Assembly (NCBI GenBank): GCA_017882905.1
Contig: JADGOO010000033.1
Location: 1 to 47,721, forward strand
DNA from: Acidimicrobiia bacterium
GTDB lineage: Bacteria; Actinomycetota; Acidimicrobiia; IMCC26256; PALSA-610
Reading direction: 5' to 3'
Length of the DNA: 47,721 nucleotides
Shown: positions 1 to 47,721 of the stretch, one piece after another
Position numbering within the stretch: position 1 is the first letter of the stretch
How the letters are laid out: every line of letters begins with the position of its first letter
The notes under the pieces: generated by a model
What the model saw: only the letters and a program-made list of their open reading frames with translations
Database searches by the model: none
What the model was told of the DNA's origin: nothing
Translations under genes and position numbers: made by a program

Positions 1-1235
1 AGATCCACATGGAGAAGAAGCTCCGCATGACGCCGGAGCAGGTGAAGGCGGAGGCTGCGGCCGGTGTGGCGCGTGCCCGCGGCTACTGCGCCGACGTGGA
101 GTTCTCGCCGGAAGACGCCTACCGGTCCGACCGCGAGTTCATGCGCGAGGTGTGCCAGATCGCGGTCGACAACGGTGCCACCACGCTGAACATCCCCGAC
201 ACGGTCGGCTTCGCCGTACCGGAAGACTTCGGTGATCTCATCGCGTACGTGATCGCGAACGTGCGGGGCGATTTCATCGTCTCGACGCACTGCCACAACG
301 ACCTCGGCCTCGCGGTTGCGAACTCACTTGCCGGCGTGGCGCACGGTGCGCGCCAGGTGGAGTGCGCGGTCAACGGTCTCGGCGAACGGGCCGGCAACGC
401 CGCGCTCGAGGAGATCGTGATGGCGATCCGCACGCGCGCCGATCACTTCACGGGCGTCGGTGTGAACGTGCGCAGCGAAGAGCTCGCGCGCACGTCGCGG
501 CTCGTGTCGCGTCTCACCGGCTATCCCGTTCAGTACAACAAAGCTGTGGTCGGTCGCAATGCGTTCGCCCACGAGAGCGGAATCCATCAGCACGGCGTGC
601 TCGCCGACCGCAACACCTACGAGATCATCGACGCGGCCACGGTGGGCCAGGAAGCCGCGCAGATCGTGCTCGGCAAGCACAGCGGCCGTCACGCGTTCGG
701 CGACACGCTCGCCAAGATGGGGATCAAGGTGCAGGGCGACGCGCTCAACTCGGCGTTCGTTCGATTCAAGGAGCTGGCCGACAAGAAGATCGAGATCACC
801 GAAGCCGATCTCGAAGCGATCGTCGCGGAGGAGCTCGGCGTCGGTGCCGTGCACCGCTTCGCGATCGCCGAGCTCGACGTGCGCGGCGGCACGTTGGGCA
901 AGCCGCTCGCACGCGTGCTGCTCGACGACGCCGAGAAGGGCAAAATCGAGGCGACCGGTACCGGCGACGGCATGATCGACGCCGCCATCGCGGCGATCTC
1001 GCGGGCCTCCGAGGTGAGCGGCACGCTCACCAACTTCCAGGTGCAGTCGGTGACGGGTGGTGCCGACGCGTTGGGCGCGGTGGTCCTCACGCTCACGGCC
1101 GAAGGCCGGAAGGTCACCGGGCGCGGCGTGGCCACCGACGTGGTCGAGGCGTCGGCGCGGGCCTACCTCAACGCGGTGAACAAGATCGCGCGTTTGCGCG
1201 GTACGGCGAACCGAGAGATGGAAGTGGGACCGTGA
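1..1235 (+). CDS. leuA: 2-isopropylmalate synthase, 3' part (5' end outside window)
   Basis: This enzyme condenses acetyl-CoA with 2-oxoisovalerate in the first step of leucine synthesis, in the cytoplasm. The reading frame is open from base 3 and enters at Ile-His-Met-Glu, which matches an internal stretch of LeuA, so the gene begins upstream; about 100 N-terminal residues are missing. The 410 visible residues hold the end of the HMGL-like TIM barrel, with the metal-binding STHCHNDLG motif near visible residues 94-102 and the conserved NGLGERAGN segment. They continue through the linker domain (HESGIHQHG, GKHSGRHA) into the C-terminal leucine-sensing dimer domain (roughly visible residues 275-400). 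The stop overlaps the next start by 4 bp (GTGA), so the methyltransferase is probably cotranslated. leuC and leuD lie 2 kb downstream on the other strand. Confidence 0.95.
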   Translation, partial: IHMEKKLRMTPEQVKAEAAAGVARARGYCADVEFSPEDAYRSDREFMREVCQIAVDNGATTLNIPDTVGFAVPEDFGDLIAYVIANVRGDFIVSTHCHNDLGLAVANSLAGVAHGARQVECAVNGLGERAGNAALEEIVMAIRTRADHFTGVGVNVRSEELARTSRLVSRLTGYPVQYNKAVVGRNAFAHESGIHQHGVLADRNTYEIIDAATVGQEAAQIVLGKHSGRHAFGDTLAKMGIKVQGDALNSAFVRFKELADKKIEITEADLEAIVAEELGVGAVHRFAIAELDVRGGTLGKPLARVLLDDAEKGKIEATGTGDGMIDAAIAAISRASEVSGTLTNFQVQSVTGGADALGAVVLTLTAEGRKVTGRGVATDVVEASARAYLNAVNKIARLRGTANREMEVGP

Positions 1236-1891
1236 CCGCCGATGTGAACCGCTGGATCGACTCGTCGACCGCGGTCGGGTGGGCGCGCGACTATCTCGAG
1301 ATCCGGCGCGACATGCCGTATCGGGCGCAAGGCTACGAGGCACTCGTGGAGGTGCTCACCGTGCGGCGGGTGCGCCGCGTGCTCGATCTCGGCACGGGCG
1401 ATGGCTACACGCTCGGTCTCGTGCTCGGTCTGCATCCCGCCGCCACGGGCGTGGGCGTCGACCTCAACCCCGAGATGCTGCGCCTCGCCGAGGAGCGGTT
1501 CGCGGGTGAGGCGCGTGCCGAGGTGCTCGAACAGGATCTTGACGCAGCGCTGCCCGCCTCGTTGGGCCGGTTCGATCTCGTCGTGAGCAGCTTCGCGATC
1601 CACCACTGCGCGCCCGACCGACAGCGCGCGCTGTACGGCGAGGTGCTCGAGCGGCTCGAGCCCGGCGGGCTGTTCGTGAACCTCGAGCACGTCGACTCAC
1701 CCACGATCGAGCTGCACGCCGCGTTCCTTGCCGCGCTCGGCCGTACCCTCGCCGACGACGACCCGTCGAACCAGCTCGTGGCCGTCGATGCGCAGCTCGG
1801 GTGGCTGCGCGACCTCGGCTACACGCAGGTCGAATGCCTGTGGAAGTGGCGCGAGCTCGCCCTGCTCACCGGTACTGCACCGGGCACCTGA
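1232..1891 (+). CDS. class I SAM-dependent methyltransferase
   Basis: This is a 219-residue Rossmann-fold methyltransferase of unknown substrate. Motif I is VLDLGTGDGYT (about residues 50-60), followed by the acidic end of strand 2 in GVGVDLNPEM (about 73-82). A FDLVVSSFAIHH segment and an EVLERLEPGGLF post-motif resemble the ubiE/menG and trans-aconitate methyltransferase groups. The GTG start at 1232 is chosen because it overlaps the leuA stop as GTGA; the same frame is open far upstream but that part reads as antisense-like, Arg-rich sequence inside leuA. The family is common and cytoplasmic. The coupling to leuA suggests only co-expression, not a role in leucine synthesis. Confidence 0.85.
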   Translation: MTADVNRWIDSSTAVGWARDYLEIRRDMPYRAQGYEALVEVLTVRRVRRVLDLGTGDGYTLGLVLGLHPAATGVGVDLNPEMLRLAEERFAGEARAEVLEQDLDAALPASLGRFDLVVSSFAIHHCAPDRQRALYGEVLERLEPGGLFVNLEHVDSPTIELHAAFLAALGRTLADDDPSNQLVAVDAQLGWLRDLGYTQVECLWKWRELALLTGTAPGT

Positions 1892-1999
1892 GAGTCAGGT
1901 TTCAACCGGCGGGCGCTTCGGGTCGATGCATCGCGCGTGGACACATGCACGCACGGCTCGCGCGGGAGCGCCGACCCGAACTGTGCGCGCTGCTCCACG

Positions 2000-2257
2000 A
2001 TGGCCGGGACCGGCCCCATGTTCCGCGCCGGCCGGCACGTCGTCGAGGCACGGGAGTGGACGCGCACGGGCCGGACCGTCACGACGATGGGCGAGCTCGG
2101 CCGGCTGGCATGGACGGCTGCCGTGCTCGCGCCATCGGTACCCGGCGTGTACCTGCTCGTGGTCGGGCACATGCCGTTCGGTGTGCTCGGCCCGTTCTTC
2201 TCGCTCGTGGCCGGCTACGCCGTGCTGCCGTCGGTGTGGGCCCGCGGCCGCCGCTGA
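2000..2257 (+). CDS. small two-helix membrane protein, hypothetical
   Basis: A short open frame encodes about 85 residues if read from ATG 2000; an ATG at 1937 would add 21 residues including two cysteines. The C-terminal half carries two hydrophobic stretches (starting near LAWTAAVLAP and PFGVLGPFFS) separated by a short Gly-His-Met turn, and ends in a basic ARGRR tail, as expected for a hairpin membrane protein. I do not recognise the family. Support is the membrane-like composition, the good fit in an otherwise empty gap and the strong hairpin at 2276-2316 just after its stop. No clear ribosome-binding site decides the start. Confidence 0.45.
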   Translation: MAGTGPMFRAGRHVVEAREWTRTGRTVTTMGELGRLAWTAAVLAPSVPGVYLLVVGHMPFGVLGPFFSLVAGYAVLPSVWARGRR

Positions 2258-2275
2258 CCCGGCACGCTCACGAAC

Positions 2276-2316
2276 CAGCGTGACGATCCGACCGTCCCGG
2301 GCGGATCGTCACGCTG
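2276..2316. terminator. strong bidirectional hairpin between convergent genes
   Basis: Perfect 15-bp arms, CAGCGTGACGATCCG (2276-2290) and its exact reverse complement (2302-2316), enclose an 11-nt loop. The hairpin lies 18 bp after the small membrane protein and 26 bp beyond the stop of the convergent Hcp-like gene, so it can serve both. There is no U-run, which is usual in high-GC actinobacteria. The bases at and after the 3' arm, GTCACGCTGATTGAG, recur almost exactly at the second hairpin near 29173-29207. Confidence 0.75.
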
Positions 2317-2342
2317 ATTGAGCTCAGCTGGGTTCCGAGTCG

Positions 2343-3149
2343 TCAGCAGGAGACTTGCAGCGCACTGTCGAAGCAGGTGACCAGTGGGTTCGCGAACCCG
2401 CCGGCCGTCAGCTGCTGTCGGTAGCTGTAGGTGATCCTCGTCGCCGCGAACGTCACTTGCTCGTGCGGCGTGAGGTCGCCGCCGCCGGCCTCGATCTTGT
2501 AGCTCGACACGATTGCGTTGTCGAGCGTGAGGACGAGGTAGTCGGTTCCCTGCTTCTCGAGCGAGAGCACGATCGTGCCGAGGCTGTTGCCCTGCGCGTT
2601 GGCGAGCATGAACTTCGGCGACGCCTTGTCCTCGTTCTTGACCACGGTGAGGTCGAGCAACGTCGACGTGCTGGCGGCGGCGCCGCACGCCTGACCGGTG
2701 GTGCCGCCGTTCGACACCCCCCACGACCACGAGACGACGTCGATCTCGTTGGGGTGCAGCGCGTCGGTCGACTCACCAGGGATGTTCGCCACGTTCAGGA
2801 ACGCGCCGTTGGCGGGCGCGCCGGGTGACGGCGGGCCGGGCGGCGTCGGGCACTGCACGGCCGGCAAAAGGCGAACGATGCTCGCCTGGCCGACGGGACC
2901 CTGCGAGCCGGTCGGGCCTTGGGCGTCCCACGACTGCAACGTCTCGGTGCTCTTGCACGTGGGTGGGCTCCCGACGTGGATGCTCGCGGCGCGGATCGCG
3001 CCGGCCGACGAGGCACAGCCGAAGAACGTCGGGTTCGGTCCGCCTGCGGCCGACGCGAGCTCGTAGCTCACGCTGCCGACGGCCGTGGCGCCGACGATCA
3101 CCGAGAAGAGGACCACCACGGCTCGCGAACGGAGCAGCTTGCTGCGCAT
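2343..3149 (-). CDS. secreted Hcp-fold protein with collagen-like linker
   Basis: This 268-residue exported protein is of unknown role. Residues 1-35 form a signal peptide (basic MRSKLLRSR, a hydrophobic core, then ASAAG). Residues about 41-75 contain Cys45 and Cys65 in a pattern common before collagen stubs on actinobacterial surface proteins, followed by a short Gly-X-Y run (GPTGSQGPVG, 78-87) and a Pro-rich linker. Residues about 118-245 match the Hcp1 family, the tube subunit of type VI secretion: NIPGEST, EIDVVSWSWGVSN, NEDKASPKFMLA, YLVLTLDNAIVSSY and TPHEQVTF are all present. A Gram-positive host has no type VI apparatus and no other such gene is nearby, so an extracellular ring or tube, or an adhesive role, is more likely. 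The C-terminus has two more cysteines. Confidence 0.8.
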   Translation of the reverse strand: MRSKLLRSRAVVVLFSVIVGATAVGSVSYELASAAGGPNPTFFGCASSAGAIRAASIHVGSPPTCKSTETLQSWDAQGPTGSQGPVGQASIVRLLPAVQCPTPPGPPSPGAPANGAFLNVANIPGESTDALHPNEIDVVSWSWGVSNGGTTGQACGAAASTSTLLDLTVVKNEDKASPKFMLANAQGNSLGTIVLSLEKQGTDYLVLTLDNAIVSSYKIEAGGGDLTPHEQVTFAATRITYSYRQQLTAGGFANPLVTCFDSALQVSC

Positions 3150-3179
3150 TGCACACCACCAATCTGGGTTCGCGCCCGC

Positions 3180-3204
3180 TCCGCCGGCGAGGGTAACCGG
3201 CGGA
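3180..3204 (-). terminator. hairpin after leuCD
   Basis: TCCGCCGG (3180-3187) and CCGGCGGA (3197-3204) are perfect 8-bp arms around a 9-nt loop. The hairpin lies 33 bp past the leuD stop on the minus strand and 30 bp before the start of the Hcp-like gene. It would separate the leucine operon from that gene. It has no U-run. Confidence 0.45.
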
Positions 3205-3236
3205 TGTGCCGTCGAAAAGGGCGCCCAGTGGTGGAT

Positions 3237-3836
3237 TCAGCTCGCGGTCACGCGCGGCATCCAGGCCGCGCGCGTGCGCTCGTAACCCGCGATGTCGGTG
3301 TCGTGTTGGAGCGTGAGGCCCACGTCGTCGAGGCCGTTCAGGAAGCGGTGTTGCGTGAAGTCGTCGAGTGGAAACGACACGTCGATGCCGAGGCTCGGGA
3401 CCGCAACGCGGCGCTGCTCCACGTCGATCACGATCTCGGTGGCCGGATCGTCGTCGAGTGCTTCCCAGATTCGCTCGATCACATCTTGGGGGATCGTGAT
3501 CGCGAGCAAGCCGGTCTTCGTGGAGTTGTTGCGGAAGATGTCGGCGAAACGCGACGACAAGACTGCCGCGAAGCCGTAATCCTGCAAGGCCCACACTGCG
3601 TGCTCGCGGGACGACCCGGTGCCGAAGTTCGGTCCGGCGACGAGCACGTTGGCGCCGTGGTAGCGCGATTGGTTCAGCACGAAGTCGCTGCTCTCGCGCC
3701 ACTCGCTGAAGAGGCCCTCGCCGAAGCCGGTGCGCTCGACGCGCTTCAGCCAGTCGCTCGGGATGATCTGGTCGGTATCGACATCGGAACGCCGCAACGG
3801 CACGCCGCGTCCGGTGATCACGTGTACTGCTTGCAT
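3237..3836 (-). CDS. leuD: 3-isopropylmalate dehydratase small subunit
   Basis: LeuD is the small (swivel-domain) subunit of isopropylmalate isomerase, which converts 2- to 3-isopropylmalate together with LeuC in the cytoplasm. The 199-residue protein has the conserved RRSDVDTDQIIPSDWLKR opening, the GPNFGTGSSREHAVWAL substrate-binding loop and a FRNNSTKTGLL segment, with normal family length. The ATG at 3836 is chosen over an upstream in-frame start at 3941 because AGGGAG lies 8 nt before it and the homology begins there. It follows leuC by 19 bp, so the two form one operon. Confidence 0.95.
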   Translation of the reverse strand: MQAVHVITGRGVPLRRSDVDTDQIIPSDWLKRVERTGFGEGLFSEWRESSDFVLNQSRYHGANVLVAGPNFGTGSSREHAVWALQDYGFAAVLSSRFADIFRNNSTKTGLLAITIPQDVIERIWEALDDDPATEIVIDVEQRRVAVPSLGIDVSFPLDDFTQHRFLNGLDDVGLTLQHDTDIAGYERTRAAWMPRVTAS

Positions 3837-3855
3837 CGTGGCTCCCTGGCGTCGA

Positions 3856-5268
3856 TCAGTCGAGATCGTCGGGCGTGGCGAAGTGCCCGGCGATGGCGGT
3901 GGCGGCAGCAACGGCCGGCGACACGAGATGTGTGCGCCCACCCTTGCCCTGGCGGCCTTCGAAGTTGCGGTTGCTGGTGGAGGCGCACCGCTCGCCCGGC
4001 GCGAGCTTGTCGGGGTTCATTGCCAGGCACATCGAACAACCGGGTTCGCGCCAATCAAACCCCGCGGCGCGGAACACCGCGTCGAGCCCTTCGGCCTCGG
4101 CTTGCGCCTTCACCGCTTCGGAGCCCGGCACCACGAGCGTGCGCAGCCCGGCCTTCACCGTGCGGCCGCGCGCCACGTCGGCCGCCGCCCGCAGATCCTC
4201 GATGCGCGAGTTCGTGCACGAGCCGATGAACACGGTGTCGACGGCGATGTCGCGCATCGGCGTGCCGGCCTTCAGCCCCATGTAGGCCAACGCTCGTTGG
4301 ATCGATTCGCGCTGCGAGGCGTCGACCGCTGAGTCGGGCGACGGCACCCCGTCGTCGATGGTCACCGTCTGGGCCGGGTTCGTTCCCCACGACACGTGGG
4401 GTCGCAGCTCGGCGCCGTTGAGCACCACTTCCTTGTCGAACGTGGCGCCGGCGTCGCTGGGCAGGGCTCGCCACGCGTCGAGCGCGGCTTCCCAAGCGGC
4501 GCCCTTCGGCGCGAAGTTGCGGCCCTCCACGTAGGCGAACGTCACGTCGTCGGGCGCGACGAGCCCGGCTCGTGCACCCGCCTCGATCGACATGTTGCAC
4601 AACGTCATGCGACCCTCCATCGAGAGCGCACGGATCGCGTCGCCGCGATACTCGAGCACCGAACCGATGCCGCCGCCCGTGCCGATGCGGGCGATGATCG
4701 CCAACGCAACGTCCTTCGCCGTGACGCCGCGTGGGAGCGCGCCGTCGACCGTGATCGCCATCGTGCCCGGACGGGTCTGTGGCAGCGTCTGCGTGGCGAG
4801 GACGTGCTCGACCTCGCTCGTGCCAATGCCGAATGCGAGCGCCCCGAACGCGCCATGGGTGGACGTGTGCGAATCGCCGCACACGATCGTCATCCCCGGT
4901 TGTGTGAGACCTTGCTCAGGGCCGATCACGTGCACGATGCCCTGGCCCGCGTCGCCGACGCCGTAGAGGCGCACGCCGAACTCCGCGCAGTTCCGCGCGA
5001 GCACGGCCATCTGCTGCGCGCTGATCGGCTCGGCCACTTCGCCAAGGCGCGTCGGCACGTTGTGGTCCATCGTGGCCACCGTGAGGTCGGGTCGCCGGAC
5101 CGTGCGCCCGGCAAGGCGCAGACCGTCGAACGCCTGCGGCGACGTGACCTCGTGCACGAGGTGGAGATCGATGTAGAGCAGATCGGGCTCGCCCTTGGCG
5201 TGATGCACCACGTGCTGGTCCCAGATCTTCTCCGACAGTGTTCTCGGTGTCGTGGTGGTCGGCGCCAT
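3856..5268 (-). CDS. leuC: 3-isopropylmalate dehydratase large subunit
   Basis: LeuC is the aconitase-family large subunit of isopropylmalate isomerase. The 470 residues are full family length. The three cysteines that hold the catalytic [4Fe-4S] cluster are visible at about 351 ([11 protein letters not shown]), 411 and 414 ([12 protein letters not shown]). DHNVPT and [14 protein letters not shown] give the other substrate and cluster contacts. The gene is transcribed away from the divergent IclR-type regulator. The 64-bp gap between the two starts holds a perfect inverted repeat overlapping both likely -10 boxes, so leucine-responsive repression or activation by that regulator is expected. 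Confidence 0.96.
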
Positions 5269-5300
5269 GGTGTCCCGTGCCTTTGCCGGTCGTCGTGGGG

Positions 5301-5326
5301 CGTCTCACTAGATGAGACGCTATGCT
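5301..5326. promoter_or_regulatory. divergent leuC / regulator promoter with inverted-repeat operator
   Basis: CGTCTCA-CTAGA-TGAGACG (5301-5319) is a perfect 7-bp inverted repeat with a 5-nt spacer. A plus-strand -10 box TATGCT (5321-5326) ends 6 nt before the ATG of the regulator at 5333, implying a leaderless transcript. On the minus strand TAGCGT (5322-5317) is a candidate -10 for leuC and overlaps both the operator and the opposing -10. IclR-type regulators of the NdgR/LtbR group are known to bind such leuC promoter repeats, so this is the likely operator. Confidence 0.75.
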
Positions 5327-5332
5327 CACTGA

Positions 5333-6046
5333 ATGGGCAGCGTAGCAGGCGTGCAAGTGCTCGACCGCAGTGTTGCCGTGCTCGATGCCGTTGCCGCCCA
5401 GGGCCCACTCGCGCTCGCCGAGCTCGCCGACGCCACCGGCCTGCCGCGAGCGACCGCGCACCGGCTGGCGATCGCGCTCGAGGTCCACGGACTCCTGGCT
5501 CGCGACGGCGGCGGCCGCTTCGCGCTCGGGGGCCGGCTGATCGGTTGGGGCGCCATCGCCGCCCGCTCTGATCCGATCCTCGACGCCGCGCCCGCCGTGC
5601 TCGCCGCGTTGCGCGATTCGAGTGGCGAGTCGGCCCAGCTCTACGTGCGCGAAGGCGACCAACGTGTGTGCGTGGCCATTGCCGAACGGGCGACCGGACT
5701 GCGCGATTCGGTGCCGCTCGGGGCCGCGTTGCCACTCGACGCCGGTTCGGGCGCACGCGTGCTCCTTGCCTGGGCCGACGACGCCGAACGCTTCCCGCGC
5801 GTCGCTGCCGGCGAGCTCGCGGCCGTGCGCCGCCGAGGGTGGGCGCAGACCGTGGGCGACCGAGAACCGGGAGTGGCCAGCGTGAGCGCGCCGGTCCACG
5901 ACGCGTCGGGTGCGGTGGTGGCCGCGATCTCCGTCTCGGGCCCGATCGAACGGATCGGGCGCCAACCCGGGCGCGGGCTCGCCGCCACGGTGGTCGCCGC
6001 GGCCCGCGATCTCGAAGCGCGTGCCCGAGGCGACGCGCGCCCGTAA
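5333..6046 (+). CDS. ndgR: IclR-family regulator, NdgR/LtbR type
   Basis: This 237-residue transcription factor has an N-terminal winged helix-turn-helix (about residues 5-62, ATGLPRATAHRLAIALEVHGLL) and an IclR effector domain (about 75-232, with the ASVSAPVHDASGAVVAAISVSGP signature). Members divergent from leuCD in actinobacteria (NdgR, AreB, LtbR) control leuCD and leuB and respond to amino acid state. Orientation and operator here are the same, which is the main basis for the name. The ATG at 5333 sits 7 nt after a TATGCT -10 box and has no Shine-Dalgarno, consistent with leaderless translation. It may also act on other targets not visible here. Confidence 0.88.
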   Translation: MGSVAGVQVLDRSVAVLDAVAAQGPLALAELADATGLPRATAHRLAIALEVHGLLARDGGGRFALGGRLIGWGAIAARSDPILDAAPAVLAALRDSSGESAQLYVREGDQRVCVAIAERATGLRDSVPLGAALPLDAGSGARVLLAWADDAERFPRVAAGELAAVRRRGWAQTVGDREPGVASVSAPVHDASGAVVAAISVSGPIERIGRQPGRGLAATVVAAARDLEARARGDARP

Positions 6047-6068
6047 CCTTCGCGTAACACGTCGGGCC

Positions 6069-6081
6069 TACGGTCTTGCCC
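6069..6081 (+). promoter_or_regulatory. leaderless promoter, TACGGT -10
   Basis: TACGGT (6069-6074) ends 7 nt before ATG 6082, so transcription should start at or next to the A of the start codon. No ribosome-binding site precedes the ATG. It lies in the short gap after the NdgR-type gene. Confidence 0.5.
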
Positions 6082-6591
6082 ATGGACGTGGAGGTACGGC
6101 GCTGGCCGTCTGAACGGCTCGTGGTCGACGACTTGCGAGCCCGGGAGGTTCCGAGGCTGCTCCTGCTCGACGACGAGGAGCCGCCGCCCGAGATCTACGA
6201 CTGTCTCGAGGATTGGATTCGGCTCCCTGCGAGTGACGCCGATCTCGAGGCGCGCCGGCTCGCCGTGGCGCGCCGGGGTGTGGAGCACTCGGTGCGGCCA
6301 CGGCTCGACGAAGCAGGCATCCTGCGCTTCCGCGACTCGTGGGTGAGCCTCTCGCCCGTGGAACGGGAGCTGGCGAGCGCGCTCGTCGACAAGTTCGGCG
6401 CGGTGGTGGCCCGAGGCGTGCTGACCGATCGGGCGTGGCCCGATGGCGCACCCACCCGCAACGCCCTCGACGTGCACATGCTCCGCTTACGGCGCCGCGC
6501 CGCGTCGGTGAGTCTGGAGATCCGCACCGTGCGGTCGCGTGGCTACCTCATGCACGCGGCCGCGGCGATGGAGATGTCGGCAACGGGCTGA
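6082..6591 (+). CDS. orphan winged-helix regulator (OmpR/PhoB-type DNA-binding domain)
   Basis: A 169-residue protein whose residues about 82-157 form a PhoB-type winged helix: ILRFRDSWVSLSPVE, then a recognition region around PTRNALDVHMLRLRRR, and the closing wing RTVRSRGYLM. The first 80 residues are acidic (LLLLDDEEPPP) and look like a remnant or divergent receiver-like domain, without the Asp-Thr-Lys set of a working phosphoacceptor. No histidine kinase is adjacent. The start at ATG 6082 is preferred over TTG 6076 because of the -10 box at 6069-6074. The target genes are unknown; the divergently regulated leucine genes and the following hydantoinase genes are its neighbours. Confidence 0.75.
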   Translation: MDVEVRRWPSERLVVDDLRAREVPRLLLLDDEEPPPEIYDCLEDWIRLPASDADLEARRLAVARRGVEHSVRPRLDEAGILRFRDSWVSLSPVERELASALVDKFGAVVARGVLTDRAWPDGAPTRNALDVHMLRLRRRAASVSLEIRTVRSRGYLMHAAAAMEMSATG

Positions 6592-6611
6592 ACCTCCGTG
6601 CGCCCGTCCCG

Positions 6612-6623
6612 TAGCGTGCGGCC
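6612..6623 (+). promoter_or_regulatory. leaderless promoter, TAGCGT -10
   Basis: TAGCGT (6612-6617) ends 6 nt before GTG 6624 of the hydantoinase A subunit. The identical hexamer and spacing are found before the molybdenum hydroxylase starting at 36298 on the minus strand. Confidence 0.5.
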
Positions 6624-8399
6624 GTGCGCGCGGGTGTCGACACGGGCGGAACGTTCACTGATGCTGTGAGCGACGACGGCCGCATCGTGAAGGTGCCGTC
6701 GACGCCGCACGATCCCGGTGTCGCGTTGCGCGACGCGCTCGCGGCGCTTGCTGCGACACGCCCCGACGTGCTCGCGCACGGGACGACCGTCGCGACCAAC
6801 GCTTTGTTGGAGCGGAGGGGAGCGCGGGTCGCGCTGTTGTGCACGCGCGGGTTCGGTGACGAGATCGAGATCGCGCGCCAGGCGCGTCCGTCGCTCTACG
6901 ACGTGTTTGCCGATCGGCCGCAACCGCTCGTTCCTCGCGAGCTGCGCATCGACATCGACGAACGCATCGCCGCCGACGGCACCGTGTTGCACGCGCTCGA
7001 GCTCGATTCGGTGCCGCTCGCGATCGACGCCGACGCGATCGCGGTGTGCCTGCTGCACGCCGATCTGCATCCGCAGCACGAACGCGCCGTCGCCGCCGTG
7101 CTCCGCGGCGCGGGCTACGACGTGACCTGCTCCCACGAGGTGTCACCCGAGTTCCGCGAGTACGAGCGCATGTTGACGACTGTGGCGAACGCGTATCTGC
7201 GCCCCGCGTGTCGTGCGTATCTGCGCGACCTGGTCGAGACGGCCGGCGAGGCGCTGGTGATGACGAGCGCAGGTGGCCTCGTGCCTGCGTCCGCCGCAGC
7301 CGATGTGCCGGTGGCGCTGCTGCTCTCCGGGCCGGCCGGTGGTGTGCGCGCCGCCGCCGCGGTGGCCGCCGCGTGCGGCTTCGAGGATGCCGTCGCGTTC
7401 GACATGGGTGGCACGAGCACCGACGTGTGCCTCGTGCGGGGTGGCGTGCCCGAGCCCGCGCCGATGCTGCAGGTGGCCGGTCTCCCGATCCGCATGCCCG
7501 CGCTTGCTGTGCACACGATCGGCGCCGGCGGCGGGTCGATCGCCGCCCTTGATCCCGGCGGCGCGCTCACCGTCGGACCGCGCAGCGCAGGGGCGCGACC
7601 TGGCCCGGCCTGCTACGGCCACGGCGGCACCGAGCCCACCGTCACGGATGCCGACCTCGCACTCGGCCGCATCCCGCCCGACCATGCGTTTCCCGGTCTC
7701 GGCGCGCTCGACCTGGCAGCGGCGCGCGCCGCTCTGGCGCGCGCCGGCATCGACGCCGGCGGGGTGATCGCCGTGGTCGACGCGCACATGGCGCGCGCCG
7801 TGCGCGCCGTCACGGTGGAGCGCGGGATCGACCCCAGGGGCGTCGTGCTCGTGGCCTTCGGAGGGGCCGGACCGTTGCACGCGTGCGCCGTCGCGGAACA
7901 GCTCGGTATACAGACCGTGCTCGTGCCACCGCGAGCCGGCGTGTTCAGCGCCGTAGGGCTCTGGGCCGCGCCGCGGCGGCGCGAGGTGGTGGTGTCGGTC
8001 GCCGGCGAGGCGGTGAGCGACGCGGTGGAGGTGGCGGCCGCGCGACTCGACGGCGAGGGCGCGCTCGAGACCGCGTACGACTGTCGGTATCGCGGCCAGG
8101 GCCATGAGCTGACGGTGTCGTCGCCCGATGCGTTCCACGCCGAGCACGAACGCGTGAACGGCTACGCCCGCCGCGGCGCGACCGTGGAGGTGATCGCGGT
8201 GCGGGCCCGCGCCACGGTGGCGGCACCGCACGCGATCGACACCCTGCCGAGCGTGGCGCGGCGGACCGTGGTCGGACCGGCCGTCGCCGCCGAAGCCGAC
8301 TGCACGATGTGGGTGCCGGAAGGCTGGCGCGCGGCCGTGGGCGCGCTCGGTACGTGGATCGTGACGCGAGACAGTGAGCTGCAGGTGGCTTCTCGATGA
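6624..8399 (+). CDS. hyuA: ATP-dependent hydantoinase/oxoprolinase, subunit A
   Basis: This is the ATP-binding subunit of the hydantoinase / 5-oxoprolinase / acetone-carboxylase group, which opens cyclic imides such as N-methylhydantoin or 5-oxoproline with ATP. The 591 residues start with the phosphate-binding GVDTGGTFTDA loop (4-14), followed by HGTTVATNALLER and the second actin-like loop FDMGGTSTDV, then GAGGGSIA and AFGGAGPLHACA. This order is diagnostic. It is somewhat shorter than the usual 650-700 residues. GTG 6624 follows a TAGCGT -10 by 6 nt, so the message is probably leaderless. The stop overlaps hyuB by 4 bp. Substrate cannot be read from sequence; the cyclic amidohydrolase and carbamoylases further on support a hydantoin-like compound. 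Confidence 0.9.
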   Translation: MRAGVDTGGTFTDAVSDDGRIVKVPSTPHDPGVALRDALAALAATRPDVLAHGTTVATNALLERRGARVALLCTRGFGDEIEIARQARPSLYDVFADRPQPLVPRELRIDIDERIAADGTVLHALELDSVPLAIDADAIAVCLLHADLHPQHERAVAAVLRGAGYDVTCSHEVSPEFREYERMLTTVANAYLRPACRAYLRDLVETAGEALVMTSAGGLVPASAAADVPVALLLSGPAGGVRAAAAVAAACGFEDAVAFDMGGTSTDVCLVRGGVPEPAPMLQVAGLPIRMPALAVHTIGAGGGSIAALDPGGALTVGPRSAGARPGPACYGHGGTEPTVTDADLALGRIPPDHAFPGLGALDLAAARAALARAGIDAGGVIAVVDAHMARAVRAVTVERGIDPRGVVLVAFGGAGPLHACAVAEQLGIQTVLVPPRAGVFSAVGLWAAPRRREVVVSVAGEAVSDAVEVAAARLDGEGALETAYDCRYRGQGHELTVSSPDAFHAEHERVNGYARRGATVEVIAVRARATVAAPHAIDTLPSVARRTVVGPAVAAEADCTMWVPEGWRAAVGALGTWIVTRDSELQVASR

Positions 8400-9961
8400 T
8401 GGATCCGGCCACGCTCGCAGTCCTCGTCGCTCGCCTCACCGGAGTGGCCCAGGAGATGGGTGCGGTGCTGCGGCGCGCCGCGTCGAGCCCCAACATCAAA
8501 GAGCGCGCGGATTGCTCAGCTGCGCTGTTCACGCCCGACGCGGAGCTGCTCGTGCAAGCCGAGCACATCCCCGTGCACCTCGGCGCCATGCCGGCGGCCG
8601 TGCGCGCGGCGATCGACGCGATGGCGGCGCGTGGTCATGTGTGGCGCCCGGGCGATCAGGTCGTGGTGAACGATCCCTTTGCCGGGGGCACCCATGTGAA
8701 CGACGTGACGCTCGTCGCGCCGGCCTTCACCGACGACGGCGCGTTGCTCGGCTGGGCGGCGAACCGCGCGCACCACGCCGATCTCGGCGGCATGGCCCCC
8801 GGTTCGATGCCCGCCGACGCCACTGAGGTGTTCCAAGAAGGCCTGCGCATTCCACCTGTGTTGCTCACGCACGACGTCGCCGAGATCTTCGTGGCGTCGT
8901 CGCGCACTCCGGAGGAACGGCGTGGTGACCTCGCCGCGCAGGCCGGCGCGAACGCCGTCGGCGTCGAGCGCCTGCGTGAGCTCGCGCCGCGTGGCGACGA
9001 CCTGGCCGAGATCGTCGCCTACGGCGAACGCCGCATGCGTGCCGCGCTCGACGCGTTACCCGATGGCGAAGTGCATGTGACCGATGTGCTCGACTCGGTC
9101 GGCGCCGGACCCGACGCGCGCACGCCGAGCACGATCGCTCTGACCGTGACGCTGCGCGGCGCACAGATCACGTTCGACTTCACCGGTAGCGCGCCACAAC
9201 GGCCCGGAACCGTGAACGCAGTGGAGGCCGTCACCCACAGCGCGGTGGCGTACGCGTTGCGCTGCGCGACCGATCCGACGATCCCGGCGAACGGTGGCGC
9301 GTTGCGGCCCGTGCGCGTGATCGCACCCGCCGGCACGGTGGTCGCCGCCGAGCTCCCCGTAGCGGTCGGCGCGGGCAACGTCGAGGTGAGCCAGCGCGTC
9401 GCCGACATGTGCTTGCGTGCGATGGCCTCGTTCGCGCCCGAGCGCGTGGGCGCCGGTGATCAAGGCACGATGAACAACGTGCTCATCGGCGGGCGGGGCG
9501 GCGCCGGCGGAGCCGGAGGCGGCTGGGTGTACTACGAGACGATCGGCGGTGGCCAAGGAGGGCGCCCTGGCCGCGCCGGGATGAGCGGCGTGCACACCGG
9601 GATGACGAACACGCTCGATACGCCTGTCGAGGCGATCGAGCGCACGTATCCGATGCGCGTGCGGCGGTACTCGCTGCGCACCGGGAGCGGTGGCCACGGC
9701 GCACACCCCGGTGGCGACGGCATCGTCAAGGAGTACGAGATGCTCGACACGGTGACCGTCTCGCTGATCACGGAGCGCCGGGTGAGCGCTCCTGCGGGCC
9801 TCGCCGGGGGAGGCGACGGCGCGGTGGGGGAGAACTGGCTGCTGCCGGCCGGCGACGAGGCCCGCGGTGTGCGCCTCGCCGACAAGTGCACGGTCGAGCT
9901 GCGGGCGGGTGACGTGCTGCGGATCATGACACCCGGCGGCGGCGGGTGGGGCCGGCCCTGA
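8396..9961 (+). CDS. hyuB: ATP-dependent hydantoinase/oxoprolinase, subunit B
   Basis: The partner subunit of HyuA, of the HyuB / oxoprolinase C-terminal family, is 521 residues long. Recognisable parts are SSPNIKERADCSAALF near the start, GDQVVVNDPFAGGTHVNDVTL, the FDFTGSAPQRPGTVNAVEA segment and the Gly-rich end GGGQGGRPGRAGMSGVHTGMTN. The C-terminus (RVRRYSLRTGSGGHGAHPGGDGIVKEYE) is typical. ATGATG at 8396 overlaps the hyuA stop, indicating translational coupling and a 1:1 complex in the cytoplasm. After its stop a new promoter with a double operator starts, so the operon probably ends here. Confidence 0.9.
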   Translation: MMDPATLAVLVARLTGVAQEMGAVLRRAASSPNIKERADCSAALFTPDAELLVQAEHIPVHLGAMPAAVRAAIDAMAARGHVWRPGDQVVVNDPFAGGTHVNDVTLVAPAFTDDGALLGWAANRAHHADLGGMAPGSMPADATEVFQEGLRIPPVLLTHDVAEIFVASSRTPEERRGDLAAQAGANAVGVERLRELAPRGDDLAEIVAYGERRMRAALDALPDGEVHVTDVLDSVGAGPDARTPSTIALTVTLRGAQITFDFTGSAPQRPGTVNAVEAVTHSAVAYALRCATDPTIPANGGALRPVRVIAPAGTVVAAELPVAVGAGNVEVSQRVADMCLRAMASFAPERVGAGDQGTMNNVLIGGRGGAGGAGGGWVYYETIGGGQGGRPGRAGMSGVHTGMTNTLDTPVEAIERTYPMRVRRYSLRTGSGGHGAHPGGDGIVKEYEMLDTVTVSLITERRVSAPAGLAGGGDGAVGENWLLPAGDEARGVRLADKCTVELRAGDVLRIMTPGGGGWGRP

Positions 9962-9980
9962 TGGGCCGCCCGAGACACTC

Positions 9981-10032
9981 TTGACATGCAGCCGAATGGC
10001 TGCGTATATTGAACAGGCAGTCGGACGGCTGC
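9981..10032 (+). promoter_or_regulatory. promoter with two copies of a 16-bp inverted-repeat operator
   Basis: TTGACA (9981-9986) and TATATT (10005-10010) are a good -35/-10 pair with an 18-nt spacer. Between them lies a perfect inverted repeat GCAGCC-GAAT-GGCTGC (9988-10003). A second copy, GCAGTC-GGAC-GGCTGC (10017-10032), covers the expected transcription start, exactly 29 bp downstream. The placement is that of a tightly repressed promoter. The ArsR-type protein encoded next is the obvious candidate to bind. Confidence 0.85.
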
Positions 10033-10078
10033 TCGTTCATCGGGGTACCGCGATGGCCGCACGAAGCAGTTGGAGCTG

Positions 10079-10900
10079 ATGAACCAACCCGAGCTCGACG
10101 AGCTCGACAACGTGTTCAAGGCCTTGGCCGATCCGAGCCGTCGACGGTTGCTCGACGGCTTGAACGAGCGCGGCGGCCAGAGCCTGCGCGAGCTCTGCGC
10201 GGGTCTCGACATGGCTCGCCAATCGGTGAGCAAGCACCTCGCGTTGTTGGAAGCCGCCAACCTCGTCACCACGTTGCGGCGCGGCCGCGAGAAGCTCCAC
10301 TACCTCAACGCGGCCCCGATCAACGAGATCGCCGACCGCTGGATCAATCACTACGACCGACAACGGGTGGCCGCGTTGGCCGACCTGAAATCCGCACTGG
10401 AAGGCGCACCGATGTCCGCGACGACGAAGCCCGAGTTCGTGTACACGACCTACATCCGCACCACACCGGAGCAGCTCTGGCGGGCGCTGACCGAGCCCGC
10501 GTTCACCCAGCGGTACTGGAAGACGTCGTTCGAGACCGACTGGTCCGTTGGCTCCGCGATGACGTGGGACAACCACGGCGTGCGGATCGAAGACCCCCAA
10601 CAGCGCGTGCTCGTCTACGACCCGTTCGAGCGCCTCTCGTACTCGTGGCACTCGTTCACGCCGGAGCTGTTCGCGGCGTCGAGCTTCACGAGCAGCGAGG
10701 AAGTGGCGCTCGCAGCCGAGCCGCGGTCGAAGGTGACGTTCGAGATCGAACAGCAGGGCGACACGTGCAAGCTCACCGTCGTGCACGACGACTTCGAACC
10801 CGGTGGCGTCGTCGCCCAGAAGGTCAGCCACGGTTGGCCGCGTGTGATGTCCGATCTGAAGTCGCTGCTCGAGACTGGTGATCCGTTGGGCGTGAGCTAG
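10079..10900 (+). CDS. ArsR-type regulator fused to SRPBCC (AHSA1-like) domain
   Basis: One 273-residue chain joins two domains usually made as neighbouring genes. Residues about 8-95 are an ArsR winged helix (VFKALADPSRRRLLDGL, recognition helix ARQSVSKHLALLE, wing RRGREKLHYLN). Residues about 117-265 are an SRPBCC/AHSA1 ligand-binding fold (YTTYIRTTPEQLWRALTEPAFTQRYW ... VTFEIEQQGDTCKLTVVHDDFE). No metal-binding cysteine motif of ArsR sensors is present, so the SRPBCC cavity probably senses a hydrophobic ligand directly. ATG 10079 is chosen because homology starts there; TTG 10070 is an in-frame alternative. The two 16-bp repeats upstream indicate autoregulation. Its stop overlaps the stop of the convergent amidohydrolase in the sequence CTAG. 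Confidence 0.88.
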   Translation: MNQPELDELDNVFKALADPSRRRLLDGLNERGGQSLRELCAGLDMARQSVSKHLALLEAANLVTTLRRGREKLHYLNAAPINEIADRWINHYDRQRVAALADLKSALEGAPMSATTKPEFVYTTYIRTTPEQLWRALTEPAFTQRYWKTSFETDWSVGSAMTWDNHGVRIEDPQQRVLVYDPFERLSYSWHSFTPELFAASSFTSSEEVALAAEPRSKVTFEIEQQGDTCKLTVVHDDFEPGGVVAQKVSHGWPRVMSDLKSLLETGDPLGVS

Positions 10901-12093
10901 ATCCGCAGACCGATCGCGTGCGGCGAACCCGGCTTCGGCAACGGGTGGCGGAACAGCTTGGCCGCGTTCTCGTGGCTGATCTGGGCGACCTCGTTGGCCG
11001 GCAGGTCGCCGTAGTACTTGGCGAACACGGCTTGCGTGTCGGGCCAGGTGCCGTCGCCGTGGGGGTAGTCGCTCTCGAACACGATGTTGTCGATACCGAT
11101 CGTGTAGCGCGTGGACAGCGTGGAAGGGTCGTCGATCGTGGAGAACCAGAAGTTGCGCAACAGCACCTCGGCGGGACGAAGATCACCCGGGAAGTACGAG
11201 CCGTAACCGCTGCGATCGACGATGTTCTCGAGCCGGTCGTAGAGCATCGCGACCCAACCGATCCCGCCTTCGCTCATGCAGATCTTCAGGTCGGGGAACT
11301 TCACCGGCCAGCGCGACCAGAGCCACTCGGCACACGACGACAGCGACAGCTGACCGAACAGGGTGGCGCCGAGCGGCACCATCGGCGCGCCGGGCGGCAT
11401 CGCCGCAACACCAGTGGACCCGACGTGCAGGCAGATCACGGTGTCGGTCTCGGCACACGCGCGGATGACCGGCTCCCACCAGTCGGAGAAGATCGGCTCC
11501 ATGCCCACGCGATGTGGCTGTTCGGGGAGGCTCACGGCCACGAAGCCGCGTGCCGCGTTGCGCCGGATCTCGGCGGCGGCAGCCTCGTTGTCGCCGAGGT
11601 ATGTGATGGCGACAGGGATGAAGCGTTCGGGATGCGGCGCGAACCACTCGTCGTAGAACCAATCGTTCCAGGCTCGTGTCGCGGCGAGACCCAGCTCCGG
11701 ATCCTTGGCTTCGGCGAACACCCGACCGCAGAAGCCCGAGATCTGCGACGCGAAGTTGGCCGAAGCCCAGACCCCATTGATGTCCATGTCGCGAACACGC
11801 GCGTCGGGGTCGTAACAGCCGGGCCGCATCTCTTCGAAGCGGGTCGGCTCGACCACCCAGTCTTCGCGGGGCCGTCCGACGACGGCGTTGAGGCCGACCT
11901 GGAAGTAGATCTTGCCGTCGAAGCCCCAGACCTCGTGGCCTTCCTCGGTCTCGATGATGCGCGGCGCATGCTGCTGGAGGTGCTTGGGCAAGCGTCCTTC
12001 GAACATGTGCGGCGGCTCGACCACGTGATCGTCGGCCGAGATCAACGTGTAGTGGATGGCGCGCGGCTCCGGGTCGGGCAGCAGCGCGTGCAT
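10897..12093 (-). CDS. amidohydrolase (amidohydrolase_2 family, ACMSD/decarboxylase-like)
   Basis: A 398-residue metal-dependent hydrolase or decarboxylase of the amidohydrolase_2 group. The metal site is visible as ISADDHVVEP near the N-terminus (the usual D-x-H form), CLHVGSTG in the middle and FESDYPHGDGTWPDT near the end. Homologues in actinobacteria are annotated only as amidohydrolases; ACMSD and gamma-resorcylate decarboxylase are characterised members. The start at ATG 12093 is uncertain: a GTG at 12125 would add 11 residues and lies nearer the preceding hydantoinase stop (12146). It is the last gene of the minus-strand operon that begins at 21704, so a decarboxylase or hydrolase step late in the same catabolic route is a fair inference. 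Confidence 0.82.
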   Translation of the reverse strand: MHALLPDPEPRAIHYTLISADDHVVEPPHMFEGRLPKHLQQHAPRIIETEEGHEVWGFDGKIYFQVGLNAVVGRPREDWVVEPTRFEEMRPGCYDPDARVRDMDINGVWASANFASQISGFCGRVFAEAKDPELGLAATRAWNDWFYDEWFAPHPERFIPVAITYLGDNEAAAAEIRRNAARGFVAVSLPEQPHRVGMEPIFSDWWEPVIRACAETDTVICLHVGSTGVAAMPPGAPMVPLGATLFGQLSLSSCAEWLWSRWPVKFPDLKICMSEGGIGWVAMLYDRLENIVDRSGYGSYFPGDLRPAEVLLRNFWFSTIDDPSTLSTRYTIGIDNIVFESDYPHGDGTWPDTQAVFAKYYGDLPANEVAQISHENAAKLFRHPLPKPGSPHAIGLRI

Positions 12094-12145
12094 CTCCGTC
12101 TTACGCCAGTTCAGCTTGATGCGCACGAGCGTACGCGACTCTCGC

Positions 12146-13540
12146 TCACCCACTCCAGACCGCGTGCCGCTCGAGGTAGCGGCCGGTGGCGGGCTCGGCG
12201 ATGCAGCGTCCGCGTTCGGCCACGAGCCGGCCGCGTGACCACACCGCCCGCGGCCAACCGGTGGTCGTGTGCCCGGCATACGGCGAGTGGTCCACAGCCA
12301 TGTGGAGGTCGCCCGCGGCCAGCCCCTGGGCATGCCGGGGATCCCACACCACCACGTCGGCGTCGCTCCCGATCTGCAGCGATCCCTTGGCGGGCCAGAG
12401 GCCGAACGTGCGCGCGGGCGCCTCGGCGCAGAGGCGAACCCAATCGGCGACGGTGATGCGCCCCGCGCGCACGCCGTCCCACACGAGCGCGAGGCGCGTC
12501 TCGATACCGGGCAATCCACCGGGGATCTCGGTGAAGTCGCGATAGCCGTCGGCGCGGGCTTGCGTGCCCGCGCGGCGATCGTGCATCCAGAAGGGACAGT
12601 GATCGGTGGCCACGGTGTGGATCCAACCGCGTGCCAGACCTTCCCACAGCTCGTCGGCGTGCCATGCGTCGCGCAGCGGCGGCGTGCACACGAAGTTCGC
12701 GCCGTCGTCGCGTTCGAGTGCCGACACGTCGAGGTACAGGTACTGCGGGCACGTCTCGGCAGCGATCCGCACGCCGCGCTCTTGCGCTTCCCGAACGGCG
12801 GCGAGCGCGGGCGCACTCGACAGGTGCACCACGTAGGCGTCGGCATCCGCCTGTTCGGCAAGGCGCGCCGCGCGTGCGGTGGCCTGCGCTTCGAGCTGCG
12901 CCGGTCGTGTGTTGGCGTGCTCGATCACACCCGTGCGGCCCGCAGCGAGTGCGGCTTGGCGCAACGATTCGATCGCGTCACCGTCTTCGCAGTGCAGCGT
13001 GACGAGTGCACCGTGCTTGCGAGCGTGGCGCATGATCTTCAGGATCGTGTCGTCGTCCACCTGCAACAGCTCGGGATACGCCATGTAGAGCTTGAAGCTC
13101 GTGACGCCGCGCGCCACGCAATCGGCGATCATGCGTTCCGGGACCGGTTCGGTGAACGTCATGTGGAGCCCGTAGTCGATGACGGACGGCTCGGCCCAGC
13201 TCTGCCATGTGGCTAGCGCGGCCAAGGGGTCTTCACCGCGGTACGCGGTCACGTAGTCGATGATCGTGGTCGTGCCCCCGATCGCGGCCGCGCGTGTTCC
13301 GGTGTCGAAGTCGTCGCTGACCCGCACGTTGCCCACTGGCAGGTGCAGGTGCGTGTGCACGTCGACACCGCCCGGCACGACGTAGCAGCCCGCGGCGTCG
13401 TAGGTGTCGTCGTCGGCCGTTGCATCGAGACCCGCGCTGACCGTGGCGATGCGACCGTCGGAGCCGAGGCGCACATCGGCGATGCGCTCCCCGTCGCAGT
13501 CGACGACGGTGCCGCCACGCACCAGCGTCGTACGGCTCAT
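12146..13540 (-). CDS. hydA: cyclic amidohydrolase: dihydropyrimidinase / D-hydantoinase
   Basis: A zinc-dependent enzyme that opens dihydropyrimidine or 5-substituted hydantoin rings to N-carbamoyl acids. The 464-residue protein shows the full binuclear metal set: HTHLHLP near residue 59-65, the lysine to be carbamylated in SFKLYMAYP, LHCEDGD, VHLSSAP and the final Asp in ATDHCPFWMHD. Length is typical. ATG 13540 overlaps the preceding dpaL stop as ATGA. In the E. coli purine cluster a hydantoinase of this type (HyuA/YgeZ) also sits close to the diaminopropionate lyase YgeX. Its products would be substrates for the two carbamoylases at the head of this operon. Confidence 0.93.
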   Translation of the reverse strand: MSRTTLVRGGTVVDCDGERIADVRLGSDGRIATVSAGLDATADDDTYDAAGCYVVPGGVDVHTHLHLPVGNVRVSDDFDTGTRAAAIGGTTTIIDYVTAYRGEDPLAALATWQSWAEPSVIDYGLHMTFTEPVPERMIADCVARGVTSFKLYMAYPELLQVDDDTILKIMRHARKHGALVTLHCEDGDAIESLRQAALAAGRTGVIEHANTRPAQLEAQATARAARLAEQADADAYVVHLSSAPALAAVREAQERGVRIAAETCPQYLYLDVSALERDDGANFVCTPPLRDAWHADELWEGLARGWIHTVATDHCPFWMHDRRAGTQARADGYRDFTEIPGGLPGIETRLALVWDGVRAGRITVADWVRLCAEAPARTFGLWPAKGSLQIGSDADVVVWDPRHAQGLAAGDLHMAVDHSPYAGHTTTGWPRAVWSRGRLVAERGRCIAEPATGRYLERHAVWSG

Positions 13541-14682
13541 GCCTTCGTGACGTCGGGCGCACCGGGGGCGTGGCCGACGATCTGCTCGTAGCTCTCCGGG
13601 TCGGTGGCGCCTTCGGTGACCAGCAGGAGGACCGTGGCATCGTCGGTGAGCCCCACGAGGTCGCGGCCGCCGAGCTCGATCACGCCGAGCGCGCCGGCGA
13701 GGGCGGCCGCGCCGGTCTCGCCCGCTTCGATGCCGTCGGCGGCGAGCAGGCGCATGGCTTGTTCGGCGCGGCCGTCGTGCACGGTGACGCACCAGTCGAG
13801 CCCGGCCAGCAGGACCGGGAAGGCGATGAGGGAGGCGTTGCCGCAGTTGAGCCCGACCATCATCGATCGGTGCGGACCGGGAACCTCCACCATGTGTCCG
13901 TCGCGGACCGAAGCGAGCACGCACGCCGCGTCGGCCGGCTCCACGCTCACGAGCTTCGGCCGTGGCACGTGGTGCGCGTAGGCCGCCACACCGCTCGCCG
14001 CGAGCGCTCCGACTCCGGCCGGCAGCATCACCACGCTGACGGTGCTTTGTCCGGCGAGCTGGTCGTCGATCTCCGCGAAGATCGTCGCGTAGCCCTCGAT
14101 CACGTGGCGCGGAGTGTCTTCGTAACCGGGCCACGACGTGTCGGAGATGACCACGCAGTCGTCGCTCTGCATCGCCGCGCTCTGCGCCACGGCATCGTCG
14201 TAGGTGCCATCCACGAGCACCACGGTGGCGCCTTCACTCTTGATCGCGGCGATGCGCGCCGCGGTCATGTCATCGGGCACGAAGATCGTCGCATCGAGCT
14301 CGAGCAGCTTCGCCATGCGCGCCACGGCGCGGCCGTGATTCCCGTCGGTGGCCGCGGCGAGACGCAGCGGCCGCAGCGGCGCGACCGCGACGCGGAGCTC
14401 GTCGATCGTGGACCACTGCGGCTCGCCGCCGAGCCGCGCCACGAGCGCACGGTACGTGGCCCACGACGCGCCGAGCATCTTGAACGCGGGCAGCCCGAGC
14501 CGGTCGGACTCCACCTTCACGAGCACGCGTGCCACGCCGAGTCGCGCGGCGAGCGCGGGAGATTCGCGCAGGGGAGTGGGCGCGTAGCCGGGCAGCTTGC
14601 GGTGCAGCTCGAGCGGCTCGCGTGTCGATGCGAACGGCACCGGATCGTCCGATCGGTGCGGGTTCTTCAGGAGCTCTTCCAC
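13537..14682 (-). CDS. dpaL: 2,3-diaminopropionate ammonia-lyase (PLP enzyme)
   Basis: DpaL/YgeX is a fold-type II PLP enzyme that turns 2,3-diaminopropionate into pyruvate and two ammonia. In the 381 residues, GLPAFKMLGASWATYRAL carries the PLP lysine, ATDGNHGRAVARMA the phosphate-side Asn/His-Gly motif, VMLPAGVGALAASGVAAYA the Gly-rich phosphate loop, and EGATDPESYEQIVG closes the protein as in the family. Threonine dehydratases differ in these segments (SxKxRG, SxGNHAQG). GTG 14682 shares one base with the stop of the preceding oxidoreductase gene. Its presence in a purine/hydantoin operon is the clearest hint that the route ends at diaminopropionate. Confidence 0.88.
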   Translation of the reverse strand: MEELLKNPHRSDDPVPFASTREPLELHRKLPGYAPTPLRESPALAARLGVARVLVKVESDRLGLPAFKMLGASWATYRALVARLGGEPQWSTIDELRVAVAPLRPLRLAAATDGNHGRAVARMAKLLELDATIFVPDDMTAARIAAIKSEGATVVLVDGTYDDAVAQSAAMQSDDCVVISDTSWPGYEDTPRHVIEGYATIFAEIDDQLAGQSTVSVVMLPAGVGALAASGVAAYAHHVPRPKLVSVEPADAACVLASVRDGHMVEVPGPHRSMMVGLNCGNASLIAFPVLLAGLDWCVTVHDGRAEQAMRLLAADGIEAGETGAAALAGALGVIELGGRDLVGLTDDATVLLLVTEGATDPESYEQIVGHAPGAPDVTKA

Positions 14683-15683
14683 TAGATGCCGCCCGCGAAC
14701 GCGTCGATCATCAGGCGCGCGTCGGCACCGAGCGGATACAGGATCGGGCACGTGCAACCGTGATCGATGTAGCGCTGCACCTGCTCGCGGCACTCTTCGG
14801 CGGTCCCGCTCGCGGTGAGCATCTGCACCACGTCGTCGGGTACGAGCTTGCTCGCGGCGACCACTTGTTCGTGCGTTGCCGGCCAGGTGAGCACCTTGCC
14901 GATCTCGTCGAGCACCGATTCGGGCACGCCGCTCGCCTTCATGATGTGCGGCTGCTGACCGAGGTACTGCGTGACCATGAGCCGCGCGTCGTCGAGCGCG
15001 CGGGCACGATCGGGGTCGAGTGAGCACACGACGAGCTGCGGTCGGTCGAGGTCGTCGACGCTGCGTTTGGCCCGCGCGGCTCCCACTTCGAGATGCTGCA
15101 TCGCTCGCTCGTTGTAGTCGGGTGACACGAGGTAGTTCAGCACCACACCGTCGGCGATCTCGCCGGTGAGCTCCATCATCTGCATCCCCGTCGCCCCGAT
15201 GTAGATCGGCACGTCCTTCGCGCGGCGCTCTTGATACACGTAGTCGAGCTCCACGCCGTCGAGGTGCACGTACTCACCGTCGAACGTGACCGTCTCGTTG
15301 TGCAGGAGCGCTCGAACCGTGGTCACGATCTCGCGCATCACCGTGATCGGCCGGGCCCGTGAGATCCCCACCTTGGCGGCCAGCGGATCCCACCACGCGC
15401 CGATCCCGAGGAGCACTCGCCCGGGCGCGAGATCGTCGAGCGTGGAGAACGTGGCCGCGAGCCGCGCCGGGTTGCGGCTCCAGCAGTCGACCACGCCCGA
15501 GCCCACCTTGATGCGCTCGGTGGTGGCGGCGAAGGCAGCCATCGGTACGGTCGCCTCGCGCACGAGACGGCTCTCGGCCTGCCAGACCGCATGGAAGCCC
15601 TGTTGTTCGGCGTACTGCGCGAGGGCCATCGCTTCGCGCAGTGGATGCGCATCCTGCAGGTAGATCGCCACCGGGGTCGTCAT
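14682..15683 (-). CDS. F420-dependent LLM-class oxidoreductase
   Basis: A 333-residue luciferase-like TIM-barrel oxidoreductase. Features are the N-terminal [17 protein letters not shown] segment, [47 protein letters not shown] (typical of the F420/methylene-H4MPT reductase-like group) and the [26 protein letters not shown] segment. Actinobacterial members mostly use coenzyme F420, though FMN use cannot be excluded from sequence. It lies between the SsnA-like gene and dpaL in one operon, which suggests it reduces or oxidises an intermediate of that pathway. The related gut-bacterial clusters have a different reductase, YgfK, at this point. Confidence 0.85.
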
Positions 15684-15722
15684 CGCGCTCCTGATCGTGT
15701 ACGAGCCGTGGGGTTGATCTTC

Positions 15723-16748
15723 TCAGAGCCGAGCGAACAAGCGCCGAGCATGGCGCGCCGCGGTGGCTCGCACCTCGTCGGGGTCGACCCGCGTGGCGAT
15801 GCCATCACGCAGCATCGTCTCGCCGTCGATCACCACCTCACGGGCGCGCAGCCCCGGCGAGAACGCCACGAACCACGGATCATCGGCGCCATCAGCCGAC
15901 CACGTGACCGTGTCGCCGCGGGCTTCGGGCACGAGGTCGTAGCCGGCCTCGAGCCAGCGCCACACGGTGGTCGGTGTCTCGGTCACGTCGTGTTCTCGGA
16001 GCCGCACGTAGGCGAGTCGCACCTCCTCGAGCATGTCGGCGCCGATGCCGTCGGTGCCGAGGACGACACGGTTCGAGAAGCGCGCCGGGCGTCCGTAGCC
16101 GACCGCGTTGTTCATGTTGCTGCGCGGGTTGTGCGCGATGAGACCGCGCAGACCAGCGTGCTCGTCGAGCTGCACGCAGTGCACGAGCAGCCAATCATCA
16201 GCCGTGAGGTGCGCGAGACGCTTCGGCGCGTCGATGTCGTCGACGGCTTCGGCCACATGGATGTGCACGCCCACGCCGAGATCGCTCGCGAGTCCCGCCG
16301 CGGCCTCGATGGTCGCGTCGCTGCAGGTGAAGGCCGCGTGCAGCCCCACAAAGCCTCGTCCGCCGGCGCGCAGGAACCGCTCGTTCTCGGCCAGCCCGCG
16401 ACCGGCGCCTTCGGGACCGTGCCGATCGGTGGCGCCGTACGCGCAGAGCACTCGCACGCCGACCTCGGCACACGCATCGGCGATCACCGTGAGCGAGCCT
16501 TCGATCGCGTTCGGCGACTCGTGATGGTCGATGATCGCCGTCGTACCGCACTCGAGTGCTTCGAGTGCGCCGAGGCGCGCCGCGGCGCGGATCATCTCGA
16601 GATCGAGGGCCACGTCGACGCGCCACCAGATCTGCTCGAGGATCTCGATGAATCGCGTCGGTGTCTTCGGAGGCGCCGGCATGCCTCGCGCCAGCGCCGA
16701 GTAGAGGTGATGGTGCGCGCACACCATCCCGCCGGTGGTGCGGCTCAT
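15723..16748 (-). CDS. ssnA: SsnA-like amidohydrolase lacking the N-terminal domain
   Basis: A deaminase-type amidohydrolase related to SsnA and guanine deaminases. The metal motif AHHHLYSALARGM appears at residue 11, directly after the start, whereas full-length family members (about 440 residues) carry some 50-60 residues of beta-sandwich first. The rest is intact: LECGTTAIIDHHESP, VHIHVAEAVDD, WLLVHCVQLD, NPRSNMNNAVG and RVVLGTDGIGAD with the catalytic Asp. A C-terminal strand REVVIDGETML of the beta-sandwich remains. ATG 16748 overlaps the XdhD-like stop as ATGA, leaving no room for a longer start. In E. coli ssnA also lies next to xdhD. The name is by homology and context; the substrate is unknown. 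Confidence 0.78.
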   Translation of the reverse strand: MSRTTGGMVCAHHHLYSALARGMPAPPKTPTRFIEILEQIWWRVDVALDLEMIRAAARLGALEALECGTTAIIDHHESPNAIEGSLTVIADACAEVGVRVLCAYGATDRHGPEGAGRGLAENERFLRAGGRGFVGLHAAFTCSDATIEAAAGLASDLGVGVHIHVAEAVDDIDAPKRLAHLTADDWLLVHCVQLDEHAGLRGLIAHNPRSNMNNAVGYGRPARFSNRVVLGTDGIGADMLEEVRLAYVRLREHDVTETPTTVWRWLEAGYDLVPEARGDTVTWSADGADDPWFVAFSPGLRAREVVIDGETMLRDGIATRVDPDEVRATAARHARRLFARL

Positions 16749-19429
16749 GGCGAGCTGGGATCGGTGACACCCGCGGCCGCCGGCCGGCCCATCGGCAGCG
16801 TGGCGCGCCACTCGCCGTCGCGATCGTGCAGCGCCGCCGCCACGGCACCGGCCGTGGGGACCAGACCGATCTCGCCCACGCCTTTGATCCCGTACGGCGC
16901 GCGGGGTTGTGGTGCTTCGACCAGGATCACGTCGACCGGCGGCATGTCCTTGGCCCGCAAGATGCCGAGGCTGCGCAGCGTGGTGTTCACGGGGCGGCCG
17001 TTGTCGTCGGACGGGAACTGTTCGGTGAGCGCGTAGCCGAGACCCATGTGCACGGCGCCTTCGATCTGGCCCTCACACAGCTGCGGGTTCACCGCTCGTC
17101 CCACATCGTGCGCGGCCACGACCCGTTCGATCGCGCCGCTCTCGCGATCGAGGATGACGAGCTGCGCGGCGTACCCGAACGCCGAGTGGATCACCGGATT
17201 CTCGAGCCCCTCGGACAGCGCGCTCGTCCAATCCACACGGAACTCGCCGTCGTAGTCGATGCCCACGCGGCAGCCGTCGGCGACCGCGGCCCGGCACGCT
17301 TCGGCCACCGAGCCCGCGCCCATGAGAGTGCCGCGTGAGCCAGTGGTCTGGCCGGCGCCGAGCTCACGTGTGGTGTCGACGACGACGCGCACGCGGGCCG
17401 GGTCGATGCCGAGCTCCTCGACAGCCACCTGCAACGCCACCGTGTGCACGCCTTGGCCCATCTCGGTCCAGCAGTGGCGGACCTCGACGGTGCCGTCGGG
17501 TTCGAATCGGACGACGGCGCGCGCCACTTCCTTGAAGCCGTTGCCGAGGCCACTGTTCTTCAGGCCGAGACCCACGCCGACCGCCTTGCCTTCGGCCCGA
17601 GCCGCGTCGTAGTACGGCTTGACGGCGTCGAGACATTGGCGAACTCCGGCACAGCCGTCGTCCATGATCTGACCGGGGCCCCACACCACACCGGGCTCGA
17701 TCGCGTTGCGAGCGCGGATCTCCCAACCGCTGATGCCCACCTGCTCGGCGAGCCGATCGAGCACGCCTTCCATCGCGAACTGCGCCTGGTTGGCGCCGAA
17801 CCCTCGGAACGCGCCGCACACGGGGTTGTTGGTGCGCGCCGCCACAGCTTCCACGTCGATGGTGGGCAGGTGATACGGCCCGCTCGCGTGGCCCGCCGCG
17901 CGTTCGAGCACCTTCATACCCACGCTCGCGTAGGCACCGGAATCGCCGACCATGCGCGCCTTGAGCGCGGTGAGCTTGCCGTCGGCGTCGCAGCCGGCCC
18001 AGTACTCCATCCGGATCGGGTGCCGCTTGGGATGCATCAACAGGCTCTCTTCGCGAGAGAGCGTGCACTTCACCGGTCGTTGCACGAGCCAGGCCGCCAG
18101 CGCAGTCTGCGCCTGGTTGCTCATGTCTTCCTTGCCGCCGAACGCTCCGCCGTTGCTCACGAGCTCGACGGTGACGCGGTCCTTGTCGACGTCGAGCACG
18201 GCCGCGATCTGGTCGCGGTCGTCCCAGACGCCTTGACCGCCCGAGTACACGTGCAACGTGCGGCTGGTGAGATCAGGTACCGCGAGCGTGGCTTCCGGCT
18301 CCAGGAAGGCGTGTTCGATGCGCTGCGTCTGGAAGATCTCGTGCACCACGTGCGAGCTCGCGGCCAAGGCCGTCTCCACATCGCCGCGCGCGTACACGGA
18401 TCGAGAGAGCACGTTGGTCTCGGTGCCCCAGACGGCGATCTCTTCGTCGATGACGGCGGCGGCCGCGTCGGTGATCGTTCGCAACGGCGTGTACTCGACG
18501 GTGACGAGCGAAGCCGCATGACGCGCAACCTCGCGATCGCCGGCGACCACGACGGCGATCACGTCGCCGAGGTAGCTCGTGCGGCCGCCCTCGGGGATGA
18601 AGACCGGCCAATCCTTGTGGATGATGCCGACTCGCAACGTGCCCGGAACGTCGGCCGCGGTGAAGACCGCCTCGACGCCGGGGAATGCGCGCGCCGCGGC
18701 CGTGTCGATGCGCACGACCTCGGCGCGCGCGTGATCGGTGAGGCGCAGCGCCGCGTGCAACATGCCCTCGACCCGGAGATCGTCGACATAGCCACGGTCG
18801 CCGAGCGCCAACGCCTCGGCCTCGTACTTCGCTCCGTTGCTGCCGATGCCGTGCGGCAATGTCGTAGGCGCAACGTCGGCGCCCGAGGCGAGCAGGTCGA
18901 TCGCGTCGAGGATCTTGATGTAGCCGGTGCAGCGGCACAGGTGGGAGCCGAGCAGGCGGGCGACTCCATCGCGGTCGTCGGCCTTGCCGCGGTCGAGTAG
19001 CGACTTGGCGCGCATCACGATCCCCGGTGTGCAGAAGCCGCACTGCAACGCCCCGCACGCCGCGAACGCGCGGGCGTACCGGTCGCGTTCGGCATCGTCG
19101 ACGCCTTCGAGGGTGAGGACGGTCTTGTCCGTGACCTTCGTCATCGACGTCTGGCACGCGACCACGGCCTTGTCGTCGATGATCACCGTGCAACAGCCAC
19201 ACTGACCGGTGGGGGAGCAGCCGTCCTTCGGTGATGTGACGTTCAGCTCCTCGCGCAATGCCGCGAGCAGGTGTGGGTGGTCGGAGCGCACCGTGACCTC
19301 GGCGCCGTTCAGTGTGAACGTCGTGCCCCCCTCGCTCGCACGGCCGCTTCGAGCCTCGGCGGGCCGGGCGTCTTCGTCCCCCGCTCGGCCGTGGCTCGCG
19401 CCCCCTGGGGCATTGTGGATCACGGTCAT
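16745..19429 (-). CDS. xdhD: XdhD-type molybdenum hydroxylase ([2Fe-2S] and Mo domains fused)
   Basis: An 894-residue fusion resembling E. coli XdhD and the family annotated as selenium-dependent xanthine dehydrogenase. Residues 1-35 are a variable Gly/Ala/Arg-rich lead. Residues about 36-175 hold two [2Fe-2S] clusters: Cys71, Cys77, Cys80 and Cys92 (GCSPTGQCGCC ... AC), and Cys130, Cys133, Cys165 and Cys167 (QCGFCTPG ... LCRCTGY). The molybdopterin domains follow, with GGAFGGKEDMSNQ, CGAFRGFGANQAQFAMEG, TGSRGTLMGAG and the catalytic Glu in IKGVGEIGLVPTAGA. There is no FAD domain, so electrons leave by an external partner. The same frame stays open to 20410 across the nitrilase gene, but homology starts only here; ATG 19429 lies 12 bp after that gene. 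Confidence 0.88.
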   Translation of the reverse strand: MTVIHNAPGGASHGRAGDEDARPAEARSGRASEGGTTFTLNGAEVTVRSDHPHLLAALREELNVTSPKDGCSPTGQCGCCTVIIDDKAVVACQTSMTKVTDKTVLTLEGVDDAERDRYARAFAACGALQCGFCTPGIVMRAKSLLDRGKADDRDGVARLLGSHLCRCTGYIKILDAIDLLASGADVAPTTLPHGIGSNGAKYEAEALALGDRGYVDDLRVEGMLHAALRLTDHARAEVVRIDTAAARAFPGVEAVFTAADVPGTLRVGIIHKDWPVFIPEGGRTSYLGDVIAVVVAGDREVARHAASLVTVEYTPLRTITDAAAAVIDEEIAVWGTETNVLSRSVYARGDVETALAASSHVVHEIFQTQRIEHAFLEPEATLAVPDLTSRTLHVYSGGQGVWDDRDQIAAVLDVDKDRVTVELVSNGGAFGGKEDMSNQAQTALAAWLVQRPVKCTLSREESLLMHPKRHPIRMEYWAGCDADGKLTALKARMVGDSGAYASVGMKVLERAAGHASGPYHLPTIDVEAVAARTNNPVCGAFRGFGANQAQFAMEGVLDRLAEQVGISGWEIRARNAIEPGVVWGPGQIMDDGCAGVRQCLDAVKPYYDAARAEGKAVGVGLGLKNSGLGNGFKEVARAVVRFEPDGTVEVRHCWTEMGQGVHTVALQVAVEELGIDPARVRVVVDTTRELGAGQTTGSRGTLMGAGSVAEACRAAVADGCRVGIDYDGEFRVDWTSALSEGLENPVIHSAFGYAAQLVILDRESGAIERVVAAHDVGRAVNPQLCEGQIEGAVHMGLGYALTEQFPSDDNGRPVNTTLRSLGILRAKDMPPVDVILVEAPQPRAPYGIKGVGEIGLVPTAGAVAAALHDRDGEWRATLPMGRPAAAGVTDPSSP

Positions 19430-19440
19430 GGCGTCAGCTT

Positions 19441-20379
19441 TCAGGGTGGCGGGGGGATGGCGCCGCGGCGCTCGGTGATGAGGCCGTACACCTCGGGCCG
19501 GCGGTAGCGGTCGAAGTCGAAGAGCGTGTGCTTGTACTGGGCGCACCGGTCGAGGTCGCATTCGGCCACCACGACCTCGTCGCCGGCCGTGGTGCACTGT
19601 GCGACGATCTGGCCCGACGGGGCCACGATCACCGACTGTGCGAGCGCGTCGACGCCTTCCTCCACGCCACACTTGGCGACGCCCACGACCCACATGCCGT
19701 TCTGGTAGGCGCCCGATTGCAGCACGAGATGATTGTGGAAACCGGCGAGCGCGTCCTGCGTGGGGTCGGGCGCGTAGTGGATCGGCGTGTTGTAACCGAT
19801 CAACGCGAGCTCGCAGCCCTGCAATGCGAGCACTCGGTACGTCTCGGGCCACCGACGATCGTTGCAGATCGCCATGCCCACGATGCCGCCGAACGCGCGC
19901 CACACGTCGAACGAAGAACCCGGCTCGAAGTAGCGGCGTTCGAGATGCTGGAACGGTCGCCACGGTTCGTGTTCCTCGTGGCCCGGGAGATGCACCTTGT
20001 GGTACTTGCCCACGATGGCGCCCCGGCCGTCGACGAGGATGCTCGTGTTGTAGCGGTGGCGCGTGCCGGAGCTGTCGTCGGCCTCGGCATAGCCGAACGA
20101 GAAGCCGATCCCGAGCCGGAGCGCTTCGTCGAAGAGCGGTTTCGTGGCCGCCGACGGCATCTCCGTCTCGAAGAACACATCGACCTCGGCCCAGTCGGCA
20201 AAGAACCAACGAGGAAAGAAGGTGGTGAGGGCGAGCTCGGGGAACACGACGAGCTGCGCGCCGCCGGCACGGGCGCGGTGCAACAACGCGATCATCCGAT
20301 CGACGACGTCGGCACGGGGCTCGTCGCGTGCGATCGGTCCCATCTGTGCCGCCGCGATCCGCACCGACCGATCCGTCAT
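19441..20379 (-). CDS. N-carbamoyl-D-amino acid hydrolase (nitrilase superfamily)
   Basis: A 312-residue carbon-nitrogen hydrolase very similar to the D-carbamoylase used in hydantoin routes, which releases ammonia, CO2 and a D-amino acid. The catalytic triad is visible: Glu48 in FPELALTTFFPRW, Lys in GKYHKVHLPGHEEHEPWRPFQHLE, and Cys in GMAICNDRRWPETYRV. The surrounding segments (GFSFGYAE, RRYFEPG, YNTPIHYAPDP, YQNGMWVVGVAK) follow that subfamily closely. ATG 20379 overlaps the M20 gene stop as ATGA. Being between an L-type carbamoylase and the XdhD-like gene, it probably removes a ureido group from a ring-opened intermediate. Confidence 0.92.
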   Translation of the reverse strand: MTDRSVRIAAAQMGPIARDEPRADVVDRMIALLHRARAGGAQLVVFPELALTTFFPRWFFADWAEVDVFFETEMPSAATKPLFDEALRLGIGFSFGYAEADDSSGTRHRYNTSILVDGRGAIVGKYHKVHLPGHEEHEPWRPFQHLERRYFEPGSSFDVWRAFGGIVGMAICNDRRWPETYRVLALQGCELALIGYNTPIHYAPDPTQDALAGFHNHLVLQSGAYQNGMWVVGVAKCGVEEGVDALAQSVIVAPSGQIVAQCTTAGDEVVVAECDLDRCAQYKHTLFDFDRYRRPEVYGLITERRGAIPPPP

Positions 20380-21704
20380 GACTCCCGCTCCCCGATCTGC
20401 GCAGGGGCACCCCGGTCCGCGTCGTCGAGCAGCGCCGATTCGGTGCTGAGGGCGAGCAGGGTGTGGAGGAGCACGTTCGCGCCGGCCTCGAGGTCGGCGG
20501 GGTCGGTGTGCTCGGCGACGTTGTGCGACAAGCCCTTGTGGCTCGGTACGAAGATCATCCCTGTGGGGCACACGCGCGCCAGCATCTGCGCGTCGTGGCC
20601 CGCGCCCGACGGCATGCGCCGAACGGAGTACCCGAGCGTGCGTGCCGTGTCGTCGACGAGTGCGATCACGCGCTCGTCGAATTCCACCGGCTCGAAGCGC
20701 GCGGTGGAGCGGCTCTCGATCTCGACGTGTTCGTCGGACGCGATCGTGGCGACGGCATCGGCAAGGAGCTCTTCGGCGCGGCGCAGCTCGGCTTCGTCGG
20801 TGTTGCGCAGGTCGACGGTGAGCGTTGCGCGCCCCGCGACGACGTTCACGAGATCGGGTTGCAGGCGCAGTGATCCGACGGTGCCCACCTGGTGGCGACC
20901 GACTGCCGCGATGACCTCGCGGACCGCGACGGCGATCCGGGCCGCCGCGTGGCCGGCGTCGTGGCGCATCGACATGGGCGTGGTGCCGGCGTGGTTCGAC
21001 TGACCGGTGACGCTGATCTCCTGCCACGAGATGCCCTGCACGCTCGTGACCGCGCCGATGGTGATGCCGGCGGCTTCGAGCACTGGGCCCTGTTCCACAT
21101 GCACCTCGACGAACGCGTGCGGAGGCGGACCCGGACACGGGAACGGGCCCCCATAGCCGATGCGCGCGAGCTCGTCGCCGAGACGCGCGCCGTCGATGCC
21201 GATCGTGTCGAGTGCAGTCTCGACGTCGAGCCCGCCCGCGTACACGAGCGAACCGAGCATGTCGGGTGGGAAGCGCGCGCCCTCTTCATCGGTGAAGAAG
21301 GCGACGGCGATCGCGCGATCCGTGCTGATGCCGGCGCGCTCGAGCGTCTCGATGACCTCGAGGCCGGCCAGCACGCCGAAGGTGCCGTCGTACTTGCCGC
21401 CGGTTCGGACGCTGTCGATGTGGGAGCCGCACATCACCGGCGCGAGATCGGGTCGGCGGCCGCCTCGGGTGGCGATCACGTTGCCGATGGCGTCGATGTG
21501 AACGTCGAGCCCGAGGTCGTGCATCCACGCGACGACCACCTCACGCGCGTCGCGGTCGTGTTCGGTCAACGCGAGGCGACACACGCCACCGCCGTCGATG
21601 GCGCCGACTGCGGCGAGGTCCGTGAGCCGGTCGAGGAGCCGGGCGCCGTCGACGCGCAGCTCGGCCGCGGCATCGGAGCGCGCGCGCACCGGCTCGGCCA
21701 TCAT
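20376..21704 (-). CDS. M20-family N-carbamoyl-L-amino acid hydrolase / allantoate amidohydrolase
   Basis: A 442-residue binuclear metal hydrolase, first gene of the long minus-strand operon. Metal ligands can be seen in CGSHIDSV (His), GKYDGTFGVLAG (Asp), FFTDEEGARFPP (Glu-Glu), AFVEVHVEQGP (His) and KGLSHNVAEHT (His). QGISWQEISVTGQSNHAGTTPM marks the lid domain of the hydantoinase/carbamoylase branch (HyuC, AmaB, AllC). Such enzymes hydrolyse ureido groups of carbamoyl-L-amino acids, ureidopropionate or allantoate. The start is ATGATG at 21704/21701. A three-codon ORF (ATG 21712) ends in a TGA overlapping this ATG. The operator at 21725-21739 lies just upstream. Confidence 0.9.
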   Translation of the reverse strand: MMAEPVRARSDAAAELRVDGARLLDRLTDLAAVGAIDGGGVCRLALTEHDRDAREVVVAWMHDLGLDVHIDAIGNVIATRGGRRPDLAPVMCGSHIDSVRTGGKYDGTFGVLAGLEVIETLERAGISTDRAIAVAFFTDEEGARFPPDMLGSLVYAGGLDVETALDTIGIDGARLGDELARIGYGGPFPCPGPPPHAFVEVHVEQGPVLEAAGITIGAVTSVQGISWQEISVTGQSNHAGTTPMSMRHDAGHAAARIAVAVREVIAAVGRHQVGTVGSLRLQPDLVNVVAGRATLTVDLRNTDEAELRRAEELLADAVATIASDEHVEIESRSTARFEPVEFDERVIALVDDTARTLGYSVRRMPSGAGHDAQMLARVCPTGMIFVPSHKGLSHNVAEHTDPADLEAGANVLLHTLLALSTESALLDDADRGAPAQIGERES

Positions 21705-21724
21705 CCGCTCATGATCGGCGCCTC

Positions 21725-21739
21725 TTTACAAAAAGTCAA
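21725..21739 (-). promoter_or_regulatory. operator copy 1, in front of the M20-to-amidohydrolase operon
   Basis: Read on the minus strand the 15 bases are TTGACTTTTTGTAAA. They match the perfect palindrome TTGACATTTTGTCAA at 22460-22474 in 13 of 15 positions. They end 20 bp before the M20 start codon and overlap a possible -10 box TGTAAA (21730-21725). A/T-rich tracts are rare in this GC-rich window, which makes the match stand out. Confidence 0.7.
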
Positions 21740-21810
21740 GAAGGCCCCAAATGCGACGGCCGCTCGCTCAGACGTCCGTCACGCACGACGTTCGGTGACC
21801 GGGGCTCTCG

Positions 21811-21823
21811 TACACTCGCCGCG
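21811..21823 (+). promoter_or_regulatory. leaderless promoter, TACACT -10
   Basis: TACACT (21811-21816) ends 7 nt before ATG 21824 with no Shine-Dalgarno in between. It drives the thiamine-binding-type protein and probably the regulator gene that follows. Confidence 0.55.
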
Positions 21824-22066
21824 ATGGCACGCTTGCGGGCTGAGTTCACCGTTGAGCCGTTTGCCGACGGCGCACCCGGACCGCATGTGCGGGCTGCGAT
21901 CGAGGCCGCCGAGCACACCGGCCTCGAGCCCGATGTGGGTCCGTTCGGGACGACGATCGAGGGCGACGAACCGATCGTGTCGGAGGCAGTCGGCGCGCTG
22001 GTGACCGCCGCGTTCGCGGCCGGCGCCACCCGAGTCTCGATGACAGTCGAGCGAGCGAGCCAGTGA
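21824..22066 (+). CDS. MTH1187/UPF0045-type thiamine-binding domain protein
   Basis: A small 80-residue cytoplasmic protein of the MTH1187/YkoF-like family: FTVEPFADGAPGPHVRAAIEAAEHTGLEPDVGPFGTTIEGDE and the closing GATRVSMTVER follow the family consensus. Members form ferredoxin-like-fold oligomers, and some bind thiamine or its pyrimidine moiety. The ATG lies 8 nt after a TACACT -10 box, so the mRNA is probably leaderless. It is followed after 22 bp by the regulator gene. A small-molecule buffering or sensing role beside the regulator is possible but unproven. Confidence 0.75.
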   Translation: MARLRAEFTVEPFADGAPGPHVRAAIEAAEHTGLEPDVGPFGTTIEGDEPIVSEAVGALVTAAFAAGATRVSMTVERASQ

Positions 22067-22088
22067 AGAACGAGCGGGGCTGAGTCGG

Positions 22089-22463
22089 GTGGCGCGCCGT
22101 CATCCGCTGCTCGCGGCTGTGCAGCCCGTGGCCGACGCGCTCGGTGCGACGGTGGTGGCGCGCACGCGACTTGAGCCGAGTGACATCCCGCTGCAGTGGG
22201 AGGGGGAGGTCGTCGGCGGTCTGCGGCTGCCCGATCGCCAGGTGGGCCTGGCGCCGTTGATCGCGGAAGTGGAACGCGAGCTCGGTGCGCCGCTCGGTGA
22301 TCTGTCGCGCGAGGACAAGCAGCAGGCGGTGCGCTTGCTCGAGGCGAGAGGTGCGTTCACGTTGCGCAAGAGCATCGAAGACGTCGCCGACGCGATCGGT
22401 GTGAGCCGCATCACGGTCTACAACTATCTGCACGCTGTCCGTGACGCGGGGGCCGACGCTTGA
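22089..22463 (+). CDS. short YheO/DauR-type HTH regulator, candidate controller of both flanking operons
   Basis: A 124-residue protein. The C-terminal half (LSREDKQQAVRLLEARGAFTLRKSIEDVADAIGVSRITVYNYLHAVR, about residues 75-120) matches the helix-turn-helix that ends YheO/DauR regulators. The N-terminal half (about 1-70, HPLLAAVQPVADALGATVVARTR ... WEGEVVGGLRLPDRQVGLAPLI) is about half the length of the PAS-like sensor domain in those proteins, so it is either a reduced sensor or a different one. The gene lies between two divergent catabolic operons, each preceded by the same palindrome. The first arm of operator copy 2 starts inside its last codons. The start is GTG 22089, without a strong ribosome-binding site. 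Confidence 0.75.
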   Translation: MARRHPLLAAVQPVADALGATVVARTRLEPSDIPLQWEGEVVGGLRLPDRQVGLAPLIAEVERELGAPLGDLSREDKQQAVRLLEARGAFTLRKSIEDVADAIGVSRITVYNYLHAVRDAGADA

Positions 22464-22488
22464 CATTTTGTCAACCAGTCGGTTGGAT
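22460..22488 (+). promoter_or_regulatory. promoter with operator copy 2 and a second inverted repeat
   Basis: TTGACA-TTT-TGTCAA (22460-22474) is a perfect 15-bp palindrome whose left arm is also a consensus -35. TTGGAT (22483-22488) is the -10 after a 17-nt spacer, and ATG 22498 follows by 9 nt. A second, TetR-like inverted repeat CAACC-AGTC-GGTTG (22472-22485) fills the spacer and overlaps the -10. Two proteins could therefore compete here. Confidence 0.78.
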
Positions 22489-22497
22489 GGATCGACG

Positions 22498-23343
22498 ATG
22501 ACGGTGCTGGCGCCCACCGATCTCGACGGCGCGCTCGCGGCGTTGGCCGAGCGGCCTGATGCGACCGTCCTCGCCGGCGGCACCGACTTGATGGTCGAGC
22601 TGAACTTCGGCCATCGACGCGCCGGCGTGTTCGTGAGCCTGCGTCGAGTGCGCGAGCTGCGCGAATGGAGCCGCGTCGGTGATGAGCTGACGATCGGCGC
22701 GACGGTTACCTACACCGGCCTCGAACGAGGTCAGATCGCGACGCTCGTGCCTGCACTCGCGCAGGCGGCGCGCACAGTGGGATCGCCGCAGATCCGCAAT
22801 GCGGGAACGATCGGGGGCAATCTCGCAACCGCGTCGCCCGCGGGCGACACCTTGCCCGTGCTGAGCGCGCTCGACGCGGTTGTGGTGTGCGCGAGCGCGT
22901 CGGCGGGCCGGCGCGAAGTATCCGTGCACGACTTCCTGGTTGGTCCGAAGCGTTCGGCGCTCGCGGCGGGCGAGCTCGTGGTGGCGGTGCGCGTTCCGGT
23001 GCTCAGCGGTCCGCAGGAGTTCTTGAAGGTGGGCACGCGCAACGCGATGGTGATCTCGATCGCGGGTGTCGCGCTCGTGACCGACGCCGCGCGCGGCGGG
23101 CTGCGTTGCGCGCTCGGCAGTGTGGGGCCCACGGCGCTGCGTGCCGCGGATGCCGAGTCGTTCGCGGCCACGGCCGTGGAGTGGCCGAGTCGTCGCGCCA
23201 CACCGGAGGCGGCCATCGAGTTCGGGCGGCTCACGGCGGGTGCCGCGCGTCCTATCGACGACCATCGGGCGACGGCGCACTACCGGCGGCATGCCGTCGA
23301 GGTGTGCGCCCGGCGTGCCTTCGAGCGCGTGACGCTGCGATGA
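22498..23343 (+). CDS. xanthine dehydrogenase-type FAD-binding subunit
   Basis: The 281-residue medium subunit (CoxM/XdhB type) passes electrons from the iron-sulfur subunit to FAD. The FAD site is seen in ATVLAGGTDLMVELNFG (about 22-38) and in QIRNAGTIGGNLATASPAGDTLPVLSALDA (about 99-128); the C-terminal CO-dehydrogenase flavoprotein domain follows. ATG 22498 is used because it lies directly behind the promoter at 22460-22488; the same frame is open to 22441 but that would run through the operator. It is the first gene of a five-gene operon and overlaps the next by ATGA. Confidence 0.9.
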   Translation: MTVLAPTDLDGALAALAERPDATVLAGGTDLMVELNFGHRRAGVFVSLRRVRELREWSRVGDELTIGATVTYTGLERGQIATLVPALAQAARTVGSPQIRNAGTIGGNLATASPAGDTLPVLSALDAVVVCASASAGRREVSVHDFLVGPKRSALAAGELVVAVRVPVLSGPQEFLKVGTRNAMVISIAGVALVTDAARGGLRCALGSVGPTALRAADAESFAATAVEWPSRRATPEAAIEFGRLTAGAARPIDDHRATAHYRRHAVEVCARRAFERVTLR

Positions 23344-23822
23344 CCTACGCATTGCACGTCAACGGAGCCGAGCATCACGTGGCCGATGGCTGGCCGGGCG
23401 AGAGCCTGCTCTACGTGCTGCGCGAGCGCATCGAGCTGCCCGGTGCGAAGAACGCGTGCGAACAGGGCGAGTGCGGTAGCTGCTCGGTGCTGGTCGACGG
23501 TCTGCTCGTGTGCAGCTGCCTCGTGCTCGCCGAGAGCGTGTCGGGGTGCGAGATCGAGACGATCGAGCGTCACTCGGCGCTGAGTCGCGTGCAGCAGGCC
23601 TTCGTGGATGCCGGTGCGGTGCAGTGCGGCTTCTGCACGCCTGGGCTGGTCGTGGCGATCGAGGATCTGCTCGATCGCGAGCCGGAACCCGACGAGCTGA
23701 CCGTTCGCGAAGCCATCTCGGGCAACTTGTGCCGCTGCACCGGGTATGGCCGGATCCTGGAAGCGGTGCGCCGCGCGGTGGCCGACCCGCGTGCGGCCGT
23801 GCCACCGACGGAACCGTCATGA
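23340..23822 (+). CDS. xanthine dehydrogenase-type [2Fe-2S] subunit
   Basis: The 160-residue small subunit carries two [2Fe-2S] clusters. The plant-ferredoxin-type site is ACEQGECGSCSV with the later CSC (about residues 40-61). The C-terminal four-helix site is VQCGFCTPG (about 96-104) and LCRCTGYGRI (about 131-140). All eight cluster cysteines are present. It overlaps both neighbours by ATGA, the usual FAD / iron-sulfur / molybdenum order of a three-subunit molybdenum hydroxylase, and should form a heterohexamer with them in the cytoplasm. Confidence 0.92.
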   Translation: MTYALHVNGAEHHVADGWPGESLLYVLRERIELPGAKNACEQGECGSCSVLVDGLLVCSCLVLAESVSGCEIETIERHSALSRVQQAFVDAGAVQCGFCTPGLVVAIEDLLDREPEPDELTVREAISGNLCRCTGYGRILEAVRRAVADPRAAVPPTEPS

Positions 23823-26008
23823 CGACCACGCGCACGCAAGCCCGCGCACCTCGCGTGGGCGAGAGCGCGCTGCGCCCCGACGGGATCCCGAAGGTGCAGG
23901 GCCGATTCCTGTTCGGGAACGATCTGTGGGCCGACGGCATGTTGTGGGGCAAGACGTTGCGCTCGCCGCACGCACACGCGCGCATCGCCCGGATCGACGT
24001 GACGCCCGCACTCGCGATGACGGGCGTGTTCGCCGTGCTCACGGCCGACGACGTTCCTGGCTCCGGGGTCTTCGGGCTCGAGCAGGCCGACCAGCCGGTG
24101 TTCGCGAGCGGCGTGGTCCGCTATGTGGGCGAACCGATCGCGGTGGTCGCAGCCGATCATCCGGAGCTGGCTCGCCGGGCATGCGAAGCGATCGTCGTGG
24201 AGTACGAGGTGCTCACGCCGCTCGTCGATTCGCAAGCGGCGATCACGGCGGCGGCGATCCACCCCGACGGCAACATCTTGCGCCATCTCGTGATCCGCCA
24301 CGGTGACATCGACGCCATCGGCGACGTGGTCGTGGAGGGCATCTACGAAGTGGGCATGCAGGACCAGGCTTTCATGGGCCCCGAGAGCGGTCTGGCGATC
24401 CCCGACGACGACGGCGGGGTGCAGCTGTTCGTGTCGACGCAGTTCGTGCACGCGGATCGAGATCAGACGGCCGCCTGCCTCGGACTTCCCCCCGACATGG
24501 TCCGGGCCACCGTGGCGGGCACGGGCGGCGCGTTCGGCGGTCGCGAAGACATCTGCCTGCAGGTGCACGTGTGCCTGCTCGCGTTGCGCACCGGGCGGCC
24601 GGTCAAGATGCTCTACAGCCGCGATGAGAGCTTCGTCGGGCACGTGCATCGCCACCCGGCGCGCATGGAGTACCGCCATCACGCGCGTCGTGACGGCACG
24701 ATCGTGAAGGTCGAAGCTCGCGTGGTGTTCGACGGCGGCGCCTACGCGTCGACGAGCAGTGCGGTGCTGGCCAACGCGTGTTGCTTCGGGGCCGGTCCGT
24801 ACCGCGTGCCGAACGCGTTCATCGAAGGCTGGGCCGTGCGCACGAACAATCCGCCGTGCGGCGCGATGCGAGGGTTCGGTGCGGTGCAGACGTGCTTTGC
24901 GCACGAGGCCCAGATGGACAAGCTCGCCGATGCGCTCGCCATCGACCGCGTGGAGCTCCGGCTCCGCAACGCCCTTGAACCGGGCGACACGATCATCACG
25001 GGTCAGCGCATCACCGGCACCGCGCCCGTGGCGGCGGTGATCCGCGCCTGCGCCGACGCGCCGTTCCCGGCCGGCGCGGAGCTCGACCCTGACAGCGAAT
25101 CGGCTCCGATGCTGTTGCGGCCGGGAGGCGCGGGCCGTACGGCCGATGCCCGTCACGTGACCCGCGCGCTCGGCTTCGCCGTCAGCTACAAGAATCTCAT
25201 GTTCTCCGAAGGTTTCGACGACTACTCGACCGCGCGTGTCCGGGTGGAGGACGGCATTGCCACGGTGCACTGCGCGTGCGCGGAAGTGGGCCAGGGGTTC
25301 GTGACGCTGGCCCAGCAGATCGCCCGTGAGGTGCTCGACATCGACGAGGTGGTGCTCGCACCGGCCGACACACACGTGGGGTCGGCGGGATCCACCAGCG
25401 CGAGCCGCCAGACCTGGATGAGCGGCGGCGCGGTCGAAGGCGCGTGCCGGCTCGTGAAGGCGCAGATGGAGGCCGACGCGGCCGCGGGCACGGTGCAGCG
25501 CGTGTACGAGGCCACGTTCGAACACCATCACGCGCCCACACAGCGACTCGACGAGAACGGGCAGGGCGACGCGCACGTGTCGTTCGCGTTCGCGGCCCAC
25601 CGTGCGGTGGTCGATGTGGACCGCGACCTCGGTCTGGTGCGGGTGGTCGATGTGACCACCGCCCAGGACGTGGGCCGGGTGCTGAACCCGGTGCAGGCGC
25701 TCGGCCAGATCGAAGGGGGCATCGCGCAAGGTGTGGGGCTCGCCGTGATGGAGGAGCTCGTTGTCGACCAGGGCCGGATCCGCAACGCGAGCTTCACCGA
25801 CTACCTGATCCCCACGGCGCTCGACATGCCGACGGTCACGGTGGCCGCGCTGATCGAGGAGCCGGAGCCGGGCGCACCGTTCGGCGCGAAGGGGATCGGT
25901 GAGCCGCCGACCATCTCGTCGACTGCGGCGGTGGCCGCTGCGATCCGTGCCGCGACGGGCCGTGCGGTCGACCGTGTGCCGGTGCGTCCCGACGACCTCC
26001 TGTTCTGA
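23819..26008 (+). CDS. xanthine dehydrogenase-type molybdopterin subunit (PucD-like)
   Basis: The 729-residue catalytic subunit holds molybdopterin. Landmarks are VGESALRPDGIPKVQGRFLFGNDL near the start, QDQAFMGPESGLA, GTGGAFGGREDICLQ, PCGAMRGFGAVQTCFAHE and the catalytic Glu in GAKGIGEPPTISSTAAVAAAI. The active-site loop is AMRGFGAVQ, unlike the AYxCSFR loop of true CO dehydrogenase, so a purine or other N-heterocycle hydroxylase is likelier. Length and layout resemble PucD of Bacillus. Its ATG overlaps the previous stop. The downstream deaminase follows after 79 bp. Confidence 0.9.
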   Translation: MTTTRTQARAPRVGESALRPDGIPKVQGRFLFGNDLWADGMLWGKTLRSPHAHARIARIDVTPALAMTGVFAVLTADDVPGSGVFGLEQADQPVFASGVVRYVGEPIAVVAADHPELARRACEAIVVEYEVLTPLVDSQAAITAAAIHPDGNILRHLVIRHGDIDAIGDVVVEGIYEVGMQDQAFMGPESGLAIPDDDGGVQLFVSTQFVHADRDQTAACLGLPPDMVRATVAGTGGAFGGREDICLQVHVCLLALRTGRPVKMLYSRDESFVGHVHRHPARMEYRHHARRDGTIVKVEARVVFDGGAYASTSSAVLANACCFGAGPYRVPNAFIEGWAVRTNNPPCGAMRGFGAVQTCFAHEAQMDKLADALAIDRVELRLRNALEPGDTIITGQRITGTAPVAAVIRACADAPFPAGAELDPDSESAPMLLRPGGAGRTADARHVTRALGFAVSYKNLMFSEGFDDYSTARVRVEDGIATVHCACAEVGQGFVTLAQQIAREVLDIDEVVLAPADTHVGSAGSTSASRQTWMSGGAVEGACRLVKAQMEADAAAGTVQRVYEATFEHHHAPTQRLDENGQGDAHVSFAFAAHRAVVDVDRDLGLVRVVDVTTAQDVGRVLNPVQALGQIEGGIAQGVGLAVMEELVVDQGRIRNASFTDYLIPTALDMPTVTVAALIEEPEPGAPFGAKGIGEPPTISSTAAVAAAIRAATGRAVDRVPVRPDDLLF

Positions 26009-26087
26009 TGCCGGCCCGCTGTGAACAGGCCGTGAAGTCGATCTGCTCCGTTTGGCTGGCGGCGTGTGTCGCGGGCAAGGTGTCGGC

Positions 26088-27446
26088 GTGACCGCCCGCA
26101 CTCTCGTCCGCAACGGCATCGTGCTCCCGCTCGAGGGGCGCAAGGTGGTGTACGACCCGGGATCAGTGCTCATCGAGGGCAACGAGATCGTTGCCGTGGG
26201 CTCCACCGAGGCGATCGACGCCGACCCGCGAAGCGCCGGCGCGGTGATCGTGGATGCCACGAGCCACGCGGTGATCCCCGGACTGCACAACGGTCACCTG
26301 CACTCTGGGCTGCTGCGAGGCACCGCCGAGTCGATGTCGTTGTGGGACTGGCTCGAGGCCTACGTCGACCCTGCGCACAAGGCGCTCACGCCTGAGATCG
26401 CCGAAGCCGCGAGCATGCTCGCGTACACCGAGGGCGTGCGCTTCGGCACCACATCGGTGATGGACATGTGGCGGTTCATGGAGGGATCGGCGCGAGCTGC
26501 TGACGCGATCGGGATCCGCGCGACCTTGGTGCCGTACGTTGCCGACCTTCCCGGTTTCGACTACTTCGAGACGCTCGATTCGAACCTGGCTCTGTTGAAG
26601 TCGCATCGGGTGGCATCCGACGGGCGCGTGCGCACGTGGGTCGGTCTCGAGCACTTGCTCTACTGCTCGCCCGCCGCCTTCCGCCGCGCCGCCGAGATGG
26701 CGCTCGAGTACGACACCGGCATCCACACCCACTCGAGTGAGAGCATCTGGGAGGTGCAGGAGTCGCTCAAGCAGTTCGGGCGACGACCCATCGAGGAGTT
26801 CTACAACCGCGGCATCCTCTCGGATCACACGGTGGTCGCGCACTGCGTGTGGCTCGACGACCGCGAGATCGAGCTGCTCGCCCGCACGGGAACGAGCGCC
26901 GTGCACTGCCCGTGCTCGAACATGAAGCTCGCGTCGGGTCCGGCGCGCATCGGCGACATGCGCGCGGCCGGGATCGCGGTGGGCATCGGAAGCGACGGCG
27001 AGAAGGAGAACAACAACCTCGATCTCCTCGAGGAGATGAAGTTCGCGTCGCTGCTGCAGAAGGTCTCGTCGCTCGATCCCACGGTCGGCGACCCGTGGGA
27101 CATCCTCGATCTCGCCACATTGAGCGGCGCACGAGCGCTCGGCCTCGACGCGATCACCGGGTCCCTCGAGCCCGGCAAGCGCGCCGACATCGTGACCGTC
27201 GACCTGCGTCAGCCGCATCTCACACCCTTGCTCCACGGCGCCGACTTCAACGTGCCCGCCCATCTCGTGTTCTCGGCCAGCGGTCACGACGTGGACCACG
27301 TGTGGGTCGACGGGCGGCTGCTCGTGGAAGGCGGGACGGTGCTCTCGGTCGATGTCGGCGCCGTCATGCACACTGCGCAGGGCGCCGCCGAGGAGCTGTT
27401 CGAACGGCGCCGAGCGGTGCTCGAGGCGAAGGCGAAGGGATCGTGA
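26088..27446 (+). CDS. amidohydrolase of the TrzN/SAH-deaminase type
   Basis: A 452-residue mononuclear zinc or iron hydrolase that would remove an amino or other group from a heteroaromatic ring. Metal and catalytic residues are IPGLHNGHLHSGLLRGT (HxH), IHTHSSESIWE (His and catalytic Glu), VVAHCVWLDD (His) and VGIGSDGEKENNNLD (Asp). SNMKLASG is the usual substrate-loop segment. Characterised relatives include atrazine chlorohydrolases, guanine and SAH/MTA deaminases, so the exact reaction is open. GTG 26088 is preferred over a 12-residue longer frame. It lies in the operon behind the xanthine-dehydrogenase-type enzyme, whose hydroxylated product it may act on. Confidence 0.85.
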   Translation: MTARTLVRNGIVLPLEGRKVVYDPGSVLIEGNEIVAVGSTEAIDADPRSAGAVIVDATSHAVIPGLHNGHLHSGLLRGTAESMSLWDWLEAYVDPAHKALTPEIAEAASMLAYTEGVRFGTTSVMDMWRFMEGSARAADAIGIRATLVPYVADLPGFDYFETLDSNLALLKSHRVASDGRVRTWVGLEHLLYCSPAAFRRAAEMALEYDTGIHTHSSESIWEVQESLKQFGRRPIEEFYNRGILSDHTVVAHCVWLDDREIELLARTGTSAVHCPCSNMKLASGPARIGDMRAAGIAVGIGSDGEKENNNLDLLEEMKFASLLQKVSSLDPTVGDPWDILDLATLSGARALGLDAITGSLEPGKRADIVTVDLRQPHLTPLLHGADFNVPAHLVFSASGHDVDHVWVDGRLLVEGGTVLSVDVGAVMHTAQGAAEELFERRRAVLEAKAKGS

Positions 27447-28126
27447 GCGCCGCCGAGGTTTCGGCGTTCTATGACGAGCTCGTCGCCGAGCTCGATCGGC
27501 GGCGGGCGGCGCTCGACGATGAGGGCGCGACGTTCTTCAACCGTCCGCTGTCGGACCGCGAGCTCATCGAATGGCTGAGCTTCCAGGCTTACTACGAGAA
27601 GCGTGCGGCCGAGTTCATCGGCCGCTGGCTCGCCGACACACCCGAACCCGACGCCTTCGTGCTCCTCGCCCAGCAGGTGGAAGACGAGGCCATGCACTAC
27701 GAGTACTGCATGCGCGCGCTCGCCCGCCGCGGTGTCACATCCCTCGACGGCTGGGTGCCCGAACCCGAATGGGTCGAGTGGATCGATGTCTGGTACCCGT
27801 CAGGTGCCGACACGATCGAGCGAGTCGCGGCGCACAACCTCGCGGGCGAGCTCGGCGCGTGTCAGGCGTTCCTCGAGATCAAGCCGCGGCTACCTGAGGA
27901 CGTGCAGAAGACGTTCGATCGCATCATCCCCGATGAGCAGTTCCACATGCGCCTCGGTCGCCAAGTGATCGAGCGGTACGCGACCACCGACGACCAGCAA
28001 GCGCGCGTGCGCGAGCGGGTGCTGCACACGTTCGATCTCGAACAGGCCGGCCGTGTCGCGTACAACCGCCGGATGGTGCGCCTGGGTCTCGGTGAACCCG
28101 GCGACGCGGTGCCGCCACTTCCGTGA
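27443..28126 (+). CDS. ferritin-like diiron protein, putative oxidase
   Basis: A 227-residue helical protein. Candidate diiron ligands follow the ferritin-like E ... ExxH ... E ... ExxH order: AYYEKRAAEF, VEDEAMHYEY, NLAGELGACQAFLEIKPR and IIPDEQFHMRLG. It is not a storage ferritin or bacterioferritin by sequence; resemblance is to small oxidase- or hydroxylase-like families. GTG 27443 overlaps the deaminase stop as GTGA, so it is the last gene of the xanthine-dehydrogenase-type operon. Work on a product of that enzyme is an inference from this coupling only. Confidence 0.72.
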   Translation: MSAAEVSAFYDELVAELDRRRAALDDEGATFFNRPLSDRELIEWLSFQAYYEKRAAEFIGRWLADTPEPDAFVLLAQQVEDEAMHYEYCMRALARRGVTSLDGWVPEPEWVEWIDVWYPSGADTIERVAAHNLAGELGACQAFLEIKPRLPEDVQKTFDRIIPDEQFHMRLGRQVIERYATTDDQQARVRERVLHTFDLEQAGRVAYNRRMVRLGLGEPGDAVPPLP

Positions 28127-28145
28127 ACCGAAGCAGTGAGCGGAC

Positions 28146-28664
28146 ATGATCCTCGAGACGCAACGGCTGACGCTGCGCCGTCAGGTCGCGGCCGACGTCG
28201 ACGCGTTGGACGCGCTCTATCGCGACCCTGAGGTGCGACGCTACATACATGACGCGCCGACGACGCGTGCCGAAACCGTCGAAGAGATCGAGTGGTTCAC
28301 CGCTGGTCATCCGGAACATCCCGAGCTTGGCTTGTGGGCGACCATCGACAAGGCAAGCGGACGCTTCATCGGGCGTTGCGGCCTACTGCCGTGGAGGATC
28401 GAGGACCGCGACGAGGTTGAAGTTGCGTACCTGTTGAAAAGGGAGTGCTGGGGACAGGGCCTCGCCACCGAGGTGGCAAGCGCGATCCGCGACTACGCCT
28501 TCGAGGCGTTGGGCATCAGCCGCTTGATCGTCCTCGTCGACCCGGCCAACGGTGCGTCCATCCGCGTGGCGCAGAAGATCGGGATGCACCTGGAACAAGA
28601 GCTCGACGGTGTCGCCGGCAACGGCATGCCGACGCTCCTTCTTGCGATGGTCAAGACCTCCTGA
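28146..28664 (+). CDS. GNAT acetyltransferase, RimJ/RimL type
   Basis: A 172-residue N-acetyltransferase. It opens with ILETQRLTLRRQVAADVDAL, the typical start of the RimJ/RimL-like group, and the acetyl-CoA loop is KRECWGQGLATEVASAIRDYAF (about 99-120); a VDPANGASIRVAQKIGM segment follows. The substrate could be a ribosomal protein, an amine or an antibiotic and is not predictable. It lies 19 bp after the ferritin-like gene and may be read through from that operon, but it has a lower GC feel than its neighbours and is probably unrelated in function. Confidence 0.88.
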   Translation: MILETQRLTLRRQVAADVDALDALYRDPEVRRYIHDAPTTRAETVEEIEWFTAGHPEHPELGLWATIDKASGRFIGRCGLLPWRIEDRDEVEVAYLLKRECWGQGLATEVASAIRDYAFEALGISRLIVLVDPANGASIRVAQKIGMHLEQELDGVAGNGMPTLLLAMVKTS

Positions 28665-29081
28665 TCACCCGTCGGTCGGCGCCGCGGAGTCGCCGCCCAG
28701 CACGCGGCTGTGGAGCTCGCTCGTGAGCTGGTGGATGGCGCGGGTGAGCTGCGTGTTCTCGGCGAGCAGCGCCTCTTCTTCCATGTAGTCGTGGTCGGCC
28801 TTCGCCTGCTGGAAGGCGGCTTGGCGGTTCTGACCGATCATCACGAACGTCGAGAGGAAGATCGCCTCGAGCGAGACCACGAGCGTGAGCGTCGGCCACG
28901 GGCTCTTCTCGAACACGAGCATCCACACGACGAACAGCAGCGCGTGGATGTAGACGAACTTCATCGAACCCGCGAACGAGGTGATCGCGTCGGCGACCTT
29001 CAGCTGGATGTCGGCGGCCCGCTTCTCCCGCTGCTTGAGGACGACTGGGTGATGCGTGGCATCGGGGTCGAGCTTCGCCAT
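28665..29081 (-). CDS. DUF1003 membrane protein
   Basis: A 138-residue integral membrane protein of the DUF1003 family. Two transmembrane segments (FVYIHALLFVVWMLVF and TLTLVVSLEAIFLSTFVMI, about 43-78) are followed by the conserved IGQNRQAAFQQAKADHDYMEEEALLAENTQL cytoplasmic helix. Function is unknown in the family. A GGAGG sequence precedes ATG 29081 by 9 nt. Its stop abuts the stop of the convergent acetyltransferase. It does not look connected to the catabolic genes around it. Confidence 0.9.
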   Translation of the reverse strand: MAKLDPDATHHPVVLKQREKRAADIQLKVADAITSFAGSMKFVYIHALLFVVWMLVFEKSPWPTLTLVVSLEAIFLSTFVMIGQNRQAAFQQAKADHDYMEEEALLAENTQLTRAIHQLTSELHSRVLGGDSAAPTDG

Positions 29082-29098
29082 TGAGACAGCCTCCGGTT

Positions 29099-29120
29099 CA
29101 CAACGATTTCGATCATTGTG
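29099..29120. promoter_or_regulatory. imperfect inverted repeat before the DUF1003 gene
   Basis: CACAACGAT (29099-29107) and ATCATTGTG (29112-29120) pair with one mismatch around TTCG. It starts 18 bp before the start codon at 29081, in the position of an operator or promoter element. No binding protein is known. Confidence 0.3.
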
Positions 29121-29172
29121 TCCGGTGGCCGGCGCCCGATCGCGTCATTGCGCCCCGAGCCCCCTCAACCAG

Positions 29173-29207
29173 CGTGACTCGATCGCCCTATGCGCTATCG
29201 AGTCACG
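29173..29207 (-). terminator. hairpin after the 8-oxoguanine-deaminase-like gene
   Basis: Perfect 11-bp arms CGTGACTCGAT (29173-29183) and ATCGAGTCACG (29197-29207) flank a 13-nt loop. It lies 24 bp beyond the stop at 29231 on the minus strand. The sequence at its downstream base, GTCACGCTGGTTGAG on the minus strand (29078 bases from the first copy's region), matches the hairpin at 2276-2316 in 14 of 15 positions. Confidence 0.6.
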
Positions 29208-29230
29208 CACACTGCGCCGCCGGAGCGCGG

Positions 29231-30622
29231 CTAGCCGTCAGCGACACCTTGCATGCGGCGACTCACCCTGGCGTGCTGCGCGAGGCGCGCATCGAGGTCG
29301 GGGTGGGTGAGCCGGCCGTCGGCGACGACCATCTGCCCACCCACGATGGTGTGGCGGGCCGCGACGGGACCGCAGCGCAGCCAGGCCTCGACGGGGTCGG
29401 TGTGCGCGCCCGCGAACTGCACGCCCTCCATCGGCCACACCACGAGATCGCCTGCCGCGCCGGGTTGCAACGTGCCGATCTCGCCCCTTCGACCGAGGCA
29501 CGCGGCGCCACCGAGCGTTGCCATCTCGAGCGCATCGCGCGCCTGCATCGCCGACGGTCCGTGGCGCAGGCGACCGAGGAGCAGTGCGCCGCGCGTCTCG
29601 AGCCACAGCGACGCGCAGTCGGTGGAGGCCGAGCCGTCGCAGCCGATCCCGACGGGGACGCCCGCGGCGCGGAACTCCCGGATCGGGGCGAGCCCGGCAC
29701 CGATGAGCTGGTTCGAGCTCGGGCAGTGCGCAACGCCCACGCCGGCGGCGCCGAGCCGCTGGATCTCCGACGAGCTCGGGTAGACGCAGTGCGCGACCCA
29801 CGAGCGGTCGGTGCACCAGCCGACATCGTCGAAGAGCTCCACGGGCCGACAGCCATACGTCTCGAGGCAGTACGTGTCTTCGTCGACGTCTTCGGCGAGG
29901 TGCGTGTGCAGGCGCACGTCGAGGCGCTCCGCGAGCTCGGCCGCCGCGCGCATCAGATCGGGCGTCACCGAGAACGGTGAGCACGGCGCGAGCGCCACCT
30001 GCACCATGGCCAGCGGGCCGCGTTCGTGATGCGCGCCGACGAGACGTTCCGATTCGGCCAGGATCGTGTCGGCATCCTGAACGACCGAGTCGGGCGGGAG
30101 TCCACCGTCCTTCCGTGATCGACTCATCGAGCCGCGCGAGGCGTGGAAGCGCATGCCGAGCTCGCGCGCCGCGGTGATCTCCGCCGTGATCAGGTCGCCG
30201 CCACTCGCCGGGTGCACGTACGAGTGATCCATCGAAGTGGTGCAACCGCCGAGTGCGAGCTCGGCGAGACCGATCCACGCCGACACGTAGGCTGCTTCCT
30301 CATCGAGCTGTGACCACACCGGATACAGCGTGGTGAGCCACTCGAACAACGTGCCGCTCGTGGCGGGCCGGTACGCACGCGTGAGGTTCTGGTAGATGTG
30401 ATGATGCGTGTTGATGAGCCCGGGAGTGACGAGGCAACCGTCGGCGCGCACCGTCTTGGCGGCAACCGGCTCGGATCCGGGCGCACCGACCGCGTCGATC
30501 GCACCGTCGCGCAGCGACACCCAGCCGCCCTCGATCTCGCGGCGATCGCCGTCCATCGTGACCACGAGGCGCGCGCCCGCTACGAGGAGATCGACCGGCC
30601 GTGCGTTGTCGGTAGCCGCCAT
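29231..30622 (-). CDS. 8-oxoguanine deaminase-like amidohydrolase
   Basis: A 463-residue deaminase close to 8-oxoguanine deaminases and hydroxyatrazine hydrolases (AtzB). Motifs are TPGLINTHHHIYQNLTRAYRP (HxH), TSMDHSYVHP, LHTHLAEDVDEDTYC (His, catalytic Glu), WVAHCVYPSSSE (His), VAHCPSSNQLIGAGLAPI and GIGCDGSASTDCASLW (Asp). 8-oxoguanine deaminase makes uric acid, which would feed the purine route of region 3. The ATG at 30622 sits 6 nt after a TACGAT -10 box, so translation is probably leaderless. It is divergent from an IPNS-like gene whose start is only 26 bp away. Confidence 0.88.
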   Translation of the reverse strand: MAATDNARPVDLLVAGARLVVTMDGDRREIEGGWVSLRDGAIDAVGAPGSEPVAAKTVRADGCLVTPGLINTHHHIYQNLTRAYRPATSGTLFEWLTTLYPVWSQLDEEAAYVSAWIGLAELALGGCTTSMDHSYVHPASGGDLITAEITAARELGMRFHASRGSMSRSRKDGGLPPDSVVQDADTILAESERLVGAHHERGPLAMVQVALAPCSPFSVTPDLMRAAAELAERLDVRLHTHLAEDVDEDTYCLETYGCRPVELFDDVGWCTDRSWVAHCVYPSSSEIQRLGAAGVGVAHCPSSNQLIGAGLAPIREFRAAGVPVGIGCDGSASTDCASLWLETRGALLLGRLRHGPSAMQARDALEMATLGGAACLGRRGEIGTLQPGAAGDLVVWPMEGVQFAGAHTDPVEAWLRCGPVAARHTIVGGQMVVADGRLTHPDLDARLAQHARVSRRMQGVADG

Positions 30623-30628
30623 GAATGC

Positions 30629-30639
30629 ATCGTAGGAGG
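30629..30639. promoter_or_regulatory. overlapping minus-strand -10 box and plus-strand ribosome-binding site
   Basis: TACGAT on the minus strand (30634-30629) ends 6 nt before ATG 30622. On the plus strand AGGAGG (30634-30639) stands 9 nt before ATG 30649. The two signals touch, so the plus-strand gene must be transcribed from inside the 5' end of the minus-strand gene. Confidence 0.55.
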
Positions 30640-30648
30640 AGCGATTCG

Positions 30649-31602
30649 ATGACCAGTGCCGACACGGTCGCGGTGGTCGACCTCGCACCCTGGGCGCGTG
30701 GCGACGTCCACGCGCGGCGGGCCATCGCGCACGCAGTCGACGACGCGCTGCGCGGGCTCGGCTTCGTGATGATCGTCGGTCACGACATCGACGGCGACCT
30801 GACAAGAAGGTTGCGCGCCGCAGGCAACGAGTTCTTCGCGCTGTCCGAATCGGTGAAGCAGACCTACGCGGCGCCCGCGCTCGGCACGCGGGGGTGGGTG
30901 CCGGTCGGTGCGGAGGCGAACGGCTACCTCTTCGGCGAGGAGACGCCCCCCGATTTGAAGGAGACCTGGGTGGTGAGCACCGCCGGTCTGCCGGGCCGGC
31001 CCGAATCCGTGCCGCGCAACGTCTGGCCGGAAGAAGTGCCCGAGCTCGAACGATGCGCCACCGCGCTCCTCGAGCAGATGGAGGCGCTGCATCTCACGCT
31101 GCTCGAGATCCTCGGCTACGCGCTCGGGCTCGACGACGTCGATCATCTCGTGGTGCGCAGCCGCTGCGCCACCAACACGTTCAACTTGAACTGGTACCCA
31201 CCGCTGCGCCACGTGGGCACGGTCGCCGATGGTCAGTACCGCATCGGACCGCACACCGACTTCGGTTCGATCACGCTCCTCGACCGTGAACCGGGCATGG
31301 GTGGCTTGCAGATCCAGACCGCCGACGGTTCCTGGGTCGACGCACCGTTCGTGCCCGGCGCCATCACCGTGAACGTCGGCGACCTGCTCGAGCTGTGGAG
31401 CGGAGGCCGGTGGCGCTCGTCGCGACATCGTGTGCTGCCGCCACCGGCCGATGCGCCCGAAGAGTCGCTGATGTCGGTGATCTACTTCTGTGAGCCCGAC
31501 GCCGACACGATCATCGAGCCGCTCGTCGCGGGCGCCGGGATGTTCGAGCCGGTGCGTGCCGGTGACTGGATGGCCGAGAAGATGCAGACGATCAGCCTCT
31601 GA
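30649..31602 (+). CDS. isopenicillin N synthase-family Fe(II) enzyme, RxS arginine replaced
   Basis: A 317-residue double-stranded beta-helix protein of the IPNS / 2-oxoglutarate dioxygenase family. N-terminal DIOX_N domain: VAVVDLAPW ... GLGFVMIVGHDID. The iron facial triad is present (GPHTDFGSITLL with His and Asp; SSRHRVLPPP with the distal His). The RxS motif that binds the 2-oxoglutarate or substrate carboxylate reads Leu-Met-Ser, whereas the two paralogues in this window keep Arg-Arg-Ser and Arg-Leu-Ser. ATG 30649 is chosen over ATG 30625 because of the AGGAGG 9 nt upstream. Divergent to an 8-oxoguanine-deaminase-like gene; substrate unknown, possibly a purine derivative. Confidence 0.87.
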   Translation: MTSADTVAVVDLAPWARGDVHARRAIAHAVDDALRGLGFVMIVGHDIDGDLTRRLRAAGNEFFALSESVKQTYAAPALGTRGWVPVGAEANGYLFGEETPPDLKETWVVSTAGLPGRPESVPRNVWPEEVPELERCATALLEQMEALHLTLLEILGYALGLDDVDHLVVRSRCATNTFNLNWYPPLRHVGTVADGQYRIGPHTDFGSITLLDREPGMGGLQIQTADGSWVDAPFVPGAITVNVGDLLELWSGGRWRSSRHRVLPPPADAPEESLMSVIYFCEPDADTIIEPLVAGAGMFEPVRAGDWMAEKMQTISL

Positions 31603-31617
31603 GCACGACCGTCGTGA

Positions 31618-32808
31618 TCAACCCGCTTCGATCCAGGTGCCGGCGCGGAGGCAGCCCACGGGTACGAGGCGCTGGCGCGCGGTGATCGTCTCGTAGCCGT
31701 CGCTCAGGAGCGCGCCCTGCTCCGGCTCGTCGAGCCGCAGCACCGACACCTCGGCGACGCGGCCTGCCTCGAGCGTGCCGAGCTCGTGTTCCATGTGGAT
31801 CGAGCGCGCGGCTTCGATCGTGGCCATCGCGATCACGTCGCCGAGCGGTACGCCGAGGGCGAGGATCTTCGACATCGTCTCCGGGAGCGACACGACGGGT
31901 TCGTCCATGTTGAAGACGTTCATGTCGGTGGAGATCGTGTCGGGCGGGTAGCCGGCGTCGAGCAGTCGGCGCGCTTCGCGAAAGCGGAAGTCGGTCGCGG
32001 AGTGGCCGACATCGAGTCGCACGCCCCGTTCGACTGCCGACCGGAACTGCGGGACCACCTCGTGCGTGACCGCGCTGATCGCGCCCGACGCGCCGCGGAA
32101 CGCATGCGTGATGATGTCGCCGGGCCGGAGCGCTTCGAGCAACGCGGGCGTATCGAGCGATGGCGTGTGGGGGAAGCGGCCGAGGTGCACCATGATCGGT
32201 GCGTCGCCCGCGACCTTCTTGGCCCCCTCGAGGAAGGGCGATGTTGCGGGGTCGGTGGTCGTGCAGGCGCGCACCTTGAACCCGACGACGTCGGGGAGGT
32301 CGAGCGCAGCCGCAGCCGCGTCGAGGTCGAGGTTGCGCTCGTCGTTGGCGATCTCGAGCTTGTGGCAGATGAAGTCGTGCGTCGCGAGGTAGAGCACGCA
32401 CGGGTCCACGAGTGACAGCACGCGCGTGCGGGGCTCGCTCGCCGTGATCCAGTCGCGTGCGAGGCGGATGGTGGCGGTGCCACTCGTGCCGCCGTCGACC
32501 ACGACCGGCACGCCGCGCTCCACACCGGCCTGATCAGGGCGCACGCAGAAGTTGCCGAGCCCGGGATACACGTGCGCGTGCAGGTCGATGAGGCCAGGTG
32601 TGACGATCGTTCCGGTCGCGTCGATCACGGCGGCGCGCGGGTACTGGGCGGCGAGGTTGTCGGCGACTACGACGACGCGGCCGGCGCCGACCGCCACGTC
32701 GGTGATCGTGTCGACGCCGAGCGCAGGGTCGACCACGCGGCCACCGACGAGGATCGTCTCGACGATTGGGCCGGCGGTGCGCTCGGTCGTGGTGGCGCTC
32801 GTGCTCAT
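31618..32808 (-). CDS. amidohydrolase/deacetylase-family metallohydrolase
   Basis: A 396-residue binuclear amidohydrolase of the group often labelled dihydroorotase-like or EF_0837-type deacetylase. Motifs: TPGLIDLHAHVYPGLGNF (HxH), VVVDGGTSGTATI, VVGFKVRACTT with the lysine likely to be carbamylated, PIMVHLGRFPHTPSL, ITHAFRGASGAIS and TISTDMNVFNMDEP (Asp). Family members cleave acetylated amino acids or similar amides. It converges with the IPNS-like gene before it (stops 15 bp apart) and diverges from a second IPNS-like gene, so it sits between two oxygenase genes but forms its own transcript. Confidence 0.85.
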   Translation of the reverse strand: MSTSATTTERTAGPIVETILVGGRVVDPALGVDTITDVAVGAGRVVVVADNLAAQYPRAAVIDATGTIVTPGLIDLHAHVYPGLGNFCVRPDQAGVERGVPVVVDGGTSGTATIRLARDWITASEPRTRVLSLVDPCVLYLATHDFICHKLEIANDERNLDLDAAAAALDLPDVVGFKVRACTTTDPATSPFLEGAKKVAGDAPIMVHLGRFPHTPSLDTPALLEALRPGDIITHAFRGASGAISAVTHEVVPQFRSAVERGVRLDVGHSATDFRFREARRLLDAGYPPDTISTDMNVFNMDEPVVSLPETMSKILALGVPLGDVIAMATIEAARSIHMEHELGTLEAGRVAEVSVLRLDEPEQGALLSDGYETITARQRLVPVGCLRAGTWIEAG

Positions 32809-32943
32809 TGGCTGTCAGTCTGCCCGTTCGCCGAGCGCGGCGTGAAGCCGCAACGGCCAAGTGTCACGCGCGCGTAACACTCCAACGGAGACGAAGTCGG
32901 CCGACCCGTGGTGGAATGGGCCTGTGCGCGCAGGGGCTCTCGA

Positions 32944-33993
32944 GTGATCGCGAACGGGAGCTCGAGCCCGGTCCCGGTGATCGATCTCGAACCGTTCCGC
33001 CTCGGCGACCGGTTGGCGCGGTCGGCGGTGGCCCGTGCCGTCGACGCGGCGAGCACGGAGGTGGGCTTCTGCGCGGTAGTCGGCCACGGCGTGGCGCCCG
33101 ATCTCGTGGCGCGCATGATGAGTGTCACGACCGCGTTCTTCGATCAACCTGCCGCGACGAAGCAGCGCTACGTGGTCGCCGACAAGCAGGCGAACCGTGG
33201 TTACGCGGCCGAGGGGAGCGAAGCGCTGAGCTACTCGCTCGGCACCGCGTCGGCCCCGGATCTCTTCGAAGCGTTCAACGTCGGTCGCGAGATCGGCGAT
33301 AGCGACGTCGACGACTACATCGCCGTCGAGCGTCACCGCTTCTTCCACCCGAACGTGTGGCCCGACGCTTCGATCGCCGGCCTGGCCGAGATGCGCTCGA
33401 CGTGGCTCGAGTACTGGGATGCGATGGAGGAGCTCGGGTTCACGATCATGTCGGCGATGGCAGTGGCACTCGGGCTCGCCGACGACTACTTCGCGCCGCT
33501 CCTCGATCGTTCGATCTCGGTGATGCGGGCGATCAACTACGAGCGCCGCGCCGCAGCGTCCGACCCGTTGCCCGGCCAGATGCGCATGGGCGCGCACTCC
33601 GACTACGGGTCGATCACGATTTTGCTCGCCGACGATGTGCCCGGACTGCAGATCCGCGCCGACGACGGCGCGTGGACGCCGGTGAGCCCACCGGCCGGTG
33701 GCTTCCTCGTGAACCTCGGCGATCTGCTCTCGGAGTGGACGAATGATCGGTGGCGCTCCACCGTGCATCGCGTGGTCCCGCCACCCGCGTCGGCGAACGG
33801 CGTGGTGCGGCGCCGATCGATCGCCTGGTTCCAGCAGCCGCGCTACGACGCGGTGATCGAATGCCTGCCCACGTGTCGAGCCGCTGGTGAAGGCGCGCAC
33901 CACCCTGCGATCACGAGCGGAGACCACCTCATCAGCAAGCTCATGGGCCCGCGGCTGCACCGACCGTCGGATCCCACGCCCGTCATCGCGTGA
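32944..33993 (+). CDS. isopenicillin N synthase-family Fe(II) dioxygenase
   Basis: A 349-residue IPNS-family enzyme. N-terminal PVPVIDLEPF ... TEVGFCAVVGHGV is the DIOX_N domain. The iron ligands are His and Asp in GAHSDYGSITILL and the distal His in RSTVHRVVPPP; Arg-Arg-Ser provides the RxS co-substrate motif. The start is uncertain: GTG 32944 is chosen because a seven-codon ORF (32924-32947) ends in a TGA overlapping it (GTGA) and AGGGG lies 7 nt upstream; the frame is open to GTG 32908. The last 11 bp overlap the end of the convergent molybdenum hydroxylase gene. Substrate unknown. Confidence 0.85.
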   Translation: MIANGSSSPVPVIDLEPFRLGDRLARSAVARAVDAASTEVGFCAVVGHGVAPDLVARMMSVTTAFFDQPAATKQRYVVADKQANRGYAAEGSEALSYSLGTASAPDLFEAFNVGREIGDSDVDDYIAVERHRFFHPNVWPDASIAGLAEMRSTWLEYWDAMEELGFTIMSAMAVALGLADDYFAPLLDRSISVMRAINYERRAAASDPLPGQMRMGAHSDYGSITILLADDVPGLQIRADDGAWTPVSPPAGGFLVNLGDLLSEWTNDRWRSTVHRVVPPPASANGVVRRRSIAWFQQPRYDAVIECLPTCRAAGEGAHHPAITSGDHLISKLMGPRLHRPSDPTPVIA

Positions 33994-36298
33994 GGGCCGC
34001 CCAGATCCGTTCGGGCGTGAGCGGTGTCACGTCGAGCTCGCGGGCCACTTCGGGGAGCGCCGCGGCAACGGCGTTCGCCACGCAGGCGAACGCGCCGTTC
34101 GTGCCCCCTTCACCCATGCCCTTCATGCCACCGGGCGTGAATGGGGACGGGTGTTCCATGTGCACGACCTCGATCGCCGGCACATTGGTCGCGATCGGGA
34201 GCAGGTAGTCGAGGAAGCTCGCACTGCGCGGCTCGCCGTTGTCGCCCACGACGACCTCTTCGAGCAGCGCGGCGCCGAGGCCTTGTGCGATGCCGCCGTG
34301 GATCTGGCCTTCCACGATCGTCGGGTTCACGATCGTGCCGCAGTCGTGCACGACGCCGTAGCGCTCCACCTCCACCGATCCCGTCTCGCGGTCGACCGCG
34401 GCGCGACACACATGCACGGCGTACGAGAACGTGAACTGGGCGGGGTCGTACACGGCGAGCTCCACCAGCCCGGGCGCGGTTCCCTCCGGCAACCCGCGCC
34501 CTTGCCAGGCGAGCTCGGCGAGCTGCGTGATTGGCACACCGATGCTCGTGCCGGCGACCGTGGCCGTGCCGTCGGCCAAGATGATGTCGGCGGGCGCGGC
34601 TTCGAGCCGCTCGGCCGCGATCGCGCGCAATCGCGCCGCGAGCCGTTCGGCCGCGAGCACACTCGCGCCGCCGCCGACTGCGATCGACCGCGACGCCGCG
34701 GTGCCGTACGCGGAGTACGGCGTGACGTCGGTGTCGCTGTGCACGAGCTCGACCACATCGGGATGCACGCCGAGCCGATCGGCGATGAGCTGCGCGAACG
34801 TGGTCTCGTGGCCCTGGCCATGCGTGGAGACACCCACGAGCGCGCGCACGGTGCCGTCGTTGAGCATGCGCAGCTCGGTCGTCTCGAAGCCACCGATGTC
34901 GAGACCGATCGCGGCGTTCCCGCCGCTCGGACCAACTCCCGCCATCTGCACATAGAGGGCGTAGGCGACACCGCGTGCGCGGCCGTCGGCCGGCGGCGCC
35001 TCCCAGTCGCTCGCCAGTGCTCTGGCGCGCCACAGTGCCTCGGGGTAGTCGCCGTTGTCGAGCATGATCGGAGCGCTGCGCAGCTGGGCCGGAAGCTCGT
35101 CGGGTTGCAGCACGTTGCGCAGCCGCAGCTCGACGGGGTCGATGCCGAGGTGCGCGGCCGCGAGGTCGATGGCGCGCTCGCGCACGAAGACGGCCTGTGT
35201 CTGGCCGAAGCCCCGGTACGCACCCGTCGGGCAGGTGTTGGTGGCCACAGCCTCCGACTCCACGCGCACGGCATCCCAGCGGTAGGGCGCGGGAACCATG
35301 CCCGACATCGCGAACAACGGCCCGGCGCCGAAGATGGCGAAGTGCGCGCCGGCGTTGCGTATGGCGCGTACCTGCAGCCCGCGCAGCGTCCCGTCGTCGT
35401 CGAACGCGATCGATACGTCGTAGTGCTCATCGCGAGCCTGCGGCGTGGTGGTGAGCGCTTGCCAACGATCTTCGATCCAGACGACAGGCCGGCGGAGTCG
35501 CTGCGCGGCCAGCACCACGAGCATCTCGTCGGCTTCGATGTGGTCCTTCACGCCGAAGGCGCCGCCCACATCGGGCGCGACGACGCGGATCTTCGCGAGC
35601 GCGAGCCCGGTGACGCGCGCAATGGCATCGCGCACTGCGTGGGGTGCCTGCGTGGACGTGTGCACGGTGAGCTTGCCGTCGAGATCGACCGCGGCGAGCA
35701 ACCCACGGCCTTCGATGGGTGCGCCGGCCACACGCCCGATGCGCAACGAGACGGCGATGGTGTGATCGGCCGCAGCGAACACCTCGGTCACGTGCGCTTC
35801 GTCGTCACCGTTGGCCCAACCGGCCATCACGTTGGTCTTCGCGTCCGGGTAGAGCAACGGCGCGCCGGGTTCGCGCGCGACGCGTGGATCGATCACCACG
35901 GGCAGCGGATCGATCTCGACCATGACCTGCTCGGCCGCGTCTCGGGCCGCGGCACGCGACGCGGCGACCACGATGCCGACTGGCTGGCCCACGAACCGGA
36001 CATGGCGGTCGAGAACCGCGTAGTCGTGCTGGAACTGACCGGGGAGGTGCCACAGCACTGGGATCCGACCGAGTGCCTCGACGTCGTCGGGTCCGAGCAC
36101 CAGCTCGACCGGTGTGGTCAACGCGCTCGTGTCGATGGCGCGCAGGTGCCCGTGCGCGATCGGGCTGCGCAACACTGCTGCGTGCAAGGTGCCGGGGATG
36201 ACGAGGTCGTCGATGAACCGCGCGGTGCCCGTGAGCGGGCGATGATCGTTGACTCGGGGAAGTCGCGTGCCAGTCCAGCGCCCGTCGGATGCCAGCAT
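33983..36298 (-). CDS. orphan molybdenum hydroxylase large subunit (CoxL-like)
   Basis: A 771-residue molybdopterin subunit without iron-sulfur or FAD subunits beside it. It starts with VNDHRPLTGTARFIDDLVIPGTLHAAVLRSPIAHG, the usual large-subunit opening, then VAPDVGGAFGVKDHIEADEM, TGAYRGFGQTQAVFVRERAI and the catalytic Glu in MKGMGEGGTNGAFACVANAV. The loop AYRGFGQ excludes form I CO dehydrogenase. It may borrow the small subunits encoded at 22498-23822, or partners elsewhere. A TAGCGT -10 (36310-36305) ends 6 nt before ATG 36298, implying a leaderless mRNA. The gene is divergent from a deaminase paralogue at 36388. Confidence 0.88.
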   Translation of the reverse strand: MLASDGRWTGTRLPRVNDHRPLTGTARFIDDLVIPGTLHAAVLRSPIAHGHLRAIDTSALTTPVELVLGPDDVEALGRIPVLWHLPGQFQHDYAVLDRHVRFVGQPVGIVVAASRAAARDAAEQVMVEIDPLPVVIDPRVAREPGAPLLYPDAKTNVMAGWANGDDEAHVTEVFAAADHTIAVSLRIGRVAGAPIEGRGLLAAVDLDGKLTVHTSTQAPHAVRDAIARVTGLALAKIRVVAPDVGGAFGVKDHIEADEMLVVLAAQRLRRPVVWIEDRWQALTTTPQARDEHYDVSIAFDDDGTLRGLQVRAIRNAGAHFAIFGAGPLFAMSGMVPAPYRWDAVRVESEAVATNTCPTGAYRGFGQTQAVFVRERAIDLAAAHLGIDPVELRLRNVLQPDELPAQLRSAPIMLDNGDYPEALWRARALASDWEAPPADGRARGVAYALYVQMAGVGPSGGNAAIGLDIGGFETTELRMLNDGTVRALVGVSTHGQGHETTFAQLIADRLGVHPDVVELVHSDTDVTPYSAYGTAASRSIAVGGGASVLAAERLAARLRAIAAERLEAAPADIILADGTATVAGTSIGVPITQLAELAWQGRGLPEGTAPGLVELAVYDPAQFTFSYAVHVCRAAVDRETGSVEVERYGVVHDCGTIVNPTIVEGQIHGGIAQGLGAALLEEVVVGDNGEPRSASFLDYLLPIATNVPAIEVVHMEHPSPFTPGGMKGMGEGGTNGAFACVANAVAAALPEVARELDVTPLTPERIWAALTR

Positions 36299-36304
36299 GG
36301 GCGC

Positions 36305-36310
36305 ACGCTA
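36305..36310 (-). promoter_or_regulatory. leaderless promoter, TAGCGT -10, for the orphan Mo hydroxylase
   Basis: TAGCGT on the minus strand stands 6 nt before ATG 36298, with sequence GCGCCC in between. The same hexamer and spacing precede hyuA at 6612-6617. Confidence 0.5.
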
Positions 36311-36375
36311 ACGGTGCGAACGCGCCCATCGCGCAGCCGGAACCGAGCGTTCACGCGTTCGGCGTCCCGATCGCC

Positions 36376-36381
36376 GAGAAT
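36376..36381 (+). promoter_or_regulatory. candidate leaderless promoter, GAGAAT -10
   Basis: GAGAAT ends 6 nt before GTG 36388, in frame with the deaminase paralogue. It supports that start over the upstream in-frame ATG at 36289, which would lie across the divergent gene's start. Confidence 0.4.
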
Positions 36382-36387
36382 GGCGCC

Positions 36388-37776
36388 GTGACGATGGGCG
36401 CGACGAGATCAACGGCCAACGACGGGCTCGTGCTGCAAGGTGTGCGCTGCCTCGTGACAGGCACCGGCGATGAGCTGCACGACGTCGACGTCGCTTGCGT
36501 CGGGGGATGGATCACCGAGATCGGGCCGGGGCTCACGATTCCCGCCGGTGCGGCCACCGTCGACGCGTCGAGCTGGATCGTGACCCCTGGTCTCGTCAAC
36601 TCGCATCAGCACCTCTACCAAGTGGGATTGCGCGCGATCGGTGCACTGGAGCGAGCCACGATCGGGCCGTGGCTCGGCGGTCTCGGCGCGCGTTGCCTCG
36701 AGTGGGAGGCGGCCGGACGCCTCACACCGGAGCGCATCGGCGCCATCGCGGCCGCCGGGCTGGCCGAATCGGTGTTGGGCGGGGTGACCACGATCGCGGA
36801 TCAGCACTACCTACACCCCGCCGGCGCCACGCGCCCGTTCATCGAGGCGACGATCGTGGCCGCGCAGGAGATCGGCGTGCGCTTGCACGCGACACGCGGC
36901 ACGCTCACGCTCGGTCGCGACCAGGGCGCCGGGGCGGATCCGCGCCTGGTGCAGTCGATCGACGAAGTGCTGCGCCACAGCGCGCAGCTGATCGACGAGT
37001 TCCACGATCCCGAACCGGGCGCGTTCGTGCGCGTCGACCTCGCACCGTGTGGCGTGCACACCGACCCGCCGGAGCTGTTCGAGGCGTTCGCCGCGTTGGC
37101 GGCGGCGTGTCCGGGTGTGCGGCTGCACACGCACTGCTACGAGGTCGTCGACACCGAGTTCTGCCGAGAGCGCTACGCGGTCACACCCTGGGAGTTCCTC
37201 GTGCGCCACGGGTGGGCGCAGCCCCGAACCTGGCTCGCGCACATGGTCGACGTGCCCGTGGAGGAGCTCGCCGACATCGCCGCGGCCGGCGTGGGCATCG
37301 CCCATCTCGTCGCGCCCGACCTGCGCATGGGGTGGGGCGTCGCGCCCGTGCGCGCAATGCTCGAAGCCGGCGTCACCGTCGGCTTCGGCACCACGGGCTC
37401 GGCGAGCAACGATGGCGCCAACCTGCTCGGCGACCTCCGCGTGGCGGCGCTCGTGCATCGCATCGGCGCAGACCACGAATGGCTGTCCGCCCGCGAGCTT
37501 CTCGGCATGGCGACGCAAGGAAGTGCGCGGTGCCTCGGACGGCCCGAGCTCGGTCGCATCGCGGTCGGCGCGGCGGCCGACCTGGCGGCATGGGATCTCG
37601 ACACGGTGGACCGCGTCGGCATCAACGACCCTGTGGTCGGCTTGCTGCTGTGCGGCTTGTCGGATCGGGCCACGTTCGTGACCGTTGGCGGCCGGGTCGT
37701 CGTGCGCGACGGCCGTCTCGTCACCGCCGACGAAGCGCGTGTCGCCGCCGATGCCCGCGCCGCGCTGCGCGTCTGA
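36388..37776 (+). CDS. deaminase-like amidohydrolase with the catalytic Asp replaced by Thr
   Basis: A 462-residue paralogue of the 8-oxoguanine-deaminase-like protein at 29231. It keeps TPGLVNSHQHLYQVG (HxH), TIADQHYLHP, LHTHCYEVVDTEFC (His and Glu) and TWLAHMVDVP (His). The beta-8 motif, GCDGSAST in the paralogue, here reads GTTGSASN, so the metal-binding and proton-shuttling Asp is Thr. The SSNQLIGAG substrate loop has become APDLRMGWG. Codons around the change are clean, so this is not a frameshift. It could have another chemistry or be a non-catalytic binder. GTG 36388 (or ATG 36394) is taken as start because of the GAGAAT -10. Confidence 0.82.
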   Translation: MTMGATRSTANDGLVLQGVRCLVTGTGDELHDVDVACVGGWITEIGPGLTIPAGAATVDASSWIVTPGLVNSHQHLYQVGLRAIGALERATIGPWLGGLGARCLEWEAAGRLTPERIGAIAAAGLAESVLGGVTTIADQHYLHPAGATRPFIEATIVAAQEIGVRLHATRGTLTLGRDQGAGADPRLVQSIDEVLRHSAQLIDEFHDPEPGAFVRVDLAPCGVHTDPPELFEAFAALAAACPGVRLHTHCYEVVDTEFCRERYAVTPWEFLVRHGWAQPRTWLAHMVDVPVEELADIAAAGVGIAHLVAPDLRMGWGVAPVRAMLEAGVTVGFGTTGSASNDGANLLGDLRVAALVHRIGADHEWLSARELLGMATQGSARCLGRPELGRIAVGAAADLAAWDLDTVDRVGINDPVVGLLLCGLSDRATFVTVGGRVVVRDGRLVTADEARVAADARAALRV

Positions 37777-37780
37777 GCGA

Positions 37781-38761
37781 TCAGGTGGTCCGGAGCCAGG
37801 CGTCGATGCCTGCGAGCGCGGGGCGCTTCACCGTGTCGGGTGCACCACTCGCCTCGATCGACGTGCGGGCGATGCCGGCGAGGGTGGCGTCGTCGAGACC
37901 GAGCTCGGCGCGGCACAGCTCGTACTCGTCGAGCAGGCCGGGCCCGAACAGCAGCGGATCGTCGGCGTTGAGACTGCAGCGAACTCCCGCGGCCAGCAGA
38001 TCGGGTAACGGATGCGAGGCGATGTCGGGCACGACCGCGAGCAGCACGTTCGATGACGGGCACACGTCGAGGCAGATCCCCGAGTCGGCGAGTCGCACGA
38101 CGAGATCGGGATCTTCGACGGCGCGCACTCCGTGTTGGATGCGATCGGCGCCGAGTGCTTCGAGCGCGCCGATGATGCTCTCGGGCCCGACGAGCTCGCC
38201 CGCGTGGGGTGTCGACAGCAGTCCGGCCGCGCGGGCGATCGCGAACGCCTCCGCGAACGGCTCGGGCGGCCCGAGCACCTCGTCGTTGGCGAGCCCGAAT
38301 GCCACCACGCCCTCGCCCGCATAGCGCGCGGCGATGTTCGCCTGCTCCACCGCGATGGCCGGATCCGCGGTGCGATCCGACGCGATCATCACGCCCACGC
38401 CGATGCCGGCTTCCGCGGCGGCGTGCTGCAACGCATCGAGCAGCACCTCGAGCACGGCTTCGTCGGCGCCGAGCCGTTCGCGATGGTGGGGCAGGTAGAT
38501 CGCAGGTTCCACCCACACGGCACCGGCGGCGACCGCGTCGAGCACCGTCTCGCGTGCGAGGCGCGCTACGTCGTCGGGCCGGCGCAGCACGTCGCACGCG
38601 GCGACGTACATGCCGGCAAACGCGCTGAACGAGCCGAAGCCCCGAACCTCGGGCACGGCGATGCCGTGCTCGGCGGCGAGCTCGTTGAGCGTGGCCGGTC
38701 GCATCCCGCCTTCGAGGTGGATGTGGAGATGCGCCTTCGGGAGGGCCTGCAGGTCAGCCAC
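37781..38761 (-). CDS. adenosine/adenine deaminase-family protein (copy 1)
   Basis: A 326-residue zinc deaminase. KAHLHIHLEGGMRP holds the first His pair, STPHAGELVGPE the third His and catalytic Glu, DRIQHGVRAVEDPDL the next His, CPSSNVLL the purine loop and CSLNADDPLLFGP the zinc Asp. All catalytic positions of adenosine deaminases are present. The family includes adenosine, adenine and N6-substituted adenine deaminases; the choice is open. GTG 38761 overlaps the permease stop by 8 bp, making this the last gene of the eight-gene importer operon, so it probably acts on an imported purine-like compound. Confidence 0.88.
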   Translation of the reverse strand: MADLQALPKAHLHIHLEGGMRPATLNELAAEHGIAVPEVRGFGSFSAFAGMYVAACDVLRRPDDVARLARETVLDAVAAGAVWVEPAIYLPHHRERLGADEAVLEVLLDALQHAAAEAGIGVGVMIASDRTADPAIAVEQANIAARYAGEGVVAFGLANDEVLGPPEPFAEAFAIARAAGLLSTPHAGELVGPESIIGALEALGADRIQHGVRAVEDPDLVVRLADSGICLDVCPSSNVLLAVVPDIASHPLPDLLAAGVRCSLNADDPLLFGPGLLDEYELCRAELGLDDATLAGIARTSIEASGAPDTVKRPALAGIDAWLRTT

Positions 38762-39641
38762 GCGCTCGCACCTGGTGCGGCGCGTAGCGAGCGAGCACAG
38801 CACCTTCGAGCGCGGTGATGACGCTGTATGCCACGATCGAATACAGCGTCACCAGCACGACTGCGCCCCACAGCAGGTCGTAGTCGGAGTTCGTCATCGA
38901 GCTCAGCATCAGATACCCGAGCCCTGTGCCCGTCGCGAGGTATTCGGCGAGCAGCGCGCCCACGAGCGCGAGCGGACAAGCGATGCGCAGGGATGCGAAC
39001 AGTGCTGGGAGCGCCCCGGGGAACTGCACCTTGCGCAGCGTCGCTGTGGGCGAGCCGCCGTACGCTCGGATCAGGTCGACCGACTGCGATGGCACCTGAC
39101 GCAGCGCGAGCGTCACGTTCACCAACGTCGGGAAGAACGTGACGATGCCGGTGATGATCCCGGTGGTGACGAGACCACGGCCGAAGATCAGCGCGATCAG
39201 CGGTGTCATGGCGACCAGCGGAACTGACTGCAAGACGAGTGCCATCGGCATGAACGTCTGCTGCACGCCGCGCTGGAGTGTGAAGACGACCGCGAAGATC
39301 AGCGCGGCCAGCGTGCCCACGACGAGGCCGATCGCCGCGTCGCGCAGCGTGGTTCCCGATCCGGTGAGCAGTGCGTGGCGGGCGTCAGGCCCGGAGCCGG
39401 CGCTCGTCAGGTGGTGCCAGACGTCCATCGGCGTACGCCCGACGAAGTGGTCAATGCCGGTGATCCACAGGTAGCCGCGCCAGATCGCGAGGATGAGCAC
39501 AACGGACAGAACGGTCGATAGCAGCGCGGTGATCGCTCGCCGCAGTGCAGAGCCGCTCGCGAACCGCGACGTGGAGCTCTGGTCACCAGGACCCACACCG
39601 CGCGCGACGACGGTGCCGATCGGAGCCGAATCAAGGCTCAC
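38754..39641 (-). CDS. ABC transporter permease, SsuC/TauC/ThiX type (second permease)
   Basis: An integral membrane permease of about 295 residues from GTG 39641, which overlaps the previous stop as GTGA; an in-frame GTG at 39662 would add seven residues. Several hydrophobic segments are visible (ALLSTVLSVVLILAIW, DAAIGLVVGTLAALIFAVVF, VPLVAMTPLIALIFG and more). The EAA loop that contacts the ATPase is DLIRAYGGSPTATLRKVQFPGALPALFASLRIA, followed by LLAEYLATGTGLGYLM. It belongs to the nitrate/sulfonate/taurine/pyrimidine-precursor importer class. Two different permeases in one operon suggest a heterodimeric membrane channel. Confidence 0.9.
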   Translation of the reverse strand: MSLDSAPIGTVVARGVGPGDQSSTSRFASGSALRRAITALLSTVLSVVLILAIWRGYLWITGIDHFVGRTPMDVWHHLTSAGSGPDARHALLTGSGTTLRDAAIGLVVGTLAALIFAVVFTLQRGVQQTFMPMALVLQSVPLVAMTPLIALIFGRGLVTTGIITGIVTFFPTLVNVTLALRQVPSQSVDLIRAYGGSPTATLRKVQFPGALPALFASLRIACPLALVGALLAEYLATGTGLGYLMLSSMTNSDYDLLWGAVVLVTLYSIVAYSVITALEGAVLARYAPHQVRARG

Positions 39642-40441
39642 GCGGCTGTCCTCGGTACCCACGGAGTGACCACGCGGCCGACGAGTGCCGTCACGAGGTA
39701 CGCGGTACCCGCCAAGGCCGTCGCGACGAGTGCGATCGCCCAGGTCGTTGCCGTATGGAAGCCTTGCTCGGAGCTGATCATGGCGACACCGAGCCCTTTG
39801 TCGCCACCCATGTACTCGCCGATGATCGCTCCGAGCACCGATGCCGGCGCCGCGATGCGAAGACCCGCGAACAGGCTAGGAAGGCTGGCGCGGAAGCGCA
39901 CCTTGCGGAGCTGCGTCCACGAGCCGCCGCCGTACGCGCGCACGAGATCGAGGCTGGCTGCGTCGGCGCTGCGCAGGCCGACGAGCATGCCGATGAGCGT
40001 CGTGAAGAAGCATGTGAGCGCGGCGAGGATCACTTTCGGCGTGTCGCCGTTGTACAGGATCTGCAGGATCGGTCCGATCGCGATGATCGGCAGGCAGTAC
40101 GCCGCGATCGCGACGCGCATGAGCGCGCGCTCGACCAACGGCACTTGAACGAAGGCAATCGCCAGCAGGATCGCGAGCGAGTTGCCCCATAGCCAGCCCT
40201 TCGCTGCTTCTCGGCCGGTCGTCGCGAGGTTGCTCCTGTAGAAGGCCCAGCCATCCGAGCGCATCTGCGTGACGATCCTCGTCGGCTCGGGAACCGTTCC
40301 GTGGAACCATCCGGCCGCACCGATCGCCTGCCAGATGAGCAGCAACGCGGCGATTCCGAGCATGCCGGTGAGCCAGCGCGAGCTCGACGCGATCGTCTGG
40401 CGGATCCGACTGGGCGAGCTGCTCGAAGGTTCGACTCTCAC
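39638..40441 (-). CDS. ABC transporter permease, SsuC/TauC/ThiX type (first permease)
   Basis: A 267-residue permease with predicted helices at [52 protein letters not shown] and near the C-terminus. The EAA loop reads [57 protein letters not shown] 40441 overlaps the ATPase stop as GTGA, so it is cotranslated with it. It should pair with the permease encoded next. Confidence 0.9.
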
Positions 40442-41274
40442 GCGTCGTCACCGCTCATCGGCATGCCGCCGCTGAACAGCAACGCGCTGAACTGATCGCA
40501 GAGATCGTGGAACCGCGACGTGCGCATCATCTCGGGCGTGCGCGGTCGAGGCAGGTCGATGTCGATCGTGGCGATGATGCGCCCGGGTCGCGGGCTCATC
40601 ACGGCAACCACGTCGGAGAGGAACACGGCCTCGGAGACCGAGTGCGTGACGAGCAGCGTCGTGGCCGAGCGCTCGGTCCAGATCCGTTGCAGCTCGAGGT
40701 TCAGCCGCTGGCGGGTCATCTCGTCGAGCGCACCGAACGGCTCGTCGAGCAAGAGGATCTTCGGGTCGATCACGAGGGCACGCGCGATTGCGACGCGTTG
40801 GCGCATGCCGCCCGAGAGCTGTGAAGGCCGCGCGTCTTCGAAACCCTCGAGCCCGACGAGTGCGATGAGCTCTTCGATCGCGCGCTTCGGCACGTCCACG
40901 CCGCTCACCTCGAGCGGCAAGCGGATGTTCTGGCGCACGGTGCGCCACGGCAGCAGCGCGGAATCTTGGAACGCGATTCCGAGGTGGTGGTTGCGGCGCG
41001 CCGCGGCCGGCGGCTCGCCGTGGACCTCGGCGCTTCCCGATGTCGGCGTGTCGAGATCGGCGAGGATCCGCAGGATGGTCGACTTGCCGCAGCCCGACGG
41101 GCCGAGGAGGGCCACGAAGGCCCCCTCCGGCGCGCCGAACGAAACCCGATCGAGCGCAACCACTTCGGCCCGCTTGACGCGAAAGACCTTGGTGAGGTCA
41201 CGCAGGGCGATGCCGTCGTCGGTAGTCACGACGATCCCGGCATCATCCCCGACACGGGTGGTGACTGTACTCAT
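40438..41274 (-). CDS. ABC transporter ATPase, SsuB/TauB/ThiZ type
   Basis: A 278-residue nucleotide-binding subunit. Walker A is [11 protein letters not shown] (about 57-67), the Q-loop [15 protein letters not shown], the ABC signature [15 protein letters not shown], Walker [15 protein letters not shown] and the H-loop [11 protein letters not shown]. These are all intact. It drives import through the two permeases. The first 15 residues are variable. ATG 41274 overlaps the binding-protein stop by ATGA. Confidence 0.95.
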
Positions 41275-42377
41275 GCAGTCGGATCCGCCTTCAGTTCCGG
41301 ATGCTCCTGGTACACCTCGGTGAGCACCGACATGTCGAAGAGCTTGTCGGCCGTGATCTTGATGCCACCCAGGTTGAGCGTGGCGATCGTGTCGTCGATC
41401 TGCTTCTGGGTGATCGTGAAGATGCCGTTGGTCTTCGTGTCGGGCGTGAGGATGAGGGCGCTCTCGGCATCGACCTCGAGCTTTTGCTCCGACTCCTTCA
41501 GCTTGAGGTCCTTGCCGTAGATGTCGACCGTGTACTTCGCGCCGAGCGAGCTGTCGGTGACGCTCTTGCGCCAGCCCTTGATGTCGGCGACGAGCGCGGC
41601 CTTGACTTTGTCGCGGTTGGTTCCCGTGAGCGACTCGCGCTTGACGATGTAGATCTCCGACACCGACGGGTAGCCGAAGTCGTTGAGCAGGAACGTCTTG
41701 GTGTCGTGACCCGCGTCCTTCAGCAGGTTCGGCTCGTTCGTGATGAAGGAGAACCAACCGTCGACCTCGCCCGTCACCAGCGGCGTCGGGTCGAACTGCA
41801 CCGTGACCTTGTGGATCTTGGTCGGGTCGATCTTGTTGACCTTCAAGAACGCGTCCCAGACGGGCTCGTTCACCGCTTGCACGCCGATCTTCTTGCCGAT
41901 CATGTCAGTCGGCGTGCTGATCGGCTTGGACGCGAGCGACATCACGCAGAAGGGGTTCTTCTGGTACTGCGCGCCGATGGCGACGATGCTCGCGCCCTTG
42001 TTGATCGCGGCTGCGGCGGTGTCGCTGACCGAGATGCCGATGAACGCCTTGCCGGCCTGCACCGCGGCGTCTTGCGAGACGCTCGGGCCGCCCGCGATGA
42101 TGTTGATGCCCGAGAAGCCGGCAGCCTTGAAGTAGCCCAGCTGATCGGCGATGTACGTGCCCGAGAACTCGGAGTTCTTGATCCACGACAGCTGGTAGTC
42201 GAGCGTGCCGTACTTCGGTGTGGAGCCGGCACCCGCCACGGTCGTGGCCGTGCCCTTGCTGCTACTGCTGCCGCACGCGGCCAACAGAGCCGATGCGCCC
42301 CCACCAAGGAGCGTGAGACCGGCGGCGCTCACTGCTCCGCGGCGTAAGAACGCTCTGCGATCAAAGGGTTCGCTCAC
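41271..42377 (-). CDS. Tat-exported NMT1/THI5-like substrate-binding lipoprotein
   Basis: The 368-residue extracytoplasmic binding protein of the importer. The N-terminus has a twin-arginine motif [10 protein letters not shown] (5-14), a hydrophobic core and a lipobox ALLAAC with Cys35. The mature part is of the NMT1/THI5/SsuA group ([66 protein letters not shown]). Relatives bind pyrimidine thiamine precursors, riboflavin, sulfonates or nitrate. GTG 42377 is chosen because GGGAGGG stands 6 nt upstream; ATG 42392 would start before that ribosome-binding site. Tat export suggests folding before secretion. Ligand unknown; the enzymes around it point to a nitrogen heterocycle. Confidence 0.9.
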
Positions 42378-42429
42378 CCAGTGCCCTCCCATGTTCCGGG
42401 CCGCCGACGCGGCTCGTGATCCGATGAAG

Positions 42430-43932
42430 TTATGGGCCGGGAGTTTCGGGGCTGTTGGTCGAATATGAACGCACTGTTTCCCCGTGCGTGGCACTCGCTG
42501 GCGCGCCGATCCGGCTGGTGACCGGACTCCGTCCCGGTGTGATCTTGGCACGTCGGGCCACCTCCGCGCCGCGCGCCTTCGCTTCGGCGATGACGGCCGA
42601 CTCGTCGAGTGTGGTGATGACGCCGTCGTCGAGCACGAAGTGCCCCGCGCACATCACCCAGCGGACGTTCGCCGGGCTCAGGCAGGTGGTGATCGCGGAG
42701 AGCGGATCGTGCACCGGGACGGCGTTGATCGCGGTCGGATCGAGGATAGCGAGGTCGGCTTCGCCGCCCGGGACCAGTGCACCGAGCCCGGGTGCCGAGA
42801 GTGCCGCCGCGCCCCAGGAGGTGACCATGCGCAGCACCGTCGGGGCCGGGAGCGCGGTCGGGTCGCGCCGCAGTGCTTTTTGCACTCCGGCCGCGAGCCA
42901 CATCTCGTCGATCAGGCTCATTCGGTTGTTCGACGGTGCGCCGTCGGTGCCCAGGCCCACGACGACGCCCCGGTCGACCATGTCGGCGACCCTTGGGAAC
43001 GCAGCCAGGATGCGCAGGTTCGACGCCGCGTTGTGTGACACGGGCGTACCAGTGTGGGCGAGGAGATCGAGCTCGTGATCGTCGACGTGGACGACGTGCA
43101 CGGCGAGAAAGGCCGGTCCGAGCACTCCGAGCGCGTGCAGCGCGCGCACCGTGCTCACGCCTCGGGTGGCGCGGGCGTGGTCGTTCTCCTCGACCACTTC
43201 AGCCACATGCATCTGCACGAAGGTTCTGTGGCGCGCCGCCCGCTCGGCCGACGCCACGATCAGCTCGTCGCTGCAGTTGAAGATCGTGCGCAGCGTGTAG
43301 CCCATGCGCAGGCGGCCGCCGGCGGCGCCGTGCCATCGGCCGAGGAGCTCGTCTTGTCGGCCGAGCACGTCGGCCGTCGACTCCCGCATCGCCTCGGGTA
43401 GGCCGTCGCCTTCGTCCATGCTGCTGCGACCGAGCACTGCCCGGATCCCGCTGGCCGCAAGACCACGCGCCATGCCGTCGACGTGCTGGCCGCCGGGGTC
43501 GGCGAGCAACGTCACACCGTTGCGGATCTGTTCGCACGCACACGCCAGCGCCGCGATCTCGGCGTCGGCCTCGCTGAGCGCGGCTTCGTAGGGCCAGATC
43601 CGCTCGTGCAGCCAGGTGAGCAGGTTGACATCGTCGGCGAGCCCTCGCGCGAGCTGCTGCGACGTGTGGCAGTGCGTGTTGACCAGGCCGGGAAGCACGA
43701 TCGCATCGGGGAGTCGCAGCTCGCGTCGGGCCGGCGCCGCCGTCGGATCGGCACCCACATGCACCACCGCGGCGCCCCGCACCTCGATCACTCCCGGCTG
43801 CAACACGCCGAGCTCGTCGTACGCGTCGCCGACGGGTGCAGTCGCGGCGCCGGGGTCCATCGTGATCACGGTGCCGGCCGTGATGCGCACATCGACCGGC
43901 GCCACGGGGTCGCCGCCGACCGCGTCGCTCAC
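42430..43932 (-). CDS. amidohydrolase of the MTA/SAH-deaminase type
   Basis: A 500-residue deaminase with VLPGLVNTHCHTSQQLARGLADDVNLLTWLHERIWPYEA at the HxH site, very close to the MTA/SAH deaminase pattern. FVQMHVAEVVEEN (His, catalytic Glu), AVHVVHVDD (His), SHNAASNLRI and VGLGTDGAPSNNRMSLIDE (Asp) complete the site. It carries a roughly 30-residue C-terminal tail beyond the usual fold. GTG 43932 overlaps the PhyH stop as GTGA, and the importer genes follow after 52 bp, so it is part of one operon with both. Deamination of an imported, oxidised adenine-like compound is a reasonable guess. Confidence 0.85.
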   Translation of the reverse strand: MSDAVGGDPVAPVDVRITAGTVITMDPGAATAPVGDAYDELGVLQPGVIEVRGAAVVHVGADPTAAPARRELRLPDAIVLPGLVNTHCHTSQQLARGLADDVNLLTWLHERIWPYEAALSEADAEIAALACACEQIRNGVTLLADPGGQHVDGMARGLAASGIRAVLGRSSMDEGDGLPEAMRESTADVLGRQDELLGRWHGAAGGRLRMGYTLRTIFNCSDELIVASAERAARHRTFVQMHVAEVVEENDHARATRGVSTVRALHALGVLGPAFLAVHVVHVDDHELDLLAHTGTPVSHNAASNLRILAAFPRVADMVDRGVVVGLGTDGAPSNNRMSLIDEMWLAAGVQKALRRDPTALPAPTVLRMVTSWGAAALSAPGLGALVPGGEADLAILDPTAINAVPVHDPLSAITTCLSPANVRWVMCAGHFVLDDGVITTLDESAVIAEAKARGAEVARRAKITPGRSPVTSRIGAPASATHGETVRSYSTNSPETPGP

Positions 43933-44807
43933 CGCGCGGCGTTCTTCACGAACTCGTCGAGGCGCCCGTCGACCATCCGACCGGCGCCGCTGTACCAACC
44001 GCCGCGGACGTGACGACGCCTCGTGTCATCGTCGGTGGCCCGCGCCGCCGAGTGCCAGAGGTAGGCGTCGTGGAGCAGCACATCACCGCGTTCCGCGTAC
44101 AGCGCCACTTCGCCCGGAACCTTCTCGAAGTGCAATGGCATCGGCATCGGCGGCGCCACGTCGGTGTATCCCGCCGTGGACGCCGACCCGGCGGGAACGA
44201 CGGCATCGTTAGCGTTCTCGTACGGCGCCGGCGTCGCCCATCGGTGGCTCCCGGGTACGACTCGCAGGAACCCGTTGGCGGGGCTCGTCGCATCGACATG
44301 GATGGTGAACGCGACCGATGGCCAGATGTCGAGGTTCGGGCCGCTCTGCCAGTCGCTGTGCCATCCGATGCGCGTGTAGCTCGATTCCCGGCCCGGCCGC
44401 GCGTCTTGGAAGACCACGCCGAAGCGTTGGTCGTCGAGCAACCAGCGGCCGGGGCCGAGCAACCGCTCGACCACGGCCACGAGCACGGGATGGCGGGCGG
44501 CCGCGTCGACGGCCGGCGACAGCTCGTTCACGAACGTGACGTAGTTCGCGAAGCGCGTCGCCTTCTCGCCGGCGTTGCCCTCGATGAGGATCGACGTGCC
44601 GAAGCGCTCGTCGAGGACACCGTCGACGAGTCGGCGTTGCGCGAGCTCGCAGTCGCTCTCGATCTGTTGGATGTCGTGCTCGCTGAGCATGCCGCGCAGC
44701 GTCACGTAGCCGGCGCGTTCGTAATGGGACAGCAGCGGCTCGATGATGGCGTCGAGACCCGCACGCGCGTCGAACACGCCGGACTCCGGCTCGATCGCCA
44801 GTGTCAC
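43929..44807 (-). CDS. phytanoyl-CoA dioxygenase (PhyH)-family Fe(II)/2OG dioxygenase
   Basis: A 292-residue PhyH-family enzyme. The iron motif H-x-D is in RIGWHSDWQSGPN (about 155-160) and the distal His in AYLWHSAARATDD (about 257); LRVVPGSHRWATPAPYE is the family's VPGSH segment. Members hydroxylate or demethylate small molecules using 2-oxoglutarate. GTG 44807 overlaps the Rieske gene stop and its own stop overlaps the deaminase start, both as GTGA. The long frame that continues upstream across the Rieske gene is Arg-rich antisense-like sequence and is not part of it. Confidence 0.87.
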   Translation of the reverse strand: MTLAIEPESGVFDARAGLDAIIEPLLSHYERAGYVTLRGMLSEHDIQQIESDCELAQRRLVDGVLDERFGTSILIEGNAGEKATRFANYVTFVNELSPAVDAAARHPVLVAVVERLLGPGRWLLDDQRFGVVFQDARPGRESSYTRIGWHSDWQSGPNLDIWPSVAFTIHVDATSPANGFLRVVPGSHRWATPAPYENANDAVVPAGSASTAGYTDVAPPMPMPLHFEKVPGEVALYAERGDVLLHDAYLWHSAARATDDDTRRRHVRGGWYSGAGRMVDGRLDEFVKNAAR

Positions 44808-45802
44808 CGGCCGACCGCCTTGGCGAGCAGGCGACGGAACTCCACCGTGATGCGGTCGGCGCGGGTGTGCAGCTGGTCGGTGAGGTCGAGCGCGAAGTCG
44901 GTGGTGCCGAGGTGCTCGATCACGGCGAGATCTTCGGCGAGCACCGACGATTCGTACTCCACCGCGTGGCGCGCGGCCGGCGAATCGGGTGCCTCGAGGT
45001 CGTTGCGGATCAGCGCGCAGAACAGCCGGGAGTACCCGGCGTCGATCGGGACCGCCCACGCCGCGATCGTGTTGATCACGCCGGTGGCCGTGTAGTGCAG
45101 CCGCAGGCGGGCGGCGAACGGCACCCGGTAGCTGTAGTCCATGTGCCTCGTCTGGAGCAGGGGATGCTCGCCGGAGGCCACGAGCGGATCTTCGCGGTTC
45201 GCGACCTTGTGCTCGTAGTGCAACGTGAGGCTGTCGGTGTCGGTGTCGACGCTGTAGGGCGCCACATGGCGGTCCTCGTCGGCCCCGAACGTGCCACGGT
45301 GCACGAACGGGAAGTGGGCGAAGTCGAGGAAGTTGTCGACGAACTGCGCCGCGCCGCATCGCATCGTGACGGTGGGGAGCCACGCCACCACATGGCCCGC
45401 CTCGTGCCATTCGGGCACGTCGAGGAGCTCGACCACGGGCGGCGCCAACGCGGCCCACACCAGTCCGTAGGCCTCGCGGGTGGGGTACGCGCATGCCGAG
45501 GCGCGAGCGGGCGGCGTGTCGACGGCCGGCACGTGCACGCACGCGCCGTCGGCTCCGAAGCGCCATCCGTGGTACGGGCACTCGAGCGTGTCGTCGACCA
45601 CGTGGCCCGCGCTCAGGGGGGCCCAGCGGTGCGGGCATCGGTCGGCCATGACCGCGACCGTCCCGCCGAGGCGGCACACCACGAGCGCTTCGCCGAGCAC
45701 TGTGACGCGCCGCGGGCCGGTGCCGAGCTGGTCGATGCGGGCCACCGGATGCCAGTAGGAGCGCAGCGCGTCGTCGACGTTGTGGAGTGGCTCACCCGGC
45801 AT
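44804..45802 (-). CDS. Rieske non-heme iron oxygenase, alpha subunit
   Basis: A 332-residue terminal oxygenase of the vanillate-demethylase / PobA-like group. The Rieske [2Fe-2S] ligands are CPHRWAPLSAGH and CPYHGWRF (about 55-80), and the mononuclear iron site is DNFLDFAHFPFVH (about 152-164). Small single-subunit members often remove N- or O-methyl groups, as in caffeine N-demethylases. No reductase or ferredoxin gene is in the window. ATG 45802 is preferred to GTG 45832 because a TTGACA / AACACT promoter ends 7 nt before it. It heads the eight-gene importer operon. Confidence 0.87.
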   Translation of the reverse strand: MPGEPLHNVDDALRSYWHPVARIDQLGTGPRRVTVLGEALVVCRLGGTVAVMADRCPHRWAPLSAGHVVDDTLECPYHGWRFGADGACVHVPAVDTPPARASACAYPTREAYGLVWAALAPPVVELLDVPEWHEAGHVVAWLPTVTMRCGAAQFVDNFLDFAHFPFVHRGTFGADEDRHVAPYSVDTDTDSLTLHYEHKVANREDPLVASGEHPLLQTRHMDYSYRVPFAARLRLHYTATGVINTIAAWAVPIDAGYSRLFCALIRNDLEAPDSPAARHAVEYESSVLAEDLAVIEHLGTTDFALDLTDQLHTRADRITVEFRRLLAKAVGR

Positions 45803-45809
45803 CAGACGG

Positions 45810-45839
45810 AGTGTTCCGAGCGCGTGTGGCACGTGTCAA
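45810..45839 (-). promoter_or_regulatory. leaderless promoter of the Rieske-to-deaminase operon
   Basis: On the minus strand TTGACA (45839-45834) and AACACT (45815-45810) are separated by 18 nt. The -10 ends 7 nt before ATG 45802. This decides the start of the Rieske gene. Confidence 0.6.
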
Positions 45840-45906
45840 TGCGGGGCGCGCCAGTTCACGCGCCCGAAACGCGCCACCGGCCCGCGACTCGTGGCGCGAT
45901 TTGCGC

Positions 45907-45912
45907 CAGACT
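45907..45912 (+). promoter_or_regulatory. candidate leaderless promoter, CAGACT -10
   Basis: CAGACT ends 6 nt before GTG 45919 with no ribosome-binding site. It would drive the third IPNS-like gene and the adenosine-deaminase-like gene that follows. Confidence 0.35.
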
Positions 45913-45918
45913 TGCCGG

Positions 45919-46899
45919 GTGACGCCCTGCGTGCTCGACGTCGATCTGCTCGCGTTCGAGCGCGGGTCGGCGCGCCAGCAACGCGCCGTCGTCGACGGCG
46001 TGATGCGCAGCCTCGGCACGGGCTTCGTCTTCACGAGCCATGACCTGCCGAACGACCTCCTCGACGCGGCTTACGGGCTGCTCGAGCGGTTCTTCGCCCT
46101 CGACTCCGAGGCCAAGGCGCGTTGGCGGGTGCCGGAGAGCCACGGCCAGACCGGATACACCGGGTTGCTCGTGGAGACGGCCGCGATCAGCGACACGCCC
46201 GACTGGAAGGAGATGCTCAACTGGGGCACCGAGCTGCCGCGTCACCACCCGTTGCGGGCGCGGTATCCGTATCGGTATTGCGACCAGGTGCTGCCCGAGG
46301 CCGACGTGGCCGGCGTCACCGCGGTGCTCGGCGAGTTCCACACTCGGCTGGCCGAGCTGCAGACCCGCTTCTTGCGGATCGTTGCAGTCGGGCTCGGCGC
46401 GTCGCCCGACTACTTCGACGACATGCTCGTCGACGGCTCACACCTCACGCGCGCGATCCACTACCCGCCGATGACGAGCGCTCCGAGCGACGCCCACGTG
46501 TGGGCCGACGCGCATGCCGACATCAACCTGGTGACGGCCTTGCCGCGTGCCACCGCTCCCGGACTCCAGCTCGAGACGCGCGACGGTTGGGTTGCGGTCG
46601 ATCCGCCGGGCGACCACGTGATCGTCAACTCCGGGATCATGCTCGAACGGATCAGCAACGGCCGCATCCCGGCGGGCATCCACCGTGTTGTTGCTGGCGC
46701 GTCGGACTCGCCGCGCCTGTCGGTCGTGCAGTTCTGCCATCCCGCGCCGTGGTTCGCACTGGCGCCGCTCCCGACGTGCGTCGACGCGGCGCACCCGCTG
46801 CGCTACCCGACGATCGAGGCCGGCGCGCTGCTCGACCGAGTGCTCTACGAGATCGGCCTCATGCGCCCCTCCGACCAGTCAGCGAACCCCGTTGCGTGA
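45919..46899 (+). CDS. isopenicillin N synthase-family Fe(II) dioxygenase (third copy)
   Basis: A 326-residue IPNS-family enzyme. The DIOX_N region ends in GTGFVFTSHDLPNDLLDAAYGLLERFF. The iron ligands are His and Asp in WADAHADINLVTALP and the distal His in AGIHRVVAGA; Arg-Leu-Ser (SPRLSVVQF) is the co-substrate motif. GTG 45919 follows a CAGACT -10 by 6 nt; the open frame further upstream crosses the divergent Rieske promoter. It is followed after 17 bp by a second adenosine-deaminase-family gene, so the two are probably cotranscribed, mirroring the oxygenase-deaminase logic of the divergent operon. Confidence 0.86.
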   Translation: MTPCVLDVDLLAFERGSARQQRAVVDGVMRSLGTGFVFTSHDLPNDLLDAAYGLLERFFALDSEAKARWRVPESHGQTGYTGLLVETAAISDTPDWKEMLNWGTELPRHHPLRARYPYRYCDQVLPEADVAGVTAVLGEFHTRLAELQTRFLRIVAVGLGASPDYFDDMLVDGSHLTRAIHYPPMTSAPSDAHVWADAHADINLVTALPRATAPGLQLETRDGWVAVDPPGDHVIVNSGIMLERISNGRIPAGIHRVVAGASDSPRLSVVQFCHPAPWFALAPLPTCVDAAHPLRYPTIEAGALLDRVLYEIGLMRPSDQSANPVA

Positions 46900-46916
46900 C
46901 GACCAGTGAGTGAGCC

Positions 46917-47721
46917 GTGACCCACACGACCGAAGCCCACATCCGGCGGCTCCCCAAGGTGGAGCTGCACTGTCACGTCGAAGGCTCGGCACGCGCCACG
47001 ACCATCGCCGAGCTCGCGCGTGCCAACGACGTGGCGCTGCCTGTCGACGACCCGAACGACCTGTTCGCGTTCACCGACCTCAACCAGTTCCTCAGGATCT
47101 ACGACGTGATCTGCCGGAGCTTGCGCACCGTCGACGACTTTCGGCGCATCACCTACGAGGCCCTCGAAGACGGCGCGGCTGCCGGCGTGCGCTACCGCGA
47201 GATGTTCTTCTCGCCGGGCTTCGTGGTGAAGCTCGGCGTATCCGTCGAAACGGTCTGGGAAGGTGTGCGCGCCGGCGTGAAGGACGCGCAGACGGATCTC
47301 GACGTGCGCTGCCGCATGATCCTCGACTTCGACAAGCCCTCGGGTCCGGGGCACGCGCTCGAGATGGCCGAGTTCGCCGCCGAGCAGGATCGCGACGAGC
47401 TCGTCGGGCTCGGCGCGGATTCGGTCGAGCGCGATGTGAACCACACTGCCTTTGCGCCGGCGTTCGCGCGGGCCGCCGAGCTCGGGCTCCGTCGCACCAT
47501 CCATGCCGGTGAAGACGGCCCGGTCGACAACATCCGGATCGCGATCGAAGACCTCGGTGTCGAACGGGTCGACCACGGGTTCCGCTTGCTCGACGATGCC
47601 GATCTCACGCAACGCGTCGCCGATGCGGGGATCCCGCTCACCGTGTGTCCGACGTCGAACGTCGTCATCGCGCACGTCGTTCCGAACGTCGCGGCGCACC
47701 CCTTTGCGGAGCAGCGCCGGC
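46917..47721 (+). CDS. adenosine deaminase-family protein (copy 2), 3' end outside window
   Basis: The first 268 codons of a zinc deaminase run off the window with no stop. Motifs are KVELHCHVEGSARA (HxHxEG, about 15-28), EMFFSPGF, TIHAGEDGPVDN (His, Glu), VDHGFRLLDDADL (His) and CPTSNVVI; the zinc Asp would lie beyond the end. It differs from copy 1 at 37781 in the HAGED and GFR segments and is closer to classical adenosine deaminases. GTG 46917 is 17 bp after the IPNS-like gene. Two adenosine-deaminase-type genes at opposite ends of divergent transcripts imply two different purine substrates or steps. Confidence 0.87.
   Translation, partial: MTHTTEAHIRRLPKVELHCHVEGSARATTIAELARANDVALPVDDPNDLFAFTDLNQFLRIYDVICRSLRTVDDFRRITYEALEDGAAAGVRYREMFFSPGFVVKLGVSVETVWEGVRAGVKDAQTDLDVRCRMILDFDKPSGPGHALEMAEFAAEQDRDELVGLGADSVERDVNHTAFAPAFARAAELGLRRTIHAGEDGPVDNIRIAIEDLGVERVDHGFRLLDDADLTQRVADAGIPLTVCPTSNVVIAHVVPNVAAHPFAEQRR

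Follow-up and report, generated by a model that had tools for sequence, protein, structure and literature searches.

The reductive pathway of urate degradation was elucidated in gut anaerobes in 2025, and a commentary confines it to anaerobes, whether obligate or facultative (PMC12990295). In E. coli and C. difficile, XdhD converts urate to yanthine, YgfK dearomatises the product, SsnA and HyuA open the two rings, and a pair of ureido cleavages leads to diaminopropionate and finally to pyruvate (PMC12507026). The E. coli genes are arranged as ygeW-ygeX-ygeY-hyuA ... ygfK-ssnA-ygfM-xdhD (PMC12507026). In ssnA clusters of Chloroflexota, a putative F420-dependent dehydrogenase of the luciferase family has been predicted to act as the yanthine reductase, and the accessible text of the same paper describes no actinobacterial cluster (PMC12507026).

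The window – the whole 47,721-nucleotide stretch analysed here, from a member of the Acidimicrobiia – contains an operon that quite probably encodes a reductive route from uric acid to pyruvate with an F420-type reductase. Like the E. coli cluster, it combines an XdhD-like protein, an SsnA-like protein, a HyuA-like hydantoinase and a YgeX-like lyase, follows the same order of chemistry and has xanthine dehydrogenase genes close by. Unlike that cluster, it lacks YgfK, YgfM, YgeW, YqeA and YgeY, and has instead a reductase of the LLM class (luciferase-like hydride transferases), a D-carbamoylase and an M20 enzyme of the TIGR01879 type. The case for the pathway draws on gene content and order, homology, conserved residues, patterns of co-occurrence and replacement, and the absence of cofactor-free uricase and OHCU decarboxylase genes. 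As an F420-type yanthine reductase had already been suggested in print for Chloroflexota, we regard the operon as a variant of a known pathway; the original prediction of an undescribed variant holds for the assembly of genes and for the lineage, but not for the replacement by an F420/luciferase-type protein (PMC12507026).

Operon architecture and homologues of the E. coli enzymes

The operon comprises eight intact minus-strand ORFs (21704–10897), all of them open. Its borders, when checked, agreed with the predicted pattern of 4-bp overlaps and short gaps: neighbouring genes overlap by 1–4 bp or are separated by at most 52 bp. The overlaps measure 4 bp at the M20/D-carbamoylase, XdhD/SsnA and DpaL/hydantoinase borders and 1 bp between LLM and DpaL; the gaps are 11 bp (D-carbamoylase/XdhD), 39 bp (SsnA/LLM) and about 52 bp (hydantoinase/Amidohydro_2). 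The order M20 – D-carbamoylase – XdhD – SsnA – LLM is found again in many named relatives, far above chance.

Divergently transcribed from the plus strand are genes for a thiamine-binding-protein family protein (21824–22066; PF01910) and an HTH_22 regulator (22089–22463; PF13309), the latter kept beside the cluster in relatives. They are followed, on the same strand, by the three subunits of a xanthine dehydrogenase: a PucC-like FAD subunit (22441–23343; PF00941), a PucE-like 2Fe-2S subunit (23355–23822, start approximate; Fer2_2; 49% identity to E. coli XdhC) and the molybdenum subunit PucD (23819–26008; TIGR03196, 811.7 bits against a cut-off of 783.65). An 8-oxoguanine deaminase, whose product is urate, is encoded on the minus strand at 29231–30688 (NF006055, 604.6 bits, cut-off 532). 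The PucCDE and deaminase genes adjoin the operon and recur beside the ssnA loci of relatives; adenosine deaminases are also encoded within the window. None of these genes had entered the original prediction.

Of the four homologues on which the original prediction was built, three score above their family cut-offs and the SsnA-like one below. The hydantoinase (12146–13540, minus strand) passes the D-hydantoinase/dihydropyrimidinase model TIGR02033 (490 bits, cut-off 393) and is 41% identical to E. coli HyuA. A reading in terms of allantoinase and allantoate was rejected, as the same protein reaches only 260 against an allantoinase cut-off of 358 but passes as a D-hydantoinase. The 2,3-diaminopropionate ammonia-lyase (YgeX/DpaL; 13537–14682, minus strand) scores 315.8 bits against NF006058 (cut-off 276), though it stays under the cut-off of TIGR03528; K77, D120 and D189 of E. 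coli YgeX are conserved in the alignment, and the nearest solved structure is 4d9g. For the SsnA-like aminohydrolase (15723–16748, minus strand), SsnA is the best NCBIfam model, with a score (245.8 bits) below the cut-off of 444. This protein belongs to a clade that lacks about 56 N-terminal residues, a short form kept in relatives, and is 36% identical to residues 57–357 of E. coli SsnA.

The XdhD-like molybdenum hydroxylase (16745–19429, minus strand) narrowly passes TIGR03311 (834.1 bits, cut-off 830.45). It carries 2Fe-2S and molybdenum domains on a single chain without an FAD domain, and no FAD subunit gene lies within the operon, in which it resembles the XdhD/XdhAC of C. difficile and C. 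sporogenes (PMC12507026, PMC12990295). Its identity to E. coli XdhD is 24%, and the E606 column falls in a gapped stretch of the alignment. This distance, the name of the TIGR03311 family (xanthine dehydrogenase) and the haem-copper oxidase genes of the host, which make urate reduction less expected, would suit an enzyme that hydroxylates hypoxanthine or another purine, so that the same purine end is reached from an entry other than urate. We consider this unlikely, as both PucCDE and the 8-oxoguanine deaminase beside the operon yield urate, and as clostridial enzymes, apparently akin to TIGR03311, reduce urate to yanthine (PMC12990295).

An LLM-class protein as the likely replacement of YgfK

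Directly after ssnA lies a gene for a luciferase-like LLM protein (14682–15683, minus strand), and it was predicted that such a reductase is present where YgfK and YgeW are absent. The distribution of the two reductases agrees with this. Among 217 genomes of the class, ssnA is found in 95; an LLM orthologue occurs in 43 of these and YgfK in 54, and neither occurs in any of the 122 genomes without ssnA. Thirty-nine of the ssnA-positive genomes have only LLM, 50 only YgfK, four both and two neither, and in the four with both, the LLM gene sits alone on a separate contig. The neighbourhoods of ssnA, counted with tblastn, show the same exclusion: LLM is present at 58 of 89 loci, YgfK at 20 and the two together at none, the gene lying directly downstream of ssnA on the same strand in 47/58 and 18/20 cases, respectively. 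As LLM and YgfK are confined to ssnA-positive genomes and rarely occur together, LLM very likely replaces YgfK. The SsnA tree requires at least three switches between the two, including two in small clades with strong support, and the curated model identifies the replaced protein as YgfK (844.5 bits, cut-off 835.3).

At the level of the order, SsnA and LLM share the same 12 of 58 genomes, in which YgfK is represented only by partial, GltD-like matches; one such match is likewise all that the host's own genome contains. UacX, the PydA-like protein of C. difficile and C. sporogenes, is absent from the operon, where LLM is found instead. In relatives the XdhD–SsnA order is recurrent; hydantoinase and DpaL genes lie near ssnA in only a minority of LLM loci (6/58 and 7/58, respectively), many of these loci being on short contigs.

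The closest match to LLM among solved proteins, in both sequence and fold, is the F420-dependent Mer. Together with the substitution for YgfK, this suggests that the reductase is probably F420H2-dependent, which would make a purine the substrate of a new F420-dependent activity. The own genome encodes CofD and a fused FbiC for F420 biosynthesis; F420 genes do not serve to tell LLM genomes from YgfK genomes, as nearly all of either kind carry them. The LLM superfamily also includes FMN-dependent monooxygenases, and further down the list of fold matches come some bacterial luciferases. It is nevertheless very unlikely that LLM oxidises another intermediate as such a monooxygenase, with the dearomatising reductase encoded elsewhere, given that F420 enzymes head its matches in both sequence and fold and that its distribution is that of a substitute for YgfK. 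As an F420-dependent yanthine reductase, LLM would parallel both the PF00296 protein predicted for Chloroflexota and the F420H2-dependent picrate hydride transferase Fht, an LLHT-family enzyme that passes hydride to an aromatic ring, albeit that of a nitroaromatic compound rather than a purine (PMC8498797). The five named Chloroflexota loci among the closest SsnA matches carry YgfK, not LLM.

Carbamoylases and neighbouring hydrolases

Neither YgeW nor UacY is encoded in the operon, and YgeW-like matches at the ssnA loci of relatives are confined to five YgfK loci. The predicted D-carbamoylase (19441–20379, minus strand), of the nitrilase superfamily, is well founded: it aligns over its full length with solved N-carbamoyl-D-amino-acid hydrolases (402 bits to 6lcg, against 65 bits for the best match outside this group), with the CNDRRW motif and the catalytic E/K/C in place. 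We propose that it substitutes for YgeW or UacY. Ureido cleavage would then be hydrolytic, without the carbamoyl phosphate of the E. coli route; hydrolysis of the 2-ureido group would be shared with C. difficile and C. sporogenes, where UacY belongs to the D-aminoacylase family rather than to the nitrilase fold.

The M20 protein (20376–21704, minus strand) had been likened to YgeY. It is indeed a carbamoylase by its profile match to the hydantoinase/carbamoylase family TIGR01879 (416 bits, cut-off 204), its nearest named relatives being N-carbamoyl-beta-alanine, N-carbamoyl-L-amino acid and allantoate amidohydrolases, but it is not of the YgeY type: it belongs to the TIGR01879 subfamily and has no BLAST match to the E. 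coli protein. Its gene is kept beside that of the D-carbamoylase in relatives, and we propose that the enzyme takes YgeY's place.

D-hydantoinases and D-carbamoylases form a known enzyme pair. Their presence in one operon, with genes for an ATP-type HyuA/HyuB pair nearby (6624–9961), might thus reflect the use of environmental hydantoins or carbamoyl-D-amino acids, XdhD, SsnA and LLM being unrelated neighbours. This appears highly improbable: the D-carbamoylase adjoins XdhD–SsnA–LLM in 35 of 58 LLM loci, where the hydantoinase is less frequent, and DpaL and PucCDE would be left without a role. The ATP-type pair was itself rejected as a part of the urate pathway, since it is not found near ssnA of relatives. 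Nor did the second amidohydrolase hold up as a changed pathway part: the Amidohydro_2 gene (10897–12093, minus strand; PF04909) occurs in the window and otherwise only in a small number of close relatives, so its product is probably accessory and unlikely to catalyse a pathway step.

Proposed route and host physiology

In the proposed reductive route, PucCDE and the 8-oxoguanine deaminase would supply urate, from which XdhD, with an electron donor that we can only infer, would strip the 6-oxo group to give 2,8-dioxopurine (yanthine). LLM would pass a hydride from F420H2 to yanthine, abolishing its aromaticity – the job of YgfK – and SsnA would open the pyrimidine ring, yielding ureidomethyl-hydantoin and pulling the LLM step forward. 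The D-hydantoinase would open the remaining ring to 2,3-diureidopropionate. The D-carbamoylase would hydrolyse the 2-ureido group, which sits on the R/D centre, and the 3-ureido group would fall to the M20 enzyme, before DpaL converts diaminopropionate to pyruvate and ammonia. The hydantoinase, D-carbamoylase, M20 enzyme and DpaL thus cover the steps that remain after SsnA, in line with the prediction that the locus follows the logic of the E. coli urate-to-diaminopropionate cluster, even though each reaction, like the order and stereochemistry of the ureido cleavages, is read from sequence. Several observations weigh against the route: the distance of XdhD from its E. coli counterpart, the lack of an FAD subunit gene in the operon, the low SsnA score, the scarcity of hydantoinase and DpaL genes near ssnA at LLM loci, and the four genomes that have both LLM and YgfK. 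The pairing of D-hydantoinase with D-carbamoylase agrees with the proposal that the ureido intermediates have the R configuration. The D-carbamoylase is also relevant to two questions raised with that proposal, namely the order in which the two ureido groups are lost and the assignment of the intermediates as R/D (PMC12990295).

As regards the oxidative route, cofactor-free uricase (PF01014) is absent from 58 genomes of the order, and OHCU decarboxylase (PF09349) from the own genome. It is about an even chance that a whole class of actinobacteria, for the most part uncultured and respiring aerobically, has the reductive urate route as its main purine pathway, with an F420H2-dependent yanthine reductase repeatedly swapping with YgfK. 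The operon bears, too, on the origin of the gut pathway, be it within the gut itself or by inheritance from bacteria of the environment. Haem-copper oxidase genes are present in the own genome and in 22 of the 23 carriers tested of the clade, a marine planktonic lineage included; together with the occurrence of the ssnA marker in close to half of the class genomes (95/217), this contrasts with the description of the pathway as confined to anaerobes.

A probable variant of the reductive urate pathway

The reductive urate pathway, reconstituted in vitro by Li et al. 2025, proceeds from urate to yanthine (2,8-dioxopurine) by XdhD–YgfM, to ureidomethyl-hydantoin by the reductase YgfK or UacX with SsnA, to diureidopropionate by HyuA, to albizziin by YgeW or UacY and, via diaminopropionate, to pyruvate by YgeY and YgeX; Actinomycetota were already noted there as SsnA carriers (PMC12507026).

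As originally predicted, one minus-strand operon (21704-10897) carries such a set: all eight genes were found, intact and closely spaced, in the order M20 carbamoylase, nitrilase-fold D-carbamoylase, XdhD-like molybdenum hydroxylase, SsnA-like aminohydrolase, luciferase-like (LLM) reductase (14682..15683, minus strand), 2,3-diaminopropionate ammonia-lyase (DpaL), D-hydantoinase and Amidohydro_2. The predicted families hold above curated cut-offs for XdhD (TIGR03311), DpaL (NF006058), hydantoinase (TIGR02033) and M20 (TIGR01879), and less firmly for SsnA, whose models are the best match yet score below cut-off to a protein lacking the N-terminal domain. This short form is usual in its clade, most relatives having a start codon 9 residues ahead of the metal-binding motif. 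DpaL retains the E. coli YgeX residues K77, D120 and D189, which have a catalytic role in that enzyme.

We regard the operon as a new variant of the known pathway – a likeness in working that is well supported, with activities predicted – and consider the pathway reading of these predicted enzymes likely. Strictly taken, it belongs to neither the E. coli nor the C. difficile type, because YgfK/UacX, YgeW/UacY and YgeY are all replaced. The variant is new, as anticipated, but its substitute reductase has a forerunner: a luciferase-family, putatively F420-dependent protein was already noted in Chloroflexota where YgfK/UacX would be (PMC12507026). In contrast to that report, the Chloroflexota loci nearest to the host's SsnA clade (L040, L045, L059, L072 and L076) have YgfK.

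A luciferase-like reductase in the slot of YgfK

The expectation that LLM stands in for a missing YgfK was supported among 89 ssnA loci, drawn from named bacterial genomes (80 loci, most of them from uncultured Acidimicrobiia and some from Chloroflexota and Acidobacteriota) and from the host's order: 58 have LLM, 20 YgfK, none both and 11 neither. The reductase gene lies directly downstream of ssnA on the same strand in 47 of 58 and 18 of 20 cases, respectively, and the YgfK-like protein is genuine YgfK (TIGR03315, 844.5 versus 835.3). Among the order's 58 genomes, SsnA and LLM orthologues share the same 12, and none has YgfK above its cut-off. Across the host's class, which its named relatives indicate to be Acidimicrobiia, SsnA occurs in 95 of 217 genomes, LLM (at least 71% identity) in 43 and YgfK in 54, every one SsnA-positive (39 LLM only, 50 YgfK only, four both, two neither); neither reductase was found in the 122 SsnA-negative genomes. 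Where both occur, YgfK adjoins ssnA and LLM stands alone elsewhere. Since the loci are related, the association p-values (about 1e-12 and 1e-19) overstate independence; the better argument is replacement in the same slot together with the SsnA tree, which requires at least three changes between the two states, two of them within strongly supported small clades.

LLM is strongly conserved (78% mean column identity across 35 loci). By both sequence and predicted fold (pLDDT 87.8) its closest counterpart is F420-dependent methylene-tetrahydromethanopterin reductase, followed by other F420 enzymes; the host genome encodes CofD and a fused FbiC, both above cut-offs. We infer that LLM is F420-dependent. 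The standard potential of F420 is -340 mV. The reduction of yanthine proposed here has a precedent in a related luciferase-like hydride transferase, which passes hydride to picrate's aromatic ring (PMC8498797).

In many genomes of the class, ssnA adjoins a ~600-aa YgfK form (e.g. locus L130, G104:C7:18530-19738) whose match to the model is confined to its N-terminal part (about positions 4-400); this form lacks the GltD-like part and may use another electron donor. Three ssnA–LLM loci from records titled Bifidobacterium breve (L033, L062, L079) group with uncultured actinobacteria in the SsnA tree, and the organism names of these records look wrong.

Proposed ureido cleavage and lyase steps

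Among the questions that a commentary lists as open are which ureido group is cleaved first and with what stereochemistry (PMC12990295). YgeW, correctly predicted to be missing from the operon, has relatives in five YgfK loci and in none of the 58 LLM loci. The nitrilase-fold protein is by sequence a D-carbamoylase (402 bits against 6lcg, compared with 65 bits for the next family), present in 35 of 58 LLM loci and 0 of 20 YgfK loci, an absence that is weak since many of the latter are short contigs. The M20 enzyme is related to N-carbamoyl-beta-alanine amidohydrolase. Because a D-carbamoylase accompanies a D-hydantoinase, these assignments suggest an R/D intermediate whose 2-ureido group would be hydrolysed by the D-carbamoylase and whose 3-ureido group would then fall to the M20 enzyme.

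Near ssnA in loci without DpaL are two PLP fold-type-II proteins of 497 aa and ~449 aa (L090, PALP c7; L097, PALP c9), possibly an alternative diaminopropionate lyase; DpaL occurs in eight loci and PALP c7 in 14, never together.

Physiology and the purine neighbourhood

The pathway has been said to be confined to obligate or facultative anaerobes (PMC12990295). The host encodes a haem-copper oxidase, as do 22 of the 23 carriers tested; cofactor-free uricase was not found in the 58 genomes of the order, nor OHCU decarboxylase in the host genome (completeness estimate 100%).

Divergent from the operon lie an HTH_22 regulator and then PucC, PucE and PucD of xanthine dehydrogenase (PucD, 811.7 bits versus a cut-off of 783.65). 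Farther off in the window are an 8-oxoguanine deaminase (above cut-off), additional amidohydrolases, two adenosine deaminases, an NMT1-type ABC transporter, a Rieske oxygenase and several 2-oxoglutarate-type oxygenases. These surroundings form a purine island, which would supply the operon with its substrate, urate made from xanthine or 8-oxoguanine.

The stretch 29231-47720, with several IPNS-like 2OG-Fe(II) oxygenases, a PhyH protein, a VanA-type Rieske oxygenase, several amidohydrolases and the two adenosine deaminases, may be a module that acts on modified purines. A third large molybdenum-hydroxylase subunit (33983-36298, minus strand) lies away from any obvious FAD or 2Fe-2S subunits, and a HyuA/HyuB-type pair (caprolactamase/oxoprolinase-like; 6624-9961, plus strand) adjoins the operon and is not conserved with it.

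Follow-up and report, generated by a model that had tools for sequence, protein, structure and literature searches.

Two inverted repeats as probable operators of an HTH_22 regulator shared by divergent purine-catabolism operons in an Acidimicrobiia bacterium

Two divergent operons predicted to make and break down urate in an Acidimicrobiia bacterium are probably switched together by a small HTH_22 regulator encoded between them, for which two 15-base inverted repeats in the operon promoters would serve as operators, most likely of a repressor. Judged from sequence comparison, we give this reading a probability of about 0.8. The stretch analysed (the window) is 47,721 nucleotides long and contains the following features.

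12146..13528, minus strand: D-hydantoinase/dihydropyrimidinase, HyuA-like (above the TIGR02033 cut-off; start approximate)
13537..14685, minus strand: diaminopropionate ammonia-lyase, YgeX-like (above the NF006058 cut-off; start approximate)
14682..15683, minus strand: luciferase-family F420-type oxidoreductase (family match)
15723..16811, minus strand: SsnA-like amidohydrolase (scores under the curated threshold of the SsnA models)
16745..19318, minus strand: XdhD-like molybdenum hydroxylase (above the TIGR03311 cut-off; start approximate)
19441..20379, minus strand: CN-hydrolase (PF00795), possibly ureido-cleaving (masked by a longer ORF in another frame)
20376..21704, minus strand: M20 amidohydrolase, allantoate amidohydrolase/YgeY-like, first gene of the operon (family profiles)
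21725..21739, minus strand: putative operator 2, TTGACTTTTTGTAAA, in front of the M20 operon (kept in loci L030, L031 and L032)
21824..22066, plus strand: Thiamine_BP family protein, 80 aa, probably the partner of the regulator (PF01910, E=1e-10, above the gathering score)
22089..22463, plus strand: regulator, 124 aa, GTG start (HTH_22, PF13309, residues 56-114, E=1e-19)
22460..22474, plus strand: putative operator 1, TTGACATTTTGTCAA, in front of the xanthine dehydrogenase operon (consensus -35 hexamer as its upstream arm)
22498..23343, plus strand: xanthine dehydrogenase FAD subunit, XdhB type (family profiles)
23340..23822, plus strand: xanthine dehydrogenase 2Fe-2S subunit, XdhC type (start approximate)
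23850..26008, plus strand: xanthine dehydrogenase molybdenum subunit (above the pucD cut-off; start approximate)
26052..27446, plus strand: TRZ/ATZ-type deaminase (family profiles)

Both 15-base sequences were found in the checked sequence where the initial annotation had placed them, and they are identical at 13 of 15 positions. Operator 1 had been called a perfect palindrome, which holds for its 6-bp arms, TTGACA and TGTCAA, but not for its TTT centre, and operator 2 is an imperfect inverted repeat. Their placement in front of the two operons was borne out: operator 1, which takes in the regulator's stop codon (22461-22463), starts 38 bp upstream of the xdhB ATG (22498), and operator 2 starts 35 bp upstream of the M20 start codon, an ATG (21704), with GATCAT 17 nt downstream of it and that ATG after a further 6 nt. 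The motifs had also been considered unlikely to occur by chance, and indeed TTGACNTTTTGTNAA with up to two mismatches matches twice in the window against 0.05 matches expected from shuffles. A genome-wide search, as proposed at the outset, returned operators 1 and 2 as the sole matches in 4.36 Mb at up to one mismatch, and none for the reversed control pattern. The relaxed motif TNRACANNNTGTYNA occurs at 12 places in the same genome against 2 for its reversed control, and these places are mostly GC-rich strings of the form TCGACAC..GTGTYGA.

From the enzyme families, the plus-strand operon is predicted to make urate and the minus-strand operon to break it down, so that the pathway predicted here is more specific than initially noted, namely xanthine to urate followed by reductive uricolysis. 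An XdhD homologue, HyuA, a YgeY-type M20 protein and a YgeX-type lyase, looked for as components of this pathway, were all found in the minus-strand operon. Its 362-aa SsnA-like ORF has SsnA models as its top NCBIfam matches (E=7e-73, with a score under their cut-offs), and an SsnA-family amidohydrolase is what we take to be the marker gene of the reductive uric-acid pathway. By these matches, the operon has nearly the gene set of that pathway in an F420-type variant, in which the CN-hydrolase may stand in for YgeW/UacY. The number of thirteen genes under the switch given earlier is about right, with seven genes on the minus strand and four or five on the plus strand in addition to the Thiamine_BP-HTH pair. 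A ferritin-like frame at 27440-28126 (plus strand, within the ORF 26849-28126) follows the deaminase gene and may belong to the plus-strand operon. Farther downstream, at 29231-38803, lie genes for 8-oxoguanine deaminase, adenosine deaminase, a third molybdenum hydroxylase, 2OG-Fe oxygenases and a transporter permease; these purine-type genes have no operator copies in the window, and related genes in L029 and L042 have such copies.

The initial proposal of one switch for both operons gains support from a comparison of orthologous intergenic regions, in which the palindromes are conserved: the repeats are kept at orthologous promoters, track the regulator across genomes and appear specific to purine loci. 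Regulator orthologues are present in 24 of 100 relatives. The site before the M20 gene is kept in three genomes of the same family with the same arrangement (G009, G006 and G012), one of which also has the site before xdhB; in the other two, xdhB directly follows the regulator gene with no separate site. In more distant relatives, a generalised inverted repeat, TYRACA-N3-TGTYRA, stands just before genes of purine catabolism. The relaxed motif TNRACANNNTGTYNA gave 16 matches in 24 loci, 14 of them near gene starts and most 25-35 bp upstream, compared with a mean of 0.48 in the same loci for 360 half-site-permuted palindromes. When 50 whole genomes were scanned, the strict motif TYRACAWWWTGTYRA was found in 11 of the 14 regulator holders of the order versus 1 of 21 non-holders, the sites of this lone non-holder being away from purine genes, and its reversed control had no match in the 50 genomes. 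Matches in G005, G088:C78 and G060, situated in coding or other DNA with no purine genes, were set aside. In G005, which has no regulator, operator-like strings at L161:8158 and L163:8085 have a common flank, TCAACATTTTGTCAACGCACCACGTC, and look like a dispersed repeat.

Among 80 named loci, mostly from Actinomycetota and many from Ilumatobacteraceae or Acidimicrobiaceae, the motif is present in 20 of the 24 that are purine-linked versus 3 of the other 56 (Fisher p=4e-12, a value that overstates independence because the loci are related; the genome counts are likewise not independent events). The purine-linked loci L083, L085, L087 and L125 have no motif match. In family f20 the Thiamine_BP-HTH pair usually lies apart from the purine genes, and in genomes with such an unlinked regulator (G073, G097, G088, G064 and G079) the sites are found before XdhD or M20 genes. 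The ssnA gene is present in 11 of 12 regulator holders tested versus 3 of 22 non-holders; in the stretches examined of these three genomes (G081, G087 and G063), a sample of three only, no comparable site was seen before purine genes, and G059 and G091 have the regulator and no strong site near ssnA. Taken together, the shuffles, the genome-wide scan, the permuted palindromes and the contrast between holders and non-holders rule out a chance origin of the two sites. A recurring neighbour of the clusters (L050:10285-11772, L159:7561-9114 and L166:6098-7648) is a PLP-dependent enzyme, some 500 aa long and with distant similarity to cysteine synthase, and in L159 and L166 its gene has its own operator copy.

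The regulator had been assigned to the YheO/DauR type, an assignment that stands for its C-terminal HTH_22 domain, for which hhalign against E. coli YheO gave 94% over residues 72-121, and not for its N-terminus. Pfam gave no match there to the YheO-like PAS domain (PF08348), and the possibility that this part is such a domain was discarded after its profile could not be aligned to the N-terminus of YheO. The N-terminal 50 or so residues are predicted to form a helix, three strands and a helix; a Foldseek search of the PDB with the predicted model (pLDDT 85 locally, pTM 0.51) returned nothing, and a PDB sequence search nothing useful. From these domain assignments, the protein is a variant of a known regulator type, with HTH_22 but no recognised PAS domain, and with a separate likely partner.

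This partner is probably the Thiamine_BP protein, encoded 22 nt upstream of the regulator gene and scoring below the curated TIGR00106 cut-off. Among 42 genomes, a homologue is present in all 20 that hold the regulator and in none of the 22 others, and since these non-holders include three ssnA genomes, Thiamine_BP tracks the regulator and not the pathway. Given this perfect co-occurrence, the simple switch first envisaged may need the Thiamine_BP gene besides the regulator, and the Thiamine_BP protein may act as its sensor. The two genes lie within 1.5 kb of each other in 59 of 70 loci, and in G079 the Thiamine_BP gene is inside the purine cluster with the regulator elsewhere; no Thiamine_BP gene was found near the regulator in a group of loci (L109, L117, L136, L141, L144, L147 and L157), marine ones among them. 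In the window, a TACACT element (21810-21823) lies 7 nt upstream of the Thiamine_BP start and is kept in four genomes of the same family (as TAGACT in one), which suggests a leaderless promoter clear of the operator.

TTGAC makes up the upstream arm of 33 of 37 aligned sites, and 12 of the 37 have a -10-like element, [TG]ANNNT, 17 or 18 nt farther on, versus 0-3 at other pairs of spacings. At several sites, including the M20 promoter of the window, the start codon comes 6-9 nt after this element, a short distance that suggests leaderless transcripts. The position of the operator over the -35 box would argue for repression. The HTH_22 regulator, most likely as a dimer, would bind the inverted repeats, which span the -35 box together with the first part of the spacer; once bound, it would deny RNA polymerase access to the two promoters until released from the DNA by a product of purine breakdown. 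The regulator has no recognised sensor domain, and the co-encoded Thiamine_BP protein may sense the ligand in its place.

The same regulator could instead act at these sites as an activator or dual regulator that recruits RNA polymerase, as some activators do use operators next to or over the -35 box. We regard this as unlikely, for the overlapped -35 hexamer, in most sites TTGACA, is so near the consensus that an activator is not usually required, and the operator reaches into the spacer. It is still less probable that a different, unlinked factor, such as a purine regulator of the GntR, TetR or MarR type, uses the motif as its operator, with the HTH_22 gene merely a member of the cluster. 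Short AT-rich inverted repeats are also used by GntR- and TetR-type regulators, but the motif tracks the HTH_22 gene across genomes, unlinked cases included, its sites often stand directly before the HTH or Thiamine_BP gene itself, and an unsystematic look at the clusters found no other recurring regulator. That the repeats are strong -35 boxes, palindromic by accident, seems very improbable: TTGACA does match the -35 consensus, and in one site out of three a -10-like element comes next, but this leaves unexplained why an inverted second arm is conserved within the spacer, and the motif occurs only twice in a 4.36-Mb genome and is concentrated at purine-linked loci. Plain promoter similarity is ruled out by the conservation of the second arm.

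A sample of the phylum contained 27 regulator holders in 397 genomes. In one genus with genomes of 7-10 Mb, by their size and gene content probably Streptomyces, the Thiamine_BP and HTH genes are adjacent in 10 of 10 genomes and TCAACA-N3-TGTTGA follows the pair in 9 of them. Behind the pair and operator, L220 has genes for OHCU decarboxylase, HIU hydrolase and uricase, L218 has one for OHCU decarboxylase, and L223, which belongs to another family, has genes for uricase and permease. In L218, a catalase gene beside the OHCU-decarboxylase cluster is preceded at 89 bp by a second copy of the operator (L218:11795-13341), a sensible position because uricase produces hydrogen peroxide. With uricase genes behind the same pair and operator, the regulator, its partner and the operator appear to be conserved in distantly related actinobacteria while the urate chemistry differs. 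It is possible, if somewhat short of an even bet, that this reflects a two-protein module widespread in actinobacteria, in which HTH_22 would read TYRACA-N3-TGTYRA, a Thiamine_BP-fold protein would sense a purine product, and uricase or F420-type routes would vary behind them.

In the literature on YheO/DauR, on Thiamine_BP proteins with regulators and on actinobacterial purine regulons, as far as covered (mostly non-subscription articles, with weak coverage of YheO/DauR), such a module was found undescribed. The analysis names an operator open to experimental test, a regulator and a probable partner protein for the breakdown of purines and urate across several lineages of actinobacteria. It also points to a possible function for a Thiamine_BP-family protein and links a mostly uncultured actinobacterial class to the reductive uric-acid pathway, which was defined recently. 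The motif can be used to find more members of the regulon, among which the PLP enzyme, dioxygenases and the catalase beside the OHCU-decarboxylase cluster already appear.

Compared with known systems, the regulator has the C-terminal HTH_22 in common with YheO/DauR, which combine it with a PAS-like domain. It differs from them in length (124 versus 240 aa), in an N-terminus that cannot be aligned and has no PAS-like domain found in it, in its pairing with a Thiamine_BP protein and in its link to purine genes. This Thiamine_BP protein matches PF01910 like the MTH1187/YkoF thiamine-binding proteins but, unlike them, has its gene next to that of an HTH_22 regulator and among purine genes. In S. 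coelicolor, SCO6209-6211 (hpxQ-hpxT-hpxO) encode OHCU decarboxylase, HIU hydrolase and uricase, the same three enzyme families as behind the operator in L220; their published control concerns SenS-SenR (PMC4991794) and not the HTH_22 protein. With the reductive uric-acid pathway as described in E. coli and C. difficile (PMC12507026), the minus-strand operon has the M20 (YgeY), XdhD-like, HyuA and YgeX families, and tentatively the SsnA-like one, in common, here in one operon, but a luciferase-family F420-type enzyme takes the place of YgfK/UacX, and the CN-hydrolase would be found where YgeW/UacY might be expected. Such a replacement of YgfK/UacX by an F420-type enzyme has been reported for Chloroflexota (PMC12507026), and the genes at 12146-21704 present an F420-type reductive uric-acid gene set in an actinobacterium.
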